Shown here: one piece after another, positions 1-64,000 of the stretch
How the letters are laid out: every line of letters starts with the position of its first letter
Numbering within the stretch: the first letter of the stretch is position 1
DNA from: Mycobacterium sp. Root265
GTDB taxonomy: Bacteria > Actinomycetota > Actinomycetes > Mycobacteriales > Mycobacteriaceae
Direction: 5' to 3'
DNA: 64,000 bases
NCBI RefSeq assembly: GCF_001428895.1
Contig: NZ_LMJA01000003.1
Location: forward strand, 125,560 to 189,559
Translations under genes and position numbers: made by a program
Notes under the pieces: model-generated
Seen by the model: only the letters and a program-made list of their open reading frames with translations
Told to the model about the DNA's origin: nothing
The model's database searches: none

Positions 1-980
1 GTGAACGCCGCGACCGCGATGGCCGGGATGTGCCAGAGGTAGAGCGTCATCGCTCCCCCGTTGCCGACGGCGACGACGTACCAGACCCGCGGACGTTCGG
101 CGAGTCGCTCCACGATCCCGGCGATGGCCACGAAGACACCCGACATCCAGATGCAGTGCACCGCCAGCAGCACGGTCGGCGGTGACACGTTGGACACCCC
201 GTCGGTGCTGCCGTTGGTGACCAGCGAGACCTCGTAGGGCCCGTACACCACGAGCAGCACCTGGGCCGCGAGGGCCACGGCGGCGGCGAGTAGCGCCACC
301 CGCGGCCGGATCAGGCGCCGGGCATACCCGACGCCGACGACGACCGGGATGAGCCAGACGATGACGAAGTTCAGCACCCCGGCCTCGGCGGATCCGACCG
401 CGAAGCGCACCTGGTCGATCAGCGCGGCGGCAACCACCAGCGCGCCGATCACCGCCGCGTACGCGCCCGGGCTACGCAGCCGGGTCAGGGCCGGCACGAA
501 GGCGATGACCACCAGGTAGACGCCGAGGAACCACAGCAGGGCCACGCACTCGCGGCCGAGCCGGTCGGCGGATTCCGCGCCGAGCGTCATCCGCGCCACC
601 AGCAGCGCCGCCGACCAGAACGCCAGGTACCAGAACACCGGCCGGCACAACCGCTGGGTCCGGCTGACCAGCCAGCTGCCCCAGGCCTTGCCGGCCGCCG
701 AACCGTCGGGATGCCAGCCGTAGGCGCCTGCGGCACCGCCCGCGAAGAAGAACAGCGGCATCACCTGCACGACCCAGGTGATCGGCGACAGCTCGGGAAG
801 CTCACCGAGGATGTTCCCGATGCGCAGGCCGTGTTCGTTGACGGTGGCCAGCAGCAGCGCGCAATGACCGAACATGACGGTCACCAGGGCGGACAGCCGG
901 GCCACATCGATGGCGCGGTCGCGGCCGGGCGCGGGGTTGGCGACACTGTCGCGCGCGGGAAGCAGATTGGCGAACGGCAT
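1..980 (-). CDS. Acyltransferase-3-like membrane protein, C-terminus outside window
   Basis: The minus-strand frame opens at ATG 980 (MPFANLLPARDS) and stays open to the window edge, so at least 326 residues are present and the C-terminus is missing. After a short charged N-terminus comes a GRDRAIDVARLSALVTV segment followed by FGH, the arrangement typical of the first helix of acyltransferase-3 membrane proteins (R/D-x-x-R and a His in TM1). The rest is a run of alternating hydrophobic helices separated by short Arg-rich loops. Family members O-acylate sugars, lipids or peptidoglycan from the membrane. The substrate cannot be inferred. A generic polytopic membrane protein is the alternative. 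Confidence 0.7.
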   Translation of the reverse strand, partial: MPFANLLPARDSVANPAPGRDRAIDVARLSALVTVMFGHCALLLATVNEHGLRIGNILGELPELSPITWVVQVMPLFFFAGGAAGAYGWHPDGSAAGKAWGSWLVSRTQRLCRPVFWYLAFWSAALLVARMTLGAESADRLGRECVALLWFLGVYLVVIAFVPALTRLRSPGAYAAVIGALVVAAALIDQVRFAVGSAEAGVLNFVIVWLIPVVVGVGYARRLIRPRVALLAAAVALAAQVLLVVYGPYEVSLVTNGSTDGVSNVSPPTVLLAVHCIWMSGVFVAIAGIVERLAERPRVWYVVAVGNGGAMTLYLWHIPAIAVAAF

Positions 981-1071
981 GGCTACAGCGTGCCCGACCA
1001 GGGTCGCGGGTGCGATGAGTAGGACTACCCGACTTCCGGCGGGCTGAGGCGTAGCCACTCGGGGAGGGTCA

Positions 1072-1713
1072 TCACGCCTTGTTGTCGACCAGCGCCTCGA
1101 TGCGCTTGAGCGCGTCCTCGGCGGCGGTGGCGACGTCGATACCGCCGGCGGCACCGCAGCTGGTGGTTTCGATGGCGGCGTTGTGGGCGGCGACGAACAG
1201 GTTGTCGCAGTTCCAGTCGGCGGCCCGCAGCGACCACAGCACCGCGCCCTCGGGTGCGGCCTGCTCCGCCGCCGCCAGACGGAACGTGTAGGTGCGGCCG
1301 TACATCGTGGTCACGGTGATCGGGGTGTCGCGGCAGGCGTCGATCGTGCCGCGCGCCGCGGTCAGCGCGTCCTGTGCCGAGAAGTCGGACGGCATCACCG
1401 CGACCATCTCCTCGACCACGGCTTCGATCCCGCCGACGTCGGTCGACCAGTGCCCGCCATCGCGGGCCTCCGGCTCGTGGTCGACGATGAACGGCGGATC
1501 GACCTCGCGGGCCACTCCGGCGCAGCGTTCCGGTTCGACGGTGGCGAACAGGTTGCCGTCCTTGTTGAAGATCTCCGGGCTCAGCAGGTCGCCGACCTGA
1601 AGCGGGGAGATCGGCCCCACCTGGGGCGCGGGCCGGGCCTGCGGATCGTCGATCGGCCGGGTGCAGCCCGCGACGGCCAGCACCAGGACCGCCGCCACCC
1701 ACCATTTCGCCAC
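1072..1713 (-). CDS. PknH-type sensor-domain lipoprotein
   Basis: 213 residues from GTG 1713. The N-terminus is a lipoprotein signal ending in LAVAGC with the acylated Cys at residue 17, so the protein should be anchored on the outer face of the cytoplasmic membrane. The mature part has four Cys (in ERCAGV, DACRDT, NCDNL and TSCGAA contexts) and the overall pattern of the PknH extracellular sensor domain family, which is stabilised by two disulfides; free-standing lipoprotein versions are common in mycobacteria. The frame continues open upstream, but that part lies antisense to two other genes and has no signal sequence, so the GTG before the signal peptide was chosen. Its ligand is unknown. 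Confidence 0.75.
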   Translation of the reverse strand: MAKWWVAAVLVLAVAGCTRPIDDPQARPAPQVGPISPLQVGDLLSPEIFNKDGNLFATVEPERCAGVAREVDPPFIVDHEPEARDGGHWSTDVGGIEAVVEEMVAVMPSDFSAQDALTAARGTIDACRDTPITVTTMYGRTYTFRLAAAEQAAPEGAVLWSLRAADWNCDNLFVAAHNAAIETTSCGAAGGIDVATAAEDALKRIEALVDNKA

Positions 1714-1770
1714 GGCAGCAAGTTTAGGGAAGCGCCGACCCTGTCGGGCCGGACCGCTAGCGTCGCGCCC

Positions 1771-2379
1771 ATGCCCCTGCGGAACCGGGTCACCCCGGAC
1801 GGCCGGATCATCGCGGCCGCAGCGCGCGGCACGATGATGGGCAACCGCGGCATCCTGCACGACGAGCACCGCCGAATCGTGCGGACCCACAAGAACATCG
1901 CGTGGCTGATCTGCCGGCTCGAGTTCAACGGGCGCCGCCGCGCGGTGATGAGCCCGGGGACCTACACCGAATTGTTCTTCCTCGACGAGGCGGTCGCGCT
2001 GGCCGCCGGTCACCGCCCATGCGCAGAGTGCCGCCGGGACTGCTACCGCGCGTTCCTGGACGCCGCCGGGGCCGCCCGTGCCGGTGAACTCGACCGGCTG
2101 CTGGATCGGTCCCGGCGGGCACCGCGGGTGAACGCAGCGCTGGACAGCTTGCCCGACGGCGTCTTCGTCGTACAGCACGAGGACCGACACGATGAGCTGC
2201 GGCTGCTCTGGCGGGGTGACCTGCACCGGTGGACGCCGGCTGGCTACGGTGATCCGGTCGCGGCCACCGGCACCGCGGAGGTGATCACACCGGAGCTCAC
2301 CGTGACCGCGCTGCGCCACGGCTACCCGGTGCAGGTGCACCCGTCGGCAGGAGGCGCCGACGTGGCAGTGACAATCTGA
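1771..2379 (+). CDS. Conserved protein with HRPCAECRRDCY motif, function unknown
   Basis: 202 residues from ATG 1771. No signal peptide or membrane segment is visible, so it is probably cytosolic. The most distinctive region is a central GHRPCAECRRDCYRAF segment, a Cys/His cluster that could bind a metal. It is preceded by a hydrophobic-aromatic stretch (NIAWLICRLEFNGRRR) and followed by a tryptophan-containing C-terminus (LHRWTPAGYGDP) that looks like a small beta domain. I recognise it as a conserved actinobacterial/proteobacterial protein but cannot name a family. It sits 45 bp before the MFS gene and may be cotranscribed with it. Confidence 0.65.
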   Translation: MPLRNRVTPDGRIIAAAARGTMMGNRGILHDEHRRIVRTHKNIAWLICRLEFNGRRRAVMSPGTYTELFFLDEAVALAAGHRPCAECRRDCYRAFLDAAGAARAGELDRLLDRSRRAPRVNAALDSLPDGVFVVQHEDRHDELRLLWRGDLHRWTPAGYGDPVAATGTAEVITPELTVTALRHGYPVQVHPSAGGADVAVTI

Positions 2380-2424
2380 TCCTGTCCTGTCAGGCTGCTC
2401 GGCACCGAACCACAGAGGAGAACG

Positions 2425-3711
2425 ATGTCGACACCGCGGGACACCGCCGCGCTCGAACCCCTGGCCACGCACGGACCGCGCCGCGCGTGGGCCGCGGTCG
2501 CCGTGCTCGCCCTCGTCGGCACCCTCAACTACGTCGACCGTTTCCTGCCGGGCGTGCTGGCCGAGCCCATCAAGCGGGATCTGGCGTTGTCCGACACCGC
2601 CATCGGCGTGATCAACGGGTTCGGGTTCCTCATCGTCTACGCCGTGTTGGGCATCGTGATCGCACGGGTCGCCGACCGTGGCATGTTCGGTGCGGTCATC
2701 GCGGGCTGCCTGACGCTGTGGGGCTCGATGACCATGCTGGGCGGCGCGGTGCAGTCCGGCTTCCAGCTCGCGCTGACCCGGGTCGGGGTGGCCATCGGCG
2801 AGGCGGGCAGCACACCGGCAGCGCACGCCTATGTGGCGCGCAACTTCGTGCCCGAGAAACGGTCGGCGCCGCTGGCGGTGATCACCATGTCCATCCCGCT
2901 GGCCAGTGCCGCCAGCCTGCTCGGCGGCGGCCTGCTCGCCGAGAGCTTGGGCTGGCGCATGGCTTTCGTGGTGATGGGTGGGATCAGCGTGCTGCTGGCG
3001 CCGCTGGTGCTGTGGGTGGTCGGCAGCCGCCAGACCCTGCCCACCCCGCCGCCGCGGGAACGCGCGGCCGCGGTGAACTGGTGGGATCTGCTGCGCAAAC
3101 CCAGCTTCCTGGCCATGGTGGCCGGCACCGCGCTGGTCTCGGCGGCCGGCTACTCGCTGACCACCTTTGCCCCCGCATTCCTGATGCGCACCCGCGGCAT
3201 GTCGCTGGGCGAGGTCGGCATCTCCTACGGCCTGGCCACCGGGCTGCTCGGAATCCTGGGCCTGCTGATCGTCGGCCGTATCGCCGACCGGCTGGCGTCC
3301 CGCGACCCGCGCTGGCTGCTGTGGATCGTGGTGATCCTGATCGCGGTCCTGTTGCCGGCGTCGGCGCTGGCATTCGTGGTCGAGAGCCAGCTGGCGTGCG
3401 TGTGGCTGCTGGCGCTGGGCTATGTCATCGGCACCGCCTACCTGGCACCGTCCATCGCGGCGATCCAGCGTCTGGTACTGCCCGAACAGCGCGCGACGGC
3501 GTCGGCCATCTTCCTGTTCTTCAATGCGACGCTGGGCTCGGTGGGGCCGTTCCTGACCGGCGTGATCAGCGATTCACTGACCGCGGAGCTGGGACCCCAG
3601 GCGCTCGGACGCGCGCTGCTGATCCTGGTGCCGACCATGCAGCTGGTCGCGATCGGCTGCTACGCGCTGGCCGCACACCGGTACCGCCGCGACATCATCG
3701 AGGAACGCTAG
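2425..3711 (+). CDS. MFS transporter (spinster-like)
   Basis: 428 residues from ATG 2425, with a GAGGAG ribosome site just upstream (2414-2422). Twelve hydrophobic segments are visible. The first contains LNYVDRFLPGVLAEPI, the N-terminal signature of the spinster-like group of the major facilitator superfamily, and the loop after TM2 carries a degenerate A-motif (IARVADRGMFG). These are proton-coupled transporters for lipids, sugars or organic acids; the substrate here is unknown. The last 17 bases overlap the convergent gene ending at 3695. Confidence 0.85.
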   Translation: MSTPRDTAALEPLATHGPRRAWAAVAVLALVGTLNYVDRFLPGVLAEPIKRDLALSDTAIGVINGFGFLIVYAVLGIVIARVADRGMFGAVIAGCLTLWGSMTMLGGAVQSGFQLALTRVGVAIGEAGSTPAAHAYVARNFVPEKRSAPLAVITMSIPLASAASLLGGGLLAESLGWRMAFVVMGGISVLLAPLVLWVVGSRQTLPTPPPRERAAAVNWWDLLRKPSFLAMVAGTALVSAAGYSLTTFAPAFLMRTRGMSLGEVGISYGLATGLLGILGLLIVGRIADRLASRDPRWLLWIVVILIAVLLPASALAFVVESQLACVWLLALGYVIGTAYLAPSIAAIQRLVLPEQRATASAIFLFFNATLGSVGPFLTGVISDSLTAELGPQALGRALLILVPTMQLVAIGCYALAAHRYRRDIIEER

Positions 3712-4093
3712 CCGGCTCAGCCTTCACCGGCCTGCGCGCGGCACCCCACAACCCCACCCCGATCCCGACGACGGCACCGCCGAGCCCGATGACCTGCTGG
3801 GAGCGCCGCATCTCGTGGTGCACACCGGCGCCACCGAGCAGGTCGGCGGCGTCGGCCCCGCCGGAGGCCAGGAACCAGCCGCGGGTGTTCTTCCCGCGCA
3901 GCGCCGCGGACAGCATCAAACCGCCGATCAGCGCGTCCCGGTACCCCATCGAGCGCAGTAGCAGCTGCGCGGTGGCATCGGGTTTGTCCGGCGAACCCCA
4001 GAGCTTGTTGGCCCGCAGCGGGTCGACGAGAAACGATATGCCCGAGGCCAATCGGATACCGCCCACGGCCAGTGCCGCCCGGTCGATAGACAT
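3695..4093 (-). CDS. Small membrane-associated protein, DUF4267-like
   Basis: 132 residues from ATG 4093 (MSIDRAALAVGG). Two or three hydrophobic helices are interrupted by a short DPLRANKLWGSPDKPDA loop, and a second polar stretch (GKNTRGWFLASGGADAADLL) precedes the last helix. The pattern of an N-terminal helix, the loop and an R-x-x-A-L-I-G-G motif resembles DUF4267-type small integral membrane proteins. The frame is open further upstream to 4162, but the extension has no hydrophobic or conserved character. It converges with and overlaps the MFS gene by 17 bp. Confidence 0.6.
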   Translation of the reverse strand: MSIDRAALAVGGIRLASGISFLVDPLRANKLWGSPDKPDATAQLLLRSMGYRDALIGGLMLSAALRGKNTRGWFLASGGADAADLLGGAGVHHEMRRSQQVIGLGGAVVGIGVGLWGAARRPVKAEPASVPR

Positions 4094-4207
4094 GGTGGGC
4101 AGCCTAGGGCTCAGTCCGTTGCGGCCGTGCACAATTGCCCAACTCGGTCCGGCACGCGCCACGCGCCGCGATAATCAAGGAACCCGAGCTCGAAGAGGAG
4201 CAGACAC

Positions 4208-6499
4208 ATGGCCAAACGCGCAGCCGACGCCGCATCCGGAGAACAGGACTTCGAACAGGATGTGGCGGCCACCCAGGAGTACTTCGACAGCCCCCGATTC
4301 GAGGGCATCACCAGGCTGTACTCGGCCCGCCAGGTCGCCGAACAGCGCGGCACCATCCCCGCGGACTACCCGGTGGCCCGGGAGGCCGCGACAGCCTTCT
4401 TCCCGCGGCTGCGGGAACTGTTCGGCCAGAAGAAGAGCATCACCACCTTCGGCCCGTACTCCCCCGGCCAGGCCGTGACGATGAAGCGGATGGGTATCGA
4501 GGGCATATATCTGGGTGGCTGGGCGACCTCGGCCAAGGGTTCCATCAGTGAGGACCCCGGACCCGATCTGGCCAGCTACCCATTGAGTCAGGTGCCCGAC
4601 GAGGCGGCCGGCCTGGTGCGCGCCCTGCTCACCGCCGACCGCAATCAGCAGTACCTGCGGCTGAAGATGACCCCCGAGCAGCGTGCGACGACCCCGGCGG
4701 TGGACTACCGGCCGTTCATCATCGCCGACGCCGACACCGGCCACGGTGGTGATCCGCACGTGCGCAACCTGATTCGCCGGTTCGTCGAATCGGGCGTGCC
4801 CGGATACCACATCGAGGATCAGCGGCCCGGCACCAAGAAGTGCGGTCACCAGGGCGGCAAGGTGCTGGTGCCCTCGGACGAACAGATCAAGCGACTCAAC
4901 ACCGCCCGCTTCCAGCTCGACATCATGCGGGTGCCCGGGATCATCGTGGCCCGCACCGACGCCGAGGCCGCCAACCTGATCGACGGCCGCGCCGACGAGC
5001 GTGACCAGCCGTTCCTGCTGGGCGCCACCAATGTGAAGATCCCGCCGTACAAGTCGTGTTTCCTGGCGATGACCCGGCATTTCCACACCCTCGGCGTCAA
5101 CGAACTCAACGGTCACCTGCTCTACGCGCTGCCCGACGGCGAGTACGCCGCGGCCGAGGCCTGGTTGGAGAGCCAGGGCATCCTCGCCGCGATCGCCACC
5201 GCCGTCGAGGCCTACAAGAAGGAGCCCGGCCAGTCGGTGGACGCCCTGTTCGACGGGGTGGAATCGCAGTTCGTGGAGGCCTGGCAGAACGACGCCGGGC
5301 TGGAAACCTACGGTGACGCGGTCGCCGAGCTGCTGGAGTTCCGAGAGCGCGAGGGTGAGAAGGCCGAGCTGAGCGCGGCGGAATGGCGCACGTTCGCCGC
5401 GCAGGCGTCCCTGTATGTGGCGCGGGGCAAGGCCAAGGAACTGGGCGCCGACGTGGCGTGGGACCCGGAGCGGGTGAAGACCCCCGAGGGTTACTACCAG
5501 ATCCGCGGCGGCATCCCGTACGCCATCGCCAAGTCACTGGCGGCCGCACCCTTCGCCGACATCCTCTGGATGGAGACCAAGACCGCCGACCTGGCCGACG
5601 CCCGCGAGTTCGCGGACGCCGTGCACGCCGTCTACCCGGACAAGATGCTGGCCTACAACCTGTCGCCGTCGTTCAACTGGGACACCACCGGCATGAGCGA
5701 CGACGAGATGCGGGCCTTCCCGGAGGAGATCGGCAAGCTCGGGTTCGTCTTCAACTTCATGACCTACGGCGGGCACCAGATCGACGGGGTGGCGGCCGAG
5801 GAGTTCGCGACCGCGCTGCTGCAGGACGGCATGCTGTCGCTGGCCCGGCTGCAGCGCAAAATGCGTCTGGTCGAATCCCCTTACCGCACACCGCAAACCC
5901 TGGTCGGCGGGCCGCGCAGCGACGCGGCGCTGGCCGCCTCGTCGGGACGCACGGCCACCACCAAGTCGATGGGCAAGGGCTCCACCCAGCATCAGCATCT
6001 GGTGCAGACCGAGGTTCCCCGCAAGCTGCTGGAGGAATGGCTGGCCCTGTGGGGCGAGCATTACCAGATCGGCGAGACCCTGCGGGTGCAGCTGCGTCCG
6101 CGCCGGGCCGGTTCCGATGTGCTGGAGCTCGGCATCTACGGCGACGAGGACGAGAAGCTCGCCGATGTGGTGGTCGACCCGATCAAGGACCGGCACGGCC
6201 GCAACATCCTGACGGTGCGCGATCAGAACACCTATGCCGAGAAGTTGCGCAAGAAGCGCCTGATGGACGTGATCCACCTGTGGCTGATCCACCGGTTCAA
6301 GCCGGAGATCGTGTACTACGTGACGCCCACCGAGGACAACATCTATCAGACCGAGAAGATGAAGAAGCACGGCATTTTCAGCAACGTGTATCAGGAGGTC
6401 GGAGAGATCATCGTCGCCGATGTGAACCAGGAGCGCATCGACGAGCTGCTGGCCTCCGATCAGAAGGCGCTGGGCAAACTCATCCGCAAGGAGGATTAG
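4208..6499 (+). CDS. aceA2: Isocitrate lyase 2 (long, AceA2/ICL2 type)
   Basis: 763 residues from ATG 4208, preceded by GAAGAGGAG. ICL2 cleaves isocitrate to succinate and glyoxylate in the glyoxylate shunt, and mycobacterial enzymes also act in the methylcitrate cycle. The catalytic loop [13 protein letters not shown] places the active-site Cys at residue 212. The metal/substrate region [15 protein letters not shown] and the second half [14 protein letters not shown] and NLSPSFNW are intact. The length matches the large mycobacterial ICL2, which has an extra helical insertion and a C-terminal regulatory domain; in M. tuberculosis H37Rv this gene is split (Rv1915/Rv1916), whereas here it is one frame. 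It stands alone, with a GATAAT-like hexamer at 4170-4175. Confidence 0.95.
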
Positions 6500-6504
6500 C
6501 GATC

Positions 6505-6545
6505 TCGGCGCGCCTGCGCTCGCTCACCGAGCGCAGGCGCGCCGA
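6505..6545. terminator. Perfect 18-bp inverted repeat after aceA2
   Basis: Arms 6505-6522 and 6528-6545 are perfectly complementary around a 5-base loop, giving a very GC-rich hairpin. It begins six bases after the aceA2 stop and ends 25 bases before the next start. No U-tract follows, so it would be a mycobacterial-type tractless terminator or a REP-like palindromic unit. Confidence 0.6.
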
Positions 6546-6569
6546 AACCGCTTGAGTAGCATCCGAACA

Positions 6570-7007
6570 ATGCCCATCAAACTGGAGAACGTCGGCATCG
6601 CCGTTCGCGACCTCGACGAGGCGATCGCCTTCTTCACCGACCTCGGTCTCACGGTCATCGGCCGGGACACCGTCAGCGGTGAATGGACGGACACCGCCGT
6701 CGGTCTCGACGGCAACCACGCCAAGATCGCGATGCTGCAGACCCCGGACGGCCAGGGTTGCCTGGAGCTCTTCGAGTACATCCACCCCGACGCGATCGAG
6801 ACGGAGCCCACGCTGCCCAACGAGATCGGGATGCACCGCGTCGCGTTCTCGGTCGACGACATCGACGCGGCACTGGAGGTCGCCGCGCGGCACGGTTGCC
6901 ACCCGCTGCGCGGGGTGGCGACCTATGAGGACGCCTACAAGCTCACCTACCTGCGCGGCCCCAGCGGCATCCTGGTGATGCTCGCCGAGGACCTCAAGAA
7001 GGGCTAG
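6570..7007 (+). CDS. VOC-family protein, methylmalonyl-CoA epimerase-like
   Basis: 145 residues from ATG 6570; an in-frame TTG at 6552 is a less likely start. It opens with KLENVGIAVRDLDEAIAFFTDLG, the first beta-alpha-beta module of the vicinal oxygen chelate fold, and the second module begins at GMHRVAFSVDDIDAALE. Metal-ligand candidates are the acidic residue in LELFEYI, the His in MHRVAF and the C-terminal YLRGPSGILVMLAE. Relatives include methylmalonyl-CoA epimerase and glyoxalase/dioxygenase proteins, so the reaction is uncertain. Its stop overlaps that of the convergent gene at 7004. Confidence 0.75.
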   Translation: MPIKLENVGIAVRDLDEAIAFFTDLGLTVIGRDTVSGEWTDTAVGLDGNHAKIAMLQTPDGQGCLELFEYIHPDAIETEPTLPNEIGMHRVAFSVDDIDAALEVAARHGCHPLRGVATYEDAYKLTYLRGPSGILVMLAEDLKKG

Positions 7008-7345
7008 CCGCCGGCTCCGTTGTCGAGCCCGAGATGGGTGCCGTAAAACCACGGGACACCGACCTTGGCGACAAGGGCCACAGCGACGAACGCGAGTACC
7101 GCGACCGGGAGTCCGATCGCACCGGACCGTGACCGGATCGGCGAAAAGGTCAGGCCCAGGAACAGAATCGCGAAAGCCACCGCCGCCCACATGACCACCT
7201 GCAGCGGTGTGTCCACCGCCGCCCCGTAGTCGGTGACGTGGCCATCGGGAAAGCCGGCCATCGACACGTCCATCGACGTCGTGAACGCCAGCCACACCGC
7301 GGCGACGGCGCCGAGCAGACAGATGATGGTGCCGAAGGTCCTCAT
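7004..7345 (-). CDS. Small three-helix membrane protein
   Basis: 113 residues from ATG 7345. Three hydrophobic segments are clear: the N-terminal TIICLLGAVAAVWLAF, a central VVMWAAVAFAILFLGLTF and a C-terminal LPVAVLAFVAVALVAKVGV. The loop between the first two (SMAGFPDGHVTDYGAAVDTP) should face outside. No family is recognised. It lies eight bases downstream of the stop of the phytase-like lipoprotein gene on the opposite side and overlaps the VOC gene tail-to-tail by 4 bp. Confidence 0.6.
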   Translation of the reverse strand: MRTFGTIICLLGAVAAVWLAFTTSMDVSMAGFPDGHVTDYGAAVDTPLQVVMWAAVAFAILFLGLTFSPIRSRSGAIGLPVAVLAFVAVALVAKVGVPWFYGTHLGLDNGAGG

Positions 7346-7353
7346 CGGGCTGA

Positions 7354-9687
7354 TTATCCAGCCAGCGCCTCACCGGCCGGTCCCAGGTCGAGGAATACGG
7401 TCTCGCCGTTGGCGTCCTCGAGCCCGTCGTTGTCGGTGACGACGTACAGATTGCCGTTGCCCGCGACCGCGAAGCCCTCGACCTTCTCCTGCACGAATCC
7501 CTGGGTGGCCTGCAGGTCCGGCAACAGGTCCCGGGCCGGCGTCTTGGGCAGCACCGTGGGCACCGCGGTGCCGCTCACCCCGTCCTCGGTGGGGATCTGC
7601 ACGCGGTAGATCGCCTTGACCCGGGCATCGGGTCCGTTGAGCTTGTCGCGCTCGAGCACCAGCAGCGCGCCGTCGTGCACCGCGATCTCGGACAGCCCGA
7701 CCCAATCGCCTTCGGTCTCAGTCGAATCCAACCGATAGCCGAACCACTGCCAGGACTTGTCGGCCGGGTTGTAGCGCCCGATGCGGGCCACACCCTTCGG
7801 GTCGGATTTCAGCTCGCGCTGCAGCGCCACCCAGACGTGGTCACCGTCGACGGCGACACCCTCCAGACCCTCTCCGCCCAGTTCCGCGGCGATCTCGGCG
7901 GGCAGCGCGATGCGGTCCTTGATGCTGCCGTCGGTGGCGACGTTGATCAGCTCGTTGCCCGCACCGTCCTCGCCCTCCACGGCGAGCACGAAACCGTCCT
8001 GGCGCGCGGCGATTCCCTCGATGTCCAGGCTGACGGGCTTGCCGTCCTCGGTGACCGCGAGCTGGCTGTCGATCAGCGCGGGCGTCTTGGTGAGGTCGAC
8101 ACTGAGGATGCGGGCCGGGCCGTAGGCGATGTCGGTGGCGGTGAACAGCCGGTCCGACGCGGCCGGGTCGGCGGCGAGCGCTCCGAGCGCACCCCAGCCG
8201 ATCGGGGTGCCGTCCAGATCACCGGAGACGATCGACGGGAATGCCGGCTTGCCACCGTCGGCGGCGAACCCCGCACCGTAGCCATAGATGTTGACCGACG
8301 CACGCACCCGGTTCTCCGCGTCATCGGACTCCGACGAGATCACCAGCAGATTGCGCGCCGGGACGGCCAGGATGCCTTCCGGTCCGGGCGTGGTGGGCAT
8401 GATCTGCCGGAACACCGGGGCCGCCGGGTCGCTGACGTCATAGGCGGCGACGAAGTTGCTCCGCTCGGACGCCACCAGTGCCGTTGGGCGACCGCCGATC
8501 TCGGTGATCGCCAGCCCCTCGGGCTCGGGCCCCTTGGACTCGGCGCGGCCCTCGATGTGCAGGCCGGTCCGCACGGCGAGTTGCTCGACGGAGTTACCGG
8601 CGTCCCAGACCACCGTGCCGGTGGCGGCATCGAAGACCGACCAGCCGCGGGTGCCGCCCTTCCAGTCCCCTTCGTTGGCGGTCGCCACATGGCCGTCGCC
8701 GATCCAGCCGATCGCGTCGGGCTCGCGCGGCGCGGCCTCCAGGGAACCGCTCTGATCGAGGGCGCCGTCCTCGGCGGTGTCGATACCGTCCACGGCCTGG
8801 GTTCCCGCGCTGAAGATCTTGGACACCGCGCCGGTCTTGCCGTCGATGATGGCGATGCCGTTGTTTTCCTGCAGGGTCAGCGCGACCTGACCGCGCGAAT
8901 TGATGCTGACGTATTCGGGCTCAAGGTCTTCGGGGGTGTCCAGGCCGGCGGCACGGGCCTGCTCGACATCGAGATCCACCTTGCGGGCCGACCATGCCGC
9001 GGGCGCCCCGGTCAGGGTGAGCAGCTGCAGGAAGCCGGTCGGGGGCTGGGGCAGGTCGCCCTCTTCGCCGCCTTCGGGGGTGAACTCCTCATTGCGCTGG
9101 TTCTCCATGGCGATGGCGGCGAAGGAGCCGTCCGGGCTGATGGCGATCGAATCCGGCTGACCGCCGAGGTCGATGCTGCGCACGCGGGTCCGGTCGGCGA
9201 CGCGCACGATGTCGACGCGGCCCGACGGGTTGGCGAAGTCATCACCGGTGGTGTCGACGACGACGAGGACGAACTCACCCAGGGCGGCCACCGAGGTCGG
9301 CTGGTCGTCGGCATGTCCGAGCTCGGCCAGCGAAAGGGTGCCCAGCCCTACGGTTTTCAGTGGGTCGCGGATGTCGAGGAAGCCGACGCGCTTGGCCGCG
9401 GCGTCGGTGTAGATGACGGTGTTGCCGTCCGGGGTGACCGTGGAGATCTCGGCGACGGTTTCGGTGGCAGGGTCCTCGCCGGCCGGGCGGTTCAGATACA
9501 CCGGGTAGGTGGTCAACCGGTGATAGCGCTCGGCGTCGGGCAGGTTGAAGTCGATCGGCGAGGTCGCGCGCTGCGTCTGCGGGGCGGGCGCATCGGCCTT
9601 GTCCTCCGGTGTGCTCGGCGAGCAGGCGGCCGCGAGCAGTGCGGTGACCGCGGCGGCTGCCGTCACGCGACCCAGGTTCGACGTCAT
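7354..9687 (-). CDS. Phytase-like / esterase-like beta-propeller lipoprotein
   Basis: 777 residues from ATG 9687. Residues 1-22 form a lipoprotein signal (LLAAAC, Cys22), so the product is exported and membrane-anchored. Residues about 60-450 contain repeated propeller blades with YVTN-like strands (TPDGNTVIYTDAAAKRVGFL and SIAISPDGSFAAIAME). The C-terminal half resembles the phytase-like domain called esterase-like activity of phytase (EGIAARQDGFVLAVEGEDG, EGVAVDGDHVWVALQRE). Family members hydrolyse phosphoesters or are of unknown activity. No gene partner is obvious; the small membrane protein at 7004-7345 follows directly and may be cotranscribed. Confidence 0.8.
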   Translation of the reverse strand: MTSNLGRVTAAAAVTALLAAACSPSTPEDKADAPAPQTQRATSPIDFNLPDAERYHRLTTYPVYLNRPAGEDPATETVAEISTVTPDGNTVIYTDAAAKRVGFLDIRDPLKTVGLGTLSLAELGHADDQPTSVAALGEFVLVVVDTTGDDFANPSGRVDIVRVADRTRVRSIDLGGQPDSIAISPDGSFAAIAMENQRNEEFTPEGGEEGDLPQPPTGFLQLLTLTGAPAAWSARKVDLDVEQARAAGLDTPEDLEPEYVSINSRGQVALTLQENNGIAIIDGKTGAVSKIFSAGTQAVDGIDTAEDGALDQSGSLEAAPREPDAIGWIGDGHVATANEGDWKGGTRGWSVFDAATGTVVWDAGNSVEQLAVRTGLHIEGRAESKGPEPEGLAITEIGGRPTALVASERSNFVAAYDVSDPAAPVFRQIMPTTPGPEGILAVPARNLLVISSESDDAENRVRASVNIYGYGAGFAADGGKPAFPSIVSGDLDGTPIGWGALGALAADPAASDRLFTATDIAYGPARILSVDLTKTPALIDSQLAVTEDGKPVSLDIEGIAARQDGFVLAVEGEDGAGNELINVATDGSIKDRIALPAEIAAELGGEGLEGVAVDGDHVWVALQRELKSDPKGVARIGRYNPADKSWQWFGYRLDSTETEGDWVGLSEIAVHDGALLVLERDKLNGPDARVKAIYRVQIPTEDGVSGTAVPTVLPKTPARDLLPDLQATQGFVQEKVEGFAVAGNGNLYVVTDNDGLEDANGETVFLDLGPAGEALAG

Positions 9688-9773
9688 GGGGACCCCTGTT
9701 CAATTGGCGGTGAAGTCGAGTGATCTTGACGAAGCCGGATGAACGACAGGCAACACTCAGGTGGCCAACGAGA

Positions 9774-9806
9774 AAGGGCCGGTCCTGGGTTCCAGGACCG
9801 GCCCTT
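9774..9806 (-). terminator. Intrinsic terminator of the PGRS gene
   Basis: Perfect 15-bp stem (9774-9788 with 9792-9806) and a 3-base loop, followed in the minus direction by TTTCTC. It lies 33 bases past the stop of the PGRS gene and separates it from the phytase-like gene. Confidence 0.8.
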
Positions 9807-9838
9807 CTATTCACGTGTTGAAGCCAGACGACGAGCCT

Positions 9839-11578
9839 TTAAACGACGTTGCCGCCGGTGTTGCCGGGCCTGCCGCCGGGGCCGCCGCCCAGTCCACCGC
9901 TGCCGTTGGACTCTCCGCCATTGCCGCCGTTACCGCCGAAGCCACCGAAGTTGCCGCTGCCGCCGTTGCCGCCGTTGCCGCCGGTTCCGGAGTTGAGGCC
10001 TTGATCGCCGACGCCGTTGCCGCCGTTGCCGCCGCGACCGCCCCCGGTCAGGATGCCGCGACCGTCGCCACCCTCGCCGCCGTCACCGCCGATTCCGCCC
10101 TCGCCGTCGTTGGTTCCGTCGCCGCCGTTGCCGCCGCGGCCACCGCCGCCGAGCACCAGGCCGCTACCGCCGCCGGATCCGCCGGTACCGCCAGCGCCCG
10201 TGCCGCTCTCGGAGGTGCCGCTGCCGCCCTCACCGCCGCGCCCACCGCTGCCGACGATGGCGTTGCCGCCACCGCTTCCGCCGTCGCCGCCGGTGGCGTT
10301 TCCGTCAGTCGCGGTGGCGTCGCCGCCGGTGCCGCCCCAGCCGCCGCTGCCGACCTCGACCACGCCGCCGGTGCCACCGGCGCCGCCGACCGCCGACCCG
10401 CCGTCACCGGCCGTGGCGCTGCCGCCGTCACCGCCGCGCCCCGGGTCGTACAGGCCCTGGCCACCGTCGCCACCGGCGCCACCGGTTGCGGTGCCGGCCC
10501 CGTCGCCCTGGGCGGTGCCACCGGCGCCGCCGTGCCCGCCGCCGCCCACGATGCCCGCGGTGCCACCGTTACCACCGGCGCCACCGACCGCGTTGGCGCC
10601 CTCGGCGCTGCCGCCGGCGCCGCCGTGGCCACCGTCGCCGCCGATCAGGCCGGCCGCGCCACCGTCGCCGCCGGCACCGCCGGTCTCGTCCGCGCCGGCC
10701 TGGTCGCCACTACCGCCATGCCCGCCGCTACCGAAGAGCAGCCCACCGCGGCCGCCGTTGCCACCGTCGGCGTTCAGACCGGAACCGTCACCACCGCTGC
10801 CGCCGTTGCCGAGAAGCCCTGCGGCGCCGCCGTTTCCGCCGCCGAGGCCGCCGTCGCCGCCGCTGCCGAGCAGGCCGCCCTGGCCGCCGTCGGCGCCGAA
10901 GCCACCGGCGCCACCGTTACCGAAGAGCAAACCGCCACGGCCGCCGTTCACGCCGGCCGTGATGGAGCTGAATCCGTTGCCGATCAGCAGGCCACCCTCA
11001 GGATTGGCCAGCGTGCCGTTGCGCACGAAGAAGCTGACGACCGGGATGCGGCCGCCGATGTCACCGAGCAGACCGGCGATCGCGCCGGGCAGATCGCCGA
11101 GGGTGGTCTGGGCTACCTGCAGCGCGCCTGCGGCATCGGCCACCATCACGGTGACCTCGGTGTTCGAGTTACCACCGGTGCGCGCGACGGCGTCGGCGAG
11201 CACCTCGGGAGTGAAGGGGGCGGCGCCGCTTCCAGCGGCCGCGCGCGAGGAGGAACCGCGTTCACCGGACGCGCCGTCGGCGCCGCCGCCGGTGGGCGCA
11301 AAGGTGATCAGAGTGCCGCCGGTATCCACGGGGCCGGGCACCGCGGCTGCGGGCGCGCCTCCGCCGGCGATCTGGGCGCCGTACAGGGCGTTCGGCGACG
11401 GGTTGGGCAGCACCGCGGCGGCCAGCACCGGTTGGGCGTGCACGACCGCGGGCGCGGAACCGGCCGCCGGTCCGGCAACCTCCGCCCGGTCACCGTCTAC
11501 GGAGATGACGGTGACCCCTGTGGTCGCCAGTACACCCGCCGCCAATGCCGAAAATATTGTGCTGGGCACGTTTCCCAC
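9839..11578 (-). CDS. PGRS-type glycine-rich surface protein without PE domain
   Basis: 579 residues from GTG 11578, six bases after an AAGGAG ribosome site. The N-terminus ([19 protein letters not shown]) is hydrophobic and looks like an export or membrane signal, though it lacks the usual basic n-region. Residues about 35-190 are Ala/Pro/Gly-rich with a short conserved-looking segment ([25 protein letters not shown]). From about residue 205 to the end the protein is Gly-Gly-x repeats (GGxGGx[14 protein letters not shown]) as in the PGRS half of PE_PGRS proteins. The PE helical pair that directs those proteins to ESX-5 is absent. It has its own terminator (9774-9806). Likely exported and cell-wall associated; function unknown. 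Confidence 0.8.
9842..10960 (-). repeat. PGRS glycine-codon repeat tract
   Basis: About 1.1 kb of imperfect GGC/GGN-rich tandem units encoding Gly-Gly-x. The tract keeps all frames open on both strands, producing long false reading frames, and is a likely place for recombination or length change between strains. Confidence 0.85.
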
Positions 11579-11914
11579 CGTTGCTCCTTAAGCTGGCCCG
11601 ATTTGCCGTCAGCAGTATGTCAGACACGTGCTTAGAAATCTCTCAGTTTGCGGCAAACCGGGTGAAAGTGTTGCGCCCACCGTCCCGCAACGGCCACTGT
11701 CGGTTCTTTTCCCAGGAATACGGGGTTCCATGGACAGAACCCTTGACATCGGCACTATTTTGCTGTGCGGTCGACGACCGCCGAACGGCAAGTCACGCGA
11801 CCCGGTTGCTAACCGCCGACCCGCACCGTGGTGCCCGAGGCGGCGGCTCGGCGCGGGAGAACAGTTCGCCGACATTGACACCGCACACCCGATTCGGCAT
11901 TTAAAGTGCACACC
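11579..11914. other. 336-bp divergent intergenic region
   Basis: This region separates the PGRS gene (leftward) from the M15-like peptidase gene (rightward). Short open frames here have no Shine-Dalgarno site or recognisable composition. The right end carries a promoter candidate (11875-11907). Nothing else is recognised. Confidence 0.6.
11875..11907 (+). promoter_or_regulatory. Candidate promoter giving a leaderless mRNA
   Basis: TTGACA lies at 11875-11880 and TAAAGT (TANNNT type) at 11902-11907. The spacing of 21 is long, so the -35 assignment is tentative. The expected transcript start (about 11914) coincides with the chosen GTG at 11915, which has no Shine-Dalgarno site, suggesting a leaderless transcript. 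Confidence 0.45.
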
Positions 11915-12586
11915 GTGGGCAGAAACCTGTTAGCCGCGAACCGGGGACGGTGGTTGGCGATCGCCGGCTCCATCGTCATCTCCGGAGGCGTGCTCTACGC
12001 CCAGAACGCGGCGCCTCGCCCCGTGCAGAATCCGGAGACTGCCGCGTCCGGCGAGGTCTCGGCCGCACCCGCCGCTCCCCTGCTGCCCACCAGCGCCGCC
12101 GCCCAGGCCCCGACCGAGGCCGAACTGCTGGCGGTGAGCGCACCGGTGGACACCCGGGTCCTGGATTTCCCGCTCGACAAGGGTGTCGCGCCCGAGGGTG
12201 GGCTACAGATCAAGACCATCTGGGTGGCCCGTGCGATCAGCATGATGTACCCGGAGATCACCACCATCGGCGGCTACCGCCAGGATGCGCTGAAGTGGCA
12301 TCCCAACGGGCTGGCGATCGACGTGATGATCCCCAACCACAGCAGCGATGAGGGTATCGAACTCGGCAATCAGATCGCCGGGCTCGCCCTGGCCAACGCC
12401 GAGCGCTGGGGGGTCATCCATGTCATCTGGCGGCAGGGCTTCTACCCCGGGATCGGCGCACCGAGCTGGACCGCGGACTACGGCTCGGAAACGCTGAACC
12501 ATTTCGACCACATTCACATCGCGACCGATGGGGGCGGGTACCCCACCGGCCGCGAGTCGTACTATCTGGGCTCGATGAAGCCCTGA
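11915..12586 (+). CDS. Secreted M15-like (D-Ala-D-Ala carboxypeptidase-fold) protein
   Basis: 223 residues from GTG 11915; a GTG at 11906 would add three residues. A basic n-region (GRNLLAANRGRW) and a hydrophobic stretch (AIAGSIVISGGVLYAQ) make an export signal, followed by an Ala/Pro-rich linker to about residue 80. The catalytic-like domain has GGYRQDALKWHPNGLAIDVMI and near the end LNHFDHIHI. His, Asp and His in these positions are the zinc ligands of the M15/ARB-07466-like fold that cleaves or binds peptidoglycan peptides. It sits among other envelope genes. A wall-remodelling role is inferred from fold and export only. Confidence 0.7.
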   Translation: MGRNLLAANRGRWLAIAGSIVISGGVLYAQNAAPRPVQNPETAASGEVSAAPAAPLLPTSAAAQAPTEAELLAVSAPVDTRVLDFPLDKGVAPEGGLQIKTIWVARAISMMYPEITTIGGYRQDALKWHPNGLAIDVMIPNHSSDEGIELGNQIAGLALANAERWGVIHVIWRQGFYPGIGAPSWTADYGSETLNHFDHIHIATDGGGYPTGRESYYLGSMKP

Positions 12587-12605
12587 CGGGCTCGAGGCCC
12601 CGGGC

Positions 12606-14504
12606 TCACACCGCGATCGACGGCACCACGCAGGCGCCCAGCGCCGGGTCCCCGCACACCTGAAGTCCGCCCAGCATCGACGGCGGTGCCGGCGGCGTGT
12701 ACGACGGGAAGTTCGGTGCGGCCGGCGGCCAGAACGGATAGATGCTGGCTCCCGTGACACCGGTGATCCGGGCCACGATCTGCGCCACGAAGTTCGTCGC
12801 CACGTACCCCAGATCCCCAAGGAACCGCACCGGCCCGACCGCCAGCCCCGCAAGTAGGCTTACGACCGGAATATTCTGTGCAGCAGCCGATTTGATGCCG
12901 CCGACGATCCCGTCGACGATATCGACCAGGAAGTACGGGATCGAGGTGAAGATGGTCCGCACCCCGAGGGCGACGTTGGTGATGGTGTCCGGATAGCCGT
13001 TCTTCGAGATGAGGTCCTGCAGCGCCGCCCGCAGCGCGTCGTCGGTGACCGGGAAGACGTTGTTGTTCAGTTCGGTCATCGACGTGCCATCGGTCGCCCG
13101 CGGGGTGCCGCCGAACAACGTCACCACGGTGGGGGTCACGTCGACGATCTCGTACTGCAGGTTGATCGCGCCGGGCGCAAAGCCGGGCCCGTTGACGATG
13201 ACGAAGGTTTCGGTCTCGTCCGGTGATTGGAAGCCGTGTCCGAGGCCGCGCTGCGGCTGGTGTCCGTGGTCGGTGACCAGGACGATGGTCCACTCCTCGT
13301 TGTTGGCCGTCTCCCAGGCGTTGACCGCGGCGATCATCTCACCGAGGTTGCGGTCGAAGTTGTTGAGCGCCAGCTTGTATTCCTCGGAAGCCCCGCCGTA
13401 CGCGTGGCCGTTCTCGTCGACTCCGACGAAGTAACTGAAGACGAAGTTCGCGACGTTCGGGTCTGAGCCGGCGATGACCAGTTCGGTGGTGTCCCCGACG
13501 GCATCATCGGTCTTCAACCAGTTCGGGTCGTCGTCGCGTTTCCCGATGTAGCGCACCAGGTCTGCGCCCAGGTCACCACCGGCGGCGGCGATGGCCGCGA
13601 TCACGTCCCAGTTGGCGACCGCGGTGGTCTGGATGCCTTCGTCGTGGTCTTCTTCGAGCTGGTTGAACACCGTCGGCCATCGGTTGTAGGTCCACGGCGT
13701 GAAGATGTTGTTGATGACGCCGGTCTTCTCACCCCAATTGCCGGTCAGGATGGTCGACCAGGACGGGTTGGAGATGGTGGTGTGCCCGACGATGCTCGTC
13801 GGAGCGGTCGAGCTCGTCTTGATCAGGTTGAAGAAGTTGACGTTGGCCGGGTCTGCGAGCACCCGGCTGAGGTTGGTGCCGTCCACGCCGATGACCAACA
13901 CATTCGGGGTGTCCACCGCCGCGATGCCGACCTGCGGTCCGCTGGTGGCGTTGCGGCGCAAGGTGTTGCGTTCCAGCTCGTCGCGCACTGCGGCCAGCGC
14001 CGCCAACGCGGCGGGCGCCTCCACCGGCGGGGTTCCCGGCTGCGGATTCACCAGTGGGGCCGCCGGGTTCACCGGGATGGTGACGAGCGTGACCGCGGGC
14101 TCGGCCGCCCGCGGCGCACCGGCCGACAGCGGGCTGGTCTTGGCGGTGCGGGCGGTGGTCGCGCGCACAGGGGACGTGCGGTCGGACAGCGGCACGCTCA
14201 CCGTGTCGGAGCCGGCGGCCGATCGGGTGGTCCTGGTGGTCTTGGTGGTCTTCGTCTCGCCGGTGCTCGAGGCATTCGATTCCGACGACGTGCTGCTCCC
14301 TGTGCTCGACGCGCTGGAGTCCGATGACGACGACGAACTGGACGAGCTGTTCGAACTCGACGACGACGACGACGAAGAGGACGAAGACGACGAGGACGAG
14401 TCGCCCGTCTCCGCGAACGCGGTCGGTGCCGAGGCCAGCGCGACACCCACTCCCAGGGTTACCGCCAGAGCGCCGACACGACCGATGTGCTTGGCGTAAC
14501 CCAT
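12606..14504 (-). CDS. Exported alkaline-phosphatase-superfamily phosphodiesterase with Ser-rich spacer
   Basis: 632 residues from ATG 14504, preceded by AAGGAA. Residues 1-32 are an export signal (GALAVTLGVGVALASAPTAFA). Residues 35-150 form a low-complexity Ser then Thr/Ala spacer. The catalytic domain starts near residue 210 with PNVLVIGVDGTN (first metal Asp). It continues with SNPSWSTILTGNWG (Ser/Thr nucleophile region), GVDENGHAYGG, LVTDHGHQP and GLGHGF, the metal-ligand set of type I phosphodiesterases/nucleotide pyrophosphatases. The last 130 residues contain hydrophobic segments (IPYFLVDIVDGIVGGIKSA) that may anchor it. It probably hydrolyses phosphodiesters at the cell surface; the substrate is unknown. 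A frame extension to 14582 lacks signal character. Confidence 0.8.
   Translation of the reverse strand: MGYAKHIGRVGALAVTLGVGVALASAPTAFAETGDSSSSSSSSSSSSSSSSNSSSSSSSSSDSSASSTGSSTSSESNASSTGETKTTKTTRTTRSAAGSDTVSVPLSDRTSPVRATTARTAKTSPLSAGAPRAAEPAVTLVTIPVNPAAPLVNPQPGTPPVEAPAALAALAAVRDELERNTLRRNATSGPQVGIAAVDTPNVLVIGVDGTNLSRVLADPANVNFFNLIKTSSTAPTSIVGHTTISNPSWSTILTGNWGEKTGVINNIFTPWTYNRWPTVFNQLEEDHDEGIQTTAVANWDVIAAIAAAGGDLGADLVRYIGKRDDDPNWLKTDDAVGDTTELVIAGSDPNVANFVFSYFVGVDENGHAYGGASEEYKLALNNFDRNLGEMIAAVNAWETANNEEWTIVLVTDHGHQPQRGLGHGFQSPDETETFVIVNGPGFAPGAINLQYEIVDVTPTVVTLFGGTPRATDGTSMTELNNNVFPVTDDALRAALQDLISKNGYPDTITNVALGVRTIFTSIPYFLVDIVDGIVGGIKSAAAQNIPVVSLLAGLAVGPVRFLGDLGYVATNFVAQIVARITGVTGASIYPFWPPAAPNFPSYTPPAPPSMLGGLQVCGDPALGACVVPSIAV
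14308..14402 (-). repeat. Trinucleotide (TCG)n-like tract coding poly-Ser
   Basis: A run of GAC/GAG/GAA triplets on the plus strand is read on the minus strand as TCG/CTC-type triplets, coding an almost pure Ser tract in the spacer of the phosphodiesterase. In-frame length variation by slippage would change only the spacer length. Confidence 0.7.
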
Positions 14505-14642
14505 GGAGTTCCTTCCGACGTCCGCGCACCGGGTTGGCGCGGTTGCGATCGATTCGCTTCGCGGCGTTGCTATCGTCGCCACATCGCTGTCACACGCTGC
14601 TCGCCGAATCTGTACCGCAAATTACCGCCCGGACACCGCCTG

Positions 14643-15623
14643 ATGGACACGAATGCACGAGTTGGCCCGACGCCCGTTCGCGGCCTCGCCGCCCGGTTCG
14701 CTGCGGCCTTCGTAATGCTCATCGCGCTCTCGGGGTGTGCGGACACGTCCTCCCCGGCCACACCGCACACATCCTCGACTCCCCCGACGGCCACCGAAAC
14801 CAGCACGGCGCCAACGACACCACCGCCACCGCAGACACCCGTGCCCGCCCAGCCCCGACTGGCGGAAGAGCCCGCGCAGGTGGCCGACGACCTGGTCACC
14901 GACGAGCAGACGCTACGGAATCCGTCGTCCGCGCCCGAGGTTCGCCGCGCGGCCGCTCGACGTCAGCAGGCGGCCTACCGCGCCATCGGCAGACACCCGG
15001 AGTGGGACGGCGTGGTCCGCCCCAGAATCCCGGCGCCGTTGCTGACGGCCTACGACCTGAACATCGCGGCGCGCAGGCACCTGGACGCGCTGCTGACCGG
15101 CGAAGCCAAGGACACTGTGCCCGCATGGCGCATCGAGGCCCCGCGTCCGGCCGAGGAACTGCTGGCCCACTACCGCGAGTCCGAGGCCGCCTCCGGGGTC
15201 GGCTGGAACTACCTGGCCGCGGTCAATCTGATCGAGACCCGGTTGGGCAGCATCGCAGGGACCAGCACCGCCGGCGCGCAGGGACCGATGCAGTTCCTGC
15301 CCTCGACGTTCGCCGCCTACGGCGCCGGCGGTGACATCCACGCGCCGCGGGACAGCATCATGGCGGCCGGGCGGTATCTGTCCGCCAACGGTTTCCGCAA
15401 CGATCCCGACCACGCCCTATACCGGTACAACAACTCCGACCACTACGTGCAGGCGGTCAAGAACTACGCGGCGGTGCTGGCCGCCGATCCCGCGGCATTC
15501 GCCGGCTACCACGACTGGGAGGTGTATTACCGGACGACGGCCGGCGACGTGCTGCTGCCCATCGGGTATGCACAGAACAGCACCATCCCGGTGGCGGAGT
15601 ACCTGGCGGCCCACCCACAGTAG
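14643..15623 (+). CDS. Lytic transglycosylase-like lipoprotein
   Basis: 326 residues from ATG 14643 (MDTNARVGPTPV). The lipobox is LSGC with Cys32. A Thr/Pro-rich linker follows to about residue 75, then a helical region, then a transglycosylase SLT-like domain: SGVGWNYLAAVNLIETRLG with the catalytic Glu at residue 198, then AGAQGPMQFLPSTFAAYG, and a C-terminal AGRYLSANGF and ALYRYNNSDHYV. These enzymes cleave the glycan strands of peptidoglycan with anhydro-muramic acid formation. Lipid anchoring puts it at the membrane-wall interface. Its divergent neighbour is the surface phosphodiesterase. Confidence 0.85.
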   Translation: MDTNARVGPTPVRGLAARFAAAFVMLIALSGCADTSSPATPHTSSTPPTATETSTAPTTPPPPQTPVPAQPRLAEEPAQVADDLVTDEQTLRNPSSAPEVRRAAARRQQAAYRAIGRHPEWDGVVRPRIPAPLLTAYDLNIAARRHLDALLTGEAKDTVPAWRIEAPRPAEELLAHYRESEAASGVGWNYLAAVNLIETRLGSIAGTSTAGAQGPMQFLPSTFAAYGAGGDIHAPRDSIMAAGRYLSANGFRNDPDHALYRYNNSDHYVQAVKNYAAVLAADPAAFAGYHDWEVYYRTTAGDVLLPIGYAQNSTIPVAEYLAAHPQ

Positions 15624-15630
15624 CCGGCCG

Positions 15631-15662
15631 TAGCATATTGCTACACTTGTAGCAGACTGCTA
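15631..15662 (+). promoter_or_regulatory. Duplicated palindromic operator of the toxin-antitoxin operon
   Basis: Two copies of TAGCA-N3-TGCTA lie at 15631-15643 and 15650-15662 with 19 bp between centres, and the junction forms a third palindrome (GCTACA-CT-TGTAGC, 15640-15653). It ends 18 bases before the antitoxin start. This arrangement is typical of cooperative autorepression by an antitoxin. Confidence 0.75.
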
Positions 15663-15680
15663 CGAGCGAAGGGGATCGTC

Positions 15681-16070
15681 ATGGCCAATGCCGCTGATCG
15701 CGTGACCAGGGTCGCCGCTGATCTCATGGACAGTGCAGCCGCCGAGGGCGCTAGGCAGAGCCGTTCGGCCAAACAGCAACTCGATCACTGGGCCCGGATC
15801 GGGCGCTCGGTGTCGGGTCAGCACAGCGCCGCGCGCCGCAAGGTGGAGGCCGCTTTGGCGGGCGGGGTGGAACTGTCCGAGCTGAGCGCCGAGGAAGGCG
15901 TCGTGTTCAACGCCGAGATCTCGGCGGCCATCGAGGAGAACCTGACCGGCACCGACTACGGGGCCCTGTTGGCAGCACGTGGGATCACCACCGTCGCGCT
16001 GGACGATTCCGGCCAGATCGTCGAGCACCGCCCTGACGGTAGTTCGTCGGTGCTGCACCCGCACAGGTGA
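15681..16070 (+). CDS. ParD-like antitoxin
   Basis: 129 residues from ATG 15681, with GAAGGGG upstream. The N-terminal 45 residues (RVTRVAADLMDSAAAEGARQSRSAKQQLDHWARIGRSVS) match the ParD-like antitoxin family, which binds DNA as a dimer through a short ribbon-helix-helix-type segment. The C-terminal half (ALLAARGITTVALDDSGQIVEHRPDGS) should wrap and neutralise the toxin. The stop TGA overlaps the GTG start of the next gene, which couples translation. It is probably an autoregulator acting at the tandem palindromes just upstream. Confidence 0.75.
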   Translation: MANAADRVTRVAADLMDSAAAEGARQSRSAKQQLDHWARIGRSVSGQHSAARRKVEAALAGGVELSELSAEEGVVFNAEISAAIEENLTGTDYGALLAARGITTVALDDSGQIVEHRPDGSSSVLHPHR

Positions 16071-16648
16071 AACGCCTCGACCTCGTCGTCGGCTGCAACG
16101 GTGCCGGCAAGTCCACCTTCATCGAGTTGACGCTGGCGCCACTGCTTCCCGGCAGCCCGGTGGTCAACGCCGATGAGATCGCCAAGCACCGCTGGCCCGG
16201 CGCCGCGGTCGAGCATGCCTACGAGGCTGCCCGCATCGCCGCTGACACCAGGGCCAAGCTGATCGAACTCGGTGAGTCATTCATCGCCGAGACGGTGTTC
16301 TCGCATCCGTCCAAACTCGATCTGATCGACGCCGCGCACATCGCCGGCTACACGGTGGTGCTGCACGTGGTGCTGATCCCCGAGGAGCTGGCCGTCGAGC
16401 GGGTGCGGTTCCGGGTGCGGGCCGGTGGCCACCAGGTGCCCGAGGACAAGATCCGGCAACGCTACCGGCGGCTCTGGGACCTGGTCGCCATCGCCGCGCT
16501 GCGCGCCGAGGCCACCAGCTTCTACGACAACAGCGCCCGGCACGGGCCGCGCATCGTGGCCCAGCTGAACGCCGGGTTCGAGGTTGGCACGCCCTCGTGG
16601 CCGGACTGGGCGCCGGTAGCTCTCACCACGAAATGGCTTGCAGAATAG
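16067..16648 (+). CDS. Zeta-toxin-like P-loop kinase
   Basis: 193 residues from GTG 16067, overlapping the antitoxin stop by 4 bp. The Walker A motif is GCNGAGKST at residues 9-17 (Lys15). It is followed by VVNADEIAKHRWPG, the zeta-family segment whose Asp is needed for phosphotransfer, and by ESFIAETVFSHPSKLDLI and the Arg-rich ERVRFRVRAGGHQVPEDKIRQRYRR lid. Zeta toxins phosphorylate UDP-N-acetylhexosamines and block wall synthesis; related proteins may use other substrates. Pairing with a ParD-like protein rather than epsilon identifies it as a zeta-like toxin of the chromosomal type. Confidence 0.8.
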   Translation: MKRLDLVVGCNGAGKSTFIELTLAPLLPGSPVVNADEIAKHRWPGAAVEHAYEAARIAADTRAKLIELGESFIAETVFSHPSKLDLIDAAHIAGYTVVLHVVLIPEELAVERVRFRVRAGGHQVPEDKIRQRYRRLWDLVAIAALRAEATSFYDNSARHGPRIVAQLNAGFEVGTPSWPDWAPVALTTKWLAE

Positions 16649-16671
16649 GCGAAATACCGGCGGCGATGCCC

Positions 16672-16827
16672 TCAGGCGGCGACGACAGGGCCGTCCGGTG
16701 CAGCGACGCCCTGTGCAGCCGCCATCAGGGGCGCGCATGCCGCGCACGGATGCGGGCCCATCACCGGGTAACCGCATCCCGGGCAGGTACCCACCGTGCG
16801 TCCACTCAAAGCAGCGGCACCAGCCAT
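16672..16827 (-). CDS. Small zinc-ribbon-like protein (51 residues)
   Basis: Starts at ATG 16827 with AAAGGA six bases upstream. The product has CPGCGYPV and, nine residues later, CAAC: two CxxC pairs (Cys15/18 and Cys28/31) spaced like a rubredoxin-type zinc ribbon. The remaining C-terminus is Ala/Val-rich. The good ribosome site, start and compact metal-binding pattern argue that it is real despite its size. Function unknown; it is convergent with the toxin gene. Confidence 0.6.
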   Translation of the reverse strand: MAGAAALSGRTVGTCPGCGYPVMGPHPCAACAPLMAAAQGVAAPDGPVVAA

Positions 16828-17000
16828 CGGAGTTCCTTTCGCCGTCCGCACCCATGTACCCGGTGCGCGGGCGAATCATGCCATGCAGCACCGCCCTTTA
16901 TGGAATCGCTGGTGAACGTGGTCACAGCGGCCTGGCTGCGGGTGACCCTTGGCTAGGCTTTTGAGATGAGTCTGGTCCGGGCGCGAGGCTGATCGCCTGC

Positions 17001-18203
17001 ATGTTCATCATTATTTTGAGCTCGGTTCTCGGGCTGGCACACCTGTACGTGTGGAAACGGGTGATCAAGGACACCACTGGCCCGGGCCGTACCCGCTGGG
17101 TCCTGACGGCGGTGTTCCTGGCGCTGGCCGCACTGCTGGTGATGACGCTGATGGTGCCGCGGTTCACGGGGATCGACGAGTCCGCCTGGTTCGCCTGGCC
17201 GGGCTATATCTGGTTCGCACTGGTCGGATACCTGCTGCTGGCCCTGCTGGTTCTGGAGCCGGTGCGGTTGCTGTTGCACGGCTGGGTGAAGCGCGGCAGG
17301 CCGCCCGAGTCGGTCGTGACCGACGAACCGTCCGCGACAACGGACGAGCCGACCGCCGCGGCGGGAGTGAACCGGCGGGTGTTCCTGGCGCGCACGAGTG
17401 CGGTCGCTGCGGGTGTCGCGGCCTCAGGGCTGGTCGGCTACGGCGCCGCCACGGCGCTCGGTCCGCCCAACGTCCTGCAGGTGCCGATCCGGCTCCGCCG
17501 CCTGGACCCGGCGTTCAACGGGTTCCGGATCGCGGTGGTCTCCGATATCCATCTGGGTCCCCTGCTCGGGCGGCGGCACACCGAGCGGATCGTCCGGATG
17601 ATCAACGAGGCCGATGCCGATCTGGTGGCCATCGTCGGCGACCTGGTCGACGGCACCGTGGAGAAGCTCGGCCATGCCGCAGAGCCTCTGCAGGACTTGG
17701 TGTCTCGCGAAGGATCCTTTTTCGTCACCGGTAACCACGAATATTTCGTCGAGGACACCGTGCCGTGGTTGCGTGAGCTGGAGCGGTTGGGGGTATCGCC
17801 GCTGCGCAATGAAAACACCGCGATCCGGCGTGGCGGTGCGTCGTTCGATCTGGCCGGGGTGAACGACCTGGCCGGTGAGGAACGCGGGGACCCACCGGAT
17901 TACGACCGTGCGCTGGCCGGAGTGGATCCGTCGCGCCCGACGGTGCTGCTGGCCCACCAGCCGGTCATGGTCGAGGAAGCCGCGGCCCGCGGGGTGGATC
18001 TGCAGCTGTCCGGACACACCCACGGTGGCCAGACCTGGCCGTTCCAGTACGTCGTGGAGGCGGTGCAGCCGTCGCTGGCCGGATTGTCGACGCACCAGGA
18101 CACCCAGTTGTACGTGTCCCGCGGGGCCGGGTTCTGGGGGCCGCCGGTGCGGGTCGGCGCACCGCCGGACATCTCGGTGCTGACGCTGAACGCCGGGCCA
18201 TAG
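17001..18203 (+). CDS. Membrane-anchored metallophosphoesterase (YkuE-like)
   Basis: 400 residues from ATG 17001. Three or four N-terminal hydrophobic helices (residues 1-95) are followed by a linker and a second twin-arginine-like segment (NRRVFLARTSAVAAGVAASG, about 122-145). The calcineurin-like domain has all metal motifs: DIH (Asp182, His184), GDLVD (Asp214), GNHE (Asn245, His246) and GHTH (His339, His341). Family members are exported di-metal phosphatases or UDP-2,3-diacylglucosamine-type hydrolases. The substrate is not deducible. The catalytic domain probably faces the periplasm-like space. Confidence 0.85.
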   Translation: MFIIILSSVLGLAHLYVWKRVIKDTTGPGRTRWVLTAVFLALAALLVMTLMVPRFTGIDESAWFAWPGYIWFALVGYLLLALLVLEPVRLLLHGWVKRGRPPESVVTDEPSATTDEPTAAAGVNRRVFLARTSAVAAGVAASGLVGYGAATALGPPNVLQVPIRLRRLDPAFNGFRIAVVSDIHLGPLLGRRHTERIVRMINEADADLVAIVGDLVDGTVEKLGHAAEPLQDLVSREGSFFVTGNHEYFVEDTVPWLRELERLGVSPLRNENTAIRRGGASFDLAGVNDLAGEERGDPPDYDRALAGVDPSRPTVLLAHQPVMVEEAAARGVDLQLSGHTHGGQTWPFQYVVEAVQPSLAGLSTHQDTQLYVSRGAGFWGPPVRVGAPPDISVLTLNAGP

Positions 18204-18270
18204 CCGAAGGCGTCGAAACAGGTAGCGCTCTACTCATGGCACCGGCGCCGCCACGCACGAGAATTGCGCT

Positions 18271-19284
18271 GTGACCATGACAGACGCAACTTCGCCTGTG
18301 GCAACGACACATCCACTCGCCGTCGCCGCAGCGCGATTCAAGACCGCGATGAGAGCCACCGACAGACTGATCATCGATGGCCATCTGGCACACAAAGCGG
18401 TGCAGGCCAGAGTCGATGCCGCCTGCGAGGCGCTGTCCGATCAGATGCGGGTGCACCTGCGCGGAGGCGCACCGGATGCCAATGAGCTGGGTGCGTTCGT
18501 GCACGAGGAAACGTATCCATACCTGGGGCTGAGCACCCTGGTCGATCGTTCCTACACCAAACCTCGGGGCTACGCCGGGGACTATCTGACCCTGCAGATG
18601 GTGTATGACGACGAACCGGACGGGGTGCGCAGGCTCGGTCCCTTCATCGACCGGTGGTTTCTCGACATCGCCGCCTCGCGGGCAGTCAAGAACCGTCGAC
18701 AGCTGTTGCGCGAGTTGATCATCGACACCGCACAGCAGGTCTGCGACGACAGACCAGCGCGGATCACCAGCCTGGCCTGCGGGCCTGCCCGGGAGATCTT
18801 CGACATCTTCACCGAACCCGAGCACCCGGACATCGTGGTGACCTGCCTGGACATCGATGATCAGGCCCTGGACTACGCGCAGCGCATCGCGGTCGATATC
18901 GGCGCGCAGGAACGGGTTTCGTTCGTGCGGGCCAACGCGGTCAAACTGGCTCTGGGACGCGAGACCCTGGCTCTGCGCGGTCAGGATCTCATCTATTCGA
19001 TCGGTCTCATCGACTACCTGCCCGATCACCTGGTGATCAAGTTGCTCGACTGGATTTTCCGCGGCTTACGCCTCGGGGGAACCGCGGTGGTCGGGAACTT
19101 CGACATCGACAACCCGGACAAGGCGTTCATGGATCACCTCCTGGACTGGAGGCTGATCCACCGGTCACCCCAGGATCTGGTGAATCTGTTCGCGCAGTCC
19201 GAGTTCGCAACCAGCGCCGTGGAGATCCGCCGCGAGGCCACCGGGGTCAACCTGTTCGCCTCGGCCAGACGGACGGTGCGCTGA
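18271..19284 (+). CDS. Class I SAM-dependent methyltransferase
   Basis: 337 residues from GTG 18271 (an ATG at 18277 is an alternative). The first 170 residues are helical, with a conserved-looking YTKPRGYAGDYLTLQMVYD segment. SAM-binding motif I is SLACGPAREIFDIF near residue 170, and the acidic end of the second strand is CLDIDDQALDYA. The late region has FRGLRLGGTAVVGNFD. The GYAGD block before the SAM domain resembles enzymes annotated as extracellular-factor 3-hydroxy fatty acid methyltransferases, but that assignment is only suggestive. The next gene starts 22 bases later. Confidence 0.7.
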   Translation: MTMTDATSPVATTHPLAVAAARFKTAMRATDRLIIDGHLAHKAVQARVDAACEALSDQMRVHLRGGAPDANELGAFVHEETYPYLGLSTLVDRSYTKPRGYAGDYLTLQMVYDDEPDGVRRLGPFIDRWFLDIAASRAVKNRRQLLRELIIDTAQQVCDDRPARITSLACGPAREIFDIFTEPEHPDIVVTCLDIDDQALDYAQRIAVDIGAQERVSFVRANAVKLALGRETLALRGQDLIYSIGLIDYLPDHLVIKLLDWIFRGLRLGGTAVVGNFDIDNPDKAFMDHLLDWRLIHRSPQDLVNLFAQSEFATSAVEIRREATGVNLFASARRTVR

Positions 19285-19305
19285 GCGCGTACTACCGTTG
19301 ACTGC

Positions 19306-19728
19306 ATGGAAAAGAACGAGTTCGACCAGATGAACGCCGCCGTGATCACCGAATTCCGGGAAACCGGAGGTAAAGCGGGCGGCGTGTTCGAAGGCAAGCC
19401 GCTCGTCCTGGTGCACCACACCGGCGCCAAGTCCGGGACCGCGCGCATCGCGCCGCTGGTGCCACTGCTGGACGACGGCCGGATCTACATCTTCGCCAGC
19501 AAGGGCGGGGCCGACACCCATCCCGACTGGTACCGCAACCTGGTCGCGCATCCCGAGATCACCGTCGAACTCGGCACCGACACCTTCGCGGCGACGGCAC
19601 GCGTGCTCGACGGCGACGAACGTGACGGCGTCTACGCCAAACAGGTCGCCGTCGAGCCGCAATTCGGCGAGTACCAACGCAAGACCGAGCGCATCATCCC
19701 GGTCGTGGAGTTGGTCAGGGCCTCCTGA
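19306..19728 (+). CDS. Deazaflavin (F420)-dependent nitroreductase, Ddn family
   Basis: 140 residues from ATG 19306. The split beta-barrel fold of the Ddn/FDOR-A group is recognisable from FRETGGKAGGVFEGKPLVLVHHTGAKSG, then PLVPLLDDGRIYIFASKGGADTHPDWYRNLVAHPEI and VELGTDTFAATARVL. These enzymes use reduced F420 to reduce quinones, nitroimidazoles or other acceptors. The HPDWYRNL region is the cofactor-side motif. F420 is a normal cofactor in mycobacteria, which fits the host. Confidence 0.85.
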   Translation: MEKNEFDQMNAAVITEFRETGGKAGGVFEGKPLVLVHHTGAKSGTARIAPLVPLLDDGRIYIFASKGGADTHPDWYRNLVAHPEITVELGTDTFAATARVLDGDERDGVYAKQVAVEPQFGEYQRKTERIIPVVELVRAS

Positions 19729-19797
19729 CAGCCGTGCGGGTTGCCGATGGCGTCGGTGACCCCGGCGCCGTGGGGGGTGCTTCCTGCGTGCCCGCCT

Positions 19798-20964
19798 TCA
19801 CGGCCGGATGCGGATCGTCGCGTTACCGCCGTCGCGTTTGGCGTCGAACATTGCGCTGTCGGCCCGCTCGATGATGGTGTCGAGCACCGTCAGGGAATCC
19901 AGTCCCGGCGCCGCGAAGTCCGTGATGGCAACGCTGGTGACACCGACACTGGCCGTGATGACGGGATCCGCCGGGGCCGCGATCGCGTCACGCACCCGAT
20001 CCGAGTCACGCTCCGTCTGACCGGAATCGGCCAGATCGATCACCACGAATTCCTCACCGCCGACTCGGGCCACCAATGCGCTACCACGAACGGCGGCCTT
20101 GATTCTTCGCGCAGTGCGGACGAGGACCTTGTCGCCGACCGGGTGACCGAAGGCATCGTTGACGTCCTTGAACCGGTCCAGATCGATGACCATCACGTCC
20201 ACCTCGGCATCGGCGGTGATGTTGTCGCGCAGGAGGTCCCCGATGTGCAGGTGCAGCCCGCGCCGGTTCAGCAGCCCGGTCAACGGGTCGGTGACCGCCT
20301 CATAGGCGTCGTTCCGCATGGCCCAGATGCCACACTGGATGCCCAATGGCGCCGCAACCATGGGCACCACCCACACCAGTGCCAACACCGCCAGTTCGGC
20401 CTTGTCGAGCGCTGCCGGACTGGCGCCCGCGACGAACAGGCACGTCGTCAGAATCACCCATACTGCGTGTCCCACAGCAACTTTAGGACCATCGAAGAAC
20501 ATCACGTACACCGACATCATGGTGAAGAAGTACCAACCGAACAGAGCGAACAACCAGCTCCCGTCCAGCAGCACGACCGCCGCGATGGCGACGTCGGCGG
20601 ACGCGACGAATGCCAGTGACAACGAGCGCGACGGCCAGGGCAGAAAGCACCACGCCAGACCCCACGCGATCTGCAGGACGGCGAACATCGCCATTGCCAC
20701 GCCGGCAACAGAGTTACTCGCGAACGGCTGCAGTAACACCAGTGAGGCAATGCCGTCGAGCCCGGTGCCGATGCCGATCGCCACCTGGATCGTCTTGGCC
20801 ATCGAGCGCTTGGTGAAGTACTGCACCTGGTTTGCGTAGGCGACGGGCTCGTTCCACCACGCGCGGATGAGGCCCCCGAAAACGGCGAAACTGCTCGAAT
20901 ACTCCGGCAACCCTCTCCCCTGTCGGCGCTTCTGTGAACCGGCCCACCTGAGCTCACCGGCCAC
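19798..20964 (-). CDS. Membrane diguanylate cyclase (GGDEF)
   Basis: 388 residues from GTG 20964. Residues 40-215 contain about six hydrophobic helices, so the sensor part is a membrane domain. The C-terminal GGDEF domain begins at AVTDPLTGLLNRRGL. The active site is GGEEF at residues 302-306, preceded by VIDLDRFKDVNDAFGHPVGD for Mg and GTP binding. An inhibitory RxxD I-site is not present just before the active site. It should make cyclic-di-GMP from GTP. There is no EAL domain, so hydrolysis is not expected. Confidence 0.85.
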   Translation of the reverse strand: MAGELRWAGSQKRRQGRGLPEYSSSFAVFGGLIRAWWNEPVAYANQVQYFTKRSMAKTIQVAIGIGTGLDGIASLVLLQPFASNSVAGVAMAMFAVLQIAWGLAWCFLPWPSRSLSLAFVASADVAIAAVVLLDGSWLFALFGWYFFTMMSVYVMFFDGPKVAVGHAVWVILTTCLFVAGASPAALDKAELAVLALVWVVPMVAAPLGIQCGIWAMRNDAYEAVTDPLTGLLNRRGLHLHIGDLLRDNITADAEVDVMVIDLDRFKDVNDAFGHPVGDKVLVRTARRIKAAVRGSALVARVGGEEFVVIDLADSGQTERDSDRVRDAIAAPADPVITASVGVTSVAITDFAAPGLDSLTVLDTIIERADSAMFDAKRDGGNATIRIRP

Positions 20965-21030
20965 GCGAGCCTGCCGTCAGCGCAGCCGTCGATTAGCGCT
21001 CAGGATATCCTCTCGTGGCTCTGGCCGGGG

Positions 21031-21189
21031 TCACCGAATCGTGCAACCAGCAGCCACGTTGCTGCAATGCGAACCGCCCTTACATGTGCCGCAATGACAT
21101 CTACAGCCGTCATTGGACATCGGCCGTATCCCGTCACGGTCGCGGTCGTGGCGGCCATGATCACTGTCTGGATGATTGGGTCGAGGCAT
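21031..21189 (-). CDS. Small Cys- and His/Asp-rich protein (52 residues), metallothionein-like
   Basis: Starts at ATG 21189 seven bases after AAGGAG. The first half is hydrophilic and rich in His, Asp and Arg (HPDSDHGRHDRDRD). The second half has six Cys (29, 31, 33, 36, 42, 49), including CRCHCGTC, a spacing typical of metal-thiolate proteins. The strong ribosome site and dense Cys clustering support a real gene. Copper, zinc or silver binding is an inference. Sequence resemblance to the known mycobacterial MymT is limited to Cys content. A Cys-rich modified peptide precursor is the other possibility. Codon use is less GC-biased than its neighbours. Confidence 0.55.
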   Translation of the reverse strand: MPRPNHPDSDHGRHDRDRDGIRPMSNDGCRCHCGTCKGGSHCSNVAAGCTIR

Positions 21190-21217
21190 GTCGGTCTCCT
21201 TACATCTGGGTGTGCTT

Positions 21218-21296
21218 CCGACGCTAGACCGGGAGATCGGCCGTGGTGGCGAAATTGACACGGGTATCGAATGCCACCCGAAACGGCTAGCGTCAG
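21218..21296. promoter_or_regulatory. Inverted repeat in divergent intergenic region
   Basis: CCGACGCTAG (21218-21227) and CTAGCGTCAG (21287-21296) are inverted repeats with one mismatch, about 70 bp apart, between the Cys-rich gene and the cyclopropane synthase gene. They could be paired operator half-sites; no regulator is assigned. Confidence 0.35.
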
Positions 21297-21376
21297 TATC
21301 GGAGAGAACCGGGTAGCTCACCGGTCGGGGGACATTTGTGAGCGCCGCGGTGCTCTTCAGGAAGGCTCTTACGCCA

Positions 21377-22240
21377 ATGCCCAAGCATCTCAAACCACAT
21401 TTCGAAGACGTCCAAGCGCACTACGACCTGTCCGACGACTTCTTCCGGCTGTTCCTCGACCCGACGCAGACCTACAGCTGCGCGTACTTCGAGCGTGACG
21501 ATATGACGCTGGAAGAGGCACAGACCGCCAAGATCGACCTGGCGCTGGGCAAACTGGACCTGCAACCGGGCATGACACTGCTCGATGTCGGCTGCGGCTG
21601 GGGCTCGACGCTGAACCGCGCGCTGGAGCGCTACGACGTCAACGTGATCGGGCTGACGCTCAGCGCGAATCAGCAGGCCCACGTCGAGCGGTTGTTCGCG
21701 GCATCGGACAGCCCGCGCTCCAAGCGGGTGGAGCTACGCGGCTGGGAACAGTTCGACGAGCCGGTCGACCGGATCGTGTCGATCGGCGCCTTCGAGCATT
21801 TCGGTTTCGACCGCTACGACGATTTCTTCACCTTCGCCTACCAGGCGATGCCCGACGACGGCATCATGCTGCTGCACACCATCCTCGGACTGCATCCCGA
21901 CGACGTGCTGGCTCTGGGCATACCGCTGACCTTCGACATGGCCCGGTTCTGCAAGTTCATGATCACCGAGATCTTCCCCGGCGGCCGGTTGCCGTCGGTG
22001 CGGATGGTCGACGCACATGCGGTGAAACCCGGATTCACCGTGACCCGGTACCAGTCGCTGCAGCCCCACTACCCCACGACGCTCGACTACTGGTCGGCGG
22101 CGCTGGAGGCACACAAGGATGAGGCCATCGCCCTGCAGTCCCAGGAGGTCTACGACCGCTACATGAAGTACCTGGTGGGCTGCCCGCCCCTGTTTCGCAG
22201 CGGGTTGATCGACGTGGGTCAGTTCACGCTGGCGAAATAG
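21377..22240 (+). CDS. Cyclopropane mycolic acid synthase family methyltransferase
   Basis: 287 residues from ATG 21377, the usual length of the CmaA/MmaA/PcaA group; an upstream GTG (21338) would add 13 residues not expected in the family. It opens with [22 protein letters not shown]. The family's SAM motif is [12 protein letters not shown], and later [25 protein letters not shown] (acidic catalytic region) and [13 protein letters not shown] follow. Enzymes of this group transfer methyl or methylene groups from SAM to unsaturated mycolate chains, changing wall permeability. Which position is modified (CmaA2, PcaA, UmaA) cannot be decided here. Confidence 0.9.
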
Positions 22241-22257
22241 CTTGTCGCACCGACGGT

Positions 22258-23919
22258 TCACGACCAGGATTCGTCCAGCTCACCCAATGCGGCGATCAGC
22301 GCGCTGTTCGCGGAGTAGTCCACCGGGCAGGCGATCACGCTGACGGTATCCGCCGACAACGCCTGGCGCAGGGTGGGCAACAACTCGCCGGCCGAGGTGA
22401 TGCGGTACCCGCTGGCGCCGAAACTCTCTGCGTAGGTCACGAAGTCGGGATTGCCGAACCTGGTGTCGACGTTGTGCCCGATTTCGAGGTCCATCTTCCA
22501 GCTGATCAACCCATAGGCGTCGTCCACCCAGATCAGAATCACCATCGGTGTGCCGACGCGAAGCGCCGTCTCGATCTCCTGGGAGTTCATCAGGAACGAC
22601 CCGTCACCGGTGGCGACAAGGATCTTGGACGACGGGCGGGCGATCTTGGCGGCGATCGCGCCGGGCAGCGTCCATCCCATCGTCGAGAGCCCGTTGGAGA
22701 TCAGGCAGGTGTTCGGCTCATAGGTGGGATAGAGCCGCGCCATCCACATCTTCAGCGCACCGGTGTCCACCAGCGCGATGTCCTCGCGCGCCAGGGCGGT
22801 GCGGGTGTCGGCGACGATGCGCGCGGGCGTCAACGGGAAGCTGTCGACGGCGCGGCCACGGTCGAGTTCCTCGGCAAGCAAGCCGCGGATGCGTTCATGC
22901 CCCGACGAATACCCCTGATCGCGGTCCACCGCTGCGGCCAGGGCGTCCAGGCACTGCCCGATATCGGCGTGCAAGCCCACGGCCACGTCATAGTGGACGT
23001 CGACTTCGGCCGGAAACCGGTGCACGTGAATGATCTTGGTGTCCCCGCGCGGGTTGATACGGACCGGATCGAATTCCTGTAGTTCGTAGCCGGCCGCGAC
23101 GATGACGTCGGCCTGGTCGAAACCGAAGTTGACGTAGTCGTGGCGCATGAAACCGACCGCACCGAGGGCCAACGGGTGATCATCGGAGATCACACCCTTG
23201 CCGTGAAACGTGGTGGCGACGGGCATTCCGAGCGTCTCGGCGAACCGTCGCACCGCAGCGGACGCATCGCCGCGCACCGCGCCGTGGCCGGCGAGCAGCA
23301 CCGGATTGCGCGCCGAGTTCAAGATCGCCGCGGCACGGGCGATCTGCGCCTGCGACGGGTCATCGGGGCGCGGCACGTTGACGCGCAGCGGATTGGCGCC
23401 CGCGGGCGCTGCGGCGTCCTCGACATCTTCGGGCACCGCGAGGTACACCGCACCGGGACGCTCGGTCTGCGCGAGCTTGAACGCCTTGCGGACCATCTCC
23501 GGTACCGAGCCCGGCGTGGCAACGAGAGCCGACCATTTGGTGACGGGTGCGAACATCGACACCAGGTCCACGCTCTGGTGGGACTCCTTGTAGCTGCGCC
23601 GCATACCGACCTGTGCTGAAAGCGCCAGCACGGGAGTGGAATTCGTGGTGGCATCGGCAACGCCGAGCAGCAGGTTGATCGCGCCGGGCCCCAGTGTCGC
23701 CGAGCACACCCCGGCCTTGCCCGTCAGGCGCCCGTAGACCTCGGCCATGAACGACGCACCCTGTTCATGACGGGTGAGGACGTACTCGATCGATGACCGC
23801 GACAGCGCCTCGATCAGCAGGATGTTCTCTTCGCCGGGGATGCCGAACACATGGGTGACGCCCTCGTTCTCCAGGCATTCGACGATCAATTCGGCGGTGG
23901 TGCGGCTGGCCTCAGACAC
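22258..23919 (-). CDS. Acetolactate synthase-like ThDP enzyme (AlsS type)
   Basis: 553 residues from GTG 23919. The three domains of the pyruvate-decarboxylase/acetolactate synthase superfamily are evident: the Pyr domain with catalytic Glu52 (TRHEQGASFMAEVYGR), a central domain, and the PP domain with the ThDP/Mg motif GDGSFLMNSQEIETA. The pattern is closest to catabolic AlsS-type enzymes, which make acetolactate from two pyruvates. No small regulatory subunit gene is adjacent, which fits AlsS rather than IlvB. It is divergent from the ACC deaminase gene. A related glyoxylate carboligase activity cannot be excluded. Confidence 0.75.
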   Translation of the reverse strand: MSEASRTTAELIVECLENEGVTHVFGIPGEENILLIEALSRSSIEYVLTRHEQGASFMAEVYGRLTGKAGVCSATLGPGAINLLLGVADATTNSTPVLALSAQVGMRRSYKESHQSVDLVSMFAPVTKWSALVATPGSVPEMVRKAFKLAQTERPGAVYLAVPEDVEDAAAPAGANPLRVNVPRPDDPSQAQIARAAAILNSARNPVLLAGHGAVRGDASAAVRRFAETLGMPVATTFHGKGVISDDHPLALGAVGFMRHDYVNFGFDQADVIVAAGYELQEFDPVRINPRGDTKIIHVHRFPAEVDVHYDVAVGLHADIGQCLDALAAAVDRDQGYSSGHERIRGLLAEELDRGRAVDSFPLTPARIVADTRTALAREDIALVDTGALKMWMARLYPTYEPNTCLISNGLSTMGWTLPGAIAAKIARPSSKILVATGDGSFLMNSQEIETALRVGTPMVILIWVDDAYGLISWKMDLEIGHNVDTRFGNPDFVTYAESFGASGYRITSAGELLPTLRQALSADTVSVIACPVDYSANSALIAALGELDESWS

Positions 23920-24032
23920 CAGACGAGCTAACCACAGCCCACGATGGCCTGAACCCCGATCATCATCGCGCAGATGCCCTTCGTGAGAGCGGTCGAGCGG
24001 CCGACCACCCTCGGACTGCCGCGGTTCCGCGG

Positions 24033-24055
24033 CTGCGATATATTGCATGTCGCAG
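24033..24055. promoter_or_regulatory. Inverted repeat operator candidate in acdS upstream region
   Basis: CTGCGA (24033-24038) and TCGCAG (24050-24055) flank an AT-rich 11-base centre that includes a TATATT -10-like hexamer (24039-24044). It lies between the divergent ThDP enzyme and ACC deaminase genes and could bind a regulator controlling either one. Confidence 0.45.
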
Positions 24056-24096
24056 CTAGGCTGCGGTCATGTCCAGAGTTCTCAGGAGACGCCCCT

Positions 24097-25101
24097 ATGG
24101 CCATCGAAGACTTCAAGCGCTACCCGTTGACATTCGGGCCGAGCCCGGTCCATCCGCTGCGGCGCCTGAGCCAATACCTCGGCGGGCCGGAGATCTGGGC
24201 CAAGCGTGAGGACGTCAACTCCGGACTGGCGTACGGCGGCAACAAGACTCGCAAGCTGGAGTACTTCATCCCCGAGGCGCTCGATCAGGGTGCCGATACG
24301 CTGGTCTCGATCGGAGGAGTCCAGTCCAACCACACACGCCAGGTTGCTGCCATCGCTGCCAGCGTGGGCATGAAAGCCGTACTGGTGCAGGAAAAGTGGG
24401 TCGACTGGCCCGATGCCGTCAACGACAAGGTCGGAAACATCCTGCTGTCGCGCATCATGGGTGCAGATGTCCGGCTCGATCCCTCCGGCTTCGGGATCGA
24501 ATTCAAAGACAGCTGGCGAAAAGCCATCGAGGACGTCGAGCGGGCCGGTGGAACTCCGTACCCCATCCCCGCAGGCGCATCCGATCACCGCCTGGGTGGA
24601 CTCGGTTTCGCCAATTGGGCCTATGAAGTGCAGCAGCAGGAGAAAGAGCTCGGGATATTCTTCGACACCATCGTGGTCTGCACGGTCACGGGTTCGACAC
24701 ACGCCGGAATGATCGCGGGTTTCGCCGGACAGGATCGGCCGCGGCGCGTCATCGGCATCGATGCGTCGGCCACCCTGGACAAGACGCGGGCCCAGGTCGA
24801 ACGCATCGCACGAAACACCGCTGAGCTCATCGGGCTCGGCCGCGACCTCCGGGATGACGAGATCACCGTTCTCGGGGGGTGGGCCGGCGACCTCTACGGC
24901 ATACCGGTGCAGTCCACGATCGATGCGATCACCCTGACCGGCCGACTCGAAGGCGTCATCCTCGATCCGGTCTATGAAGGCAAGTCGATGGCCGGTCTGA
25001 TCGACTTGGTCGGGTCCGGGCAGATCGCGCCCACATCGACGGTGCTCTACGCACACCTCGGTGGCCAACCGGCACTGAACGCGTACAGCGGTATCTTCTG
25101 A
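24097..25101 (+). CDS. acdS: 1-aminocyclopropane-1-carboxylate deaminase
   Basis: 334 residues from ATG 24097 with AGGAG upstream. It is a PLP fold-type II enzyme. The PLP Lys is residue 50 ([11 protein letters not shown]), Ser77 is in [10 protein letters not shown], and Tyr293-Glu294 are in DPVYEGKSM; these correspond to the catalytic residues separating true ACC deaminases from D-cysteine desulfhydrases. A Leu follows in [10 protein letters not shown], also as in ACC deaminases. The residue equivalent to Tyr268 appears to be Trp ([11 protein letters not shown]), which is worth noting. The enzyme converts the ethylene precursor ACC to 2-oxobutyrate and ammonia, a trait of plant- and soil-associated bacteria. 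Confidence 0.85.
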
Positions 25102-25174
25102 CGGGCTATCGTCGGCGTCAGGCCCGGAACGAGTCCCGGGGAATATCCACGACAAAGGCGAGGTAGTTGGAGAA

Positions 25175-26032
25175 ATGACGACAACCTTTCCGCTGGGTCC
25201 GTTCACGGTGCGTCGAGTGGGCTTCGGCGCCATGCAGTTGCCCGGCCCCGGCGTCTTCGGGCCACCCCGCGATCACGATCAGGCCATCGCTGTCCTCAAG
25301 CGGGCCGTGGCACTGGGTGTCGACCACATCGACACCGCGCAGTTCTACGGGCCCAAGGTGTCCAACGAACTCATCCGCGAAGCGCTTCATCCCTACCCCG
25401 AGAACCTGGCCCTGGTCAGCAAGGTCGGCGCACGTCGCAACGACGGGGGCGAGTGGATCGCCGCACAGCAACCCGACGAGCTGCGCGCCGATATCGAAGA
25501 GAACTTGGCGACGCTGGGCACCGACCGACTCGCCGCGGTGAACCTCCGCATCCACTCCGGCGACCCGAACAGTGTCGGCGCGGTCGACCACGAGTTGTTC
25601 GACCGCCAGCTGACGGCCATGATCGCCGCCCGCGACGAGGGCCTCATCGCGGGCATCGGACTGTCCAGCGTCTCGATCGATCACCTGCGAATTGCGCTGG
25701 ACCGCACCGAGATCGTCACGGTGCAGAACGCCTACAATCTCGTCGACCGGTCATCGCAACCCGTACTCGACCTCTGTACCGAGCGCGGCATCTCCTTCGT
25801 CCCGTTCTTCCCGCTGGGTTCGGGTTTCAACGCCGACAATCCGGTGTTGGGCAACGCCGCCGTCAAGCAGGCCGCCGCCGACCTCGGCCGTACGCCGGCA
25901 CAGATTGCGCTGGCCTGGACCCTGTCGGTCGCGCCCAACGTGCTGCTGATCCCGGGTACCTCGTCGGTGGCCCACCTCGAGGAGAACATCGCGATCTCCG
26001 ACATCGAGCTGCCCGCCGACTTCACTCCGTAG
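25175..26032 (+). CDS. Aldo/keto reductase
   Basis: 285 residues from ATG 25175. The TIM-barrel reductase pattern is clear: the catalytic tetrad Asp and Tyr lie in GVDHIDTAQFYGPKVSNE, Lys in LALVSKVGARR and His in LRIHSGDP. The cofactor-binding C-terminus is IPGTSSVAHLEENI. These enzymes reduce aldehydes and ketones with NADPH. The gene follows acdS by about 75 bp on the same strand and could share its transcript, but no specific substrate is suggested. Confidence 0.85.
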   Translation: MTTTFPLGPFTVRRVGFGAMQLPGPGVFGPPRDHDQAIAVLKRAVALGVDHIDTAQFYGPKVSNELIREALHPYPENLALVSKVGARRNDGGEWIAAQQPDELRADIEENLATLGTDRLAAVNLRIHSGDPNSVGAVDHELFDRQLTAMIAARDEGLIAGIGLSSVSIDHLRIALDRTEIVTVQNAYNLVDRSSQPVLDLCTERGISFVPFFPLGSGFNADNPVLGNAAVKQAAADLGRTPAQIALAWTLSVAPNVLLIPGTSSVAHLEENIAISDIELPADFTP

Positions 26033-26044
26033 ACGCTGTCAGCA

Positions 26045-26070
26045 CGTTTGTGCCCGGCACCACGGGGTAA
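26045..26070 (+). promoter_or_regulatory. SigF-type promoter candidate for the Nramp/PRC operon
   Basis: CGTTT (26045-26049), a 15-base spacer and GGGTAA (26065-26070) fit the mycobacterial SigF consensus (GGTTT-N15-17-GGGTA). It lies about 100 bp before the lipoprotein gene. Confidence 0.5.
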
Positions 26071-26146
26071 TCTCTGGCCGCACCACAGCTGAACAACGCT
26101 GCCCGTCTCGCCGGGCGACCGGAACTCACGCGCGAGGAGATCGGTG

Positions 26147-26173
26147 ATGTCGGACGCGACGGATCGGCGCTGA
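26147..26173 (+). CDS. Eight-codon leader open frame coupled to the next gene
   Basis: ATG 26147 stands seven bases after GAGGAG and is followed by eight codons (MSDATDRR) and TGA at 26171-26173. The next gene starts only two bases later and has no ribosome site of its own, so this minigene may feed ribosomes to it. It could instead be a chance arrangement. Confidence 0.4.
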   Translation: MSDATDRR

Positions 26174-26175
26174 CG

Positions 26176-26622
26176 ATGTCGCACAGACTGGCGCGCCTCG
26201 CACTGCTCCCCCTGGTGCTCGTGGGGGTCCTGCTGTTCGCCCTCACCAGTTGCCCGGCCAATCGCGACGGCATGCCCGGTCAACTGGCCAGTGCCATGGA
26301 GGAGACCCTGTCGGGCGCGCGGTCCGGGGCGGTGGCCATCGATCTGTGGCAGCGCGGACGGTCCACCGGGCAGTTGGCGAGCGTGCAACTCTCCGACGCC
26401 CGCGACGAGGTGGCCAAGGGCTACGAGGGGATCGCCGTCCTGCGGGCCGAAGACCCACACGATGTGGCCCGCCAGACGCTGCTCATTCAGACGATGACCG
26501 ACATCATCGCCACCCTCAATGAGTCGAATGCCGCGGTGCGACAGGCGGGTGGCGCCGAAACCGCCGAACTGCGGGTGGCGCTGCTGCGCGCCGCCGACAC
26601 CCTGGAACGCGACTACCGCTGA
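26176..26622 (+). CDS. Small lipoprotein upstream of Nramp-like transporter
   Basis: 148 residues from ATG 26176. The signal peptide ends with LTSC (Cys26), so it should be lipidated and anchored outside the cytoplasmic membrane. The mature part is helical, without aromatic core motifs (SGARSGAVAIDLWQRGRSTGQLASVQLSD), and may form a helical bundle. No family is recognised. Its TGA overlaps the ATG of the transporter gene, which indicates coupled expression and a possible partner role. Confidence 0.65.
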   Translation: MSHRLARLALLPLVLVGVLLFALTSCPANRDGMPGQLASAMEETLSGARSGAVAIDLWQRGRSTGQLASVQLSDARDEVAKGYEGIAVLRAEDPHDVARQTLLIQTMTDIIATLNESNAAVRQAGGAETAELRVALLRAADTLERDYR

Positions 26623-27851
26623 TGAAGAAGCTGTTCGCCGTCGCCCTGGGGGTGCTCACCGCGATCGGTGGGTTCCTCGACATCGGCGATCTGGTGACCA
26701 ACGCCGTGGTGGGATCGCGCTTCGGTCTCGCGCTGGCCTGGGTGGTCCCCGTCGGCGTCATCGGGATCTGCCTCTACGCCCAGATGGCCGGGCGCGTCGC
26801 GGCCGTCAGCGGACACGCGACGTTCGAGATCATCCGTGAACGTCTGGGCCCGCGGGTCGCCGCGGCCAATCTCGGCGCCTCCTTCTTCATCAACCTGATG
26901 ACCGTCACCGCTGAGATCGGTGGTGTTGCGCTGGCATTGCAGCTGGCCACCGATGTCGGTCCGCTGCTGTGGATTCCGGTGGCCGCCGCTGCCATCTGGA
27001 TCGTGATCTGGCGGGTGAAATTCTCGGTGATGGAGAACGTGACCGGCGTGCTGGGCCTCAGCCTGATCGTCTTCGCCGTCTGCGTGTTCCTGCTGCACCC
27101 CAACTGGTCCGATCTGTCCGATCAGGCGTTCACCCCGGTCATCCCGGAGAACGAGTCGGCGGCGACGTACTGGTATTTCGCGATCGCGCTGTTCGGCGCG
27201 GCCATGACGCCCTACGAAGTGTTCTTCTTCTCCTCCGGGGCCATCGAGGAGCGTTGGACGGTCAAGGATCTCGGCAAGTCCCGGGTCAATGTGCTGGTGG
27301 GTTTCCCACTGGGCGGACTGCTGTCCATCGCGATCGCGGCGTGCGCGACGATCGTGCTGATGCCGGCCCAGATCACCGTGACATCGCTGTCGCAGATCAC
27401 CATGCCGGTGGTGGAGGCCGGCGGCAAACTCGCGCTGGCCTTCGTCATCATCGGCATCGTCGCAGCGACATTCGGTGCCGCGCTGGAGACCACCCTGTCC
27501 TCGGGCTACACCCTGGCGCAGTACTTCGGCTGGGCATGGGGCAAGTTCCGCCGCCCCGCCGAGGCCGCCCGGTTCCACACCGTGATGCTGGTCGCGATCT
27601 GCGTCTGCAGCGCCGTCCTGTTCACCGGTATCGACCCGATCCTGGTCACCGAGTACTCCGTCGTGTTCTCTGCGATCGCGCTGCCACTGACCTATCTGCC
27701 CATCCTGATCGTCGCCAACGATCCGGGCTATATGGGTGAGCACGTCAACGGCCGCATCACCAATGCGCTGGCGTCGGTCTATCTCGTCATCATCCTGGCG
27801 GCTTCGCTGGCCGCCATTCCGCTCATGATCGTCACGGGAGCCGGTCAATGA
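26622..27851 (+). CDS. Nramp-superfamily membrane transporter with altered metal site
   Basis: 409 residues from ATG 26622, with about eleven hydrophobic helices. The helix-1 metal motif DPGN of canonical Nramp proteins is DIGD here (residues 20-23), and the helix-6 motif MPH is MTPYE (195-199, FGAAMTPYEVFFFSSGAIEE). The fold and the two broken helices match Nramp, but loss of the Met and Asn ligands predicts a different ion, as in Nramp-related magnesium transporters. It is followed without a gap by two PRC-barrel proteins and preceded by a lipoprotein. Substrate inferred only. Confidence 0.75.
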   Translation: MKKLFAVALGVLTAIGGFLDIGDLVTNAVVGSRFGLALAWVVPVGVIGICLYAQMAGRVAAVSGHATFEIIRERLGPRVAAANLGASFFINLMTVTAEIGGVALALQLATDVGPLLWIPVAAAAIWIVIWRVKFSVMENVTGVLGLSLIVFAVCVFLLHPNWSDLSDQAFTPVIPENESAATYWYFAIALFGAAMTPYEVFFFSSGAIEERWTVKDLGKSRVNVLVGFPLGGLLSIAIAACATIVLMPAQITVTSLSQITMPVVEAGGKLALAFVIIGIVAATFGAALETTLSSGYTLAQYFGWAWGKFRRPAEAARFHTVMLVAICVCSAVLFTGIDPILVTEYSVVFSAIALPLTYLPILIVANDPGYMGEHVNGRITNALASVYLVIILAASLAAIPLMIVTGAGQ

Positions 27852-28243
27852 CACACGTCGACAACGACTTACCCGACGCCCCGCAACCCGCGGGCGCCCA
27901 GCTGATCGACGCCCGGCTACACCTGCTGGACCGCCAGCTCGTCGACGCCGACGGCGAGCCGGTCGGCATCGTCGACGATCTGGAGATCGAGGATGCCCAC
28001 GGCGGCGACGCACCGCCGACCGTCACGGCCATCCTCACCGGGCAGATGCTGTTCACCCGGATCTTCGGCGGAAGACAACCCCGGGAACATCTCCAGGAGA
28101 TGCGGTGGGATCTCGTCGACCGGATCGGCACGTCGGTGCATCTGCGGCCCGGTGCGGACACTCGCGGCGGTCTGTGGGTCGAGCACTGGCTCCGCGACCG
28201 GATCATCAGTCGCATCCCCGGAGGCAAGCATGCAGCTGAGTGA
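27848..28243 (+). CDS. PRC-barrel-like protein 1
   Basis: 131 residues from ATG 27848, overlapping the transporter stop by 4 bp. The first 60 residues read as a PRC-barrel (IDARLHLLDRQLVDADGEPVGIVDDLEIED), then a hydrophobic-aromatic region (TAILTGQMLFTRIFGGRQPREHLQEMRWDLVDRIG) and a charged C-terminus. PRC-barrel proteins are small scaffolds found in photosynthesis, RNA processing and stress. The role is probably to bind or regulate the adjacent transporter, which is only an inference from the operon. Confidence 0.65.
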   Translation: MTHVDNDLPDAPQPAGAQLIDARLHLLDRQLVDADGEPVGIVDDLEIEDAHGGDAPPTVTAILTGQMLFTRIFGGRQPREHLQEMRWDLVDRIGTSVHLRPGADTRGGLWVEHWLRDRIISRIPGGKHAAE

Positions 28244-28568
28244 TCTGCTGGGGGTCGATGTGCGCGATGCCGCCGGGCGCCGATTGGGCACCGTCACCGA
28301 TGTGCGCCTGGCCGTCCCCGGCGCCATGGACCACCACCCCGGTCCCCCGTCGGTGTTCGGACTCGTCGTCAGCCCGCGGACCGGCTCGTCGTATCTGGGC
28401 TACGAACGTTCCGAAGTCCGCCGCCCGGCCGCACTGGCAGCACTACTGCGTTGGCGGCACCGGGGCACCTTCCTGACACTGTGGACCGACCTGCACACCG
28501 TGAGCGCCGACCGCGTCACGGTCCGCGACGGATACCGACGCTATTCGCCGATACTGCGCACGCGATAA
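28230..28568 (+). CDS. PRC-barrel-like protein 2
   Basis: 112 residues from ATG 28230, with GGAGG ten bases before and a 14-bp overlap with the previous gene. It begins QLSDLLGVDVRDAAGRRLGTVTDVRL, a clear PRC-barrel, and continues with a basic aromatic half (GYERSEVRRPAALAALLRWRHRG). It closes a four-gene operon of lipoprotein, transporter and two PRC-barrel proteins. Function unknown. Confidence 0.65.
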   Translation: MQLSDLLGVDVRDAAGRRLGTVTDVRLAVPGAMDHHPGPPSVFGLVVSPRTGSSYLGYERSEVRRPAALAALLRWRHRGTFLTLWTDLHTVSADRVTVRDGYRRYSPILRTR

Positions 28569-28583
28569 ACCCGTGCGGGCCGA

Positions 28584-29336
28584 CTAGCTCATATCGGCCC
28601 GCAGCTGAGCGAGTGTCTTGGCGAGCATCCGCGACACATGCATCTGGGATACACCGATGCGCTCGGCGATCTGGGACTGCGTCATCGACTCGAAGAAGCG
28701 CAATGCAAGCACGGTTCGCTCGCGTTCGGGAAGACGGGCAAGCAACGGACGCAGAGCTTCCCGGTTGTCGATGTGGTCGAGTTCGGGATCCGCGCTTCCG
28801 AGACGTTCGGCGATGGACAGTGTCTCGTCGTCGCTGCCGCTCCCGCTGTCGATCGAAAACGTCCGGTAGGAACATCCCGCCACCAGACCTTCGACGACCT
28901 CCTCGCGGTTCATCCCGAGTTCTTCGGCCAATTCCGACGCCGTCGGTGCCCGGCCCAGTCGCTGGGTCAATTGTGCTGTCGCAGTGGCAATCCGCAGATG
29001 CAGCTCCTTGAGCCGCCGCGGCACCTTGACCGCCCATCCGTTGTCCCGGAAATGACGACGGACCTCCCCCATGATGGTCGGCACCGCAAAGTAGGTGAAG
29101 TCCGAGCCCGCCTCTTCATCGAAGCGAATCACCGCGTTCATCAATCCCACCCGGGCCACCTGGAGCAGGTCCTCGTAGGATTCACCCCGTCCGCTGAAGC
29201 GCCGGGCGATGTGCTCGGCCAGCGGCAGACATCTCCGCACGATGCGTTCACGCTGCCGCGCATACTGTTCCGAGGTCTCCGGCAGCGGGCGGAGCTCACG
29301 GAACATGTCGGTGACATCCGCGTATTCGGTACTCAC
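28584..29336 (-). CDS. SigF-like RNA polymerase sigma factor (orphan paralogue)
   Basis: 250 residues from GTG 29336. Regions 2, 3 and 4 are complete: LPLAEHIARRFSGRGESYEDLLQVARVGL (region 2), VPTIMGEVRRHFRDNGWAVKVPRRLKELHLR (region 2-3), and ERERTVLALRFFESMTQSQIAERIGVSQMHVSRMLA (region 4 helix-turn-helix). Similarity to mycobacterial SigF is strong over its whole length. The usual anti-sigma partner (UsfX/RsbW) is not adjacent. It is cotranscribed-looking with the catalase gene upstream on the same strand (12-bp gap), suggesting a stress role. Confidence 0.85.
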   Translation of the reverse strand: MSTEYADVTDMFRELRPLPETSEQYARQRERIVRRCLPLAEHIARRFSGRGESYEDLLQVARVGLMNAVIRFDEEAGSDFTYFAVPTIMGEVRRHFRDNGWAVKVPRRLKELHLRIATATAQLTQRLGRAPTASELAEELGMNREEVVEGLVAGCSYRTFSIDSGSGSDDETLSIAERLGSADPELDHIDNREALRPLLARLPERERTVLALRFFESMTQSQIAERIGVSQMHVSRMLAKTLAQLRADMS

Positions 29337-29348
29337 CGTGACAGGCGC

Positions 29349-31454
29349 CTAAACCGCCGGGGGTACAGCCGAGGCCACCACTTTCGGTGCCCGGTCCCAT
29401 GCACGATGCAGGCCCAGCGCCTCGGCCAGCGCGACGAAAAACGCCTTGTCGGCGGTCTTCGCCACTTCCACGCCGGCACCCTTCGCCGGAATCCGTGCGG
29501 TCTTCAGCACCGCCGCGCCGTCGCCCCAGGCCCCGAGCGCCTTGCAGTGCCGGAACGCTTCCTGCAGCAGCACCACCAGTTTGATGTCGGCGCCGACCGT
29601 CGTCCCGTCCGCCACCACCACCGCGTCGAACTCGATGGAGCGGGCCGTGGCGAAGGTCCGGTCGACGGTCACCTTGCGCCGGCGGGCCTTGAGCTCGCCG
29701 CCCACCGGGGCCACCACCAGAGCCGTGGCCCCCAACCCGGACATCGCCTTGACCAGCGCCGCAACGCCGGCAAGATCGGATCCGGCGTCGGCGATGATGC
29801 CGATCTTGCGGCCATCGATGGGCCCTGGATCGGTCACGATCTGCGACAGGGCCGGCGAGACCGGGACGTCCTGGGCGGGGTCGCCGTCCGGGGCGGGCAG
29901 ACCGAGCCCGGCCGCCACCTGCCGGCACAGGTCGGCGTCGACGTTGGCCAGCACCTGGAGTTGCCGCTCCTTGATGGACTGCTCGTAGACCTTGCCCAGC
30001 TCGAAGGTGAAGGCCTCGACCACATGCGCCTGCTCGACCGGGCTGAGGCTGCGGTAGAACATGGCCGGCTGCGAGAAGTGATCGTCGAACGAGACCGGCT
30101 GGGCCCGAACCGCGGTGCCTTCGATGACGCGCGGTGTGTGGACGTAGCCTCCGTCCTCGGCGCCGGCGGGTTTGGGCTCGTCGCCGTCGATGCTGTTCGG
30201 GTGGTACGGAGCCAGGCCGGTGTGGACGGCGGTCTGATGCATGCCGTCGCGCAGCATGTCGTTGACCGGGCAATGCGGACGGTTGATCGGCAACTGGGTG
30301 AAGTTCGGCCCGCCCAGCCGGGTCAACTGGGTGTCCAGGTAGGAGAACAGCCGGGCCTGCATCAGCGGATCGTTGGTGACCTCGATGCCCGGGACCAGGT
30401 TGCCGGTGTGGAAGGCGACCTGCTCGGTTTCGGCAAAGTAGTTGGTGGGGTTGCGGTTCAGCGTCAACTTGCCGATCACCTGCACCGGCACCAGTTCCTC
30501 GGGGACCAGTTTGGTCGGGTCGAGCAGATCGATGCACCCGTAGCTGTCGGTCCCGTCATCCGGCATGACCTGGATGCCGAGTTCGTACTCGAGGAACGCA
30601 CCTGCCTCGATACCGTCGGCCATGTCGCGGCGGTGGAAATCCGGGTCGCAGCCCGCCGCGATCTGGGCTTCCTCCCAGACCAGCGAGTGCACGCCTGCGG
30701 CCGGTTTCCAGTGGAACTTGGCCAAGCTGGTCTTGCCCTCGGCGTTGACCAGCCGGAAGGTGTGCACGCCGAAACCTTCCATGGTCCGGTAGGACCGGGG
30801 AATGCCGCGGTCGCTCATGTTCCAGAAGACGTGGTGGGTCGCCTCGGTGTGCAGCGAGACGAAGTCCCAGAACGTGTCGTGCGCCGACTGCGCCTGCGGG
30901 ATCTCGCGGTCCGGGTGCGGTTTGCCGGCATGGATGATGTCCGGGAATTTGATGCCGTCCTGGATGAAGAACACCGGCATGTTGTTGCCCACCAGGTCGA
31001 ATACACCGTCATCGGTGTAGAACTTTACGGCGAACCCGCGGGTGTCGCGGACGGTGTCCGCCGATCCGCGGGAGCCGAGGACCGTCGAAAACCTGGTGAA
31101 CACTTCGGTTTTGGTCCCACGTTTGCCCAGGAAGCCGGCCCTGGTGACCGAGGAGGCGGTGCCGTAGGACTCGAATACTCCGTGGGCGGCCGCGCCGCGG
31201 GCGTGCACGACGCGCTCGGGGATGCGTTCATGGTCGAAGTGGGTGATCTTCTCCCGCAGGTGAAAATCTTCGAGCAGCGTCGGTCCGCGTGATCCGGCTT
31301 TGAGCGAGTGATCGGTGTCCGGCAGCCGCACACCCTGCGCCGTGGTCAGATACTCACCCGACTGGGCGCGGTAATCGGGATCTGGTTGCGCGGCGCTGCC
31401 GGTCGGACCGACTGCTTTGGCGGCGGCTTGATCAGATTTGCGTGCTGGGGCCAT
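29349..31454 (-). CDS. katE: Large-subunit catalase, HPII type
   Basis: 701 residues from ATG 31454, with CAGGAG upstream. The heme-pocket His is residue 84 (RVVHARGAAAHG), the Asn is in DLVGNNMPVFF (157/158) and the proximal Tyr lies in RLFSYLDTQLTRLGGPNF. The C-terminal 150 residues (DGRKIGIIADAGSDLAGVAAL onward) are the flavodoxin/DJ-1-like domain of HPII catalases, consistent with the 700-residue length. It decomposes hydrogen peroxide. A SigF-like promoter match lies upstream, and a SigF paralogue follows downstream. Confidence 0.9.
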   Translation of the reverse strand: MAPARKSDQAAAKAVGPTGSAAQPDPDYRAQSGEYLTTAQGVRLPDTDHSLKAGSRGPTLLEDFHLREKITHFDHERIPERVVHARGAAAHGVFESYGTASSVTRAGFLGKRGTKTEVFTRFSTVLGSRGSADTVRDTRGFAVKFYTDDGVFDLVGNNMPVFFIQDGIKFPDIIHAGKPHPDREIPQAQSAHDTFWDFVSLHTEATHHVFWNMSDRGIPRSYRTMEGFGVHTFRLVNAEGKTSLAKFHWKPAAGVHSLVWEEAQIAAGCDPDFHRRDMADGIEAGAFLEYELGIQVMPDDGTDSYGCIDLLDPTKLVPEELVPVQVIGKLTLNRNPTNYFAETEQVAFHTGNLVPGIEVTNDPLMQARLFSYLDTQLTRLGGPNFTQLPINRPHCPVNDMLRDGMHQTAVHTGLAPYHPNSIDGDEPKPAGAEDGGYVHTPRVIEGTAVRAQPVSFDDHFSQPAMFYRSLSPVEQAHVVEAFTFELGKVYEQSIKERQLQVLANVDADLCRQVAAGLGLPAPDGDPAQDVPVSPALSQIVTDPGPIDGRKIGIIADAGSDLAGVAALVKAMSGLGATALVVAPVGGELKARRRKVTVDRTFATARSIEFDAVVVADGTTVGADIKLVVLLQEAFRHCKALGAWGDGAAVLKTARIPAKGAGVEVAKTADKAFFVALAEALGLHRAWDRAPKVVASAVPPAV

Positions 31455-31518
31455 GGCAAACTCCTGCCGGCAAGTAGTGATGCCGCGCAGGCTGGCTGTA
31501 CGCGGGGGCGGATGCCGG

Positions 31519-31545
31519 GTACCCGTTGCAGCGGCATCTGAATCC
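31519..31545 (-). promoter_or_regulatory. SigF-type promoter candidate for katE
   Basis: In the minus direction GGATT (31545-31541), 16 bases and GGGTAC (31524-31519) match the SigF consensus with one mismatch in the -35, about 65 bp before the katE start. A weaker CGTTT-N16-GGGCAG (31562-31588) faces the opposite gene. Confidence 0.45.
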
Positions 31546-31616
31546 TCGATATCCGGGCCGACGTTTGGTGCAGCGAGTCCGAGGGCAGTCCGGATCCAAC
31601 GAACGAAGGGGGTCCC

Positions 31617-32312
31617 ATGAAGGCTTCTGATCTAGTCGCATTGCCGTTGCAGCTCGGCTCGGCGGTGCGCCGGCGCCGCATCTTTCACCCGCTGGGCGTG
31701 CTGGCGTCGGGGCACATCGATCGGGTCGCGCCACCCGATCGGGGCCTCCCGATCGAGTCGGGTGAGATCATCGGCCGGGTATCCAAAGCCGTCGGCATCC
31801 CGGGCGGTCTGCCCGATCTGATCGGTCTTGCCTGGCGCATGCCGACACACGCCCTCAACGCATCCCCGTGGGACGTATTGATGGTGTCCACCGGCGGTCC
31901 CGGGATGCTCGCCCGGTTCGGACTGCTGCCGACGACATCGTGGACGGGTACGACTCTGTCCACCTTGATGCCGTTGCGTTATCGGGATGACTGGTGGTGG
32001 CTGAAGGCGCACCTGCGCACCGACGTGGCAGGCGGGCTGTCGCTGGACACGCTGCGAGACGAGATCGAGGCCGGCGAACTCGTTTTCGACGTCCTGCAGG
32101 CGCACGGCACCGGCGTCTTCCAGCCCCTCGCGACGTTGACGTTGACGGCTCCGATTCCGACCGACGAGGACCACGACGTGTCCTTCGATCCGACCCGCAA
32201 CACCATCCCGGGTATTGCGCTCGGCCCCCGGTGGCTCACCGCGCTGCGCGAACGCGCCTACCTGCGCAGTAGGCACGGCCGGGACGCGCCGGATGAAGCG
32301 GCGCTCAGCTGA
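31617..32312 (+). CDS. Conserved mycobacterial protein, possible catalase-like fold
   Basis: 231 residues from ATG 31617, with AAGGGGG upstream. I recognise a conserved actinobacterial protein with FHPLGVLASGHIDRV, GGLPDLIGLAWRMP, DVLMVSTGGPG and FDPTRNTIPGIALG blocks, but not a tested function. Some blocks resemble the catalase-like fold (HPxGV and DPxxN-x-x-PG), and relatives have been called phosphodiesterase without support. It is divergent from katE and separated by 162 bp with opposing SigF-like elements, which may indicate joint stress control. Confidence 0.55.
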   Translation: MKASDLVALPLQLGSAVRRRRIFHPLGVLASGHIDRVAPPDRGLPIESGEIIGRVSKAVGIPGGLPDLIGLAWRMPTHALNASPWDVLMVSTGGPGMLARFGLLPTTSWTGTTLSTLMPLRYRDDWWWLKAHLRTDVAGGLSLDTLRDEIEAGELVFDVLQAHGTGVFQPLATLTLTAPIPTDEDHDVSFDPTRNTIPGIALGPRWLTALRERAYLRSRHGRDAPDEAALS

Positions 32313-33363
32313 CCGACCGGCCGAGGAAGCCGGTGAGCACGTCGGCCATGCCGTCGATGGCATCGCGTTTGATGACCTCGTAGCCGTGGGTGCTCAGCGT
32401 CGGAATGCACAGTAGACCGGCGCGGGCAGCCAAGCCGTTCTGCTTCGAATGTGAGGCGTCGGACTCGAAGGCGCCCAGCACCGCAGCCTGAGGTGCAAGG
32501 TCACGCTCGGCGGCGACGGCCATCAGCGCGTCGGCCACGGCCTTGTCGTAGACACATTCGGCGTCGCTGTACGCGACGATCGGCCCACCCGAGCATGTCG
32601 TGGCGTACTCGGCTTCGGCCGGCCCCACCTCCAGGGCGATCGTGAGATCGCCTGGCAGAGTGCGACTTGCATACGATCCGCCGATACCGCCGATTTCCTC
32701 GTTGGTGGTGAACACCGCGTACAGGTCACCGGCCGGCGTAATGCCTTGCTGTGTGAGCAGGCGCATCGCCCGCAGCAGGGCCGCCGCCGGCGCGCGGTCG
32801 TCCATGAAATAGCTCCCGAGATAGTCGCCGAATTCGATCAGCGTGCGCTTGCTCTGATGCACGCACACCCGGGTGCCGAGATGCACGCCGGCAGCCTTCA
32901 GTTCTTCGGCCCGAAGACCGGTGAAGACGTAGACGTGTTGCCAGTCCATCGCCTGGTCGCCCTGGTCGGGTTTGGTCTCCCAGATGCGCCGGCTCTCTTG
33001 CGTCGTGTGTTCCGAACCCAAAGTCAATACCCCGCACAGGGTTTCGTGATCGCCCAGTATCGCCACCGGACCCAGTCCGAAGTTGCCCGGATACATCGTC
33101 CCCAACTGGGTGACGTGCAGGGAACCATCGCGCTCAACACGTTTCACGATCATCGACAGTTCGTCCAGGTGCGCCATCACCCGTATCGCCGGGGCATCCC
33201 CGCCACGCAGGACTCCGACCAGGTTGCCCGCGGGATCCACCCACACCTCGTCGGCCAGCGGCTCGAGTTCGCGTCGACACACCTCGCGGACGTCGTCCTC
33301 GGCGCCGCAGGGTCCGTACGCGTTGAGTAGCTCCTGGAGCAGCCCGAGATCGGGGTCCGTCAT
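32305..33363 (-). CDS. M42-family aminopeptidase
   Basis: 352 residues from ATG 33363. Zinc ligands expected in the family are recognisable: His in RVMAHLDELSMIV, Asp in GDYLGSYFMDDRAPAAALL, a catalytic Glu pair in FTTNEEIGGIGG, and a His near SDASHSKQNGLAARAG with IPTLSTHGYEV at the end. M42 enzymes are large tetrahedral aminopeptidases (glutamyl aminopeptidase, tetrahedral aminopeptidase). The gene overlaps the next upstream gene by 4 bp, so both are probably cotranscribed. Confidence 0.85.
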   Translation of the reverse strand: MTDPDLGLLQELLNAYGPCGAEDDVREVCRRELEPLADEVWVDPAGNLVGVLRGGDAPAIRVMAHLDELSMIVKRVERDGSLHVTQLGTMYPGNFGLGPVAILGDHETLCGVLTLGSEHTTQESRRIWETKPDQGDQAMDWQHVYVFTGLRAEELKAAGVHLGTRVCVHQSKRTLIEFGDYLGSYFMDDRAPAAALLRAMRLLTQQGITPAGDLYAVFTTNEEIGGIGGSYASRTLPGDLTIALEVGPAEAEYATTCSGGPIVAYSDAECVYDKAVADALMAVAAERDLAPQAAVLGAFESDASHSKQNGLAARAGLLCIPTLSTHGYEVIKRDAIDGMADVLTGFLGRSVS

Positions 33364-33845
33364 TCCTCGACGTCACCAGGTGTGCGTCGTTCCGCCAGCG
33401 CCGCCAGCCGCCACGTGCATTCCCGGTTTCGGGGAAAGGCGGCGGCAAGGGAAAGCCGATCGGGCACCCACCCCATCGGCGCGCCGACCGGCACCTCGGC
33501 CATCTCGATGCGGCATCCGCCGCCGTCGATGTCGAACAGCCGCACAGTGACCCGTGCCTTGCCGAATGGGCGGCCCTTCGCGAGCAGCACCAGTTTCTCG
33601 GACGGCCGGCATTCCTCGACAATCGTCACATCATCGATCAGCAGCGGCCACACACCGATCGAATGCCTGATTGTGCTGCCGACCTGTGGCCAGTTCGGGT
33701 CGACGGCGCGCATCCGGCTGTTGCCGACCACCCACTGCGAATACGTCCAGCCATCCGCGATCACTTCCCATACCCGGTCACGACTGGCCGTGCTGTCCCG
33801 CTTGACGGTCAGTGAGCTGTTCACCTCGTCCGGCTGCTCAGCCAC
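33360..33845 (-). CDS. SRPBCC-family (polyketide cyclase-like) protein
   Basis: 161 residues from GTG 33845 after GAGGAG. The START-like helix-grip fold is suggested by VKRDSTASRDRVWEVIADGWTYSQWVVGNSRMRAVDPNWPQVGSTIRHSIG and alternating strands afterwards, with the family's long C-terminal helix. Such proteins bind hydrophobic ligands or catalyse cyclisation. Its TGA overlaps the ATG of the peptidase gene. The function of the pair is unknown. Confidence 0.75.
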   Translation of the reverse strand: MAEQPDEVNSSLTVKRDSTASRDRVWEVIADGWTYSQWVVGNSRMRAVDPNWPQVGSTIRHSIGVWPLLIDDVTIVEECRPSEKLVLLAKGRPFGKARVTVRLFDIDGGGCRIEMAEVPVGAPMGWVPDRLSLAAAFPRNRECTWRLAALAERRTPGDVEE

Positions 33846-34132
33846 GCGCCTCTCCTCATCCGATCAGCGGGCGTCCCCGGCGTGCGACTCCCGAGCCACA
33901 GGGGCCGCTGAGACGGCTTCCCGCTGCACACCGTCGCCAAACCTGCAGAGTCGGCTGACGTTCGTTCGATGGCTGCTCAACGATGCATAACGGCATCTGC
34001 ATGGGGTATTCAGCGGAGCACAAGCAACCCACGGGGGTCCAGTTGTTCGTCCCGGCCACCCCCACATCGAAACGACCGACCTAAACGGCAACGACACGCA
34101 CGGCCGCCTCACCGGCCGGAGAGGACACCACC

Positions 34133-34972
34133 ATGGGATTTCCCGAGCAGCAGCAAATTCCGCCCGGCATCCAATCAGAGATGACGCCCGTACCGGATTG
34201 CGGTGAGAACAGCTACCGCGGCTCCGGCAAGCTGACCGGAAAGCGCACGCTGATCACCGGCGGCGACAGCGGTATCGGGCGCGCGGCGGCCATCGCCTTC
34301 GCTCGTGAGGGTGCCGATGTCGCCATTGCCTATCTTAACGAGCACGACGACGCCAAGCAGGTGCAACAGCTGATCGAGGCCGAGGGCCGGCGTGCCCTTT
34401 CCCTGCCCGGGGACCTTTCCGAGGCCTCGCATTGTCGCTCCGTGATCGACACCGTCGTCAGGGAATGGGACGGACTCGACGTGCTGGTGATCAACGCGGC
34501 CTACCAGATGACACATGACAATTTGCAGGAAATCAGCGACGAGGAGTGGGACTACACCTTCAAGCTCAACGTCGGTGCTTTCTTCTACCTGGCCAAAGCC
34601 GCCGTCCCGCACATGCCGGCCGGCTCCTCGATCATTGCGAGTTCCTCGGTCAACTCTGATTCGCCCAACCCGACCCTGGCGCCGTATGCAGCCACCAAAT
34701 CGGCGATCGCGAACTTCAGCGCCAGCCTCGCGCAGCTGCTCGGCCCCGACGGCATCCGGGTCAACAGTGTTGCGCCGGGGCCGATCTGGACACCGCTGAT
34801 CCCGTCAACCATGCCTCCGGAGAAGGTCGCCACGTTCGGCGAGAACGTTCCGCTCGGCCGGGCCGGTCAGCCCGTGGAACTGGCGCCGGTGTACGTCATG
34901 CTGGCCTCCGATGACGGCAGCTACGTTTCCGGTGCGCGCATCGCGGTGACCGGCGGTCGCCCCATCTTGTGA
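34133..34972 (+). CDS. Short-chain dehydrogenase/reductase (YghA-like)
   Basis: 279 residues from ATG 34133. The N-terminal extension (FPEQQQIPPGIQSEMTP) precedes the Rossmann motif TGGDSGIGRA, and the catalytic region has SSSVNSDSPNPTLAPYAATKSAI (Tyr-x3-Lys) and GIRVNSVAPGPIWTPLIP. The extension and sequence match the YghA/DhaA stress-induced NADPH-dependent aldehyde reductases. It is placed between stress-related genes and its expression could be stress controlled, which the sequence does not prove. The gap of 287 bp before it shows nothing recognisable. Confidence 0.85.
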   Translation: MGFPEQQQIPPGIQSEMTPVPDCGENSYRGSGKLTGKRTLITGGDSGIGRAAAIAFAREGADVAIAYLNEHDDAKQVQQLIEAEGRRALSLPGDLSEASHCRSVIDTVVREWDGLDVLVINAAYQMTHDNLQEISDEEWDYTFKLNVGAFFYLAKAAVPHMPAGSSIIASSSVNSDSPNPTLAPYAATKSAIANFSASLAQLLGPDGIRVNSVAPGPIWTPLIPSTMPPEKVATFGENVPLGRAGQPVELAPVYVMLASDDGSYVSGARIAVTGGRPIL

Positions 34973-34981
34973 GTCCGGCGA

Positions 34982-35692
34982 TCAGGGGTTGTCGACGATG
35001 CGCTCGGCGATGAGGCGCACAGGTGTGTTGGTGTCCTGCGAGAGTTTCGTCATCAAACTGAACGCCCGTACCGCGTCGATCTTGAAGCGCTCCATCAGGA
35101 TGCCCTTGGCCTGGCCGAGCACGTCACGGCTGTGCAGTGCGGATTCGAACTGCAGCTGGCGGTTGGCTGCAATGAGGGCGGCCGCGGCGTGGGTGGCCAG
35201 CATCGCGCCGACAGCCTGATCGGCCAGGCTGAACGGACCGACGTTGCGGCTGAACAGATTCAGCGCGCCCCGGCCCGTGATTGCGCCGCGCGTCCTGTCC
35301 GGATAGGTGTAGAGGTGAAACGACATCATGCTGCGGATGCCGTGTGCCATTGCCGCCGAACTGAATTCGGGCCAGCGCGGTTCGCAGCTGAAATCGGCGC
35401 TGTGGACCAGCGGCTCGCTGGTAACCGCCTCCAGGCAGGGGCCCTGCCCCAGCGTGACCTGGACCGTGTCGAGTTCGACCGTGAGAGGTGAGGTCGGCGC
35501 CAACGAACGGTGGGTATCCCCGTCGATGAGCAGAATATCCGCGAAGTCGACTTCGGCGATCAACCGCACGGCCTGCTCCGAGACGGTGTTCAGAATGGGT
35601 TCCAGCTCGGTGCGGCCGGCGAAGTTGGTAGCCAGCTCCTGCATCGCGAACTCGATGTCATCGAGTGAACGAGAGTCCTCAGATGCGCTCAC
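34982..35692 (-). CDS. GAF-ANTAR regulator 1
   Basis: 236 residues from GTG 35692 with GGGAGG before it. The GAF domain (about residues 30-165, VSEQAVRLIAEVDFADILL) is followed by an ANTAR domain (SALHSRDVLGQAKGILMERFKIDAVRAFSLMTKLSQDTN), the RNA-binding antiterminator module. The GAF strand contains a RGAITGRGALNLF segment that recurs in regulator 3. Mycobacterial GAF-ANTAR proteins act as transcription antiterminators on nascent RNA. The ligand is unknown. Confidence 0.8.
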   Translation of the reverse strand: MSASEDSRSLDDIEFAMQELATNFAGRTELEPILNTVSEQAVRLIAEVDFADILLIDGDTHRSLAPTSPLTVELDTVQVTLGQGPCLEAVTSEPLVHSADFSCEPRWPEFSSAAMAHGIRSMMSFHLYTYPDRTRGAITGRGALNLFSRNVGPFSLADQAVGAMLATHAAAALIAANRQLQFESALHSRDVLGQAKGILMERFKIDAVRAFSLMTKLSQDTNTPVRLIAERIVDNP

Positions 35693-35763
35693 TGCAGCCT
35701 CCCGTATTTCATTTTCCTGCCCACCCCGAGTAGGCCAACAATAGCCGTCGAACGATTCTTCGT

Positions 35764-36594
35764 TCAGACTCCGCGCGGTGTGATGGCCGTCGGCGGTAAG
35801 AGCTGCGGTGGTGTGGTCAACAGTGCGTGTGCGGCGAGGTCTGCGGACGGGTCACGGTCGTAGGCGGCGACAATGGCTGCGGCGTGCGAGCTCACCGTGA
35901 CGCCGTGGGCGCGGGCCACCCGGTTGAGCGTCAGCCGCGCCTGTTCGATGGTGCTGCCGAAGGTTTCGGCGACGATGCCGGTCGCCGAGGCGATCGTGGC
36001 GCTGCCCTGCAGCACCGATGCAATCAGGTCTTCGGAGGTACTGCGGCGAACGTCGGTGCGTGGAGCGATGGACAAGGCGAGGGCCGTCAGATTGGCCAGT
36101 GTCTGGCCCAGGTCGTTGGGCCGGGCAGTACCCCAGGGTTCGTCGGTGTGCACCACCAACGACCCCATGCGCGCACCCATCGCGGTCACCGGGAAGGCCC
36201 GCATCCCGCGCATGCCGGCGCGTAAAGCCTCGCGCCGGTAATCCGGCCACCGCGTCTCGTGGGATTCAACCAGGTCGTCGATCATCGTGACCGCACCGTC
36301 GCGAGCACTCTCGTAGGCGGGACCGGTGGCCACGAACCCGAAGTCGGTCTCAACGGGTTCACGCAGCGCCTCGGCGACCACCCTGACTTCCGCGTCGCCG
36401 TCGACGTCACCGTCATCCAGCAGCCCCACCACCGCCGACACCGCGGTGTAGCCCCGGCAGACGTCGTGGGCGATGGTGCTCAGTACCGTGGGTAGATCGA
36501 ACTCTGTGTTCAAAGTCGCGGTCAGTTCGGCGATCGCCAGCCGATTGCGCGCTGCAGTCATCTCTTTCGGCCCTTCCTGCTCCGTGGCGGTCAC
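35764..36594 (-). CDS. GAF-ANTAR regulator 2 (degenerate ANTAR)
   Basis: 276 residues from GTG 36594, one base after the upstream stop; ATG 36612 (overlapping) and ATG 36561 are alternatives. A GAF domain covers residues about 30-160 (LNTEFDLPTVLSTIAHDVCRGYTAVSAVVGLL). The C-terminal part has an ANTAR-like helical pair (TSEDLIASVLQGSATIASATGIVAETFGSTIEQARLTLNRVARAHGVTVS), but residues normally conserved in the RNA-binding helices are changed, so RNA binding is less certain. Confidence 0.7.
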   Translation of the reverse strand: MTATEQEGPKEMTAARNRLAIAELTATLNTEFDLPTVLSTIAHDVCRGYTAVSAVVGLLDDGDVDGDAEVRVVAEALREPVETDFGFVATGPAYESARDGAVTMIDDLVESHETRWPDYRREALRAGMRGMRAFPVTAMGARMGSLVVHTDEPWGTARPNDLGQTLANLTALALSIAPRTDVRRSTSEDLIASVLQGSATIASATGIVAETFGSTIEQARLTLNRVARAHGVTVSSHAAAIVAAYDRDPSADLAAHALLTTPPQLLPPTAITPRGV

Positions 36595-36595
36595 G

Positions 36596-37414
36596 TCATT
36601 GCCCCGACACATGACCCGCGTGGCCGTCGAGGTCGCGGAACGACAACTTCCGGCTCACCACATCGGCGGCGACTGCGACCACCGATCTTCTCTCGGCGTA
36701 CGCGTGTGCCCGCAACCGTGTCATCCCGTCGTGCGTGGATACCTTCAGCTGTACCGCCACCATGCCCGCCGCGATGTGCACCTGAGCGCGAGTGAACCGG
36801 TCGTCGACATGGGGTGATGCGCCGTCGTGCAACCCCACGGCCTCGATCGCCGCCTGGGCGTTGCCGCTGCGCCGCACCTGGCTCTGCCAGTTGGTTTCCA
36901 GCCGGTGACTGATGGCGGTGGTGCACGTCCGGGCGGACTCCAGCTCGCCCTGGGCCAGGGCACCGGGAGTCCGGCGGTACAGCTCGAGGATTCCCATCGG
37001 GCGTGACGCACCGGACACGGGAAATGCGAACACCGCGGCTACTCCGAGCGGCGCCACTTCGGCGGTGAACAACGGCCAGCGCTCCGCGAACTGAGGGTCT
37101 TCCACCGCGGGCCACAATTCGTCGCGATTCTGCGCGTAGGCATCCAGGCAAGGGCCCTCACCCACCGTGAACTGCAGTTCATCGATCTGCTGCGCCAGCG
37201 CATCGGTCGCGTGTACCAACTCACGCACGGTGCCCGACAAGACTGCCACCGCGGCACCGTCCACACCGGTCAGTCGCGCCGCGGTATCGCAGATGGCGCC
37301 CAGGCCGACAAACAACGACTCTCCGTCCAGGCGAAACAGATTCGACTCGCCACGGCCGGTTATCGCCCCCGCGCCGTCGGGATGCCCGGGATAATTCGAC
37401 GAGTCGCCTTCCAC
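36596..37414 (-). CDS. GAF-ANTAR regulator 3
   Basis: 272 residues from GTG 37414. After a 30-residue extension (GAITGRGESNLFRLDGES) comes the GAF domain (LGAICDTAARLTGVDGAAVAVLSGTVRELVHATDALAQQIDELQFTVGEGPCLDAY), and the C-terminal ANTAR domain begins at ASPHVDDRFTRAQVHIAAGMVAVQLKVSTHDGMTRLRAHAYAERRS. The TVGEGPCLDAY motif is typical of mycobacterial GAF-ANTAR proteins. It heads the three-regulator cluster 34982-37414, whose second and third members nearly abut. Confidence 0.8.
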   Translation of the reverse strand: MEGDSSNYPGHPDGAGAITGRGESNLFRLDGESLFVGLGAICDTAARLTGVDGAAVAVLSGTVRELVHATDALAQQIDELQFTVGEGPCLDAYAQNRDELWPAVEDPQFAERWPLFTAEVAPLGVAAVFAFPVSGASRPMGILELYRRTPGALAQGELESARTCTTAISHRLETNWQSQVRRSGNAQAAIEAVGLHDGASPHVDDRFTRAQVHIAAGMVAVQLKVSTHDGMTRLRAHAYAERRSVVAVAADVVSRKLSFRDLDGHAGHVSGQ

Positions 37415-37534
37415 CCGTTCACCTCTTCATTCCGGGTTCTGTGGTCACATCCACTATTGCCCCTTTTGCGGAGAATAACCATCTCGGCTCCGACGGTCGG
37501 GGCGACCCGTCATGACACCCTCAGCGGCGACCCG

Positions 37535-39295
37535 TCACAGGTCCACCACGACGGCCCCGGAGGGCTGTGCGCAACAGATCAAGATGTTCCCCTCGGCGGG
37601 CGGTTCCAGCGGCTCCGGGTCGTAGCGCACGGTTCCCGACAGCAGCGCCGTCTCGCAGTTGTGGCACACCCCGGTGCGGCAGGACCAGCGGGTCGGGACG
37701 TCGCACGTTTCGGCGAATTCGAGCAGGCTGGTGCTGGGCGGCCCCCAGGGTGCCGAGAGCCCGCTGCGCGCGAACTGCACCTCCGGTCCGGGTCCGGGCG
37801 ACCCCGCAGGCGGGTGCGGGGCGATCGACGTCGCGGCGATTCCAGGGGTGAGGGCGGCGGCCGCACCGAACAGTTCGGAGTGCACCCGGGCGGAATCCAG
37901 TCCATAGGACTCCAGGGCATTGGTGAGGTCGTTCATGAATGCCGCAGGCCCGCACAGATAGGCGTCCGCGTCGCGCGGCAGGGCCAGTCCCGCAATGGTT
38001 TCGCTGGTCAGCCGGCCCTGGTCGGTGAAATCGGCCCCCAGCCTGTCGGCTGACGTAGGTCGGCTGTAGAAGATGCGGAAATGGCTGCCGGGCAACTGTT
38101 TCAGCAGATCGCGGCTCTCCTGAGCGAATGGGTGCTCCTCTCCGCTGCGGGCCCCGTGCAGCCACCACAGCGGACGGCCCGAATGTGTCGCCGCAAGCCA
38201 GTGCAGCATCGAGAGCACCGGGGTGGCCCCCACCCCGGCGGAAATCAGAATCAGCGGTGCAGTTGCCTCGGTGAGGAAGAAGGTGCCGCGAGGCGCGGCG
38301 ACGTCCAGGAGATCACCGCGCTGGACGTGGCTGTGGATGTTTCCGCTGGCCAAGCCGTGTGGCTCTCGTTTGACGCTGATTCGGTAGTCGGCGGCCCCCG
38401 GCTGGTTGGACAGTGAGTAGTTGCGGATCAGCGGCGCACCGATGGGTTGGGGGTAGAGCCGCAGCGTGATCGATTGTCCGGGAAGCCATTTCGGTAGCGG
38501 TACGCCGTCCGGGTCGGCCAACGACACTGAGCGCACGTTCTGACTTTCGTCGTGCACAGCTTCGACCCGCAGTGGGCGGAATCCGGTCCACGCCGGTGGC
38601 GGGCTCGTCGCGCCGGTCAGCCCGACGTTCCCGGCGGGGCCCGTCGGCTTCTGGCTCTGTTCCGCCAGGCTCTGCAGGGACGCCTGCCAGCCGGGGCTGA
38701 GTGCCGGGATGCGAAGTGCGCGTTGCAATGTGTCGCGGGGGTGCCCGGGCAGGTAGAGCAGCGCGTCGATCTCGGCGACCGACACCTGCTCGGGTCCAGA
38801 GCTGAGCTTGACGATTTCCTGACCGGCTTCGATTTCGCCTTCGGTGATCACCCGGCAGTAGAACCCGGGCCGGCCGTGCGAGACCAACAGGGCCGCCATT
38901 CGGGGTTCGCCGATGCGCATGCCGGCCCGGTAGCAGGTAACCCGTGGCTGGGTCACCTCGAAGACCGCCTCCCCGATGCGGTATCGGTCACCGATGCACA
39001 CCTCGTCGTCGGGCAGCCCCTCGACGGTGAGGTTCTCCCCCAGCAGCCCGGGCGCCAGGTCGTCGCGGCCGAACACCTGCGCCCAGTGCCGGTAGGAATC
39101 GAGTTGATAGACCAGGACGGCCCGGTTCTCCCCGCCGTGGCCACCGAGGTCACCTTGACCGTCGCCGTCGATGTTGAGCCGCCGCGCCATCCGCGGCCCG
39201 GTCACCGGTTGTTTCCACGCGCCGGTGTAGACGGTGCGCTGATTCCACTCGACGTCCCTGGGCAGGCCGACGTTCACCGAGGTCAGTGTGGCCAC
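37535..39295 (-). CDS. MOSC / ferredoxin-reductase / 2Fe-2S fusion protein (YiiM-like)
   Basis: 586 residues from GTG 39295. Residues 1-215 form a MOSC plus 3-alpha domain like YiiM (molybdopterin-binding; GDLGGHGGENRAVLVYQLDSYRHW and VTQPRVTCYRAGMR with a Cys expected to contact the cofactor). Residues about 245-480 form a FAD/NAD ferredoxin reductase (IRNYSLSNQPG and ILISAGVGATPVLSMLHWL). The C-terminus is a plant-type 2Fe-2S ferredoxin with C539-x4-C544-x2-C547 and C575. The architecture predicts an N-hydroxyl reductase-like enzyme with its own electron chain. Confidence 0.85.
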   Translation of the reverse strand: MATLTSVNVGLPRDVEWNQRTVYTGAWKQPVTGPRMARRLNIDGDGQGDLGGHGGENRAVLVYQLDSYRHWAQVFGRDDLAPGLLGENLTVEGLPDDEVCIGDRYRIGEAVFEVTQPRVTCYRAGMRIGEPRMAALLVSHGRPGFYCRVITEGEIEAGQEIVKLSSGPEQVSVAEIDALLYLPGHPRDTLQRALRIPALSPGWQASLQSLAEQSQKPTGPAGNVGLTGATSPPPAWTGFRPLRVEAVHDESQNVRSVSLADPDGVPLPKWLPGQSITLRLYPQPIGAPLIRNYSLSNQPGAADYRISVKREPHGLASGNIHSHVQRGDLLDVAAPRGTFFLTEATAPLILISAGVGATPVLSMLHWLAATHSGRPLWWLHGARSGEEHPFAQESRDLLKQLPGSHFRIFYSRPTSADRLGADFTDQGRLTSETIAGLALPRDADAYLCGPAAFMNDLTNALESYGLDSARVHSELFGAAAALTPGIAATSIAPHPPAGSPGPGPEVQFARSGLSAPWGPPSTSLLEFAETCDVPTRWSCRTGVCHNCETALLSGTVRYDPEPLEPPAEGNILICCAQPSGAVVVDL

Positions 39296-39734
39296 AAGGG
39301 TGTCCCTTCCTCGCCGTGCAGCACGACGGTCTTTGGCGGGGTGGCTATCGGATTCTTACACGGTGCACTGACTGCGAGACCTCACAATGGCGTCTTGCCG
39401 CCGATCGTGTTGGCGCCACGCCAAAGTCGAACTGCCCAAAAACGTTGTTTTGTACATACTTCGGGCCTCCGGACTGACGTGTCGGCAACAGTTCCCCTCG
39501 CGTGAATGCAAACCCGTGACTGTTGCCAGGTGCGGGCAGGTCGCCGATACCGAAAAGCAAGTAGTGCACTACGCGGACCAGCGGACTGCCGAAGCGTAAC
39601 GATAACGACGGGTAACCGTTGCAGCACGAAGCGGTGACGGTTGCGGCACAGGCGAAAGGCATCTCTGTCGGTCACTGGGCCACTCGGGGAACGCCGCCCA
39701 ACGGCACACAGGGAGGAATGAAAGGGACAGAGCC
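39296..39734. other. 439-bp intergenic region
   Basis: Lies between the MOSC gene (leftward) and the 210-residue protein (rightward). There is an imperfect direct repeat in GTAACCGTTGCAGCAC / GTGACGGTTGCGGCAC around 39611-39650. Short frames on either strand have no ribosome site. Nothing else is recognised. Confidence 0.6.
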
Positions 39735-40367
39735 ATGAGTGCTCACATCATGCCGATCACAGGCTCGCAGCATTCGCCGGCCGACGCGTCGCGGCGACGG
39801 GGTTGGTTCGGCACCACGGACAACAGCGACGAAGACCGTGGCTGGTTGCACGACGCGAAGGTACTCGGAGGCGTCGTCGCCGCGGTTACTCCGCTGATTC
39901 TGTTGGTCGCACAAGTGACCGACTTGGGCGTCGACGACGTGCACGACCAGACTGCATCGGCCAAGGGGTCGATCGCCATGGTGGCTCCCAGTCTCGACGC
40001 GAGCAAGATCACCGTCGCCGGGACCGCAGACCCGGGTGTGAACACCGTCATGGTGCGAGTCGGTTCACTCGGCCCAGAGGGTCAGGGGTGGGCGAGAAAA
40101 ACCGAGGTCTTCGCCCAGGAGTGGAAGATGGTCATTCCGACTGCGCCGAAACTGGTCGGAGAATACGAGATCGAGGCGTGGTACTACACGCCATCTGGCG
40201 TCAAACTGGCCGCGAGTCAGCGTGAACTGGCCTCATCCTTCATGGAGCCGCCACCTCCGCCGAACCTGCCAGGCGACCTCGCCGACTGTGTTGCCCAATA
40301 CGGCGATGTCTGCTTCCAGGGGCAGCCCGGCTGGAGTGACCCGTCGGTCTATCGATCAGGTCAGTGA
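39735..40367 (+). CDS. Hypothetical single-pass membrane protein with C-terminal Cys pair
   Basis: 210 residues from ATG 39735, with AAAGGGA upstream. One hydrophobic segment (VLGGVVAAVTPLILLVAQV, residues about 43-61) separates a basic cytoplasmic N-terminus from an outer domain rich in beta-type strands (ASKITVAGTADPGVNTVMVRVGSLG and GEYEIEAWYYTPSG). The last 40 residues are Pro-rich and end with a Cys pair (ADCVAQYGDVCFQG). No family is recognised. It is immediately followed by the 51-bp repeat that marks the islet boundary and whose hairpin would terminate its transcript. Confidence 0.6.
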   Translation: MSAHIMPITGSQHSPADASRRRGWFGTTDNSDEDRGWLHDAKVLGGVVAAVTPLILLVAQVTDLGVDDVHDQTASAKGSIAMVAPSLDASKITVAGTADPGVNTVMVRVGSLGPEGQGWARKTEVFAQEWKMVIPTAPKLVGEYEIEAWYYTPSGVKLAASQRELASSFMEPPPPPNLPGDLADCVAQYGDVCFQGQPGWSDPSVYRSGQ

Positions 40368-40404
40368 GGGGCGCGCTCTCTCACAGGAACGCGCCACAGA
40401 ACCG

Positions 40405-40455
40405 AAAAACCCGCTCCGACACTGGTCGGAGCGGGTTTTCCTTGGTCGGGCCGAC
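40405..40455 (+). repeat. Left direct repeat (att-like, tRNA-Pro 3' end plus terminator)
   Basis: 51 bases, with 49 of them identical to 46541-46591 in the same orientation (mismatches at 40440 and 40452). Read leftward it contains GTCGGCCCGACCA, matching the last bases of tRNA-Pro, followed by the terminator hairpin. No tRNA body is attached, as expected for an attachment-site scar. Confidence 0.7.
40406..40439. terminator. Bidirectional intrinsic terminator
   Basis: 15-bp stem (40406-40420 with 40425-40439), ACTG loop, A-run on the left and T-run on the right. It ends the transcript of the 210-residue membrane protein and belongs to the left islet repeat. Confidence 0.8.
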
Positions 40456-40624
40456 TCATTCCGATCATCGAATTGCCACACCGCCAGACGCGAGAGTTCG
40501 AGGGCCGATCCGATGAATCAGCCCACGGCCGCACCAGCGCTACCTCACTCCGCCTAACGCCGGGGCCGCTGGACTCCGATTCGGACTCAGAGCAGCACGA
40601 CCACGCACAGCTCGCGTTGCACCA

Positions 40625-40645
40625 TTAGTGCGATATAGTGCACTA
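40625..40645 (+). promoter_or_regulatory. Operator overlapping the -10 box of the XRE-cupin gene
   Basis: TAGTGCACTA (40636-40645) is a perfect palindrome, and a half-site TTAGTGC lies at 40625-40631. TATAGT (40634-40639) fits a -10 hexamer, so transcription should start next to ATG 40647, giving a leaderless mRNA whose promoter is blocked when the palindrome is bound. Autoregulation is inferred. Confidence 0.55.
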
Positions 40646-40646
40646 C

Positions 40647-41258
40647 ATGGATGAGGTGGCGGCGAAACTCGCCGCGGCGATCGGCGCGCGCGTCAAGCAG
40701 GAGCGACGCGCACGGGACTGGACACTCGATCGGTTGGCGGAAGTGGCCGGCGTGAGCCGTCGCATGGTGGTCAGCGTCGAGCAGGGCACCGTCAATCCCA
40801 GTGTGGGAACGCTGCTTCGACTCAGCGATGCGTTGGGGATCGGTCTGCCCGCGCTGGTCGAACCTCCTGGGCGCCGCACCGTCACCGTCACCCGCAGCGG
40901 CCAGGGCGCAGAACTGTGGACCGGCGCCGAGGGCGGATGCGGAGTCCTGGTCGCCGGCACCACCGCTCCCGATGTCGTCGAACTGTGGGACTGGAGCCTG
41001 GGTCCGGGCGACATCCATGCAACCGAGGCCCATGCCGCCGGCACCACAGAACTCCTGCACGTTCTGCACGGCGAGATCACCGTCGAGGTCGCCGGTGAGT
41101 CGATCGCACTTCAGACCGGCGACGCGTTGACGTTTCCCGGCGACCTCCCGCACACCTATGCCAATACCCATGGCGTAGCGGCACGGTTCTCTCTGGCGGT
41201 GTTCGAGCCCGGCGTCGGTACCTCTACCCCACCGCGGCCCGAAGGGACCCATGACTGA
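40647..41258 (+). CDS. XRE-family regulator with C-terminal cupin domain
   Basis: 203 residues from ATG 40647 (a GTG at 40638 lies in the operator and is less likely). The first 60 residues are a helix-turn-helix (LDRLAEVAGVSRRMVVSVEQGTVNPSVGTLLRLSDALG). The cupin beta-barrel begins near residue 95 and contains HVLHGEITVEVAGE and LTFPGDLPHTYAN with metal-type His residues. Such proteins are ligand-sensing repressors, often of small-molecule metabolism genes. It is probably autoregulatory through the palindrome at its own start, and 88 bp separate it from the flavoprotein gene. Confidence 0.85.
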   Translation: MDEVAAKLAAAIGARVKQERRARDWTLDRLAEVAGVSRRMVVSVEQGTVNPSVGTLLRLSDALGIGLPALVEPPGRRTVTVTRSGQGAELWTGAEGGCGVLVAGTTAPDVVELWDWSLGPGDIHATEAHAAGTTELLHVLHGEITVEVAGESIALQTGDALTFPGDLPHTYANTHGVAARFSLAVFEPGVGTSTPPRPEGTHD

Positions 41259-41346
41259 CCTCGACGAGGTTCTGGGCACCACACATGGACGACGCGATGG
41301 CACACAGCGGCCAGCCGAATGTTGACTGCAACGCAAGGAGATTGAG

Positions 41347-42012
41347 ATGCTCATCCACCCCTGGGACGCTGCGCGGGACGCCGCCGAATGGCAGCGGTGG
41401 CTGGCGACCACGGACCGGTTCGGGACCCTGGCGGTTAACAACATCGATCCCGGTCAGGCCCCACTGCTCATCCACACTCACTTCACCCTCACCGACAGCG
41501 AGTTGGTCTTCCACCTGGCGCGCCCCAACCCGATCTGGCCACACTTGGAAGCGGCCGGCGAGGTGCGCCTGGCGGTGATCGGCGACTACGCCTACATCCC
41601 GTCCTATTGGCGGGCCAAAGCCGGCGGCGCTGACGAAGACGGTGTTCCGACGAGTTACTACTCTGCCGTCCAATTCGTCGGCCGGCCTTCAGTTGTCGAT
41701 GATCCGGAGGGCAAGGTGCAGATCCTCAGGACCCAGTTCGGCGATCTGCAGCCCGAAGGCGGCCACGCGGCCGTCGCTGTCGGAGAGGATCCCTACGGCC
41801 GGTTACTGCCCGGCATCCGTGGGGTCCGCATGTCCATCGTGAGGGTCGAGGCCAAGTTCAAGTACGACGACCACAATCCGGTCGAGCACCGGGAGCGCGT
41901 CATCGGCCGGCTCCGCGAGCGTGACACAGGACTAGACACCGGCGCGGCGGCTCACCAACGCCTCCGCCTCGACACCATCGGCGATTGGAAAGCCCGCCGG
42001 AAGCCGACATAA
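41347..42012 (+). CDS. PaiB-like FMN-binding protein
   Basis: 221 residues from ATG 41347. The split-barrel FMN fold is suggested by RFGTLAVNNIDPGQAPLLIHTHFTLT, then LVFHLARPNPIWPHLEAAGEVRLAVIGDYAYIPSYWRAK, and VPTSYYSAVQFVGRPSVVD. The last segment and the C-terminal KYDDHNPVEHRERVIGRLRER match PaiB/FMN-binding negative regulators, which bind FMN and act in protease or polyamine control. It probably forms an operon with the XRE-cupin gene. Confidence 0.75.
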   Translation: MLIHPWDAARDAAEWQRWLATTDRFGTLAVNNIDPGQAPLLIHTHFTLTDSELVFHLARPNPIWPHLEAAGEVRLAVIGDYAYIPSYWRAKAGGADEDGVPTSYYSAVQFVGRPSVVDDPEGKVQILRTQFGDLQPEGGHAAVAVGEDPYGRLLPGIRGVRMSIVRVEAKFKYDDHNPVEHRERVIGRLRERDTGLDTGAAAHQRLRLDTIGDWKARRKPT

Positions 42013-42797
42013 GAGTGAGGTCGCCGACTGCGCTTCGCGCGTGGACGCTCGCGCTGGATGATGGAACCGCAAAACTGATCGATCGATCACAATGGCAATG
42101 CGTGGAATGCCTGCGAAGCTCGTGCCGAACTGTTCTTCCGACCGCTGACAACAGCGGCACTGTAGGTCTGATGACAGCGGCGTCCGGCCAAACTCGGTCA
42201 ACACGGGCGACGGCCAGATCATGCCCGACGGGCGTACGTCGCGGTGGGCAGGCATAAACAGCGGGCCTGAAACATCTGCCGGCTCTCGCCGACACCTCGA
42301 TAGAGAGTCCCTCCTGGGTGGCATTCGGCGAGGGCTTCCCAGTTGATGACCGATCAGCGATATTCGGGGTTGAGTCATTCTGGCGCAGCGTGATTGGCGA
42401 CAGGCTGCAAGCCCACTGCTGGCTGCCCCGACGATCGCCAAGGCGGGTCCGCGCTTTGTCCGTGCAGGATGTCGTGATCACCTGACCGACCAGATCAGTC
42501 GGCCTCTCGAGTCATTCACGCACCCGACCGTGGCGGGACGAAGTGAACACGCCCCTCGATGCACATTTCAGCAACGTATGGGCTAGCGCCGACACCGCCG
42601 GCGCAAGCTATCGCCGATCCAGGTGCGGGGTACGCACCGTTGACAGCCGTGGTGATCCATGTCACTCTTCCTGATCAGTCGACCAAATTCTGACACACCA
42701 TTCGGGCGTCCGGCCGCACCATCAGAACTCAAGACGTGCACCGAAGACGATCAACTGAACACGGATTAACCCCTCAAACCCATATGGAGCTGAACCC
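42013..42797. other. 785-bp region without recognisable gene inside the islet
   Basis: Lower in GC than its surroundings and with several short overlapping frames on both strands, none with a ribosome site or recognisable motif. TTCTGA and TCAGAA (near 42689 and 42722) form a loose inverted repeat before the next gene. It could be the remains of decayed cargo. Confidence 0.5.
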
Positions 42798-45650
42798 ATG
42801 GCGAGCGCCGATCACCCCACCAACCCCCTGTTCTCTGCGCCTTCGTCGAACACCCCGGTGTGGGCCGTCGCGCCCTCTCGAACAGCTGCCCAACGCGCGG
42901 TGAAGTTCGGCGGATACGGCGGTATGGCCGTGGCGGCGTGGCTTGTCGCCGCGGTGGCCACCGGCTACGGCGTGGCCGCGGCCGACACGACCGGTGGTGC
43001 GTCGGAATCGTCCTCGACGTCGAGTTCGGCGGACTCAGGGTCGACTACGAGCTCGGCCGCTTCATCGGACAAGGATTCGTCGGCGAACGACGACGCCGCC
43101 AGCGGGTCGGGCGCAACATCCGCGACCGGGCAGGCCGACACGATCGGTGCCGGTGACAGGGATGAGGCCGATGACACCGAATCGGATTTGCCGGTGGACT
43201 CGACATCGCCCGGCGATGAAGCTGGCGACGGCACCGATGACGCTGGGACTGAGACTGATTCGAGTGAGCCCGCCGGCGATGAGGAGTCATCGGAGGTGCC
43301 GGTGTATAGCCCGCCGGTGCTGACGGTGCCGGACGCCGGGCAGCCGACGAAGGCTCCTGGCAGGAACGGCTCGCACTCGGATTCCGATGACACCCTTACA
43401 GCACCCGCCGGACCGCCCGAGACCGAGTCGGCTCCGCAGGCGACCGAGGCCGGAATCGATGATGCCGTCGTCAGCACTACACCATCTGCTGTGAAGGCGG
43501 TCGCAACCATCGCTGAGACCAGCGTCAACGCCGCCAAGACGAGCCGAAGCGGCGCATCCATCGCGATGACTGCCGATCCGGCCGCGCCCGTGACCGAAGC
43601 AGCCACCATGCACGGTGTCCTCGCCGCCGTACTCGCTCCCTTTGTGGCGCCGTCGCCCGCCGCACCGTCGACCCCGTCGCCGGCTCTGTGGACGCTGCTG
43701 GCCTGGGTCCGACGCAGCTTCTTCAACCAGGCGCCGACCATCGCCTACAACCCCACCACCACGGTGCAGACCGGGCAGACCCTGAGCGGCAACCTCGGTG
43801 CCACCGATGCGGAAGGCGACGCCCTGACCTACAAGGTCACCAAGGGACCGCAGTACGGCACCCTGACGATCGACCAGGCGACGGGCAACTTCACCTACAC
43901 CCCCGACGACATCAATTACGATGCGGCGCAGATTGATTCGTTCACGGTGTCGGTCACCGACGGCAAGTTCAACCTGCTCAGCCTGTTCCGTCCGCACGGC
44001 GACCGGGACACCATCGGGGTCAATGTTCTGAACCCCACCGTCGAGCGAGCAATTCTGAACATGCCCGATGGCGTGACCAAGCCGGTCAATCCGCGCTACT
44101 CGGAGGACGGGAAATCCGTCTACTTCTCCGGCACACCGGCCGCCGGCGGCCGTGGCGAGATCTATCAGATCAACATCGACGGAACGGACGCGAAATGCCT
44201 CACCTGCGGCCTCGTCGCCCCAACGGTTGCCGGGTCGGACCCGGCGGTGCCGATCAACATCCTCAAACCCGTTCCGTTCTATGACGGAACCGGTCGAGTC
44301 GTGGTGCTGCTCAACAATCCCGATCCCCGCTACGCGATCTTTGAGCCGGCCGGCTACAACGGCATCGGCTCCCCGGCGCGGATCGTGAACGTCATCACCC
44401 CCGATGGCGGCGGGGCCACCCTGCCCGGCCTGCCGCCCGGCGGCATCTTGAACCGGGAACGGGAGATGCGGCCGTCACCTGATGGCACGCACGTACTGTT
44501 CACCCGCATCGTCTTCGGCCAAACCGGCAACTTCCAGGCCCTTCCGATCGTGGGCGCGTTGACGGCGAATGGTGACCACTACGAGGTCACCAATGCGCGG
44601 GTGGTGTGGCCCACCGGCGAGTCCAAACAATGGACCCCCGACGGCAAGGGCGTGATCATTCAGGGCGGAGCGATTGATGCCGGCAACATCGACGACATCA
44701 TGGTCGACCTGTCGGGCCAAACCGGGGACATTCTCTACCCGGGCAGCCCCTTCCGCGGTACTCGGGTGACCGGCAACCTCGATTACGACGAGGACATCGA
44801 CATGTCGCCCAACAAGCAGTGGATCACCGTCGGCAGCCTGCGCGGATTCGACGCGCTTACTGCGATGACCCGCTTCGTGCGGCAGAACTTCTTGCCGGTC
44901 TACCTGGCTGCGATCTATGACCAGTACGCGGACGGGCAGGTGCGCAACGTCTCGAACCAGAACTGGGCGGTCGCCATCGAAGATGACCTCAAGGGCGCGA
45001 ACGGAATTCCGCTCTTCGTTCAGGATGATCCCAACACTCCCGACGTCGACGAAGGTGACGGCTGGATCTCCCGAAGCATGCCCAGCTGGAATGCCGATGG
45101 CACCGCGGTCACGTTCTGGGAGTCCGGTAACGGCGACGAGCACGGAATTGCGCCGACAGAATCACGACTGGTCATCGCGAATTTGAAGTACACGACCAGC
45201 GTGGGATCGGTCGGGGACACAACGACGGTATTCAACACTTCGGCGTTCCCGGACCTAACCACCTACGTCGCCAAGACGACACCGCTGCCGCCGACCGGCA
45301 GCTACAACGGCGTCGGCGGGGGCACCGCGGCGGTCAGCGAGGTCATCGACCCCACGACGCACCAAACCACCCGCACGGTGCAGTACACCAACTACAAAAA
45401 TGAGGACGGATTGATCCTCAACGGCACCGAATCGGCGATCTACGGGCCGTCCCAGCTCAGCGTGACGTATCTCGCCGACGTCGATGTCACCGACGCCACC
45501 GGAGCCAGCCGAGGCACGCTGGATGCCAACGCCGTGGTCACCCTGCTGCCCACCCAAGCGGTGACGGGCTACATCACCTCGACCCTCGACGGTGACACCC
45601 AGACCATCCCGGATCCGGCCAAGGTGGAGGACGCGAAGACCGGCGCCTGA
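42798..45650 (+). CDS. Large surface protein: signal, Ser/Thr spacer, Ig-like domain, PD40-type propeller
   Basis: 950 residues from ATG 42798. A hydrophobic export segment (GGMAVAAWLVAAVATGYGVAAA, residues about 40-62) is followed by a 200-residue spacer of Ser, Thr, Asp and Glu. A cadherin/Ig-like domain comes next (about 300-420, NPTTTVQTGQTLSGNLGATDAEGDALTYKVTKG). A six-bladed-type propeller then begins with VNPRYSEDGKSVYFSGTPAAGGRGEIYQI and contains PD40 strands and Cys. The C-terminal 130 residues look like strands with no motif I can name. A cell-surface binding or enzymatic role is inferred from architecture. Confidence 0.75.
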   Translation: MASADHPTNPLFSAPSSNTPVWAVAPSRTAAQRAVKFGGYGGMAVAAWLVAAVATGYGVAAADTTGGASESSSTSSSADSGSTTSSAASSDKDSSANDDAASGSGATSATGQADTIGAGDRDEADDTESDLPVDSTSPGDEAGDGTDDAGTETDSSEPAGDEESSEVPVYSPPVLTVPDAGQPTKAPGRNGSHSDSDDTLTAPAGPPETESAPQATEAGIDDAVVSTTPSAVKAVATIAETSVNAAKTSRSGASIAMTADPAAPVTEAATMHGVLAAVLAPFVAPSPAAPSTPSPALWTLLAWVRRSFFNQAPTIAYNPTTTVQTGQTLSGNLGATDAEGDALTYKVTKGPQYGTLTIDQATGNFTYTPDDINYDAAQIDSFTVSVTDGKFNLLSLFRPHGDRDTIGVNVLNPTVERAILNMPDGVTKPVNPRYSEDGKSVYFSGTPAAGGRGEIYQINIDGTDAKCLTCGLVAPTVAGSDPAVPINILKPVPFYDGTGRVVVLLNNPDPRYAIFEPAGYNGIGSPARIVNVITPDGGGATLPGLPPGGILNREREMRPSPDGTHVLFTRIVFGQTGNFQALPIVGALTANGDHYEVTNARVVWPTGESKQWTPDGKGVIIQGGAIDAGNIDDIMVDLSGQTGDILYPGSPFRGTRVTGNLDYDEDIDMSPNKQWITVGSLRGFDALTAMTRFVRQNFLPVYLAAIYDQYADGQVRNVSNQNWAVAIEDDLKGANGIPLFVQDDPNTPDVDEGDGWISRSMPSWNADGTAVTFWESGNGDEHGIAPTESRLVIANLKYTTSVGSVGDTTTVFNTSAFPDLTTYVAKTTPLPPTGSYNGVGGGTAAVSEVIDPTTHQTTRTVQYTNYKNEDGLILNGTESAIYGPSQLSVTYLADVDVTDATGASRGTLDANAVVTLLPTQAVTGYITSTLDGDTQTIPDPAKVEDAKTGA

Positions 45651-45676
45651 TCTGTAGGCAGCCTTCTCCAAGAGTG

Positions 45677-45715
45677 GTGCAGCGGCGGTCGCGGTGTTCG
45701 TGGCCGCCGCTGCAC
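45677..45715 (+). terminator. Hairpin terminator candidate
   Basis: A perfect 12-bp stem (45677-45688 with 45704-45715) and a 15-base loop 27 bases past the stop of the large surface protein gene. There is no U-tract, so termination would be of the tractless mycobacterial type. Confidence 0.45.
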
Positions 45716-45832
45716 GGGGTGCTTCGAGGAGGACGGCTTCCACAGAACCGGCGGAGCAACGGTTTACCCGAAATATGGCAGCGAAGAACGTCCGGATCGG
45801 GATGCGGTGACGACCAGAGAACAGGAGCAGCG

Positions 45833-46357
45833 ATGACCGTGGCCAAAAGTACCGTCCACCCTGTTTCACATTCCGTCAGATATCAGCTTGACGTCGTCGC
45901 CAGCAGTGTCGCCCACGCGGCTCAATCTGCAGGCGGCTGGTTGTTCGACCGAGCGATGGCTGGATGGGACGTGGCTGTTCTCGTAGAAGAGTTGAACGAA
46001 AGCCCGATGCCGCTGGAGATCTTGGGTGTAGAGGTCGTCGACTTCGAGGCCATGACGCGAAGAATGAACGGAAGCCGCCCGTCTACTGTCGCCATCGCGG
46101 TCGCCGCCGATCTCTGCGGCGGAGCCGGCCGAATCCAGTACGACGCGCTGCTCACACCGGAAAGCGGACACACCGAGGTGACGCTGTGGGGCACTCATCC
46201 TCGTGAAGCCGACTGCAGTTGCTTCGTGGAATATCAACCCAGTGTTGCCGCACGTGCTTTCAAGGCCCAAGCTTTGGCCGCGGCAGGACTGCCCGCCGAC
46301 CCGATCTCCGCCGTCGAGGTGTACCGCAACCGACCAGGCCGCTGCGCCGTGCCCTGA
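45833..46357 (+). CDS. Protein of unknown function in the islet
   Basis: 174 residues from ATG 45833 (CAGGAG upstream). It has no signal peptide. The first 60 residues are helical (YQLDVVASSVAHAAQSAGGWLFDRAMAGWDVAVLVEEL) and the middle has strand-rich segments ending in a Cys pair (READCSCFVEY). I recognise no family. Its stop codon is immediately followed, in the same frame, by the recombinase remnant, so the two may once have been joined or overlapping. Confidence 0.55.
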   Translation: MTVAKSTVHPVSHSVRYQLDVVASSVAHAAQSAGGWLFDRAMAGWDVAVLVEELNESPMPLEILGVEVVDFEAMTRRMNGSRPSTVAIAVAADLCGGAGRIQYDALLTPESGHTEVTLWGTHPREADCSCFVEYQPSVAARAFKAQALAAAGLPADPISAVEVYRNRPGRCAVP

Positions 46358-46360
46358 ACT

Positions 46361-46540
46361 GATGCGCGGCACCTCAGCACCAGCGTGAGCCTGATGCTCG
46401 CCGGCGGTGGTCCGGTACACGTCGTCGCGGCGCGGCATGGCCACGATCCCGCGGTGTCGTTGTCGATCTATACGTGCGCCCAGCGCGATGATCTACGCGC
46501 CGCCGATCCCGCGCTCTTCGGCTCGCAGGTCCCGCACGGA
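46361..46540 (+). pseudogene. Tyrosine recombinase (integrase) C-terminal remnant
   Basis: In the frame starting at 46361 the translation reads through DARHLSTSVSLML (the region of the conserved second Arg/His box), GGGPVHVVAARHGHD (the third box and GH) and LSIYTCAQRDDLRAA (the nucleophile Tyr region), then ALFG. This is the catalytic C-terminus of phage-type integrases. The N-terminal domain, first Arg box and a start are missing, so the gene is decayed. It ends at the right attachment repeat beside tRNA-Pro, exactly where an integrase gene of a tRNA-targeting island is expected. Confidence 0.65.
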
Positions 46541-46576
46541 AAAAACCCGCTCCGACACTGGTCGGAGCGGGTTTTT
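46541..46576 (-). terminator. Terminator of tRNA-Pro
   Basis: 16-bp stem (46541-46556 with 46561-46576), ACTG loop. In the minus direction the right arm is transcribed first, and the run of T follows the stem as a U-tract. It sits two bases beyond the tRNA CCA end. Confidence 0.8.
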
Positions 46577-46591
46577 CTTGGTCGGGCTGAC
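46541..46591 (+). repeat. Right direct repeat (tRNA-Pro 3' end plus terminator)
   Basis: 51 bases matching 40405-40455 with two differences. It covers the terminator of tRNA-Pro and its last 13 bases, so it is the functional attachment copy that restores the tRNA. Confidence 0.75.
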
Positions 46592-46655
46592 AGGATTTGA
46601 ACCTGCGACCACTTGACCCCCAGTCAAGTACGCTACCAAGCTGCGCCACAGCCCG
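46579..46655 (-). tRNA. tRNA-Pro (anticodon GGG)
   Basis: 77 nt in the minus direction with encoded CCA (46579-46581). The acceptor stem pairs CGGGCTG with CAGCCCG, the anticodon stem CTTGA/TCAAG encloses the loop CTGGGGG (anticodon GGG at 46619-46621), and the T arm has GGTTCAAATCC. It is the integration target of the islet on its left. Confidence 0.92.
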
Positions 46656-46757
46656 AGTTGCCTTCCGGGATCGCCGGTAGGCGGTCGAAACTCTACCTCA
46701 GCCCCCCACCCAAATCCCAACCGCGTCATCCGTCCCGGATCGGGGTATCTACGACGG

Positions 46758-48248
46758 GTGACGCAGACCCGCGATGACACTCCCCTGTGGCTGTTCGCCG
46801 ACCAGCTCGGCCCCGCCACCTACGGCGGCGAGCACGCCCACCGCGAGGTGCTGTTGGTGGAGGCGACCGCGGCGTTGGCCAAGCGCCGCTATCACCGTCA
46901 GAAACTCCATCTGGTGCTGTCGGCCCTCAGACATGCCGACAAAGACCTCGGCGAGCGCTCCACCCTCATCCACGCCGCTACCTACACCGACGCGCTGCGC
47001 CAGTTCAACCGGCCCGTGCTGGTGTACGAACCCACCTCGCACGCGGCCGAGAAATTCGTCCATCGGCTCCACAAGGACGGTCTGGTCAAGGACATCCTCC
47101 CCACCCCGACATTCGCGCTCCCCCGCAAGGACTTCCAGGAGTGGGCCGGTCAACGCACCCGGTTCCGGATGGAGGACTTCTACCGCGATCAGCGCCGCCG
47201 GTTCGATGTCCTGATGGAGGGCAAGGATCCCGTCGGCAACCGGTGGAACTACGACGAGGACAACCGCGAGCCCCCGCCGAAAAAGCAGAAGACCCTGGAG
47301 GTGCCCGCCCCCTACAAGCCGCGCGAGGACGATATCGACGAGCAGGTCCGCCGCGACCTGGACCGGATGAACCTCGACACCGTCGGCGTCGACGGGCCGC
47401 GCCTGTTCGCCGTCACGCCCGCCGAGGCCAAGCGCGCGCTGACCCGCTTCATCGAGCACCGGCTGCCCGCCTTCGGCCGCTACGAGGACGCCATCATGGG
47501 CGAGGACTGGGCGATGTCGCACTCGCTGCTGTCGGTGCCCCTGAACCTCGGCGTGCTGCACCCACTCGACGCGGTCGAGGCCGCCGAGCGGGCCTACCGC
47601 GACGACCAGGCGCCGCTGGCCGCCGTGGAGGGCTTCATCCGCCAGATCCTCGGCTGGCGCGAATACATGTGGCACCTGTACTGGCACTTCGGACCGGACT
47701 ACACCGAGAACAACGAACTCAACGCCCGCACCAGACTGCCGGACTGGTGGGCCGGCCTCGACGCCGACGCCGTCACGGCCCGGTGTCTGCACGACGCCCT
47801 CAAAGGCCTCCGGGACCGCGGCTGGAACCACCACATCCAGCGCCTCATGGTGCTCGGTAGCCACGCCCTGCAGCGCGGCTACCGACCCGATGAGCTCACC
47901 GACTGGTTCGCCACCGCCTACGTCGACGGCTTCCGCTGGGTCATGCCCACCAACGTGGTGGGCATGAGTCAGCACGCGGACGGCGGGTTACTTGCGACCA
48001 AGCCCTACACCTCCGGCGGCGCCTACATCAACAAGATGAGCGACCATTGCGGTGACTGCGAGTTCGATCCCAAGAAACGGGTCGGCGACGATGCGTGCCC
48101 GTTCACCGCCGGCTACTGGGCCTTCACCCACCGGCACCGGAACCTGTTGGCCCGCAACAACCGGACCCGACGCATGGTCTCGACGATGGACCGGCTCACC
48201 GACCTCGAAGCAGTTCTGGAGCAGGAGTCGGCCCGCGAGCATTTCTAA
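46758..48248 (+). CDS. FeS-containing photolyase/cryptochrome family protein
   Basis: 496 residues from GTG 46758. The N-terminal Rossmann-like domain (LWLFADQLGP), a middle linker, and a helical FAD domain (GVLHPLDAVEAAERAYRDDQ, LGWREYMWHLYWHFGPDY, SHALQRGYRPDELTDWF) fit the bacterial FeS-BCP (PhrB-type, prokaryotic 6-4 photolyase) group. Near the end HCGDCEFDPKKRVGDDACPF supplies Cys for the 4Fe-4S cluster, and the tail has TRRMVSTMDRL. Family members repair (6-4) photoproducts or act as light sensors. Its end overlaps the convergent exporter gene by 4 bp. Confidence 0.85.
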   Translation: MTQTRDDTPLWLFADQLGPATYGGEHAHREVLLVEATAALAKRRYHRQKLHLVLSALRHADKDLGERSTLIHAATYTDALRQFNRPVLVYEPTSHAAEKFVHRLHKDGLVKDILPTPTFALPRKDFQEWAGQRTRFRMEDFYRDQRRRFDVLMEGKDPVGNRWNYDEDNREPPPKKQKTLEVPAPYKPREDDIDEQVRRDLDRMNLDTVGVDGPRLFAVTPAEAKRALTRFIEHRLPAFGRYEDAIMGEDWAMSHSLLSVPLNLGVLHPLDAVEAAERAYRDDQAPLAAVEGFIRQILGWREYMWHLYWHFGPDYTENNELNARTRLPDWWAGLDADAVTARCLHDALKGLRDRGWNHHIQRLMVLGSHALQRGYRPDELTDWFATAYVDGFRWVMPTNVVGMSQHADGGLLATKPYTSGGAYINKMSDHCGDCEFDPKKRVGDDACPFTAGYWAFTHRHRNLLARNNRTRRMVSTMDRLTDLEAVLEQESAREHF

Positions 48249-49177
48249 CGCGTGGTGTCCTCGACCTGCGGCGCGTCGGTCTCGACCTCGGCCTCCAGGT
48301 CCGCGGGCACGAACTCCGGCGCCTTGGACGACCGCCAGGCGTAGAAGACCAGACCCGCCCAGGCCACGACGATCGTCGCGTAGATGACCGTCGACCACGC
48401 GCCCGTGATGCCGAAGTACTTGACCAACTTCTGACTGTTGGTCAGCACGATCACGCCACCGACGGCGGTACCCAGCAGGGCCGGGCTGACCTTGGTCACC
48501 AGCCACGCCGCGAACGGCGCCGCGATCACGCCGCCGATGGCCAGGCCCGCCACGATGGGCAGGTTGTCGAGAAACTCTTCGCGCAGCCCGATGGCGAAGC
48601 CGATCGACGCGGAGATCGCCACCAGGAACTCCGAGGCGCTGACCGAACCGATGATGGTGCGCGGCGCGGTCTTGCCCTGCGACAGCAGCGTGCTGGTGGT
48701 CACCGGTCCCCAGCCACCGCCACCGGAAGCGTCGATGAAACCACCGAAGACGCCCAGCGGGGCAAGGAACTTCGCGGTGTGCGGGGTGTGGGTCTTGTTC
48801 AGTCCGGGCGGGCGGCCGAGCGAGAACCGGACCAGCACGTAAACACCGATACCCAGCAGAATCGCGGCCATCAGCGGCGCGGCGTCCTCGGTGGACAGCG
48901 AGGACAGCACCGTCGCGCCCAGGAAGGCGCCGATGGCGCCGGGCACACCGAGCTTGGCCACGATCGACCAGTCGATGTTCTTGAACTTCCAGTGCGACAG
49001 GCCGGAGGCGAAGGTGGTGCCGACCTCGGCGAGATGCACTGCGGCGCTGGCCTGCGCCGAGGCCACCCCGGTCAGCACGAGCAACGTCGAGGCCGTGACG
49101 CCGAAGGCCATCCCGAGCGCACCGTCGACGAGCTGGGCGCCGATACCGACAAGAGCAAAGATGATGAGCGAACGCAT
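48245..49177 (-). CDS. TauE/SafE-family sulfite exporter 1
   Basis: 310 residues from ATG 49177. It has eight hydrophobic segments and the family motif in the first helices (LVGIGAQLVDGALGMAFGVTASTLLVL). TauE/SafE proteins export sulfite or organosulfonate products or related anions. The C-terminus is a 30-residue acidic tail (DLEAEVETDAPQVEDTT) not seen in the shorter second copy. A further 204 bp separate it from the paralogue. Confidence 0.85.
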   Translation of the reverse strand: MRSLIIFALVGIGAQLVDGALGMAFGVTASTLLVLTGVASAQASAAVHLAEVGTTFASGLSHWKFKNIDWSIVAKLGVPGAIGAFLGATVLSSLSTEDAAPLMAAILLGIGVYVLVRFSLGRPPGLNKTHTPHTAKFLAPLGVFGGFIDASGGGGWGPVTTSTLLSQGKTAPRTIIGSVSASEFLVAISASIGFAIGLREEFLDNLPIVAGLAIGGVIAAPFAAWLVTKVSPALLGTAVGGVIVLTNSQKLVKYFGITGAWSTVIYATIVVAWAGLVFYAWRSSKAPEFVPADLEAEVETDAPQVEDTTR

Positions 49178-49381
49178 GGGTTCGGCTTTCGTTCAGGGGC
49201 CGGGAATCGGCTGGGTGAAGGGTGGACGCGGAATCAAACCCGCGGACAACACCATTCGCTGAACGCCATGGACCGTCGCGACGGCCAGAACGGCTCCAGG
49301 GCAGACAGAGCCGACGGCGCGGTGCTGCACGCACGCTCAGCCATCGAAGTCCCCTGTCACTTGCCTGAAGTCCAGGTCACC

Positions 49382-50164
49382 CTACACCGTGAGCAGGCGG
49401 TACAACCCGATGAGTCCGACGACCACGATCACCAGACGCAGCGCACCCGGCGAGAGCCGGCGCCCGTAGTGGGCGCCGAGGAATCCGCCGATCAACGATC
49501 CCACCGCGATCAGACCGGCCGCGACCCAGCTGATCCGATCGAACGCGACGGCCGTGTACGCGATCGCGGCGACAATGTTGACCAGCAGAGACAGCAGATT
49601 CTTGGCGGCGTTCATGCGCTGCATGTCTTCGGGCAGCAGCGCCCCCATCACCGCGATCAGCAGGATCCCCTGAGCCGCGGTGAAGTAGCCCCCGTAGATC
49701 CCCACCGCGAACGTCCCGGTGACCAGTGCCGCCATTCGACCCACGCTGACGTGATCTGCGGACTGGCCCAGAAAATCCGCGCGGCGGCGCGCCCACGCCT
49801 GAATCCGGGGGCCGACCACCACCAGCACCAGGGCCAGCACCAGCAGGACCGGCACAACCTGTTGGAACACCTTTTCCGGCAGGTGCAGCAGCAGCCAGGC
49901 ACCCACGCCGGCACCGAGCAGCGAGGCCGGGATCTGCCAGCGCAGCCGGCTCCACTGCCCGCGCAGTTCGCGGCGGTAGCCCCAGGTGCCCGACACTCCC
50001 CCGGCCACCAATCCGACGGCGTTCGACATCGTGGCGGTGACCGGAGGAAAGCCGAGAGCGACCAGGGTCGGGAAGGTGATCAGGGTGCCCGAGCCGACGA
50101 TGGCGTTGATCGCTCCTGCACCCACGCCGGCCAATGCGATCAGAATCATGTGAGCGGTCGACAC
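49382..50164 (-). CDS. TauE/SafE-family exporter 2
   Basis: 260 residues from GTG 50164 (STAHMILIALAGVGAGAINAIVGSGTL); upstream in-frame codons give a basic non-hydrophobic extension and were not used. The AGAINAIVGSGTLITFPTLVALGFPPVTA region is the classical TauE/SafE helix-1 motif. Eight hydrophobic helices follow. It lies next to the der gene and beside its paralogue at 48245-49177; the pair may form two different transporters. Confidence 0.85.
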   Translation of the reverse strand: MSTAHMILIALAGVGAGAINAIVGSGTLITFPTLVALGFPPVTATMSNAVGLVAGGVSGTWGYRRELRGQWSRLRWQIPASLLGAGVGAWLLLHLPEKVFQQVVPVLLVLALVLVVVGPRIQAWARRRADFLGQSADHVSVGRMAALVTGTFAVGIYGGYFTAAQGILLIAVMGALLPEDMQRMNAAKNLLSLLVNIVAAIAYTAVAFDRISWVAAGLIAVGSLIGGFLGAHYGRRLSPGALRLVIVVVGLIGLYRLLTV

Positions 50165-50192
50165 TATGGCCACCCTACTCACGCGACGTGCG

Positions 50193-51593
50193 CTACTTGC
50201 GGACGGAGCGCTTCTCCCGGACCCGCACATTGATCCGGATCGGGCTGCCCTCGAATCCGAAGGTCTCACGCAGCTTGCGCTCCAGGAACCGGCGATAGCC
50301 GGCCTCCAGGAAGCCGCTGGTGAACAACACGAACGTCGGTGGGCGCGAGGCCGCCTGGGTCGCGAACAGGATGCGCGGCTGCTTACCGCCGCGCACCGGC
50401 GGCGGGGTCGCCGCGACGATCTCCTTGAAGAACGTGTTCAGCCGCCCGGTCGGGATGCGGGCATCCCAGGACTGCAACGCGGTTTCCAATGCGGGCACCA
50501 GTTTCTGCACGGCGCGACCGGTTTTGGCCGAGATGTTGACCCGCGGCGCCCACTGCAACTGCGCCAGCTCCCGGTCGATCTCCTTGTCCAACAGGTAGCG
50601 CCGGTCCTCGTCGACCAGATCCCACTTGTTGAACGCCAGCACCAGCGCACGCCCGGCCTCGATCACCATGGTCAGCACCCGCTGGTCCTGCTCGGTGAGC
50701 GGTACAGAGCCGTCGATCAGCACGACCACCACCTCGGCGGCGTCGATGGCGCTGTGGGTGCGCACCGAGGCGTAGAACTCGTGCCCACTGGCCGTACCGA
50801 CCTTGCGCCGCAACCCGGCGGTGTCGATGAAACGCCAAGGCTTTCCGCCCAACTCGATCAGCGAGTCCACCGGATCCACGGTGGTGCCCGCGACATCGTG
50901 CACCACCGAACGTTCGTCACCGGTCAGCCGGTTCAGCAACGAACTCTTGCCCACGTTGGGTTTACCCACCAACGCGACGCGACGCGGCCCGCCGGGACCG
51001 CCGGCCACCTCGGAGGCTTCGGGCAACTTCTCCAGCACGCTGTCCAGCAGGTCGGCGACGCCGCGGCCGTGCATCGCGCTGATCGGGTACGGCTGTCCGA
51101 GGCCCAGCGACCACAGTGCGGCGGCGTCGGACTCACCGCGCTCGTTGTCAACCTTGTTGGCCGCCAGGAACACCGGTTTCCCGGCGCGCTGCAGGCGCTT
51201 GGCCGCGGCCTCGTCGGCCGACGTCGCGCCGGTGATGGCGTCGACGACCATGACGATGGCGTCGGCGGTCTGCATGGCGATCGACGCCTGCTCGGCCACC
51301 TTCTGCTGCAGACCCTTGGCGTCGGGTTCCCAGCCGCCGGTGTCCTGGACCACGAAGCGGCGGCCCAGATAGCTGGCGTCATAGGACACCCGGTCGCGGG
51401 TCACGCCAGGGATGTCCTGGACGACGGCCTCGCGGCGGCCCAGGATCCGGTTGACCAGCGTGGACTTGCCGACGTTGGGGCGTCCCACCACGGCGAGCAC
51501 CGGCGGCGGAGCGTAGTCCTCCTCGCCACCGTCGTCCTCGAAAGACCCTTCTTCCCAGTCGCTTTCGTCGTACCAGGTGCCGTCTTCGCTCAT
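50193..51593 (-). CDS. der: GTPase Der (EngA)
   Basis: 466 residues from ATG 51593. Two GTP-binding domains in tandem each have a P-loop: GRPNVGKST (first) and GKPNVGKSS (second), with NKVD and NKWD specificity motifs, and a C-terminal KH-like domain. Der assembles the 50S ribosomal subunit. The N-terminus has an acidic extension (residues 1-25) common in actinobacteria. It is the last gene of the parA-to-der operon, and its start overlaps the cmk stop by 4 bp. Confidence 0.95.
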
Positions 51594-52276
51594 CGGTTCG
51601 CTCCGGCCCGCTGTTGTACCAGCTCCTGCAGGTGAGCAATCACCTGTGCTTCGTCCATGTCGCTGGTGTCGACGATCACCGCGTCATCGGCGGCCCGCAG
51701 CGGTGACACCGCGCGGGTGGAATCGAGATGGTCGCGGCGCTTCACATCGGCGAGCACCGCCTGGTAGGAATCCTCGATACCGCCGGCGATGTTCTGTGCG
51801 TGGCGCCGCTGCGCACGTACCTCGGCCGACGCCGTCAGGTAGATCTTCACGTCGGCATCCGGCAGCACCACGGTGCCGATATCGCGACCCTCGACCACCA
51901 CGCCGCCATCGCCGGCCGCCAGCTCGCGCTGCAGCTGCACCAGCCGTGTCCGCACCGCGGGCACCGCGGAGACCGCCGATACCGCACCGGTGACCGCGTC
52001 ACCGCGGATCTCGGCCGAAACATCTTCTCCGGCAAGGAAAGCCCGATCCTCATCGGGGTCGTACCCGACGGCCAGGTCCACACGGCCCGCGATATCGGCC
52101 ACCCGCTGCGCATCGGTGGTGTCCACTCCGGCACGCAGCACCGCCAGCGTCACGATCCGGTACATGGCCCCGGTGTTCAGGTAGCGCAACCCGAGGGTGC
52201 GCGCCAATCCGCGTGACACCGAGGACTTTCCGGTTCCTGCGGGCCCGTCCAGGGCGATCGTCAGCACGTCACTCAC
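51590..52276 (-). CDS. cmk: Cytidylate kinase
   Basis: 228 residues from GTG 52276. The P-loop is GPAGTGKSS (residues about 10-18). [12 protein letters not shown] and [24 protein letters not shown] are the CMP-binding and family motifs. It phosphorylates CMP/dCMP with ATP. The start overlaps rluB by 4 bp (GTGA) and the stop overlaps der. Confidence 0.95.
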
Positions 52277-53016
52277 ATTCCCACCGCCTGGTACAGCTCA
52301 CCGATTTCCTTGCGGGTCAGCACCCGGATATTGCCGGGCCGGGTGTCGCCCAGTTCGACTGCACCGATGCTGGTGCGCACCAGACTCTCGACCGGGAAGC
52401 CCACCGAGGCCAGCAGCCGTCGCACCAGGCGCTTGCGGCCCTCGTGCAGCGTGACCTTCACCATCGACTTGCCCGGCAGCGTGTCGACGACCGCGAAATC
52501 GTCGAGCGCAATCGGTCCGTCGTCCAGTTCCACTCCGGCACGCAGTTTCTTGCCGAGCCCGCGCGGCACCGAACCGACGACGGTGGCCAGATAGGTCTTG
52601 GGGACCTCGTAGGACGGGTGCATCAGGCGGTGCGCGAGTTCGCCGTCGTTGGTCAGGATCAGCAGTCCCTCGGTCTCGGCGTCAAGGCGCCCGACGTGGA
52701 ACAGGTTCTTGTTCCCGCGCACCCGGTGCTCCACCAGATCGCCCACGCAGGGCCGGCCCCGGTCATCCGACATCGTCGAGTGCATACCGCGCTCTTTGTT
52801 GATCGCCAGGTAGACCAGGGTGTCGTCGAGCTGCACCCTGGTGCCGTCCACCCGGATCTCCGAGTTCTCGGTGTCCACCCGGGTGCCCAGCTCGGTGACG
52901 ATGCGACCGTCCACCTCGACCCGGCCGTCCAGAATCATCCGCTCTGCCACACGACGCGAGGCAATTCCCGCCTGCGACAACACTTTCTGTAACCGAACAC
53001 CATCCGGTTCGACCAT
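52273..53016 (-). CDS. rluB: 23S rRNA pseudouridine synthase RluB-type
   Basis: 247 residues from ATG 53016. The N-terminal S4 RNA-binding domain ([31 protein letters not shown]) precedes the pseudouridine synthase domain with the catalytic Asp in [16 protein letters not shown]. The enzyme isomerises uridine in 23S rRNA. The start is two bases from the scpB stop and the stop overlaps cmk. Confidence 0.92.
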
Positions 53017-53018
53017 GA

Positions 53019-53753
53019 TCAGTCCTTGTCCACATCGAAACCCGACGGCTTGCCGGGTACAGCGGCCGAACCGTCGAGCTTCGCGAAGCGCGGTTCGGCA
53101 CTGAGGTTTTCACTCAGGTCATCGATGACGTCGACATCGGGCAACAGGGGCGCGATATCGGGTAGATCAGCCAGCGATGACAATCCGAGCCGTTCCAGGA
53201 ACAGCTCGGTGGTGGCGAAAGTGACGGCGCCACTATCGGAATCGTTTCCCGCTTCGGTGATCAAACCGCGGGCCACCAGGGTGCGCACCACAGCGTCGAC
53301 GTTGACGCCGCGCACCGCGCTGACCCGGGCGCGGGTCACGGGCTGACGGTAGGCCACCACGGCCAGTGTCTCCAGAGCGGCGCGGGTCAGCTTGGACCGC
53401 GAACCGTCAAGTAACAGCCGCTCCACATACGGGGCGTAGCGGGCGCGGGTGTACATCCGCCAGCCGCCGCCGGCGTCACGCAGATCGATCCCGCTGTCCC
53501 GCTCGGTCAACTCGGCGGCCAGTTCGGCGAGGGTGGCCGCCACCCGGTCTTCCGGGTTGTCGGTGGCCGAGGCCAGCGCCTCGACCGTCACCGGGGTGTC
53601 GACCACCAACAGCAGCGCCTCGATGACCGAGCGGAACTCGGCGTCATCGAGCGCTTCGACCGTGGGTTCCAGGGTCTCATCGGCGATCAACTCGGCGTCC
53701 GAATCCGGAGCCGGGTCGACGCCCGGTTCGGTATCGGTCACATCGTTGGTCAT
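53019..53753 (-). CDS. scpB: Segregation and condensation protein B
   Basis: 244 residues from ATG 53753. An acidic N-terminal extension of about 35 residues is followed by two winged-helix domains (FRSVIEALLLVVDTPVTVEALASAT and AALETLAVVAYRQPVTRARVSAVRGVNVDAVVRTLVARGLI) typical of ScpB. It forms the Smc-ScpAB condensin with ScpA, whose stop overlaps its start. The C-terminal acidic tail is species variable. Confidence 0.92.
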   Translation of the reverse strand: MTNDVTDTEPGVDPAPDSDAELIADETLEPTVEALDDAEFRSVIEALLLVVDTPVTVEALASATDNPEDRVAATLAELAAELTERDSGIDLRDAGGGWRMYTRARYAPYVERLLLDGSRSKLTRAALETLAVVAYRQPVTRARVSAVRGVNVDAVVRTLVARGLITEAGNDSDSGAVTFATTELFLERLGLSSLADLPDIAPLLPDVDVIDDLSENLSAEPRFAKLDGSAAVPGKPSGFDVDKD

Positions 53754-54565
53754 GAGTCTTCTTCCACTGCGGCTGCGAGGTGTTCGTTGGTTGGCCGATC
53801 TCCGGTCCACGAAACCTGGAGCACACCAAGCGGTTCTACTTGCTCGAATGCTACCGCCCTGGCCCGGTACAGCTCCAATAGCGCCAGGAAGCGGCCGACG
53901 ATCTCCATCGCGCCGTCGCAGTCCTCGACCAGCTCGGAAAACGACGCCCACTGCCCCACGCCCCGGGCTTCCAGCAGCCCCATCAGACGTTTGGCCTGCT
54001 CGGGCACCGAGACGGACTGGATGTGCAGATGGTCCAGGCGCACCGTCGGGACCGGTCGCGGGGTGAACGCCGTCGCCGCGATCTGAGCGAAGCGATCGGC
54101 GTCCACACCCAGCATGACCTCGGGTAACAGCTCTTCGAACTGCGTTTCCAGCGAGACCGCACGCGGGTAGCTGCGCAGCGCGGCGGCCTCCAGTTCGGCG
54201 AACATCTCGGCGACGTGCTTGAAGGCGCGGTACTGCAGCAGCCGCGCGAACAACAGGTCGCGCACCTCCAGCAGGGCGAGATCTTCCTCGTCGTGCACCT
54301 CGCCGGCCGGCAGCAGCCGGGCGGCTTTGAGGTCCAGCAGTGTGGCAGCAATCACCAGGAACGCCGTCGTCTCGTCGAGCTCGAGCTGGCGGCCGATCTC
54401 CTTGGTGTAGGCGATGAACTCGTCGGTCACCTGGTGCAGCGCGACCTCGGTGACATCGAGGCGGTGCCCGAAGATCAGCTGCAGCAGCAGATCGAAGGGT
54501 CCCTCGAAGTTGCTCAGCCGGACCTGGAAACCCTGGGCGGCCTCGGGAGCAGCCGCCTCGGTCAC
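53750..54565 (-). CDS. scpA: Segregation and condensation protein A
   Basis: 271 residues from GTG 54565, overlapping the parA stop by 4 bp. The kleisin N-terminus (VRLSNFEGPFDLLLQLIFGHRLDVTEVALHQVTDEFIAYTKEI) and the C-terminal winged helix (FSELVEDCDGAMEIVGRFLALLELYRARAVAFEQVEPLG) are both recognisable. ScpA bridges Smc heads in the bacterial condensin complex. Confidence 0.93.
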   Translation of the reverse strand: MTEAAAPEAAQGFQVRLSNFEGPFDLLLQLIFGHRLDVTEVALHQVTDEFIAYTKEIGRQLELDETTAFLVIAATLLDLKAARLLPAGEVHDEEDLALLEVRDLLFARLLQYRAFKHVAEMFAELEAAALRSYPRAVSLETQFEELLPEVMLGVDADRFAQIAATAFTPRPVPTVRLDHLHIQSVSVPEQAKRLMGLLEARGVGQWASFSELVEDCDGAMEIVGRFLALLELYRARAVAFEQVEPLGVLQVSWTGDRPTNEHLAAAVEEDS

Positions 54566-55422
54566 GACCCGAACCGGGCGATGACCTCGCGGGCAAGAGC
54601 CCGATACGCAAGGGCGCCAGTGGATTTGGGGGCCCAGCTGGTGATCGGCTCACCGGCCACGCTGGTTTCCGGGAAGCGCACGGTGCGGGTGATGACGGTG
54701 TCGAACACCAGATCGCCGAACCGCTCGACCACCCGGGCCATCACTTCACGGGCGTTGACGGTGCGGTGGTCGAACCGGGTGACCAGGATGCCGCTGATCT
54801 CCAGCTTCGGGTTGAGCCGGTCCTTGACCTTTTCGACCGTGTCGGTGAGCAGGGCCAGCCCGCGCAGCGAGAAGTACTCGCACTCGGTCGGGATGATCAC
54901 GCCGTCCGAGCAGGCCAGCCCGTTGACGGTGAGCAGGCCCAGCGACGGCTGGCAGTCGATGAGCACGTAGTCGTAGCGATCCAGCACCGGATAGAGGGCC
55001 CGGGCCAGTGACTGCTCGCGGCCCACCTCGTTGACCAGCTGGATCTCCGCGGCCGACAGGTCGATATTGCTGGGCACCAGGTCCAGTCCGGGGACCCGGG
55101 TGTTGATGATCACCTGTTCGATCGACACCCGCGGCTCGATCAGCAGGTTGTGCACGGTGTGGTCGAGTTCGTAGTGCGGCACCCCGAGTCCGGCGGACAG
55201 TGCGCCCTGCGGGTCCAGGTCGACCAGCAGCACCCGCCGGCCGTATTCGGCCAGGCTGGCGCCCAGATTGATGGTCGAGGTGGTCTTCCCGACGCCACCC
55301 TTCTGGTTGCACATCGCGATGACCTTGGCGGGGCCGTGCACGCTGCGTGGGCGGGGTTCGGGGATGTCGCGGGGCGGGCGGCCGGTGAGGCCGATCTCCG
55401 GGGCCGCGTCGTCTTCGCTCAC
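54562..55422 (-). CDS. ParA-family ATPase
   Basis: 286 residues from GTG 55422. The deviant Walker A motif is KGGVGKTTS, followed by the Walker A' motif region LLVDLDPQGALSAGLG and LIDCQPSLGLLTVNGL. It is the SMC-cluster ParA (Rv1708 type), distinct from the origin-proximal ParA. It heads the operon of scpA, scpB, rluB, cmk and der, which all overlap or nearly abut. Confidence 0.92.
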   Translation of the reverse strand: MSEDDAAPEIGLTGRPPRDIPEPRPRSVHGPAKVIAMCNQKGGVGKTTSTINLGASLAEYGRRVLLVDLDPQGALSAGLGVPHYELDHTVHNLLIEPRVSIEQVIINTRVPGLDLVPSNIDLSAAEIQLVNEVGREQSLARALYPVLDRYDYVLIDCQPSLGLLTVNGLACSDGVIIPTECEYFSLRGLALLTDTVEKVKDRLNPKLEISGILVTRFDHRTVNAREVMARVVERFGDLVFDTVITRTVRFPETSVAGEPITSWAPKSTGALAYRALAREVIARFGS

Positions 55423-55530
55423 GCTGCAGCCACGCAGGTCGGGTGGCCCTCATCCATGGCGAACATCGCAGCAGAGTCTAACTGTGGATAACCGTCCAGT
55501 ACTGCAGACCCGCTGGCTAATGTCGCAGGT

Positions 55531-56274
55531 ATGAGCCTGACCAGACGGCTGCCGTTCCTGCGCTGGTCGTTCATCCGGCTGGCCTGGGGTGTCCGCAACA
55601 TCACCACCACCGGCCAGGTCGGTGACGGCCGGGAAGCGGCCGCCGCGGACTTCGTGGAGACCAAGGCCCGCCCCGGGGATCTCGACGACGTCATCGCGGC
55701 CATCGACCGGTTCGCCTACGAGCACTCCTACCTGATCAACGTCGGCGACGAGAAAGGGCTGCTGCTCGACGACGCCGTTCGCCGGGTGTCCCCGTCGACC
55801 GCGCTGGAGCTGGGCACCTACTGCGGATACGGCGCGCTGCGCATCGCCCGGGCCGCACCGCAGGCGCGGGTGTTCTCGGTGGAACTGTCGGCGGCCAACG
55901 CCGAGGTGGCCCGCCGGATCTGGGCGCACGCCGGGGTCGCCGACCGGGTCACCTGCGTCGTGGGCACCATCGGTGACGGCGGCGCCACCCTGGATGCGCT
56001 GGGCTTCGCGCCCGGGGAACTGGACTTCCTGTTCATCGACCACGACAAGGACGCCTACCTGACCGATCTGCGCGCCGTCCTGGACCGGGGCTGGCTGCGC
56101 ACCGGCGCGGTCGTCGTCGCCGACAATGTCGGGATTCCCGGCGCCCCGCGGTACCGCGCCTACATGAAGGAACATCAGGGCACCCTCTGGCGGACCGTCG
56201 AGCACAAGACGCACGCCGAGTACCAGACGCTGCTGACCGACCTGGTGCTGGAGTCCGATTACCTGGGCGGTTAG
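55531..56274 (+). CDS. O-methyltransferase (catechol-O-methyltransferase-like)
   Basis: 247 residues from ATG 55531. The SAM motif is [15 protein letters not shown] and the metal-binding region [16 protein letters not shown] has the Asp-x-x-x-Asp pattern of Mg-dependent catechol O-methyltransferases. It resembles Rv1703c of M. tuberculosis, and the neighbourhood is also conserved. Substrate unknown. Its stop overlaps xerD tail-to-tail by 4 bp. Confidence 0.88.
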
Positions 56275-57218
56275 CGGGCCCGCGGGTGCGCCCCGGCCCA
56301 CACCTCACGCAGGGCGCTGACCGTGACCAGCGTGTAGATCTGCGTAGTGGTCACCGAGGCGTGGCCCAGCAGTTCCTGCACGACGCGCACATCGGCACCG
56401 CCGTCGAGCAGATGGGTGGCGAACGAGTGCCGCATGGTGTGCGGTGAGACCGCCGAGGCGATCCCCGCCGCTTCGGCGGAATCCTGCAGCACCTGCCACG
56501 CACTCTGCCGGGACAGCCGGCCACCGCGGGCATTGAGGAAGATGCCCGGCGTGCCCTTGCCGCGCCGCGCCAGATCGGGGCGTCCGCGCACCAGGTAGGT
56601 GTCCAGCGCGCTGACCGCTGGCCTGCCGATGGGCACCAGCCGTTGCTTGCCGCCTTTACCGCGCAGCAGCACCGAGCGGGATTCGGTGTCCACATCGTCG
56701 ATGTCCAGCCCGACGGCCTCGGAGATCCGGGCGCCGGTCGAGTACAGGACTTCCAGCAGCGCGCGGTTGCGCAGCGTCAGCGGCCCGTCGGATTCGCGTT
56801 CACCGCCGGCGGCCTCCAGCAGGGAGACCACCTCGTCGAGGGTAAGGCTCTTGGGCAGTCGCCGGCTCGGGGTGGGTGGTTTGACGGCGCGGGCGACGTC
56901 GACCTCGACGACGCCTTCGGCGGTGAGGAAGCGGTGCAGCCCGCGCACCGCGACGAGCGTGCGGGCCGCGGACACCGCCGACAGCGCGGTGGTGCCGTTG
57001 TCCGGGTCGCCCTTACGCAGCGCGATCAGGAAGTCGCTGACATCGGTCTCCCCGACCGCGCGCAGATCGGCGATCCCGCGAGCGGTCAGGTGTTCGGCGT
57101 AGCGGCGCAGGTCGCGCCGGTAGGAGCTCAGGGTGTTGGCCGCGACGCCACGCTCGATGGTGAGGTGGTCCAGGTAGCCCTGTATCTGCTCGTCCAGCAC
57201 CCCCATCGCGGTCGTCAC
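56271..57218 (-). CDS. xerD: Tyrosine recombinase XerD
   Basis: 315 residues from GTG 57218 (an ATG at 57206 gives 311, the length in M. tuberculosis). The GTG has an AGGG ribosome site. The SAM-like N-terminal domain ([30 protein letters not shown]) is followed by the catalytic set: Arg in [11 protein letters not shown], His-x2-Arg in [11 protein letters not shown], and Tyr in [13 protein letters not shown]. XerD resolves chromosome dimers at dif with XerC. The start lies three bases past the nudix stop. Confidence 0.95.
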
Positions 57219-57220
57219 GG

Positions 57221-59627
<2,407 letters not shown>

Positions 59628-59705
59628 TCAGGGCCTGCCGACCCACGGAATCTCACCTTAACACCAGCGCCGACAAGCCGCGCCTGACGCGCCGGGTGTT
59701 GTGGC

Positions 59706-60638
59706 TTACTGCGGGACGGTGACGGAGTTCGCGCCCTGACCGATGCCGTACCGGCCGGGCTGCCCGCCACGCAGCAGATCGCTCAGCGCCAGGGCCGTGG
59801 TGATGCGCCCGGACTCGAGGTCCACGTCGTCGACCGTGCTGACCGCTGCGGCCAGGCCGGCATCCGAACGGGTCACCGCGACGGCCGCGGTTCCGGTCGC
59901 CGATCCGTCGCGTCCGGCGAGCACGATGCCCCCGCCGTGCGGGGCCAGGCCGGCGGCGAAACGCGCCACGGTGGTCCCCCGGTTACCCGCGTCATCACCG
60001 AGCGAGCCCCCGGTGATGATGACGGCGGTGTCCGCGGCCTCGATACCCTGCGCGTCGTAGGTGATGAATCCGGTGTCCCGCAGGGTCGCCAGCACGGTCT
60101 CGCGCTGATCTTCGGGGACGGCCTGCTCCTTGCCCCGCAACAGCGCGATCCCGAGCAGATCACCGGCCTGAGAGCCCTGGTCCAACGAGGCGGTGCTCAG
60201 CTGCCGGCCCACCGGCACGATCGGTGAATTGACCACCGACAGCAGTTTTTCCGAGGAGTTCGCATCGACGAACTGCGGGGTCAGGGCAATGGTTGCGGTG
60301 GTGGTGGCACCGCCCTGCCCGACCAGTCGCACGACGGCGTCCACATCGTCGTCGGCGGCGTCGGGGGTCCGGAAGATCACCACCGATTTGTCCCGCAGGG
60401 TGTCGCGCAGGATGCGCGGCGCCACGATCCCGTCGAACTCCCCTGCCGCGCTGAGCTTCTCGTTGAGTTCGTTCTTCTCGTCGGTCAGCGTCTCGATCTC
60501 GGTGTGGAGGTCGGCCTTGTCACTGCGCAACCCGGACAGCACCGTGTCGGAGAACAGCCCGGAGCCCAGCACCACCCCCACCGCCAGGGCGAGGAAGACC
60601 GCGGCCAGCGAAATGGCATGCGTGCGCAGCGAAATCAT
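59706..60638 (-). CDS. mctB: Copper transporter / septal protein MctB (SteB)
   Basis: 310 residues from ATG 60638. One N-terminal hydrophobic segment (ISLAAVFLALAVGVVLGSGLF) is followed by a coiled-coil-like region (LHTEIETLTDEKNELNEKLS) and an extracytoplasmic alpha/beta domain. It corresponds to Rv1698, described as an outer-membrane copper efflux channel and as the septal SteB. It lies between steA and pyrG, as in other mycobacteria. Confidence 0.85.
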   Translation of the reverse strand: MISLRTHAISLAAVFLALAVGVVLGSGLFSDTVLSGLRSDKADLHTEIETLTDEKNELNEKLSAAGEFDGIVAPRILRDTLRDKSVVIFRTPDAADDDVDAVVRLVGQGGATTTATIALTPQFVDANSSEKLLSVVNSPIVPVGRQLSTASLDQGSQAGDLLGIALLRGKEQAVPEDQRETVLATLRDTGFITYDAQGIEAADTAVIITGGSLGDDAGNRGTTVARFAAGLAPHGGGIVLAGRDGSATGTAAVAVTRSDAGLAAAVSTVDDVDLESGRITTALALSDLLRGGQPGRYGIGQGANSVTVPQ

Positions 60639-60676
60639 GATGCAACCCTTCGGAAGGATTCAGGGTGTCGCGGGAG

Positions 60677-61861
60677 CTAGGACACCAAGCCCTGGGCCCA
60701 GAGCAGGAAGCGGTTCCAGTAGTCGACGACCCAGTCGATCACGGTCGCGTCGACCCGGGTCACCCACAGCGCAACGATCACCGCGACCAGCATCGCGAGT
60801 ACCAGCAGGGCGATCGCGCCGGCCGAGACCCGGCTGCGGTAGAGGGTGGCGACGGCCTTGGCGTCGACGAGTTTCTCGCCGACCTTGAGCCGGGTCAGGA
60901 ATGTCGAAGGGTTGCTCTGCTGACGGGACCGGTCGAAGAATTCTTCGATGGTGGCACTGTGACCTGCGGTGACGATCAGCGACGCGCCATGGTGGTGGCA
61001 CAGCAGCAGCGCCAGGTCGGCGGCCGATCCGGCGGCCGGGAACGTCATGGCGCCGACCCCGAGATCCTGGATGCGTTCCAGACCGGGGGCGTGACCGTCG
61101 GCGTCGGCGGGCAGCACGACCTGGGCACCGCAGCGCAGCGCGTCGGTGCTGATGGTGCTCGGATCGCCGACGATGAGCGCGGGCCGGTACCCGGCCTTGC
61201 GCAGCAGATCGGCTCCGGCGCCGACCCCGACCAGCACCGGCTGGTACTCCTTGATGAACGGCTTGAGCGCCTTCAGGTCGTCGGCGGCGGTGGGTCCCTC
61301 GGCGACCACCACGACATGCCTGCGGTCCATGTCGACATCGATGTCGGGGATGCCCATCCCGTCGATCAGCAGCGGGCTCTCGCTGCGGATGAACTCGATG
61401 GTGTTGCCGGCGAAGGCTTCCAGGTGTGCGACGAGCCCGCTCTTGGCTTCCACCATGAGCTCGTGGATCTCCAGATCGGTGCGCTCGGTACCGAGCCCGA
61501 TGCGGCGGTCTCCGGAGTAGACGCCGCCGTTGTTGATCCGGATGCGCGCGCCGTCCTTGATCTTCTTGAAGATCTCGGGTCCCGCTTCGTCGATGAGGAC
61601 GATGCCGTTGGCCACCAGAACCTCGGGACCGAGGTTGGGGTAGCGACCCGAGATGGACGGCGAGGCGTTGACGACGCCGGCGACCTCCGCCTCCACGAGT
61701 GCGTCCGCGGTGATGCGGTCGAGGTCCTGTGCATCGAGGACGACGATGTCGCCGGGCCCGATGCGCCGGAGCAATCGGTCAATGTCGCGGTCAACGCGGG
61801 CAGTACCGATGACGCCCGGCTTTGAGCTGGCATTACGCGATAGCAACGCTGACATCTTCAT
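60677..61861 (-). CDS. steA: Cytokinetic ring protein SteA (Rv1697-like)
   Basis: 394 residues from ATG 61861 (MKMSALLSRN); an upstream frame extension was not used because this start matches the M. tuberculosis protein. Conserved blocks are GDIVVLDAQDLDRITADAL, SISGRYPNLGPEVLV, FKKIKDGARIRINNGGVYSGDRRIG and FIKEYQPVLVGVGAGADLLRKAGY. The C-terminus has a transmembrane helix (SAGAIALLVLAMLVAVIVALWVTRV). SteA works with SteB in septum function. The usual recN gene does not follow upstream here. Confidence 0.88.
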   Translation of the reverse strand: MKMSALLSRNASSKPGVIGTARVDRDIDRLLRRIGPGDIVVLDAQDLDRITADALVEAEVAGVVNASPSISGRYPNLGPEVLVANGIVLIDEAGPEIFKKIKDGARIRINNGGVYSGDRRIGLGTERTDLEIHELMVEAKSGLVAHLEAFAGNTIEFIRSESPLLIDGMGIPDIDVDMDRRHVVVVAEGPTAADDLKALKPFIKEYQPVLVGVGAGADLLRKAGYRPALIVGDPSTISTDALRCGAQVVLPADADGHAPGLERIQDLGVGAMTFPAAGSAADLALLLCHHHGASLIVTAGHSATIEEFFDRSRQQSNPSTFLTRLKVGEKLVDAKAVATLYRSRVSAGAIALLVLAMLVAVIVALWVTRVDATVIDWVVDYWNRFLLWAQGLVS

Positions 61862-61961
61862 GCGGCGATTCTGGCGATAAACCCTCAAGTTGAGGTGGAG
61901 GCGCGCCGTAACACCAGCCCCATAAGTTTTCTTTTGTCACATCTGCAACATCAACACGATC

Positions 61962-62483
61962 TCAATCGCGCCTCGCCGCGTAGTGCCGGGCGGCCTTGGC
62001 GCGGTTGCCACAGGTGGTCATTGAATGCCACCGCCGGGTGCCGTTTTTCGACGTGTCGTGGAACCAGAGCACGCAGTGCTCGTGGGCGCATTGTTTGATG
62101 CGGTCGGGGGCCCGGGCGAGCAGGCGCAGCAGATCGTCGGCGGCCAGCCAGCCCGGCAGCCACTCCGGACGCGCCACATCGGCCTCCTCGCGCGGGCCGC
62201 TCTCAGCCAGCAGGCGACGGACCCGTCCGTGATCCAGTACCGCGTTCAACTCGTCGACCTCGTCCTCTGCCACCGCGCGCAGCACCGCCTCGCGAGCGCG
62301 CACCAACGCCACCCGCGTCTTCTCATCGGCCGGGCAGCGCTCATCCAGATCATTGGCCACCAGCCAGGAACGCAGGCCGGCCACGTCGGTGAGCAGGTCA
62401 CGCGGTCCGTCGGGCGACATCCAGACGGTGTTGAGCAGATCCAGCGCGAGGGGTTCCCCGACGTGCGGACGCGGATCATTCAT
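61962..62483 (-). CDS. CGNR zinc-finger regulator
   Basis: 173 residues from ATG 62483. The N-terminal ABATE-like helical domain (EPLALDLLNTVWMSPDGPRDLLTDVAGLRSWLVANDL) precedes the C-terminal zinc finger with two Cys in KQCAHEHCVLWFHDTSKNG and the diagnostic CGNR (TTCGNRAKAARHY). Such proteins are stress-linked transcriptional regulators. It is divergent from the VOC gene and could control the VOC/PNPOx pair through the intergenic region. Confidence 0.85.
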   Translation of the reverse strand: MNDPRPHVGEPLALDLLNTVWMSPDGPRDLLTDVAGLRSWLVANDLDERCPADEKTRVALVRAREAVLRAVAEDEVDELNAVLDHGRVRRLLAESGPREEADVARPEWLPGWLAADDLLRLLARAPDRIKQCAHEHCVLWFHDTSKNGTRRWHSMTTCGNRAKAARHYAARRD

Positions 62484-62526
62484 GACCCCAGCGTAACGCA
62501 CTAACCACTGAAACCAAGATAGATGG

Positions 62527-62555
62527 TTGACACGACAGCCGAACCGCCCTAACCT
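62527..62555 (+). promoter_or_regulatory. SigA-type promoter of the VOC gene
   Basis: TTGACA (62527-62532), 17-base spacer and TAACCT (62550-62555). Start of transcription should be about 62562, giving a 30-base leader before ATG 62592. Confidence 0.65.
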
Positions 62556-62591
62556 GCGAAGGGACTTATACCGGTTACATGGAGGATCAGG

Positions 62592-63053
62592 ATGAGTACA
62601 GCCACCGCCCCGCAGCTCGCTCCCGGCCACGTCGGGCTCAACGTCACCGACCTCACCCGGTCGGTGGACTTCTACCGGCGCGCACTGGGTTTCGAACAGA
62701 TCGGGATCAACGACGAGGGCGACCGCCGCTTCGCCTTCCTGGGCTTCGACGGCAACCTGCGCCTCACGTTGTGGCAACAGAGCAACGGCGAGTTCTCCAC
62801 CCGGACACCCGGCCTGCACCACCTGTCCTTTCAGGTCGACAGCATCGAGCAGGTGCGGACCGTGGAGCGCGCGCTCAAGGCGCTGGGCGTCACGTTCGCC
62901 CACGACGGTGTGGTTGCCCACGGGGAGGGTGCGTCCTCGGGAGGCATCTTCTTCACCGACCCGGACGGCATCCGGCTTGAGGTCTTCGCGCCGAACGGTG
63001 CCGAGGCCCAGCCCGCGCCCACCGGCGAGTCACCCACCTGCGGATTCTTCTGA
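62592..63053 (+). CDS. VOC-family dioxygenase-like protein
   Basis: 153 residues from ATG 62592 with GGAGGATCAGG upstream. The two beta-alpha-beta-beta-beta modules start at GHVGLNVTDLTRSVDFYRRALGF and HHLSFQVDSIEQVRTVERAL; metal ligands expected at the His of GHVGLN, the His of HHLSF and the Glu of IRLEVFAP are present. The family includes glyoxalase, extradiol dioxygenase and antibiotic resistance proteins. It is followed eight bases later by a PNPOx-type gene. Confidence 0.8.
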   Translation: MSTATAPQLAPGHVGLNVTDLTRSVDFYRRALGFEQIGINDEGDRRFAFLGFDGNLRLTLWQQSNGEFSTRTPGLHHLSFQVDSIEQVRTVERALKALGVTFAHDGVVAHGEGASSGGIFFTDPDGIRLEVFAPNGAEAQPAPTGESPTCGFF

Positions 63054-63061
63054 GCCGTCCG

Positions 63062-63943
63062 ATGACCGTCTATCACGCGGGCGAGCTCGCGGTACAGCAG
63101 CGCCTGGGCCAGAGTGAGATCGCCGCACGTCTCGGTGGGATGGTCCGCGACGAGATCCCGGAGGCCGCGGCCGAATTCCTGGCCGACCAACCGATGGTCG
63201 TGCTTGCCGCGGCCGGCGACGCCGGCCGGATCTGGGCGAGCCTGCTGACCGGCCCGCCCGGATTCGTGCACGTCACCGACGAGCAGATCGCCGTCGACGC
63301 GCTGCCCGTCACCGGCGACCCGCTGCACGACGTGCTGACCGCGACCCCGCACCGGGTCGGCATGATCGCGGTGCAGCCGCAGACCAGGCGCCGCATGCGG
63401 GTCAACGGCGTCGCCGTCCCGACCGGCGCCGGCCTGCTGATCCAGCCCGACCAGGTGTACTCGAACTGCCCGAAGTACATCTCCCGCAGGCATATCGAAG
63501 GGGTGGCGGGTGTGTCCGACGATCACGTGCGGCGCCAGGCCCATGCTTTGGACGCGCGCACCGGGCAGATCGTGTCCGCCGCCGACACCTTCTTCATCGG
63601 TTCCGCGGATACCGAAGGCAACGCCGATGCTTCGCACCGCGGCGGCAATCCGGGCTTCCTGCAGGTACTTTCGCCGAACCGGCTGCGCTGGCCGGACTAC
63701 CGCGGCAACTCGATGTTCATGACGTTGGGCAATATCAGCGCCAACCCGCGGGCCGGACTGCTGATCCCGGACTGGGACGCCGGGACCACCCTGCAGCTCA
63801 CCGGCACCGCGGAGATCATCTGGGAGAGCGGGCCCGGAGCACAGTGCGCAGTCGAGTTCACCATCGAGGAGGTCGTGGAACTGACCGATGTCAGCCCGTT
63901 GCGCTGGAGCGGCGCGGGACTGTCTCCCGCCAACCCGGCCTGA
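63062..63943 (+). CDS. Pyridoxamine 5'-phosphate oxidase-family protein
   Basis: 293 residues from ATG 63062. The split-barrel FMN fold is recognisable in the C-terminal third (GNPGFLQVLSPNRLRWPDYRGNSMFMTLGNISANPRAGLLIPDWDAGTTLQLTGTAEIIW), and the N-terminal part has a second such region (LADQPMVVLAAAGDAGRIWASLLTGPPGFVHV). It is longer than PNPOx, as in the family that fuses two split-barrels. Flavin or heme-oxygenase-like functions are possible. It is cotranscribed with the VOC gene. Confidence 0.75.
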   Translation: MTVYHAGELAVQQRLGQSEIAARLGGMVRDEIPEAAAEFLADQPMVVLAAAGDAGRIWASLLTGPPGFVHVTDEQIAVDALPVTGDPLHDVLTATPHRVGMIAVQPQTRRRMRVNGVAVPTGAGLLIQPDQVYSNCPKYISRRHIEGVAGVSDDHVRRQAHALDARTGQIVSAADTFFIGSADTEGNADASHRGGNPGFLQVLSPNRLRWPDYRGNSMFMTLGNISANPRAGLLIPDWDAGTTLQLTGTAEIIWESGPGAQCAVEFTIEEVVELTDVSPLRWSGAGLSPANPA

Positions 63944-64000
63944 CTACTCTTCGCGGTCGCGCTGGGCGGACTCCCACAGCTCACGCGCATGTGCCCGGCC
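63944..64000 (-). CDS. C-terminal fragment of an unidentified gene
   Basis: In one minus-strand frame the window end reads RAHARELWESAQRDREE and a stop (TAG at 63944-63946). The residue composition looks like the end of a helical protein. The gene lies almost entirely outside the window, so nothing else can be said. It would overlap no feature and converge with the PNPOx-type gene. Confidence 0.4.
   Translation of the reverse strand, partial: GRAHARELWESAQRDREE

Follow-up and report, generated by a model that had tools for sequence, protein, structure and literature searches.

A probable integrative-element remnant beside a tRNA-Pro gene of Mycobacterium sp. Root265

How a set of accessory genes came to lie between two copies of a tRNA end is the question raised by a locus of Mycobacterium sp. 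Root265. The locus is part of a stretch of 64,000 nucleotides of contig NZ_LMJA01000003.1, called the window here, to which all coordinates refer. A complete tRNA-Pro (GGG) gene was identified on its reverse strand at 46579..46655 by ARAGORN, with an Rfam tRNA match at 46582-46655. The first-pass annotation had described a 51-bp block, formed by the tRNA end and its terminator, that recurs in direct orientation about 6.1 kb away with two mismatches (40440 and 40452), and had read the DNA in between as a decayed integrative islet.

Borders of the islet and the same locus in relatives

The repeat was confirmed by alignment, as 49 of 51 nt (96%) agree in direct orientation between 40405-40455 and 46541-46591, with a start-to-start spacing of 6136 and the two mismatches at the positions claimed. 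The shared sequence joins a hairpin to the final 13 nt of tRNA-Pro-GGG. In the proximal copy (46541..46591) these are the tRNA-Pro terminator hairpin and the tRNA 3′ end, and in the distal copy (40405..40455) a terminator hairpin (40406-40439) and 13 nt of tRNA-Pro 3′ end (40443-40455). Each copy holds a perfect hairpin of 15-16 bp, whose folding energy is −28.1 to −31.5 kcal/mol on either strand of either copy. With up to three mismatches allowed, the 51-nt block occurs at two sites only within the window and not once in 100 shuffles, and no convincing additional hairpin or tRNA copy was found in the window. Genome-wide, the hairpin portion of the query was matched at the 40405 and 46541 copies only.

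The distal repeat is interpreted as the former tRNA end after displacement, truncated in its tRNA part. Its 13 nt of tRNA compare with 40-44 nt in the distal tRNA copies of genomes with the integrase clade described below, so that the left end is not a clean attachment site. The distant tRNA copy in G355 also bears the hairpin, as does that in the window. Both window hairpins are similar to hairpins from the window's own clade (G034, G222), and either copy could therefore be the one that the element brought.

The islet is absent from all 48 other tRNA-Pro loci examined. In four relatives with which the left flank is shared in part, this place is occupied by other DNA, amounting to 0.4 kb in G413, 3.2 kb in G211, 10.4 kb in G034, and 12.7 kb in G222. 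The exact empty junction that the first-pass annotation had expected, joining the sequence left of 40405 directly to the tRNA, was found in no genome. G413 comes closest, with the left-flank gene ending 418 bp before the hairpin; only about 30 of these bp beside the gene and about 10 beside the hairpin align with the window.

The integrase remnant and the hairpin beside the tRNA

A recombinase remnant had been claimed beside the tRNA, and it is real. The segment 46376..46522 on the forward strand aligns, also at the DNA level, with residues 417-465 of the 465-aa integrase of G032 at 86% identity and represents the terminal 49 codons, out of 465, of a tyrosine integrase gene whose stop codon is lost. 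Family scans with the 52-aa remnant alone gave no match; intact homologues stand beside tRNA-Pro elsewhere. Full-length homologues at 61% identity or more are present in 22 of the 397 genomes of the genus, and all 12 at 69% or more are located within 2.7 kb of tRNA-Pro (one of the 12, in G377, lies on a contig that ends inside the tRNA and shows only the hairpin and the last tRNA bases). Gene order and orientation are shared with the intact loci of this clade, the integrase C-terminus pointing toward the tRNA. Eight intact integrases at tRNA-Pro are 80-86% identical to the remnant over 49-54 aa, some others at tRNA-Pro reach only 57-73% (G220, G121), and C-termini of integrases away from tRNA-Pro reach 57-63% (G317, G123). 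On these figures, the remnant by itself is no proof of the target. Judged by its sequence, it can be assigned to the tRNA-Pro integrase clade on a short stretch of 49 codons, the rest of the gene being gone.

The DNA between integrase and tRNA is reduced as well. It measures 58 bp in the window versus 114-116 bp in eight relatives, and is thus 56-58 bp shorter. The GGGACACT arm repeats, present between integrase and hairpin in 9 of 12 clade loci, are absent from the window, where their expected place corresponds to the missing 56-58 bp.

The tRNA of the window is accompanied by a hairpin of the pattern CCCGCYC...RGAGCGGG. With the window left out, this hairpin was found in 12 of 12 loci with a clade integrase versus 4 of 36 without, counts which were obtained after the pattern had been widened in view of misses, and on related loci, so that a p value computed from them cannot be taken as a true probability. 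The initial, stricter pattern was present in 11 of 13 loci with integrase (window included) and in 3 of 36 without. The stretches were drawn from 32 of 36 same-genus relatives, and the count excludes 14 stretches, mostly second ones, without a whole tRNA-Pro; G377, with integrase and hairpin at the contig end, is among them. In 32 loci picked regardless of the integrase, the hairpin was present in both of the two with integrase and in one of the 30 without. Since the hairpin goes with the integrase clade (12 of 12 versus 4 of 36), it is probable on this sequence comparison that a clade element replaces the terminator of the tRNA on insertion. The string “terminat” does not occur in the accessible portion of the text of PMC10865867, and no claim is made that the idea is unpublished. 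If elements routinely replace the tRNA terminator, its type could reveal former integrations even where the integrase is gone, perhaps in the four relatives in which the hairpin is present with no integrase within 3 kb.

Cargo genes and composition

The genes inside the islet are of a mycobacterial accessory type, and all are encoded on the forward strand. An XRE-cupin regulator (40647..41258; HTH_3 and Cupin_2 in Pfam) is PuuR-like, scoring below the curated cut-off of the NCBIfam PuuR model, and PADLOC returned HTH-type matches for it and nothing else. Its DNA homologues within the genus are about 73-76% identical and lie near a PaiB homologue in at least 13 genomes. It is followed by an FMN-binding split-barrel protein of the PaiB family (41347..42012; Pfam FMN_bind_2, 8.5e-23), related in the PDB to PaiB, to FMN-binding negative transcriptional regulators, and to piperazate synthase, among others. 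The pair of XRE-cupin and PaiB genes occurs in many genomes without the islet.

The largest part of the cargo is a block (42066..45711) composed of an upstream region of about 730 bp, the gene of a 950-aa, probably exported surface protein with weak cadherin-like and TolB-propeller matches (42798-45650), and a downstream hairpin (45677-45715). A silent region of 785 bp had been noted here; the non-coding gap at 42013-42797 is real, but its part from 42066 onward belongs to the surface gene as upstream region and is conserved in a relative. In this relative, G211, the block stands between two genes which we take, from reading the ORFs, to be rdgB and an MFS gene, with 84% DNA identity over 3656 bp, without the rest of the islet and flanked by two related hairpins. 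It is absent from the rdgB locus in the seven genomes searched that have this locus, the own genome included. Homologues of the surface gene sit at still other loci in G414, G114, and G186. These comparisons suggest that the block 42066-45711 probably came as a separate module.

The last cargo gene (45833..46357), whose stop codon lies 18 bp before the integrase remnant, is a divergent copy of a conserved mycobacterial protein of unknown function. Matches at E ≤ 1e-8 were found in 316 of 397 genomes (own included), with a best non-self identity of 54% among the matches listed. Pfam gave no match for the longer ORF from 45674 that was scanned, and hints from PDB were at chance level. A second cargo copy was not found in the own genome at the DNA level, where only short matches of 69-79% were obtained. 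The cargo as a whole is of chromosomal type and probably composite, not one unit, because the surface block stands alone at rdgB in G211, its gene has homologues elsewhere, and the XRE-cupin/PaiB pair exists without the islet.

That the cargo looks unlike the surrounding core genes holds in part. Codon scores of the cargo (0.18-0.23, and −0.16 for the last gene) are below those of 13 genes taken as core (0.29-0.58), but the left-flank genes g30-g37 score about as low (0.04-0.27). The islet is therefore not set apart from its left flank by codon bias, which counts against reading it as a remnant. Its GC content is 64.8% versus 66.2% at 26033-40404 and 67.7% in the right flank; 21 of 232 sliding windows of islet size have an equal or lower value.

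Origin of the islet and related elements

The islet is likely to be the decayed leftover of an integrative element which inserted at tRNA-Pro. This is the best reading because the clade of the remnant is found intact at the same tRNA elsewhere and the relatives examined lack the islet. A tyrosine integrase would have recombined an attP site, made of a tRNA-Pro 3′ part and a terminator hairpin, with the chromosomal tRNA, whose 3′ end and terminator would thereby have been replaced by those of the element (the right copy), while the old end and terminator would have been displaced by 6 kb (the left copy). Decay would then have truncated the integrase, the arm sites, and the distal attachment site. 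With 49 integrase codons left, 56-58 bp and the arm repeats missing, and a left copy of 13 nt, excision would no longer be possible, and the islet is probably immobile. The islet of the first-pass annotation is thereby upheld in its outline, with the reservations that the cargo is probably not one unit and that the exact empty site was not found. The short tRNA part of the left copy and the lack of matches to proteins of two small clade elements (see below) likewise count against it.

It is also quite possible that the element was lost except for its tRNA end and that the 6 kb were then filled by several independent insertions, in which case the repeats would date from an old event without delimiting a single element. 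This agrees with the surface block that stands by itself at rdgB in G211, with homologues of its gene elsewhere in G414, G114, and G186, with the XRE-cupin/PaiB pair in many genomes, with the lack of any remaining satellite gene in the window, and with the hairpin that occurs without a nearby integrase in four relatives. The repeats, however, are still 96% identical, and a single integration would be expected to leave one copy of hairpin plus tRNA at either edge, as seen here. Such accretion and a decayed element are not exclusive, as both begin with the insertion of a member of the integrase clade. An origin without integrase, by recombination or slippage at a strong hairpin that duplicated the hairpin and 13 nt and trapped or imported chromosomal genes, is unlikely: perfect palindromes of 15-16 bp at both ends, the G211 surface block likewise placed between two related hairpins, and the mere 13 nt of tRNA in the left copy would fit it, but an integrase remnant, separated from the right copy by 18 bp, shows the order known from intact elements.

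The left copy might also be the old tRNA terminator that an insertion sequence cut off at the tRNA 3′ end (G026 offers a parallel), a separate integration having renewed the tRNA end and the insertion sequence having decayed since. G026 has two transposase genes, both flanked by copies of one 16-bp piece of the tRNA end, and its hairpin copy stops about two bases past the end of the window's left copy, whereas its insertion sequences match the window in 17 nt of the tRNA end only. No insertion-sequence source of the islet edge was found, and we consider this course quite improbable. A plasmid or phage origin of the islet was rejected: the best plasmid match inside it by megablast spans 288 bp, and family scans of its proteins gave no phage structural, replication, or integration family. 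A wider view, in which gene islets of these mycobacteria are exchanged at terminator hairpins, would join terminator swapping with the landing of the surface block between hairpins; tRNA-Pro elements would bring their own terminator, the terminators left by successive elements would form a series that can be read, and the surface block would move among unrelated loci, such as tRNA-Pro in the window and rdgB in a close relative. We regard it as improbable.

Genomic islands at tRNA genes are generally bordered by direct repeats of the tRNA 3′ end, with a decayed integrase at the tRNA end and accessory cargo. The islet in the window has such a repeat at both borders (with a tRNA part of 13 nt) and the integrase remnant at the tRNA end; it differs in a repeat that includes the terminator and in the very short distal tRNA part. 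For the most part it thus seems unremarkable among such elements, the unusual detail being the new terminator that this family seems to give to the tRNA on insertion.

The first-pass annotation could name no matching element, but the elements of the tRNA-Pro integrase clade come closest, with M. pyrenivorans, M. sediminis, M. hodleri, and M. neoaurum among their carriers. They share with the window the tRNA, the orientation, the integrase C-terminus (80-86%), and the hairpin type beside the tRNA, but possess a whole integrase and mostly the arm repeats, whereas the window has 49 codons and chromosomal-type cargo. Two small ones that were scanned (G220, G133) encode a terminase in both, a primase in one, and candidate anti-phage genes, and look satellite-like. 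Eleven proteins taken from them, terminase and primase included, are without a counterpart in the window at E ≤ 0.01, and Pfam and PHROGs scans of the islet genes revealed no satellite genes. In PMC10654092, candidate mycobacterial PICIs, which are phage satellites at tRNA genes, are defined by integration machinery and a capsid gene. The clade resembles them in the tyrosine integrase at a tRNA gene and, in G220 and G133, in terminase or primase, while the islet has no satellite gene.

No close relatives of the clade integrase were found in IMG/VR, and integrases from phage records are 34-38% identical to the clade among 12 of the 23 records listed. Phages of the Giles group, like the clade, match the same tRNA-Pro 3′ part, over 46 bp; unlike the window's element they are phages, and the match excludes the hairpin. 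Together with extra tRNA-Pro 3′ copies, which at least 9 of 36 genomes from the genus contain 1-32 kb away on the same contig, this match marks tRNA-Pro as a recombination hotspot. The locus is also a place to seek anti-phage systems, since the two small clade elements carry candidate genes of this kind.

The window makes the fading of an integrative element visible, in which the integrase end and the tRNA-side terminator outlast the rest, and tRNA-Pro loci thereby record past elements. Just outside the distal repeat, a forward-strand gene for a 210-aa protein of unknown function (39735..40367; codon score 0.04) has homologues in 19 of 396 other genomes, with a best identity of 41%, and may represent an earlier layer of this variable region.

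Direct repeats and an integrase remnant beside tRNA-Pro

The tRNA-Pro(GGG) gene is located on the minus strand at 46579-46655 of the window, which is taken from contig 3 (125560-189559) of the 6.67-Mb host genome G000. As the first-pass annotation had proposed, its 3′ end is repeated directly: a 51-nt block, consisting of a perfect hairpin and the last 13 nt of tRNA-Pro, occurs at 40405-40455 and again at 46541-46591, the copies differing at two positions, with zero occurrences expected by chance. A whole-genome search with the hairpin part gave no further match outside these two copies. The tyrosine-recombinase remnant suspected beside the tRNA was confirmed by alignment, as the segment 46376-46522 is 86% identical to residues 417-465 of a 465-aa integrase carrying a Phage_integrase domain. 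Codons 1-416 are missing, and 18 bp separate the remnant from the stop codon of the gene before it. The distance from the integrase end to the tRNA is 58 bp, compared to about 115 bp in the same-genus genomes G032 and G109. The window has thus lost the integrase stop codon as well as the GGGACACT repeats, which are present in 9 of 12 loci with a related integrase.

The remnant is 80-86% identical to eight intact members of this integrase clade, 57-73% to the integrases of G220 and G121, both at tRNA-Pro, and 57-63% to those of G317 and G123, neither at tRNA-Pro. On these values, this C-terminus by itself would not settle the target.

The integrase clade and the associated hairpin

Full-length homologues with at least 61% identity were found in 22 of the 397 genomes of the genus. 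Those with at least 69% all lie within 2.7 kb of tRNA-Pro (12 of 12; that of G377 is at a contig end). Ten show 61-66%, and none of the eight examined (G380 and G253 left out) was seen near tRNA-Pro, five being hundreds of kb away on the same contig (G317, G112, G123, G372, G002) and three on a separate contig (G214, G325, G019). The integrase defines a tRNA-Pro clade, carried by M. pyrenivorans, M. sediminis, M. hodleri and M. neoaurum, among others; a Nocardia sp. homologue shows 66% identity. No close relatives were found in IMG/VR, and among the matches listed, integrases from phage records reach 34-38%.

On the element side, the nearest further tRNA-Pro 3′ copy lies at 6.8 kb in G133, 14.6 kb in G220, 35.6 kb in G109, 40.7 kb in G355 and 95 kb in G145, each span being a candidate for a single element. 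In the G220 span (L167), a bSEFIR match accompanies an integrase, a D5-type primase and a terminase large subunit, and the G133 span (L214) contains an integrase, a terminase and a PDC-S59 match; both small elements appear satellite-like, with bSEFIR and PDC-S59 as candidate defence genes. Broken or truncated integrases also adjoin tRNA-Pro in G014, G202 and G370, so decay at tRNA-Pro is not uncommon. In G370 (L165, 12778-16731), a second C-terminus (about residues 404-465) adjoins the tRNA, 2.4 kb beyond a full clade integrase, with 160 of 180 bp common to both copies.

The hairpin CCCGCYC...RGAGCGGG goes with the clade integrase: in 48 other tRNA-Pro loci, counted without the window and with a pattern widened after a first, stricter count, it is present in 12 of 12 with a clade integrase within 3 kb and in 4 of 36 without. 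These four (G034, G413, G222, G211) are the genomes that have parts of the window's left flank. In G220 the tRNA carries this hairpin and a distant tRNA-Pro copy a different one; in G355 the distant copy also carries it. In the simplest reading, attP would bring the terminator, which upon insertion would replace that of tRNA-Pro and would stay there if the element were lost later. An earlier element already at the window locus would thus give the same hairpin in both copies; both window copies carry it, consistent with such an element.

Cargo of the islet and the locus in relatives

The islet between the repeats looks mycobacterial and composite. Homologues of its XRE-cupin and PaiB genes lie near each other in 13 genomes (73-77% DNA identity, among the matches listed), and the family of the last gene (45833-46357) is present in 316 of 397 genomes. 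The proposed 785-bp silent region belongs, from 42066 on, to a conserved surface-gene block (42066-45711) with 84% identity over 3656 bp to G211. There the block lies between rdgB and an MFS gene, flanked by two related hairpins of about 60 bp (L155, ~9261-9324 and 12964-13024) of a family repeated across these genomes (CGAAAC.CGCGTACCC...). It is missing from the rdgB locus in 7 of 7 genomes searched with that locus, the own included; three of them (G414, G114, G186) have a surface-gene homologue (79-85%) on another contig. A single such hairpin stretch without the block is found at the rdgB locus of G000, G222, G034 and G413. The cargo had been described as unlike the surrounding core; its codon scores are indeed low, yet not separate from the left flank. 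The islet genes seem to encode a regulator together with a flavoprotein, an exported protein, and a conserved protein of unknown function. The islet is probably a locked-in remnant, and any host effect would stem from its genes.

The islet was absent from all 48 other tRNA-Pro loci examined, but the exact empty junction that the first-pass annotation predicted was not seen. We infer the empty site, since relatives hold other DNA at the locus and no listed match in the DNA search of the 397 genomes spans more than one cargo block. In G413 the MOSC-domain gene (window 37535-39295) sits 418 bp from the hairpin; G222 keeps most of the left-flank genes located between 22 and 39 kb, followed by 12.7 kb of different gene content; in G211, g29-g35 are followed by 3.2 kb including a decarboxylase-like gene; and G034 has g22-g23, then 10.4 kb. 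The left flank is itself variable, as 26176-39295 is mostly common to G222 and missing in G034 between the g23 homologue and the tRNA. On the right flank G211 is closest of the genomes compared (92% over 3.3 kb), the G222 stretch spanning little of it.

tRNA-Pro as an integration hotspot

Mycobacteriophage Giles integrates at tRNA-Pro. The site is a hotspot: of 36 relatives from the genus, at least 9 carry an additional tRNA-Pro 3′ copy on the contig of the tRNA itself, Giles-type phages have a 46-bp match to tRNA-Pro, and transposases have inserted there in G026. In the latter (L055), two different transposase genes, presumably IS481-like, lie at the tRNA-Pro end with element ends TGT...ACA. 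The same 16-bp segment from the tRNA-Pro 3′ end flanks each of them on both sides, which suggests a preferred target. Giles-based integration vectors exist (PMC9262239).

The tRNA-Pro matches of G018, G024, G004 and G013 (L065, L066, L067, L069) are inverted relative to the adjoining core genes and diverge somewhat in sequence. Elsewhere in the window, 10001-11000 reaches a GC content of up to 79% with a GC skew of -0.195, within a 579-codon ORF (9839-11578).
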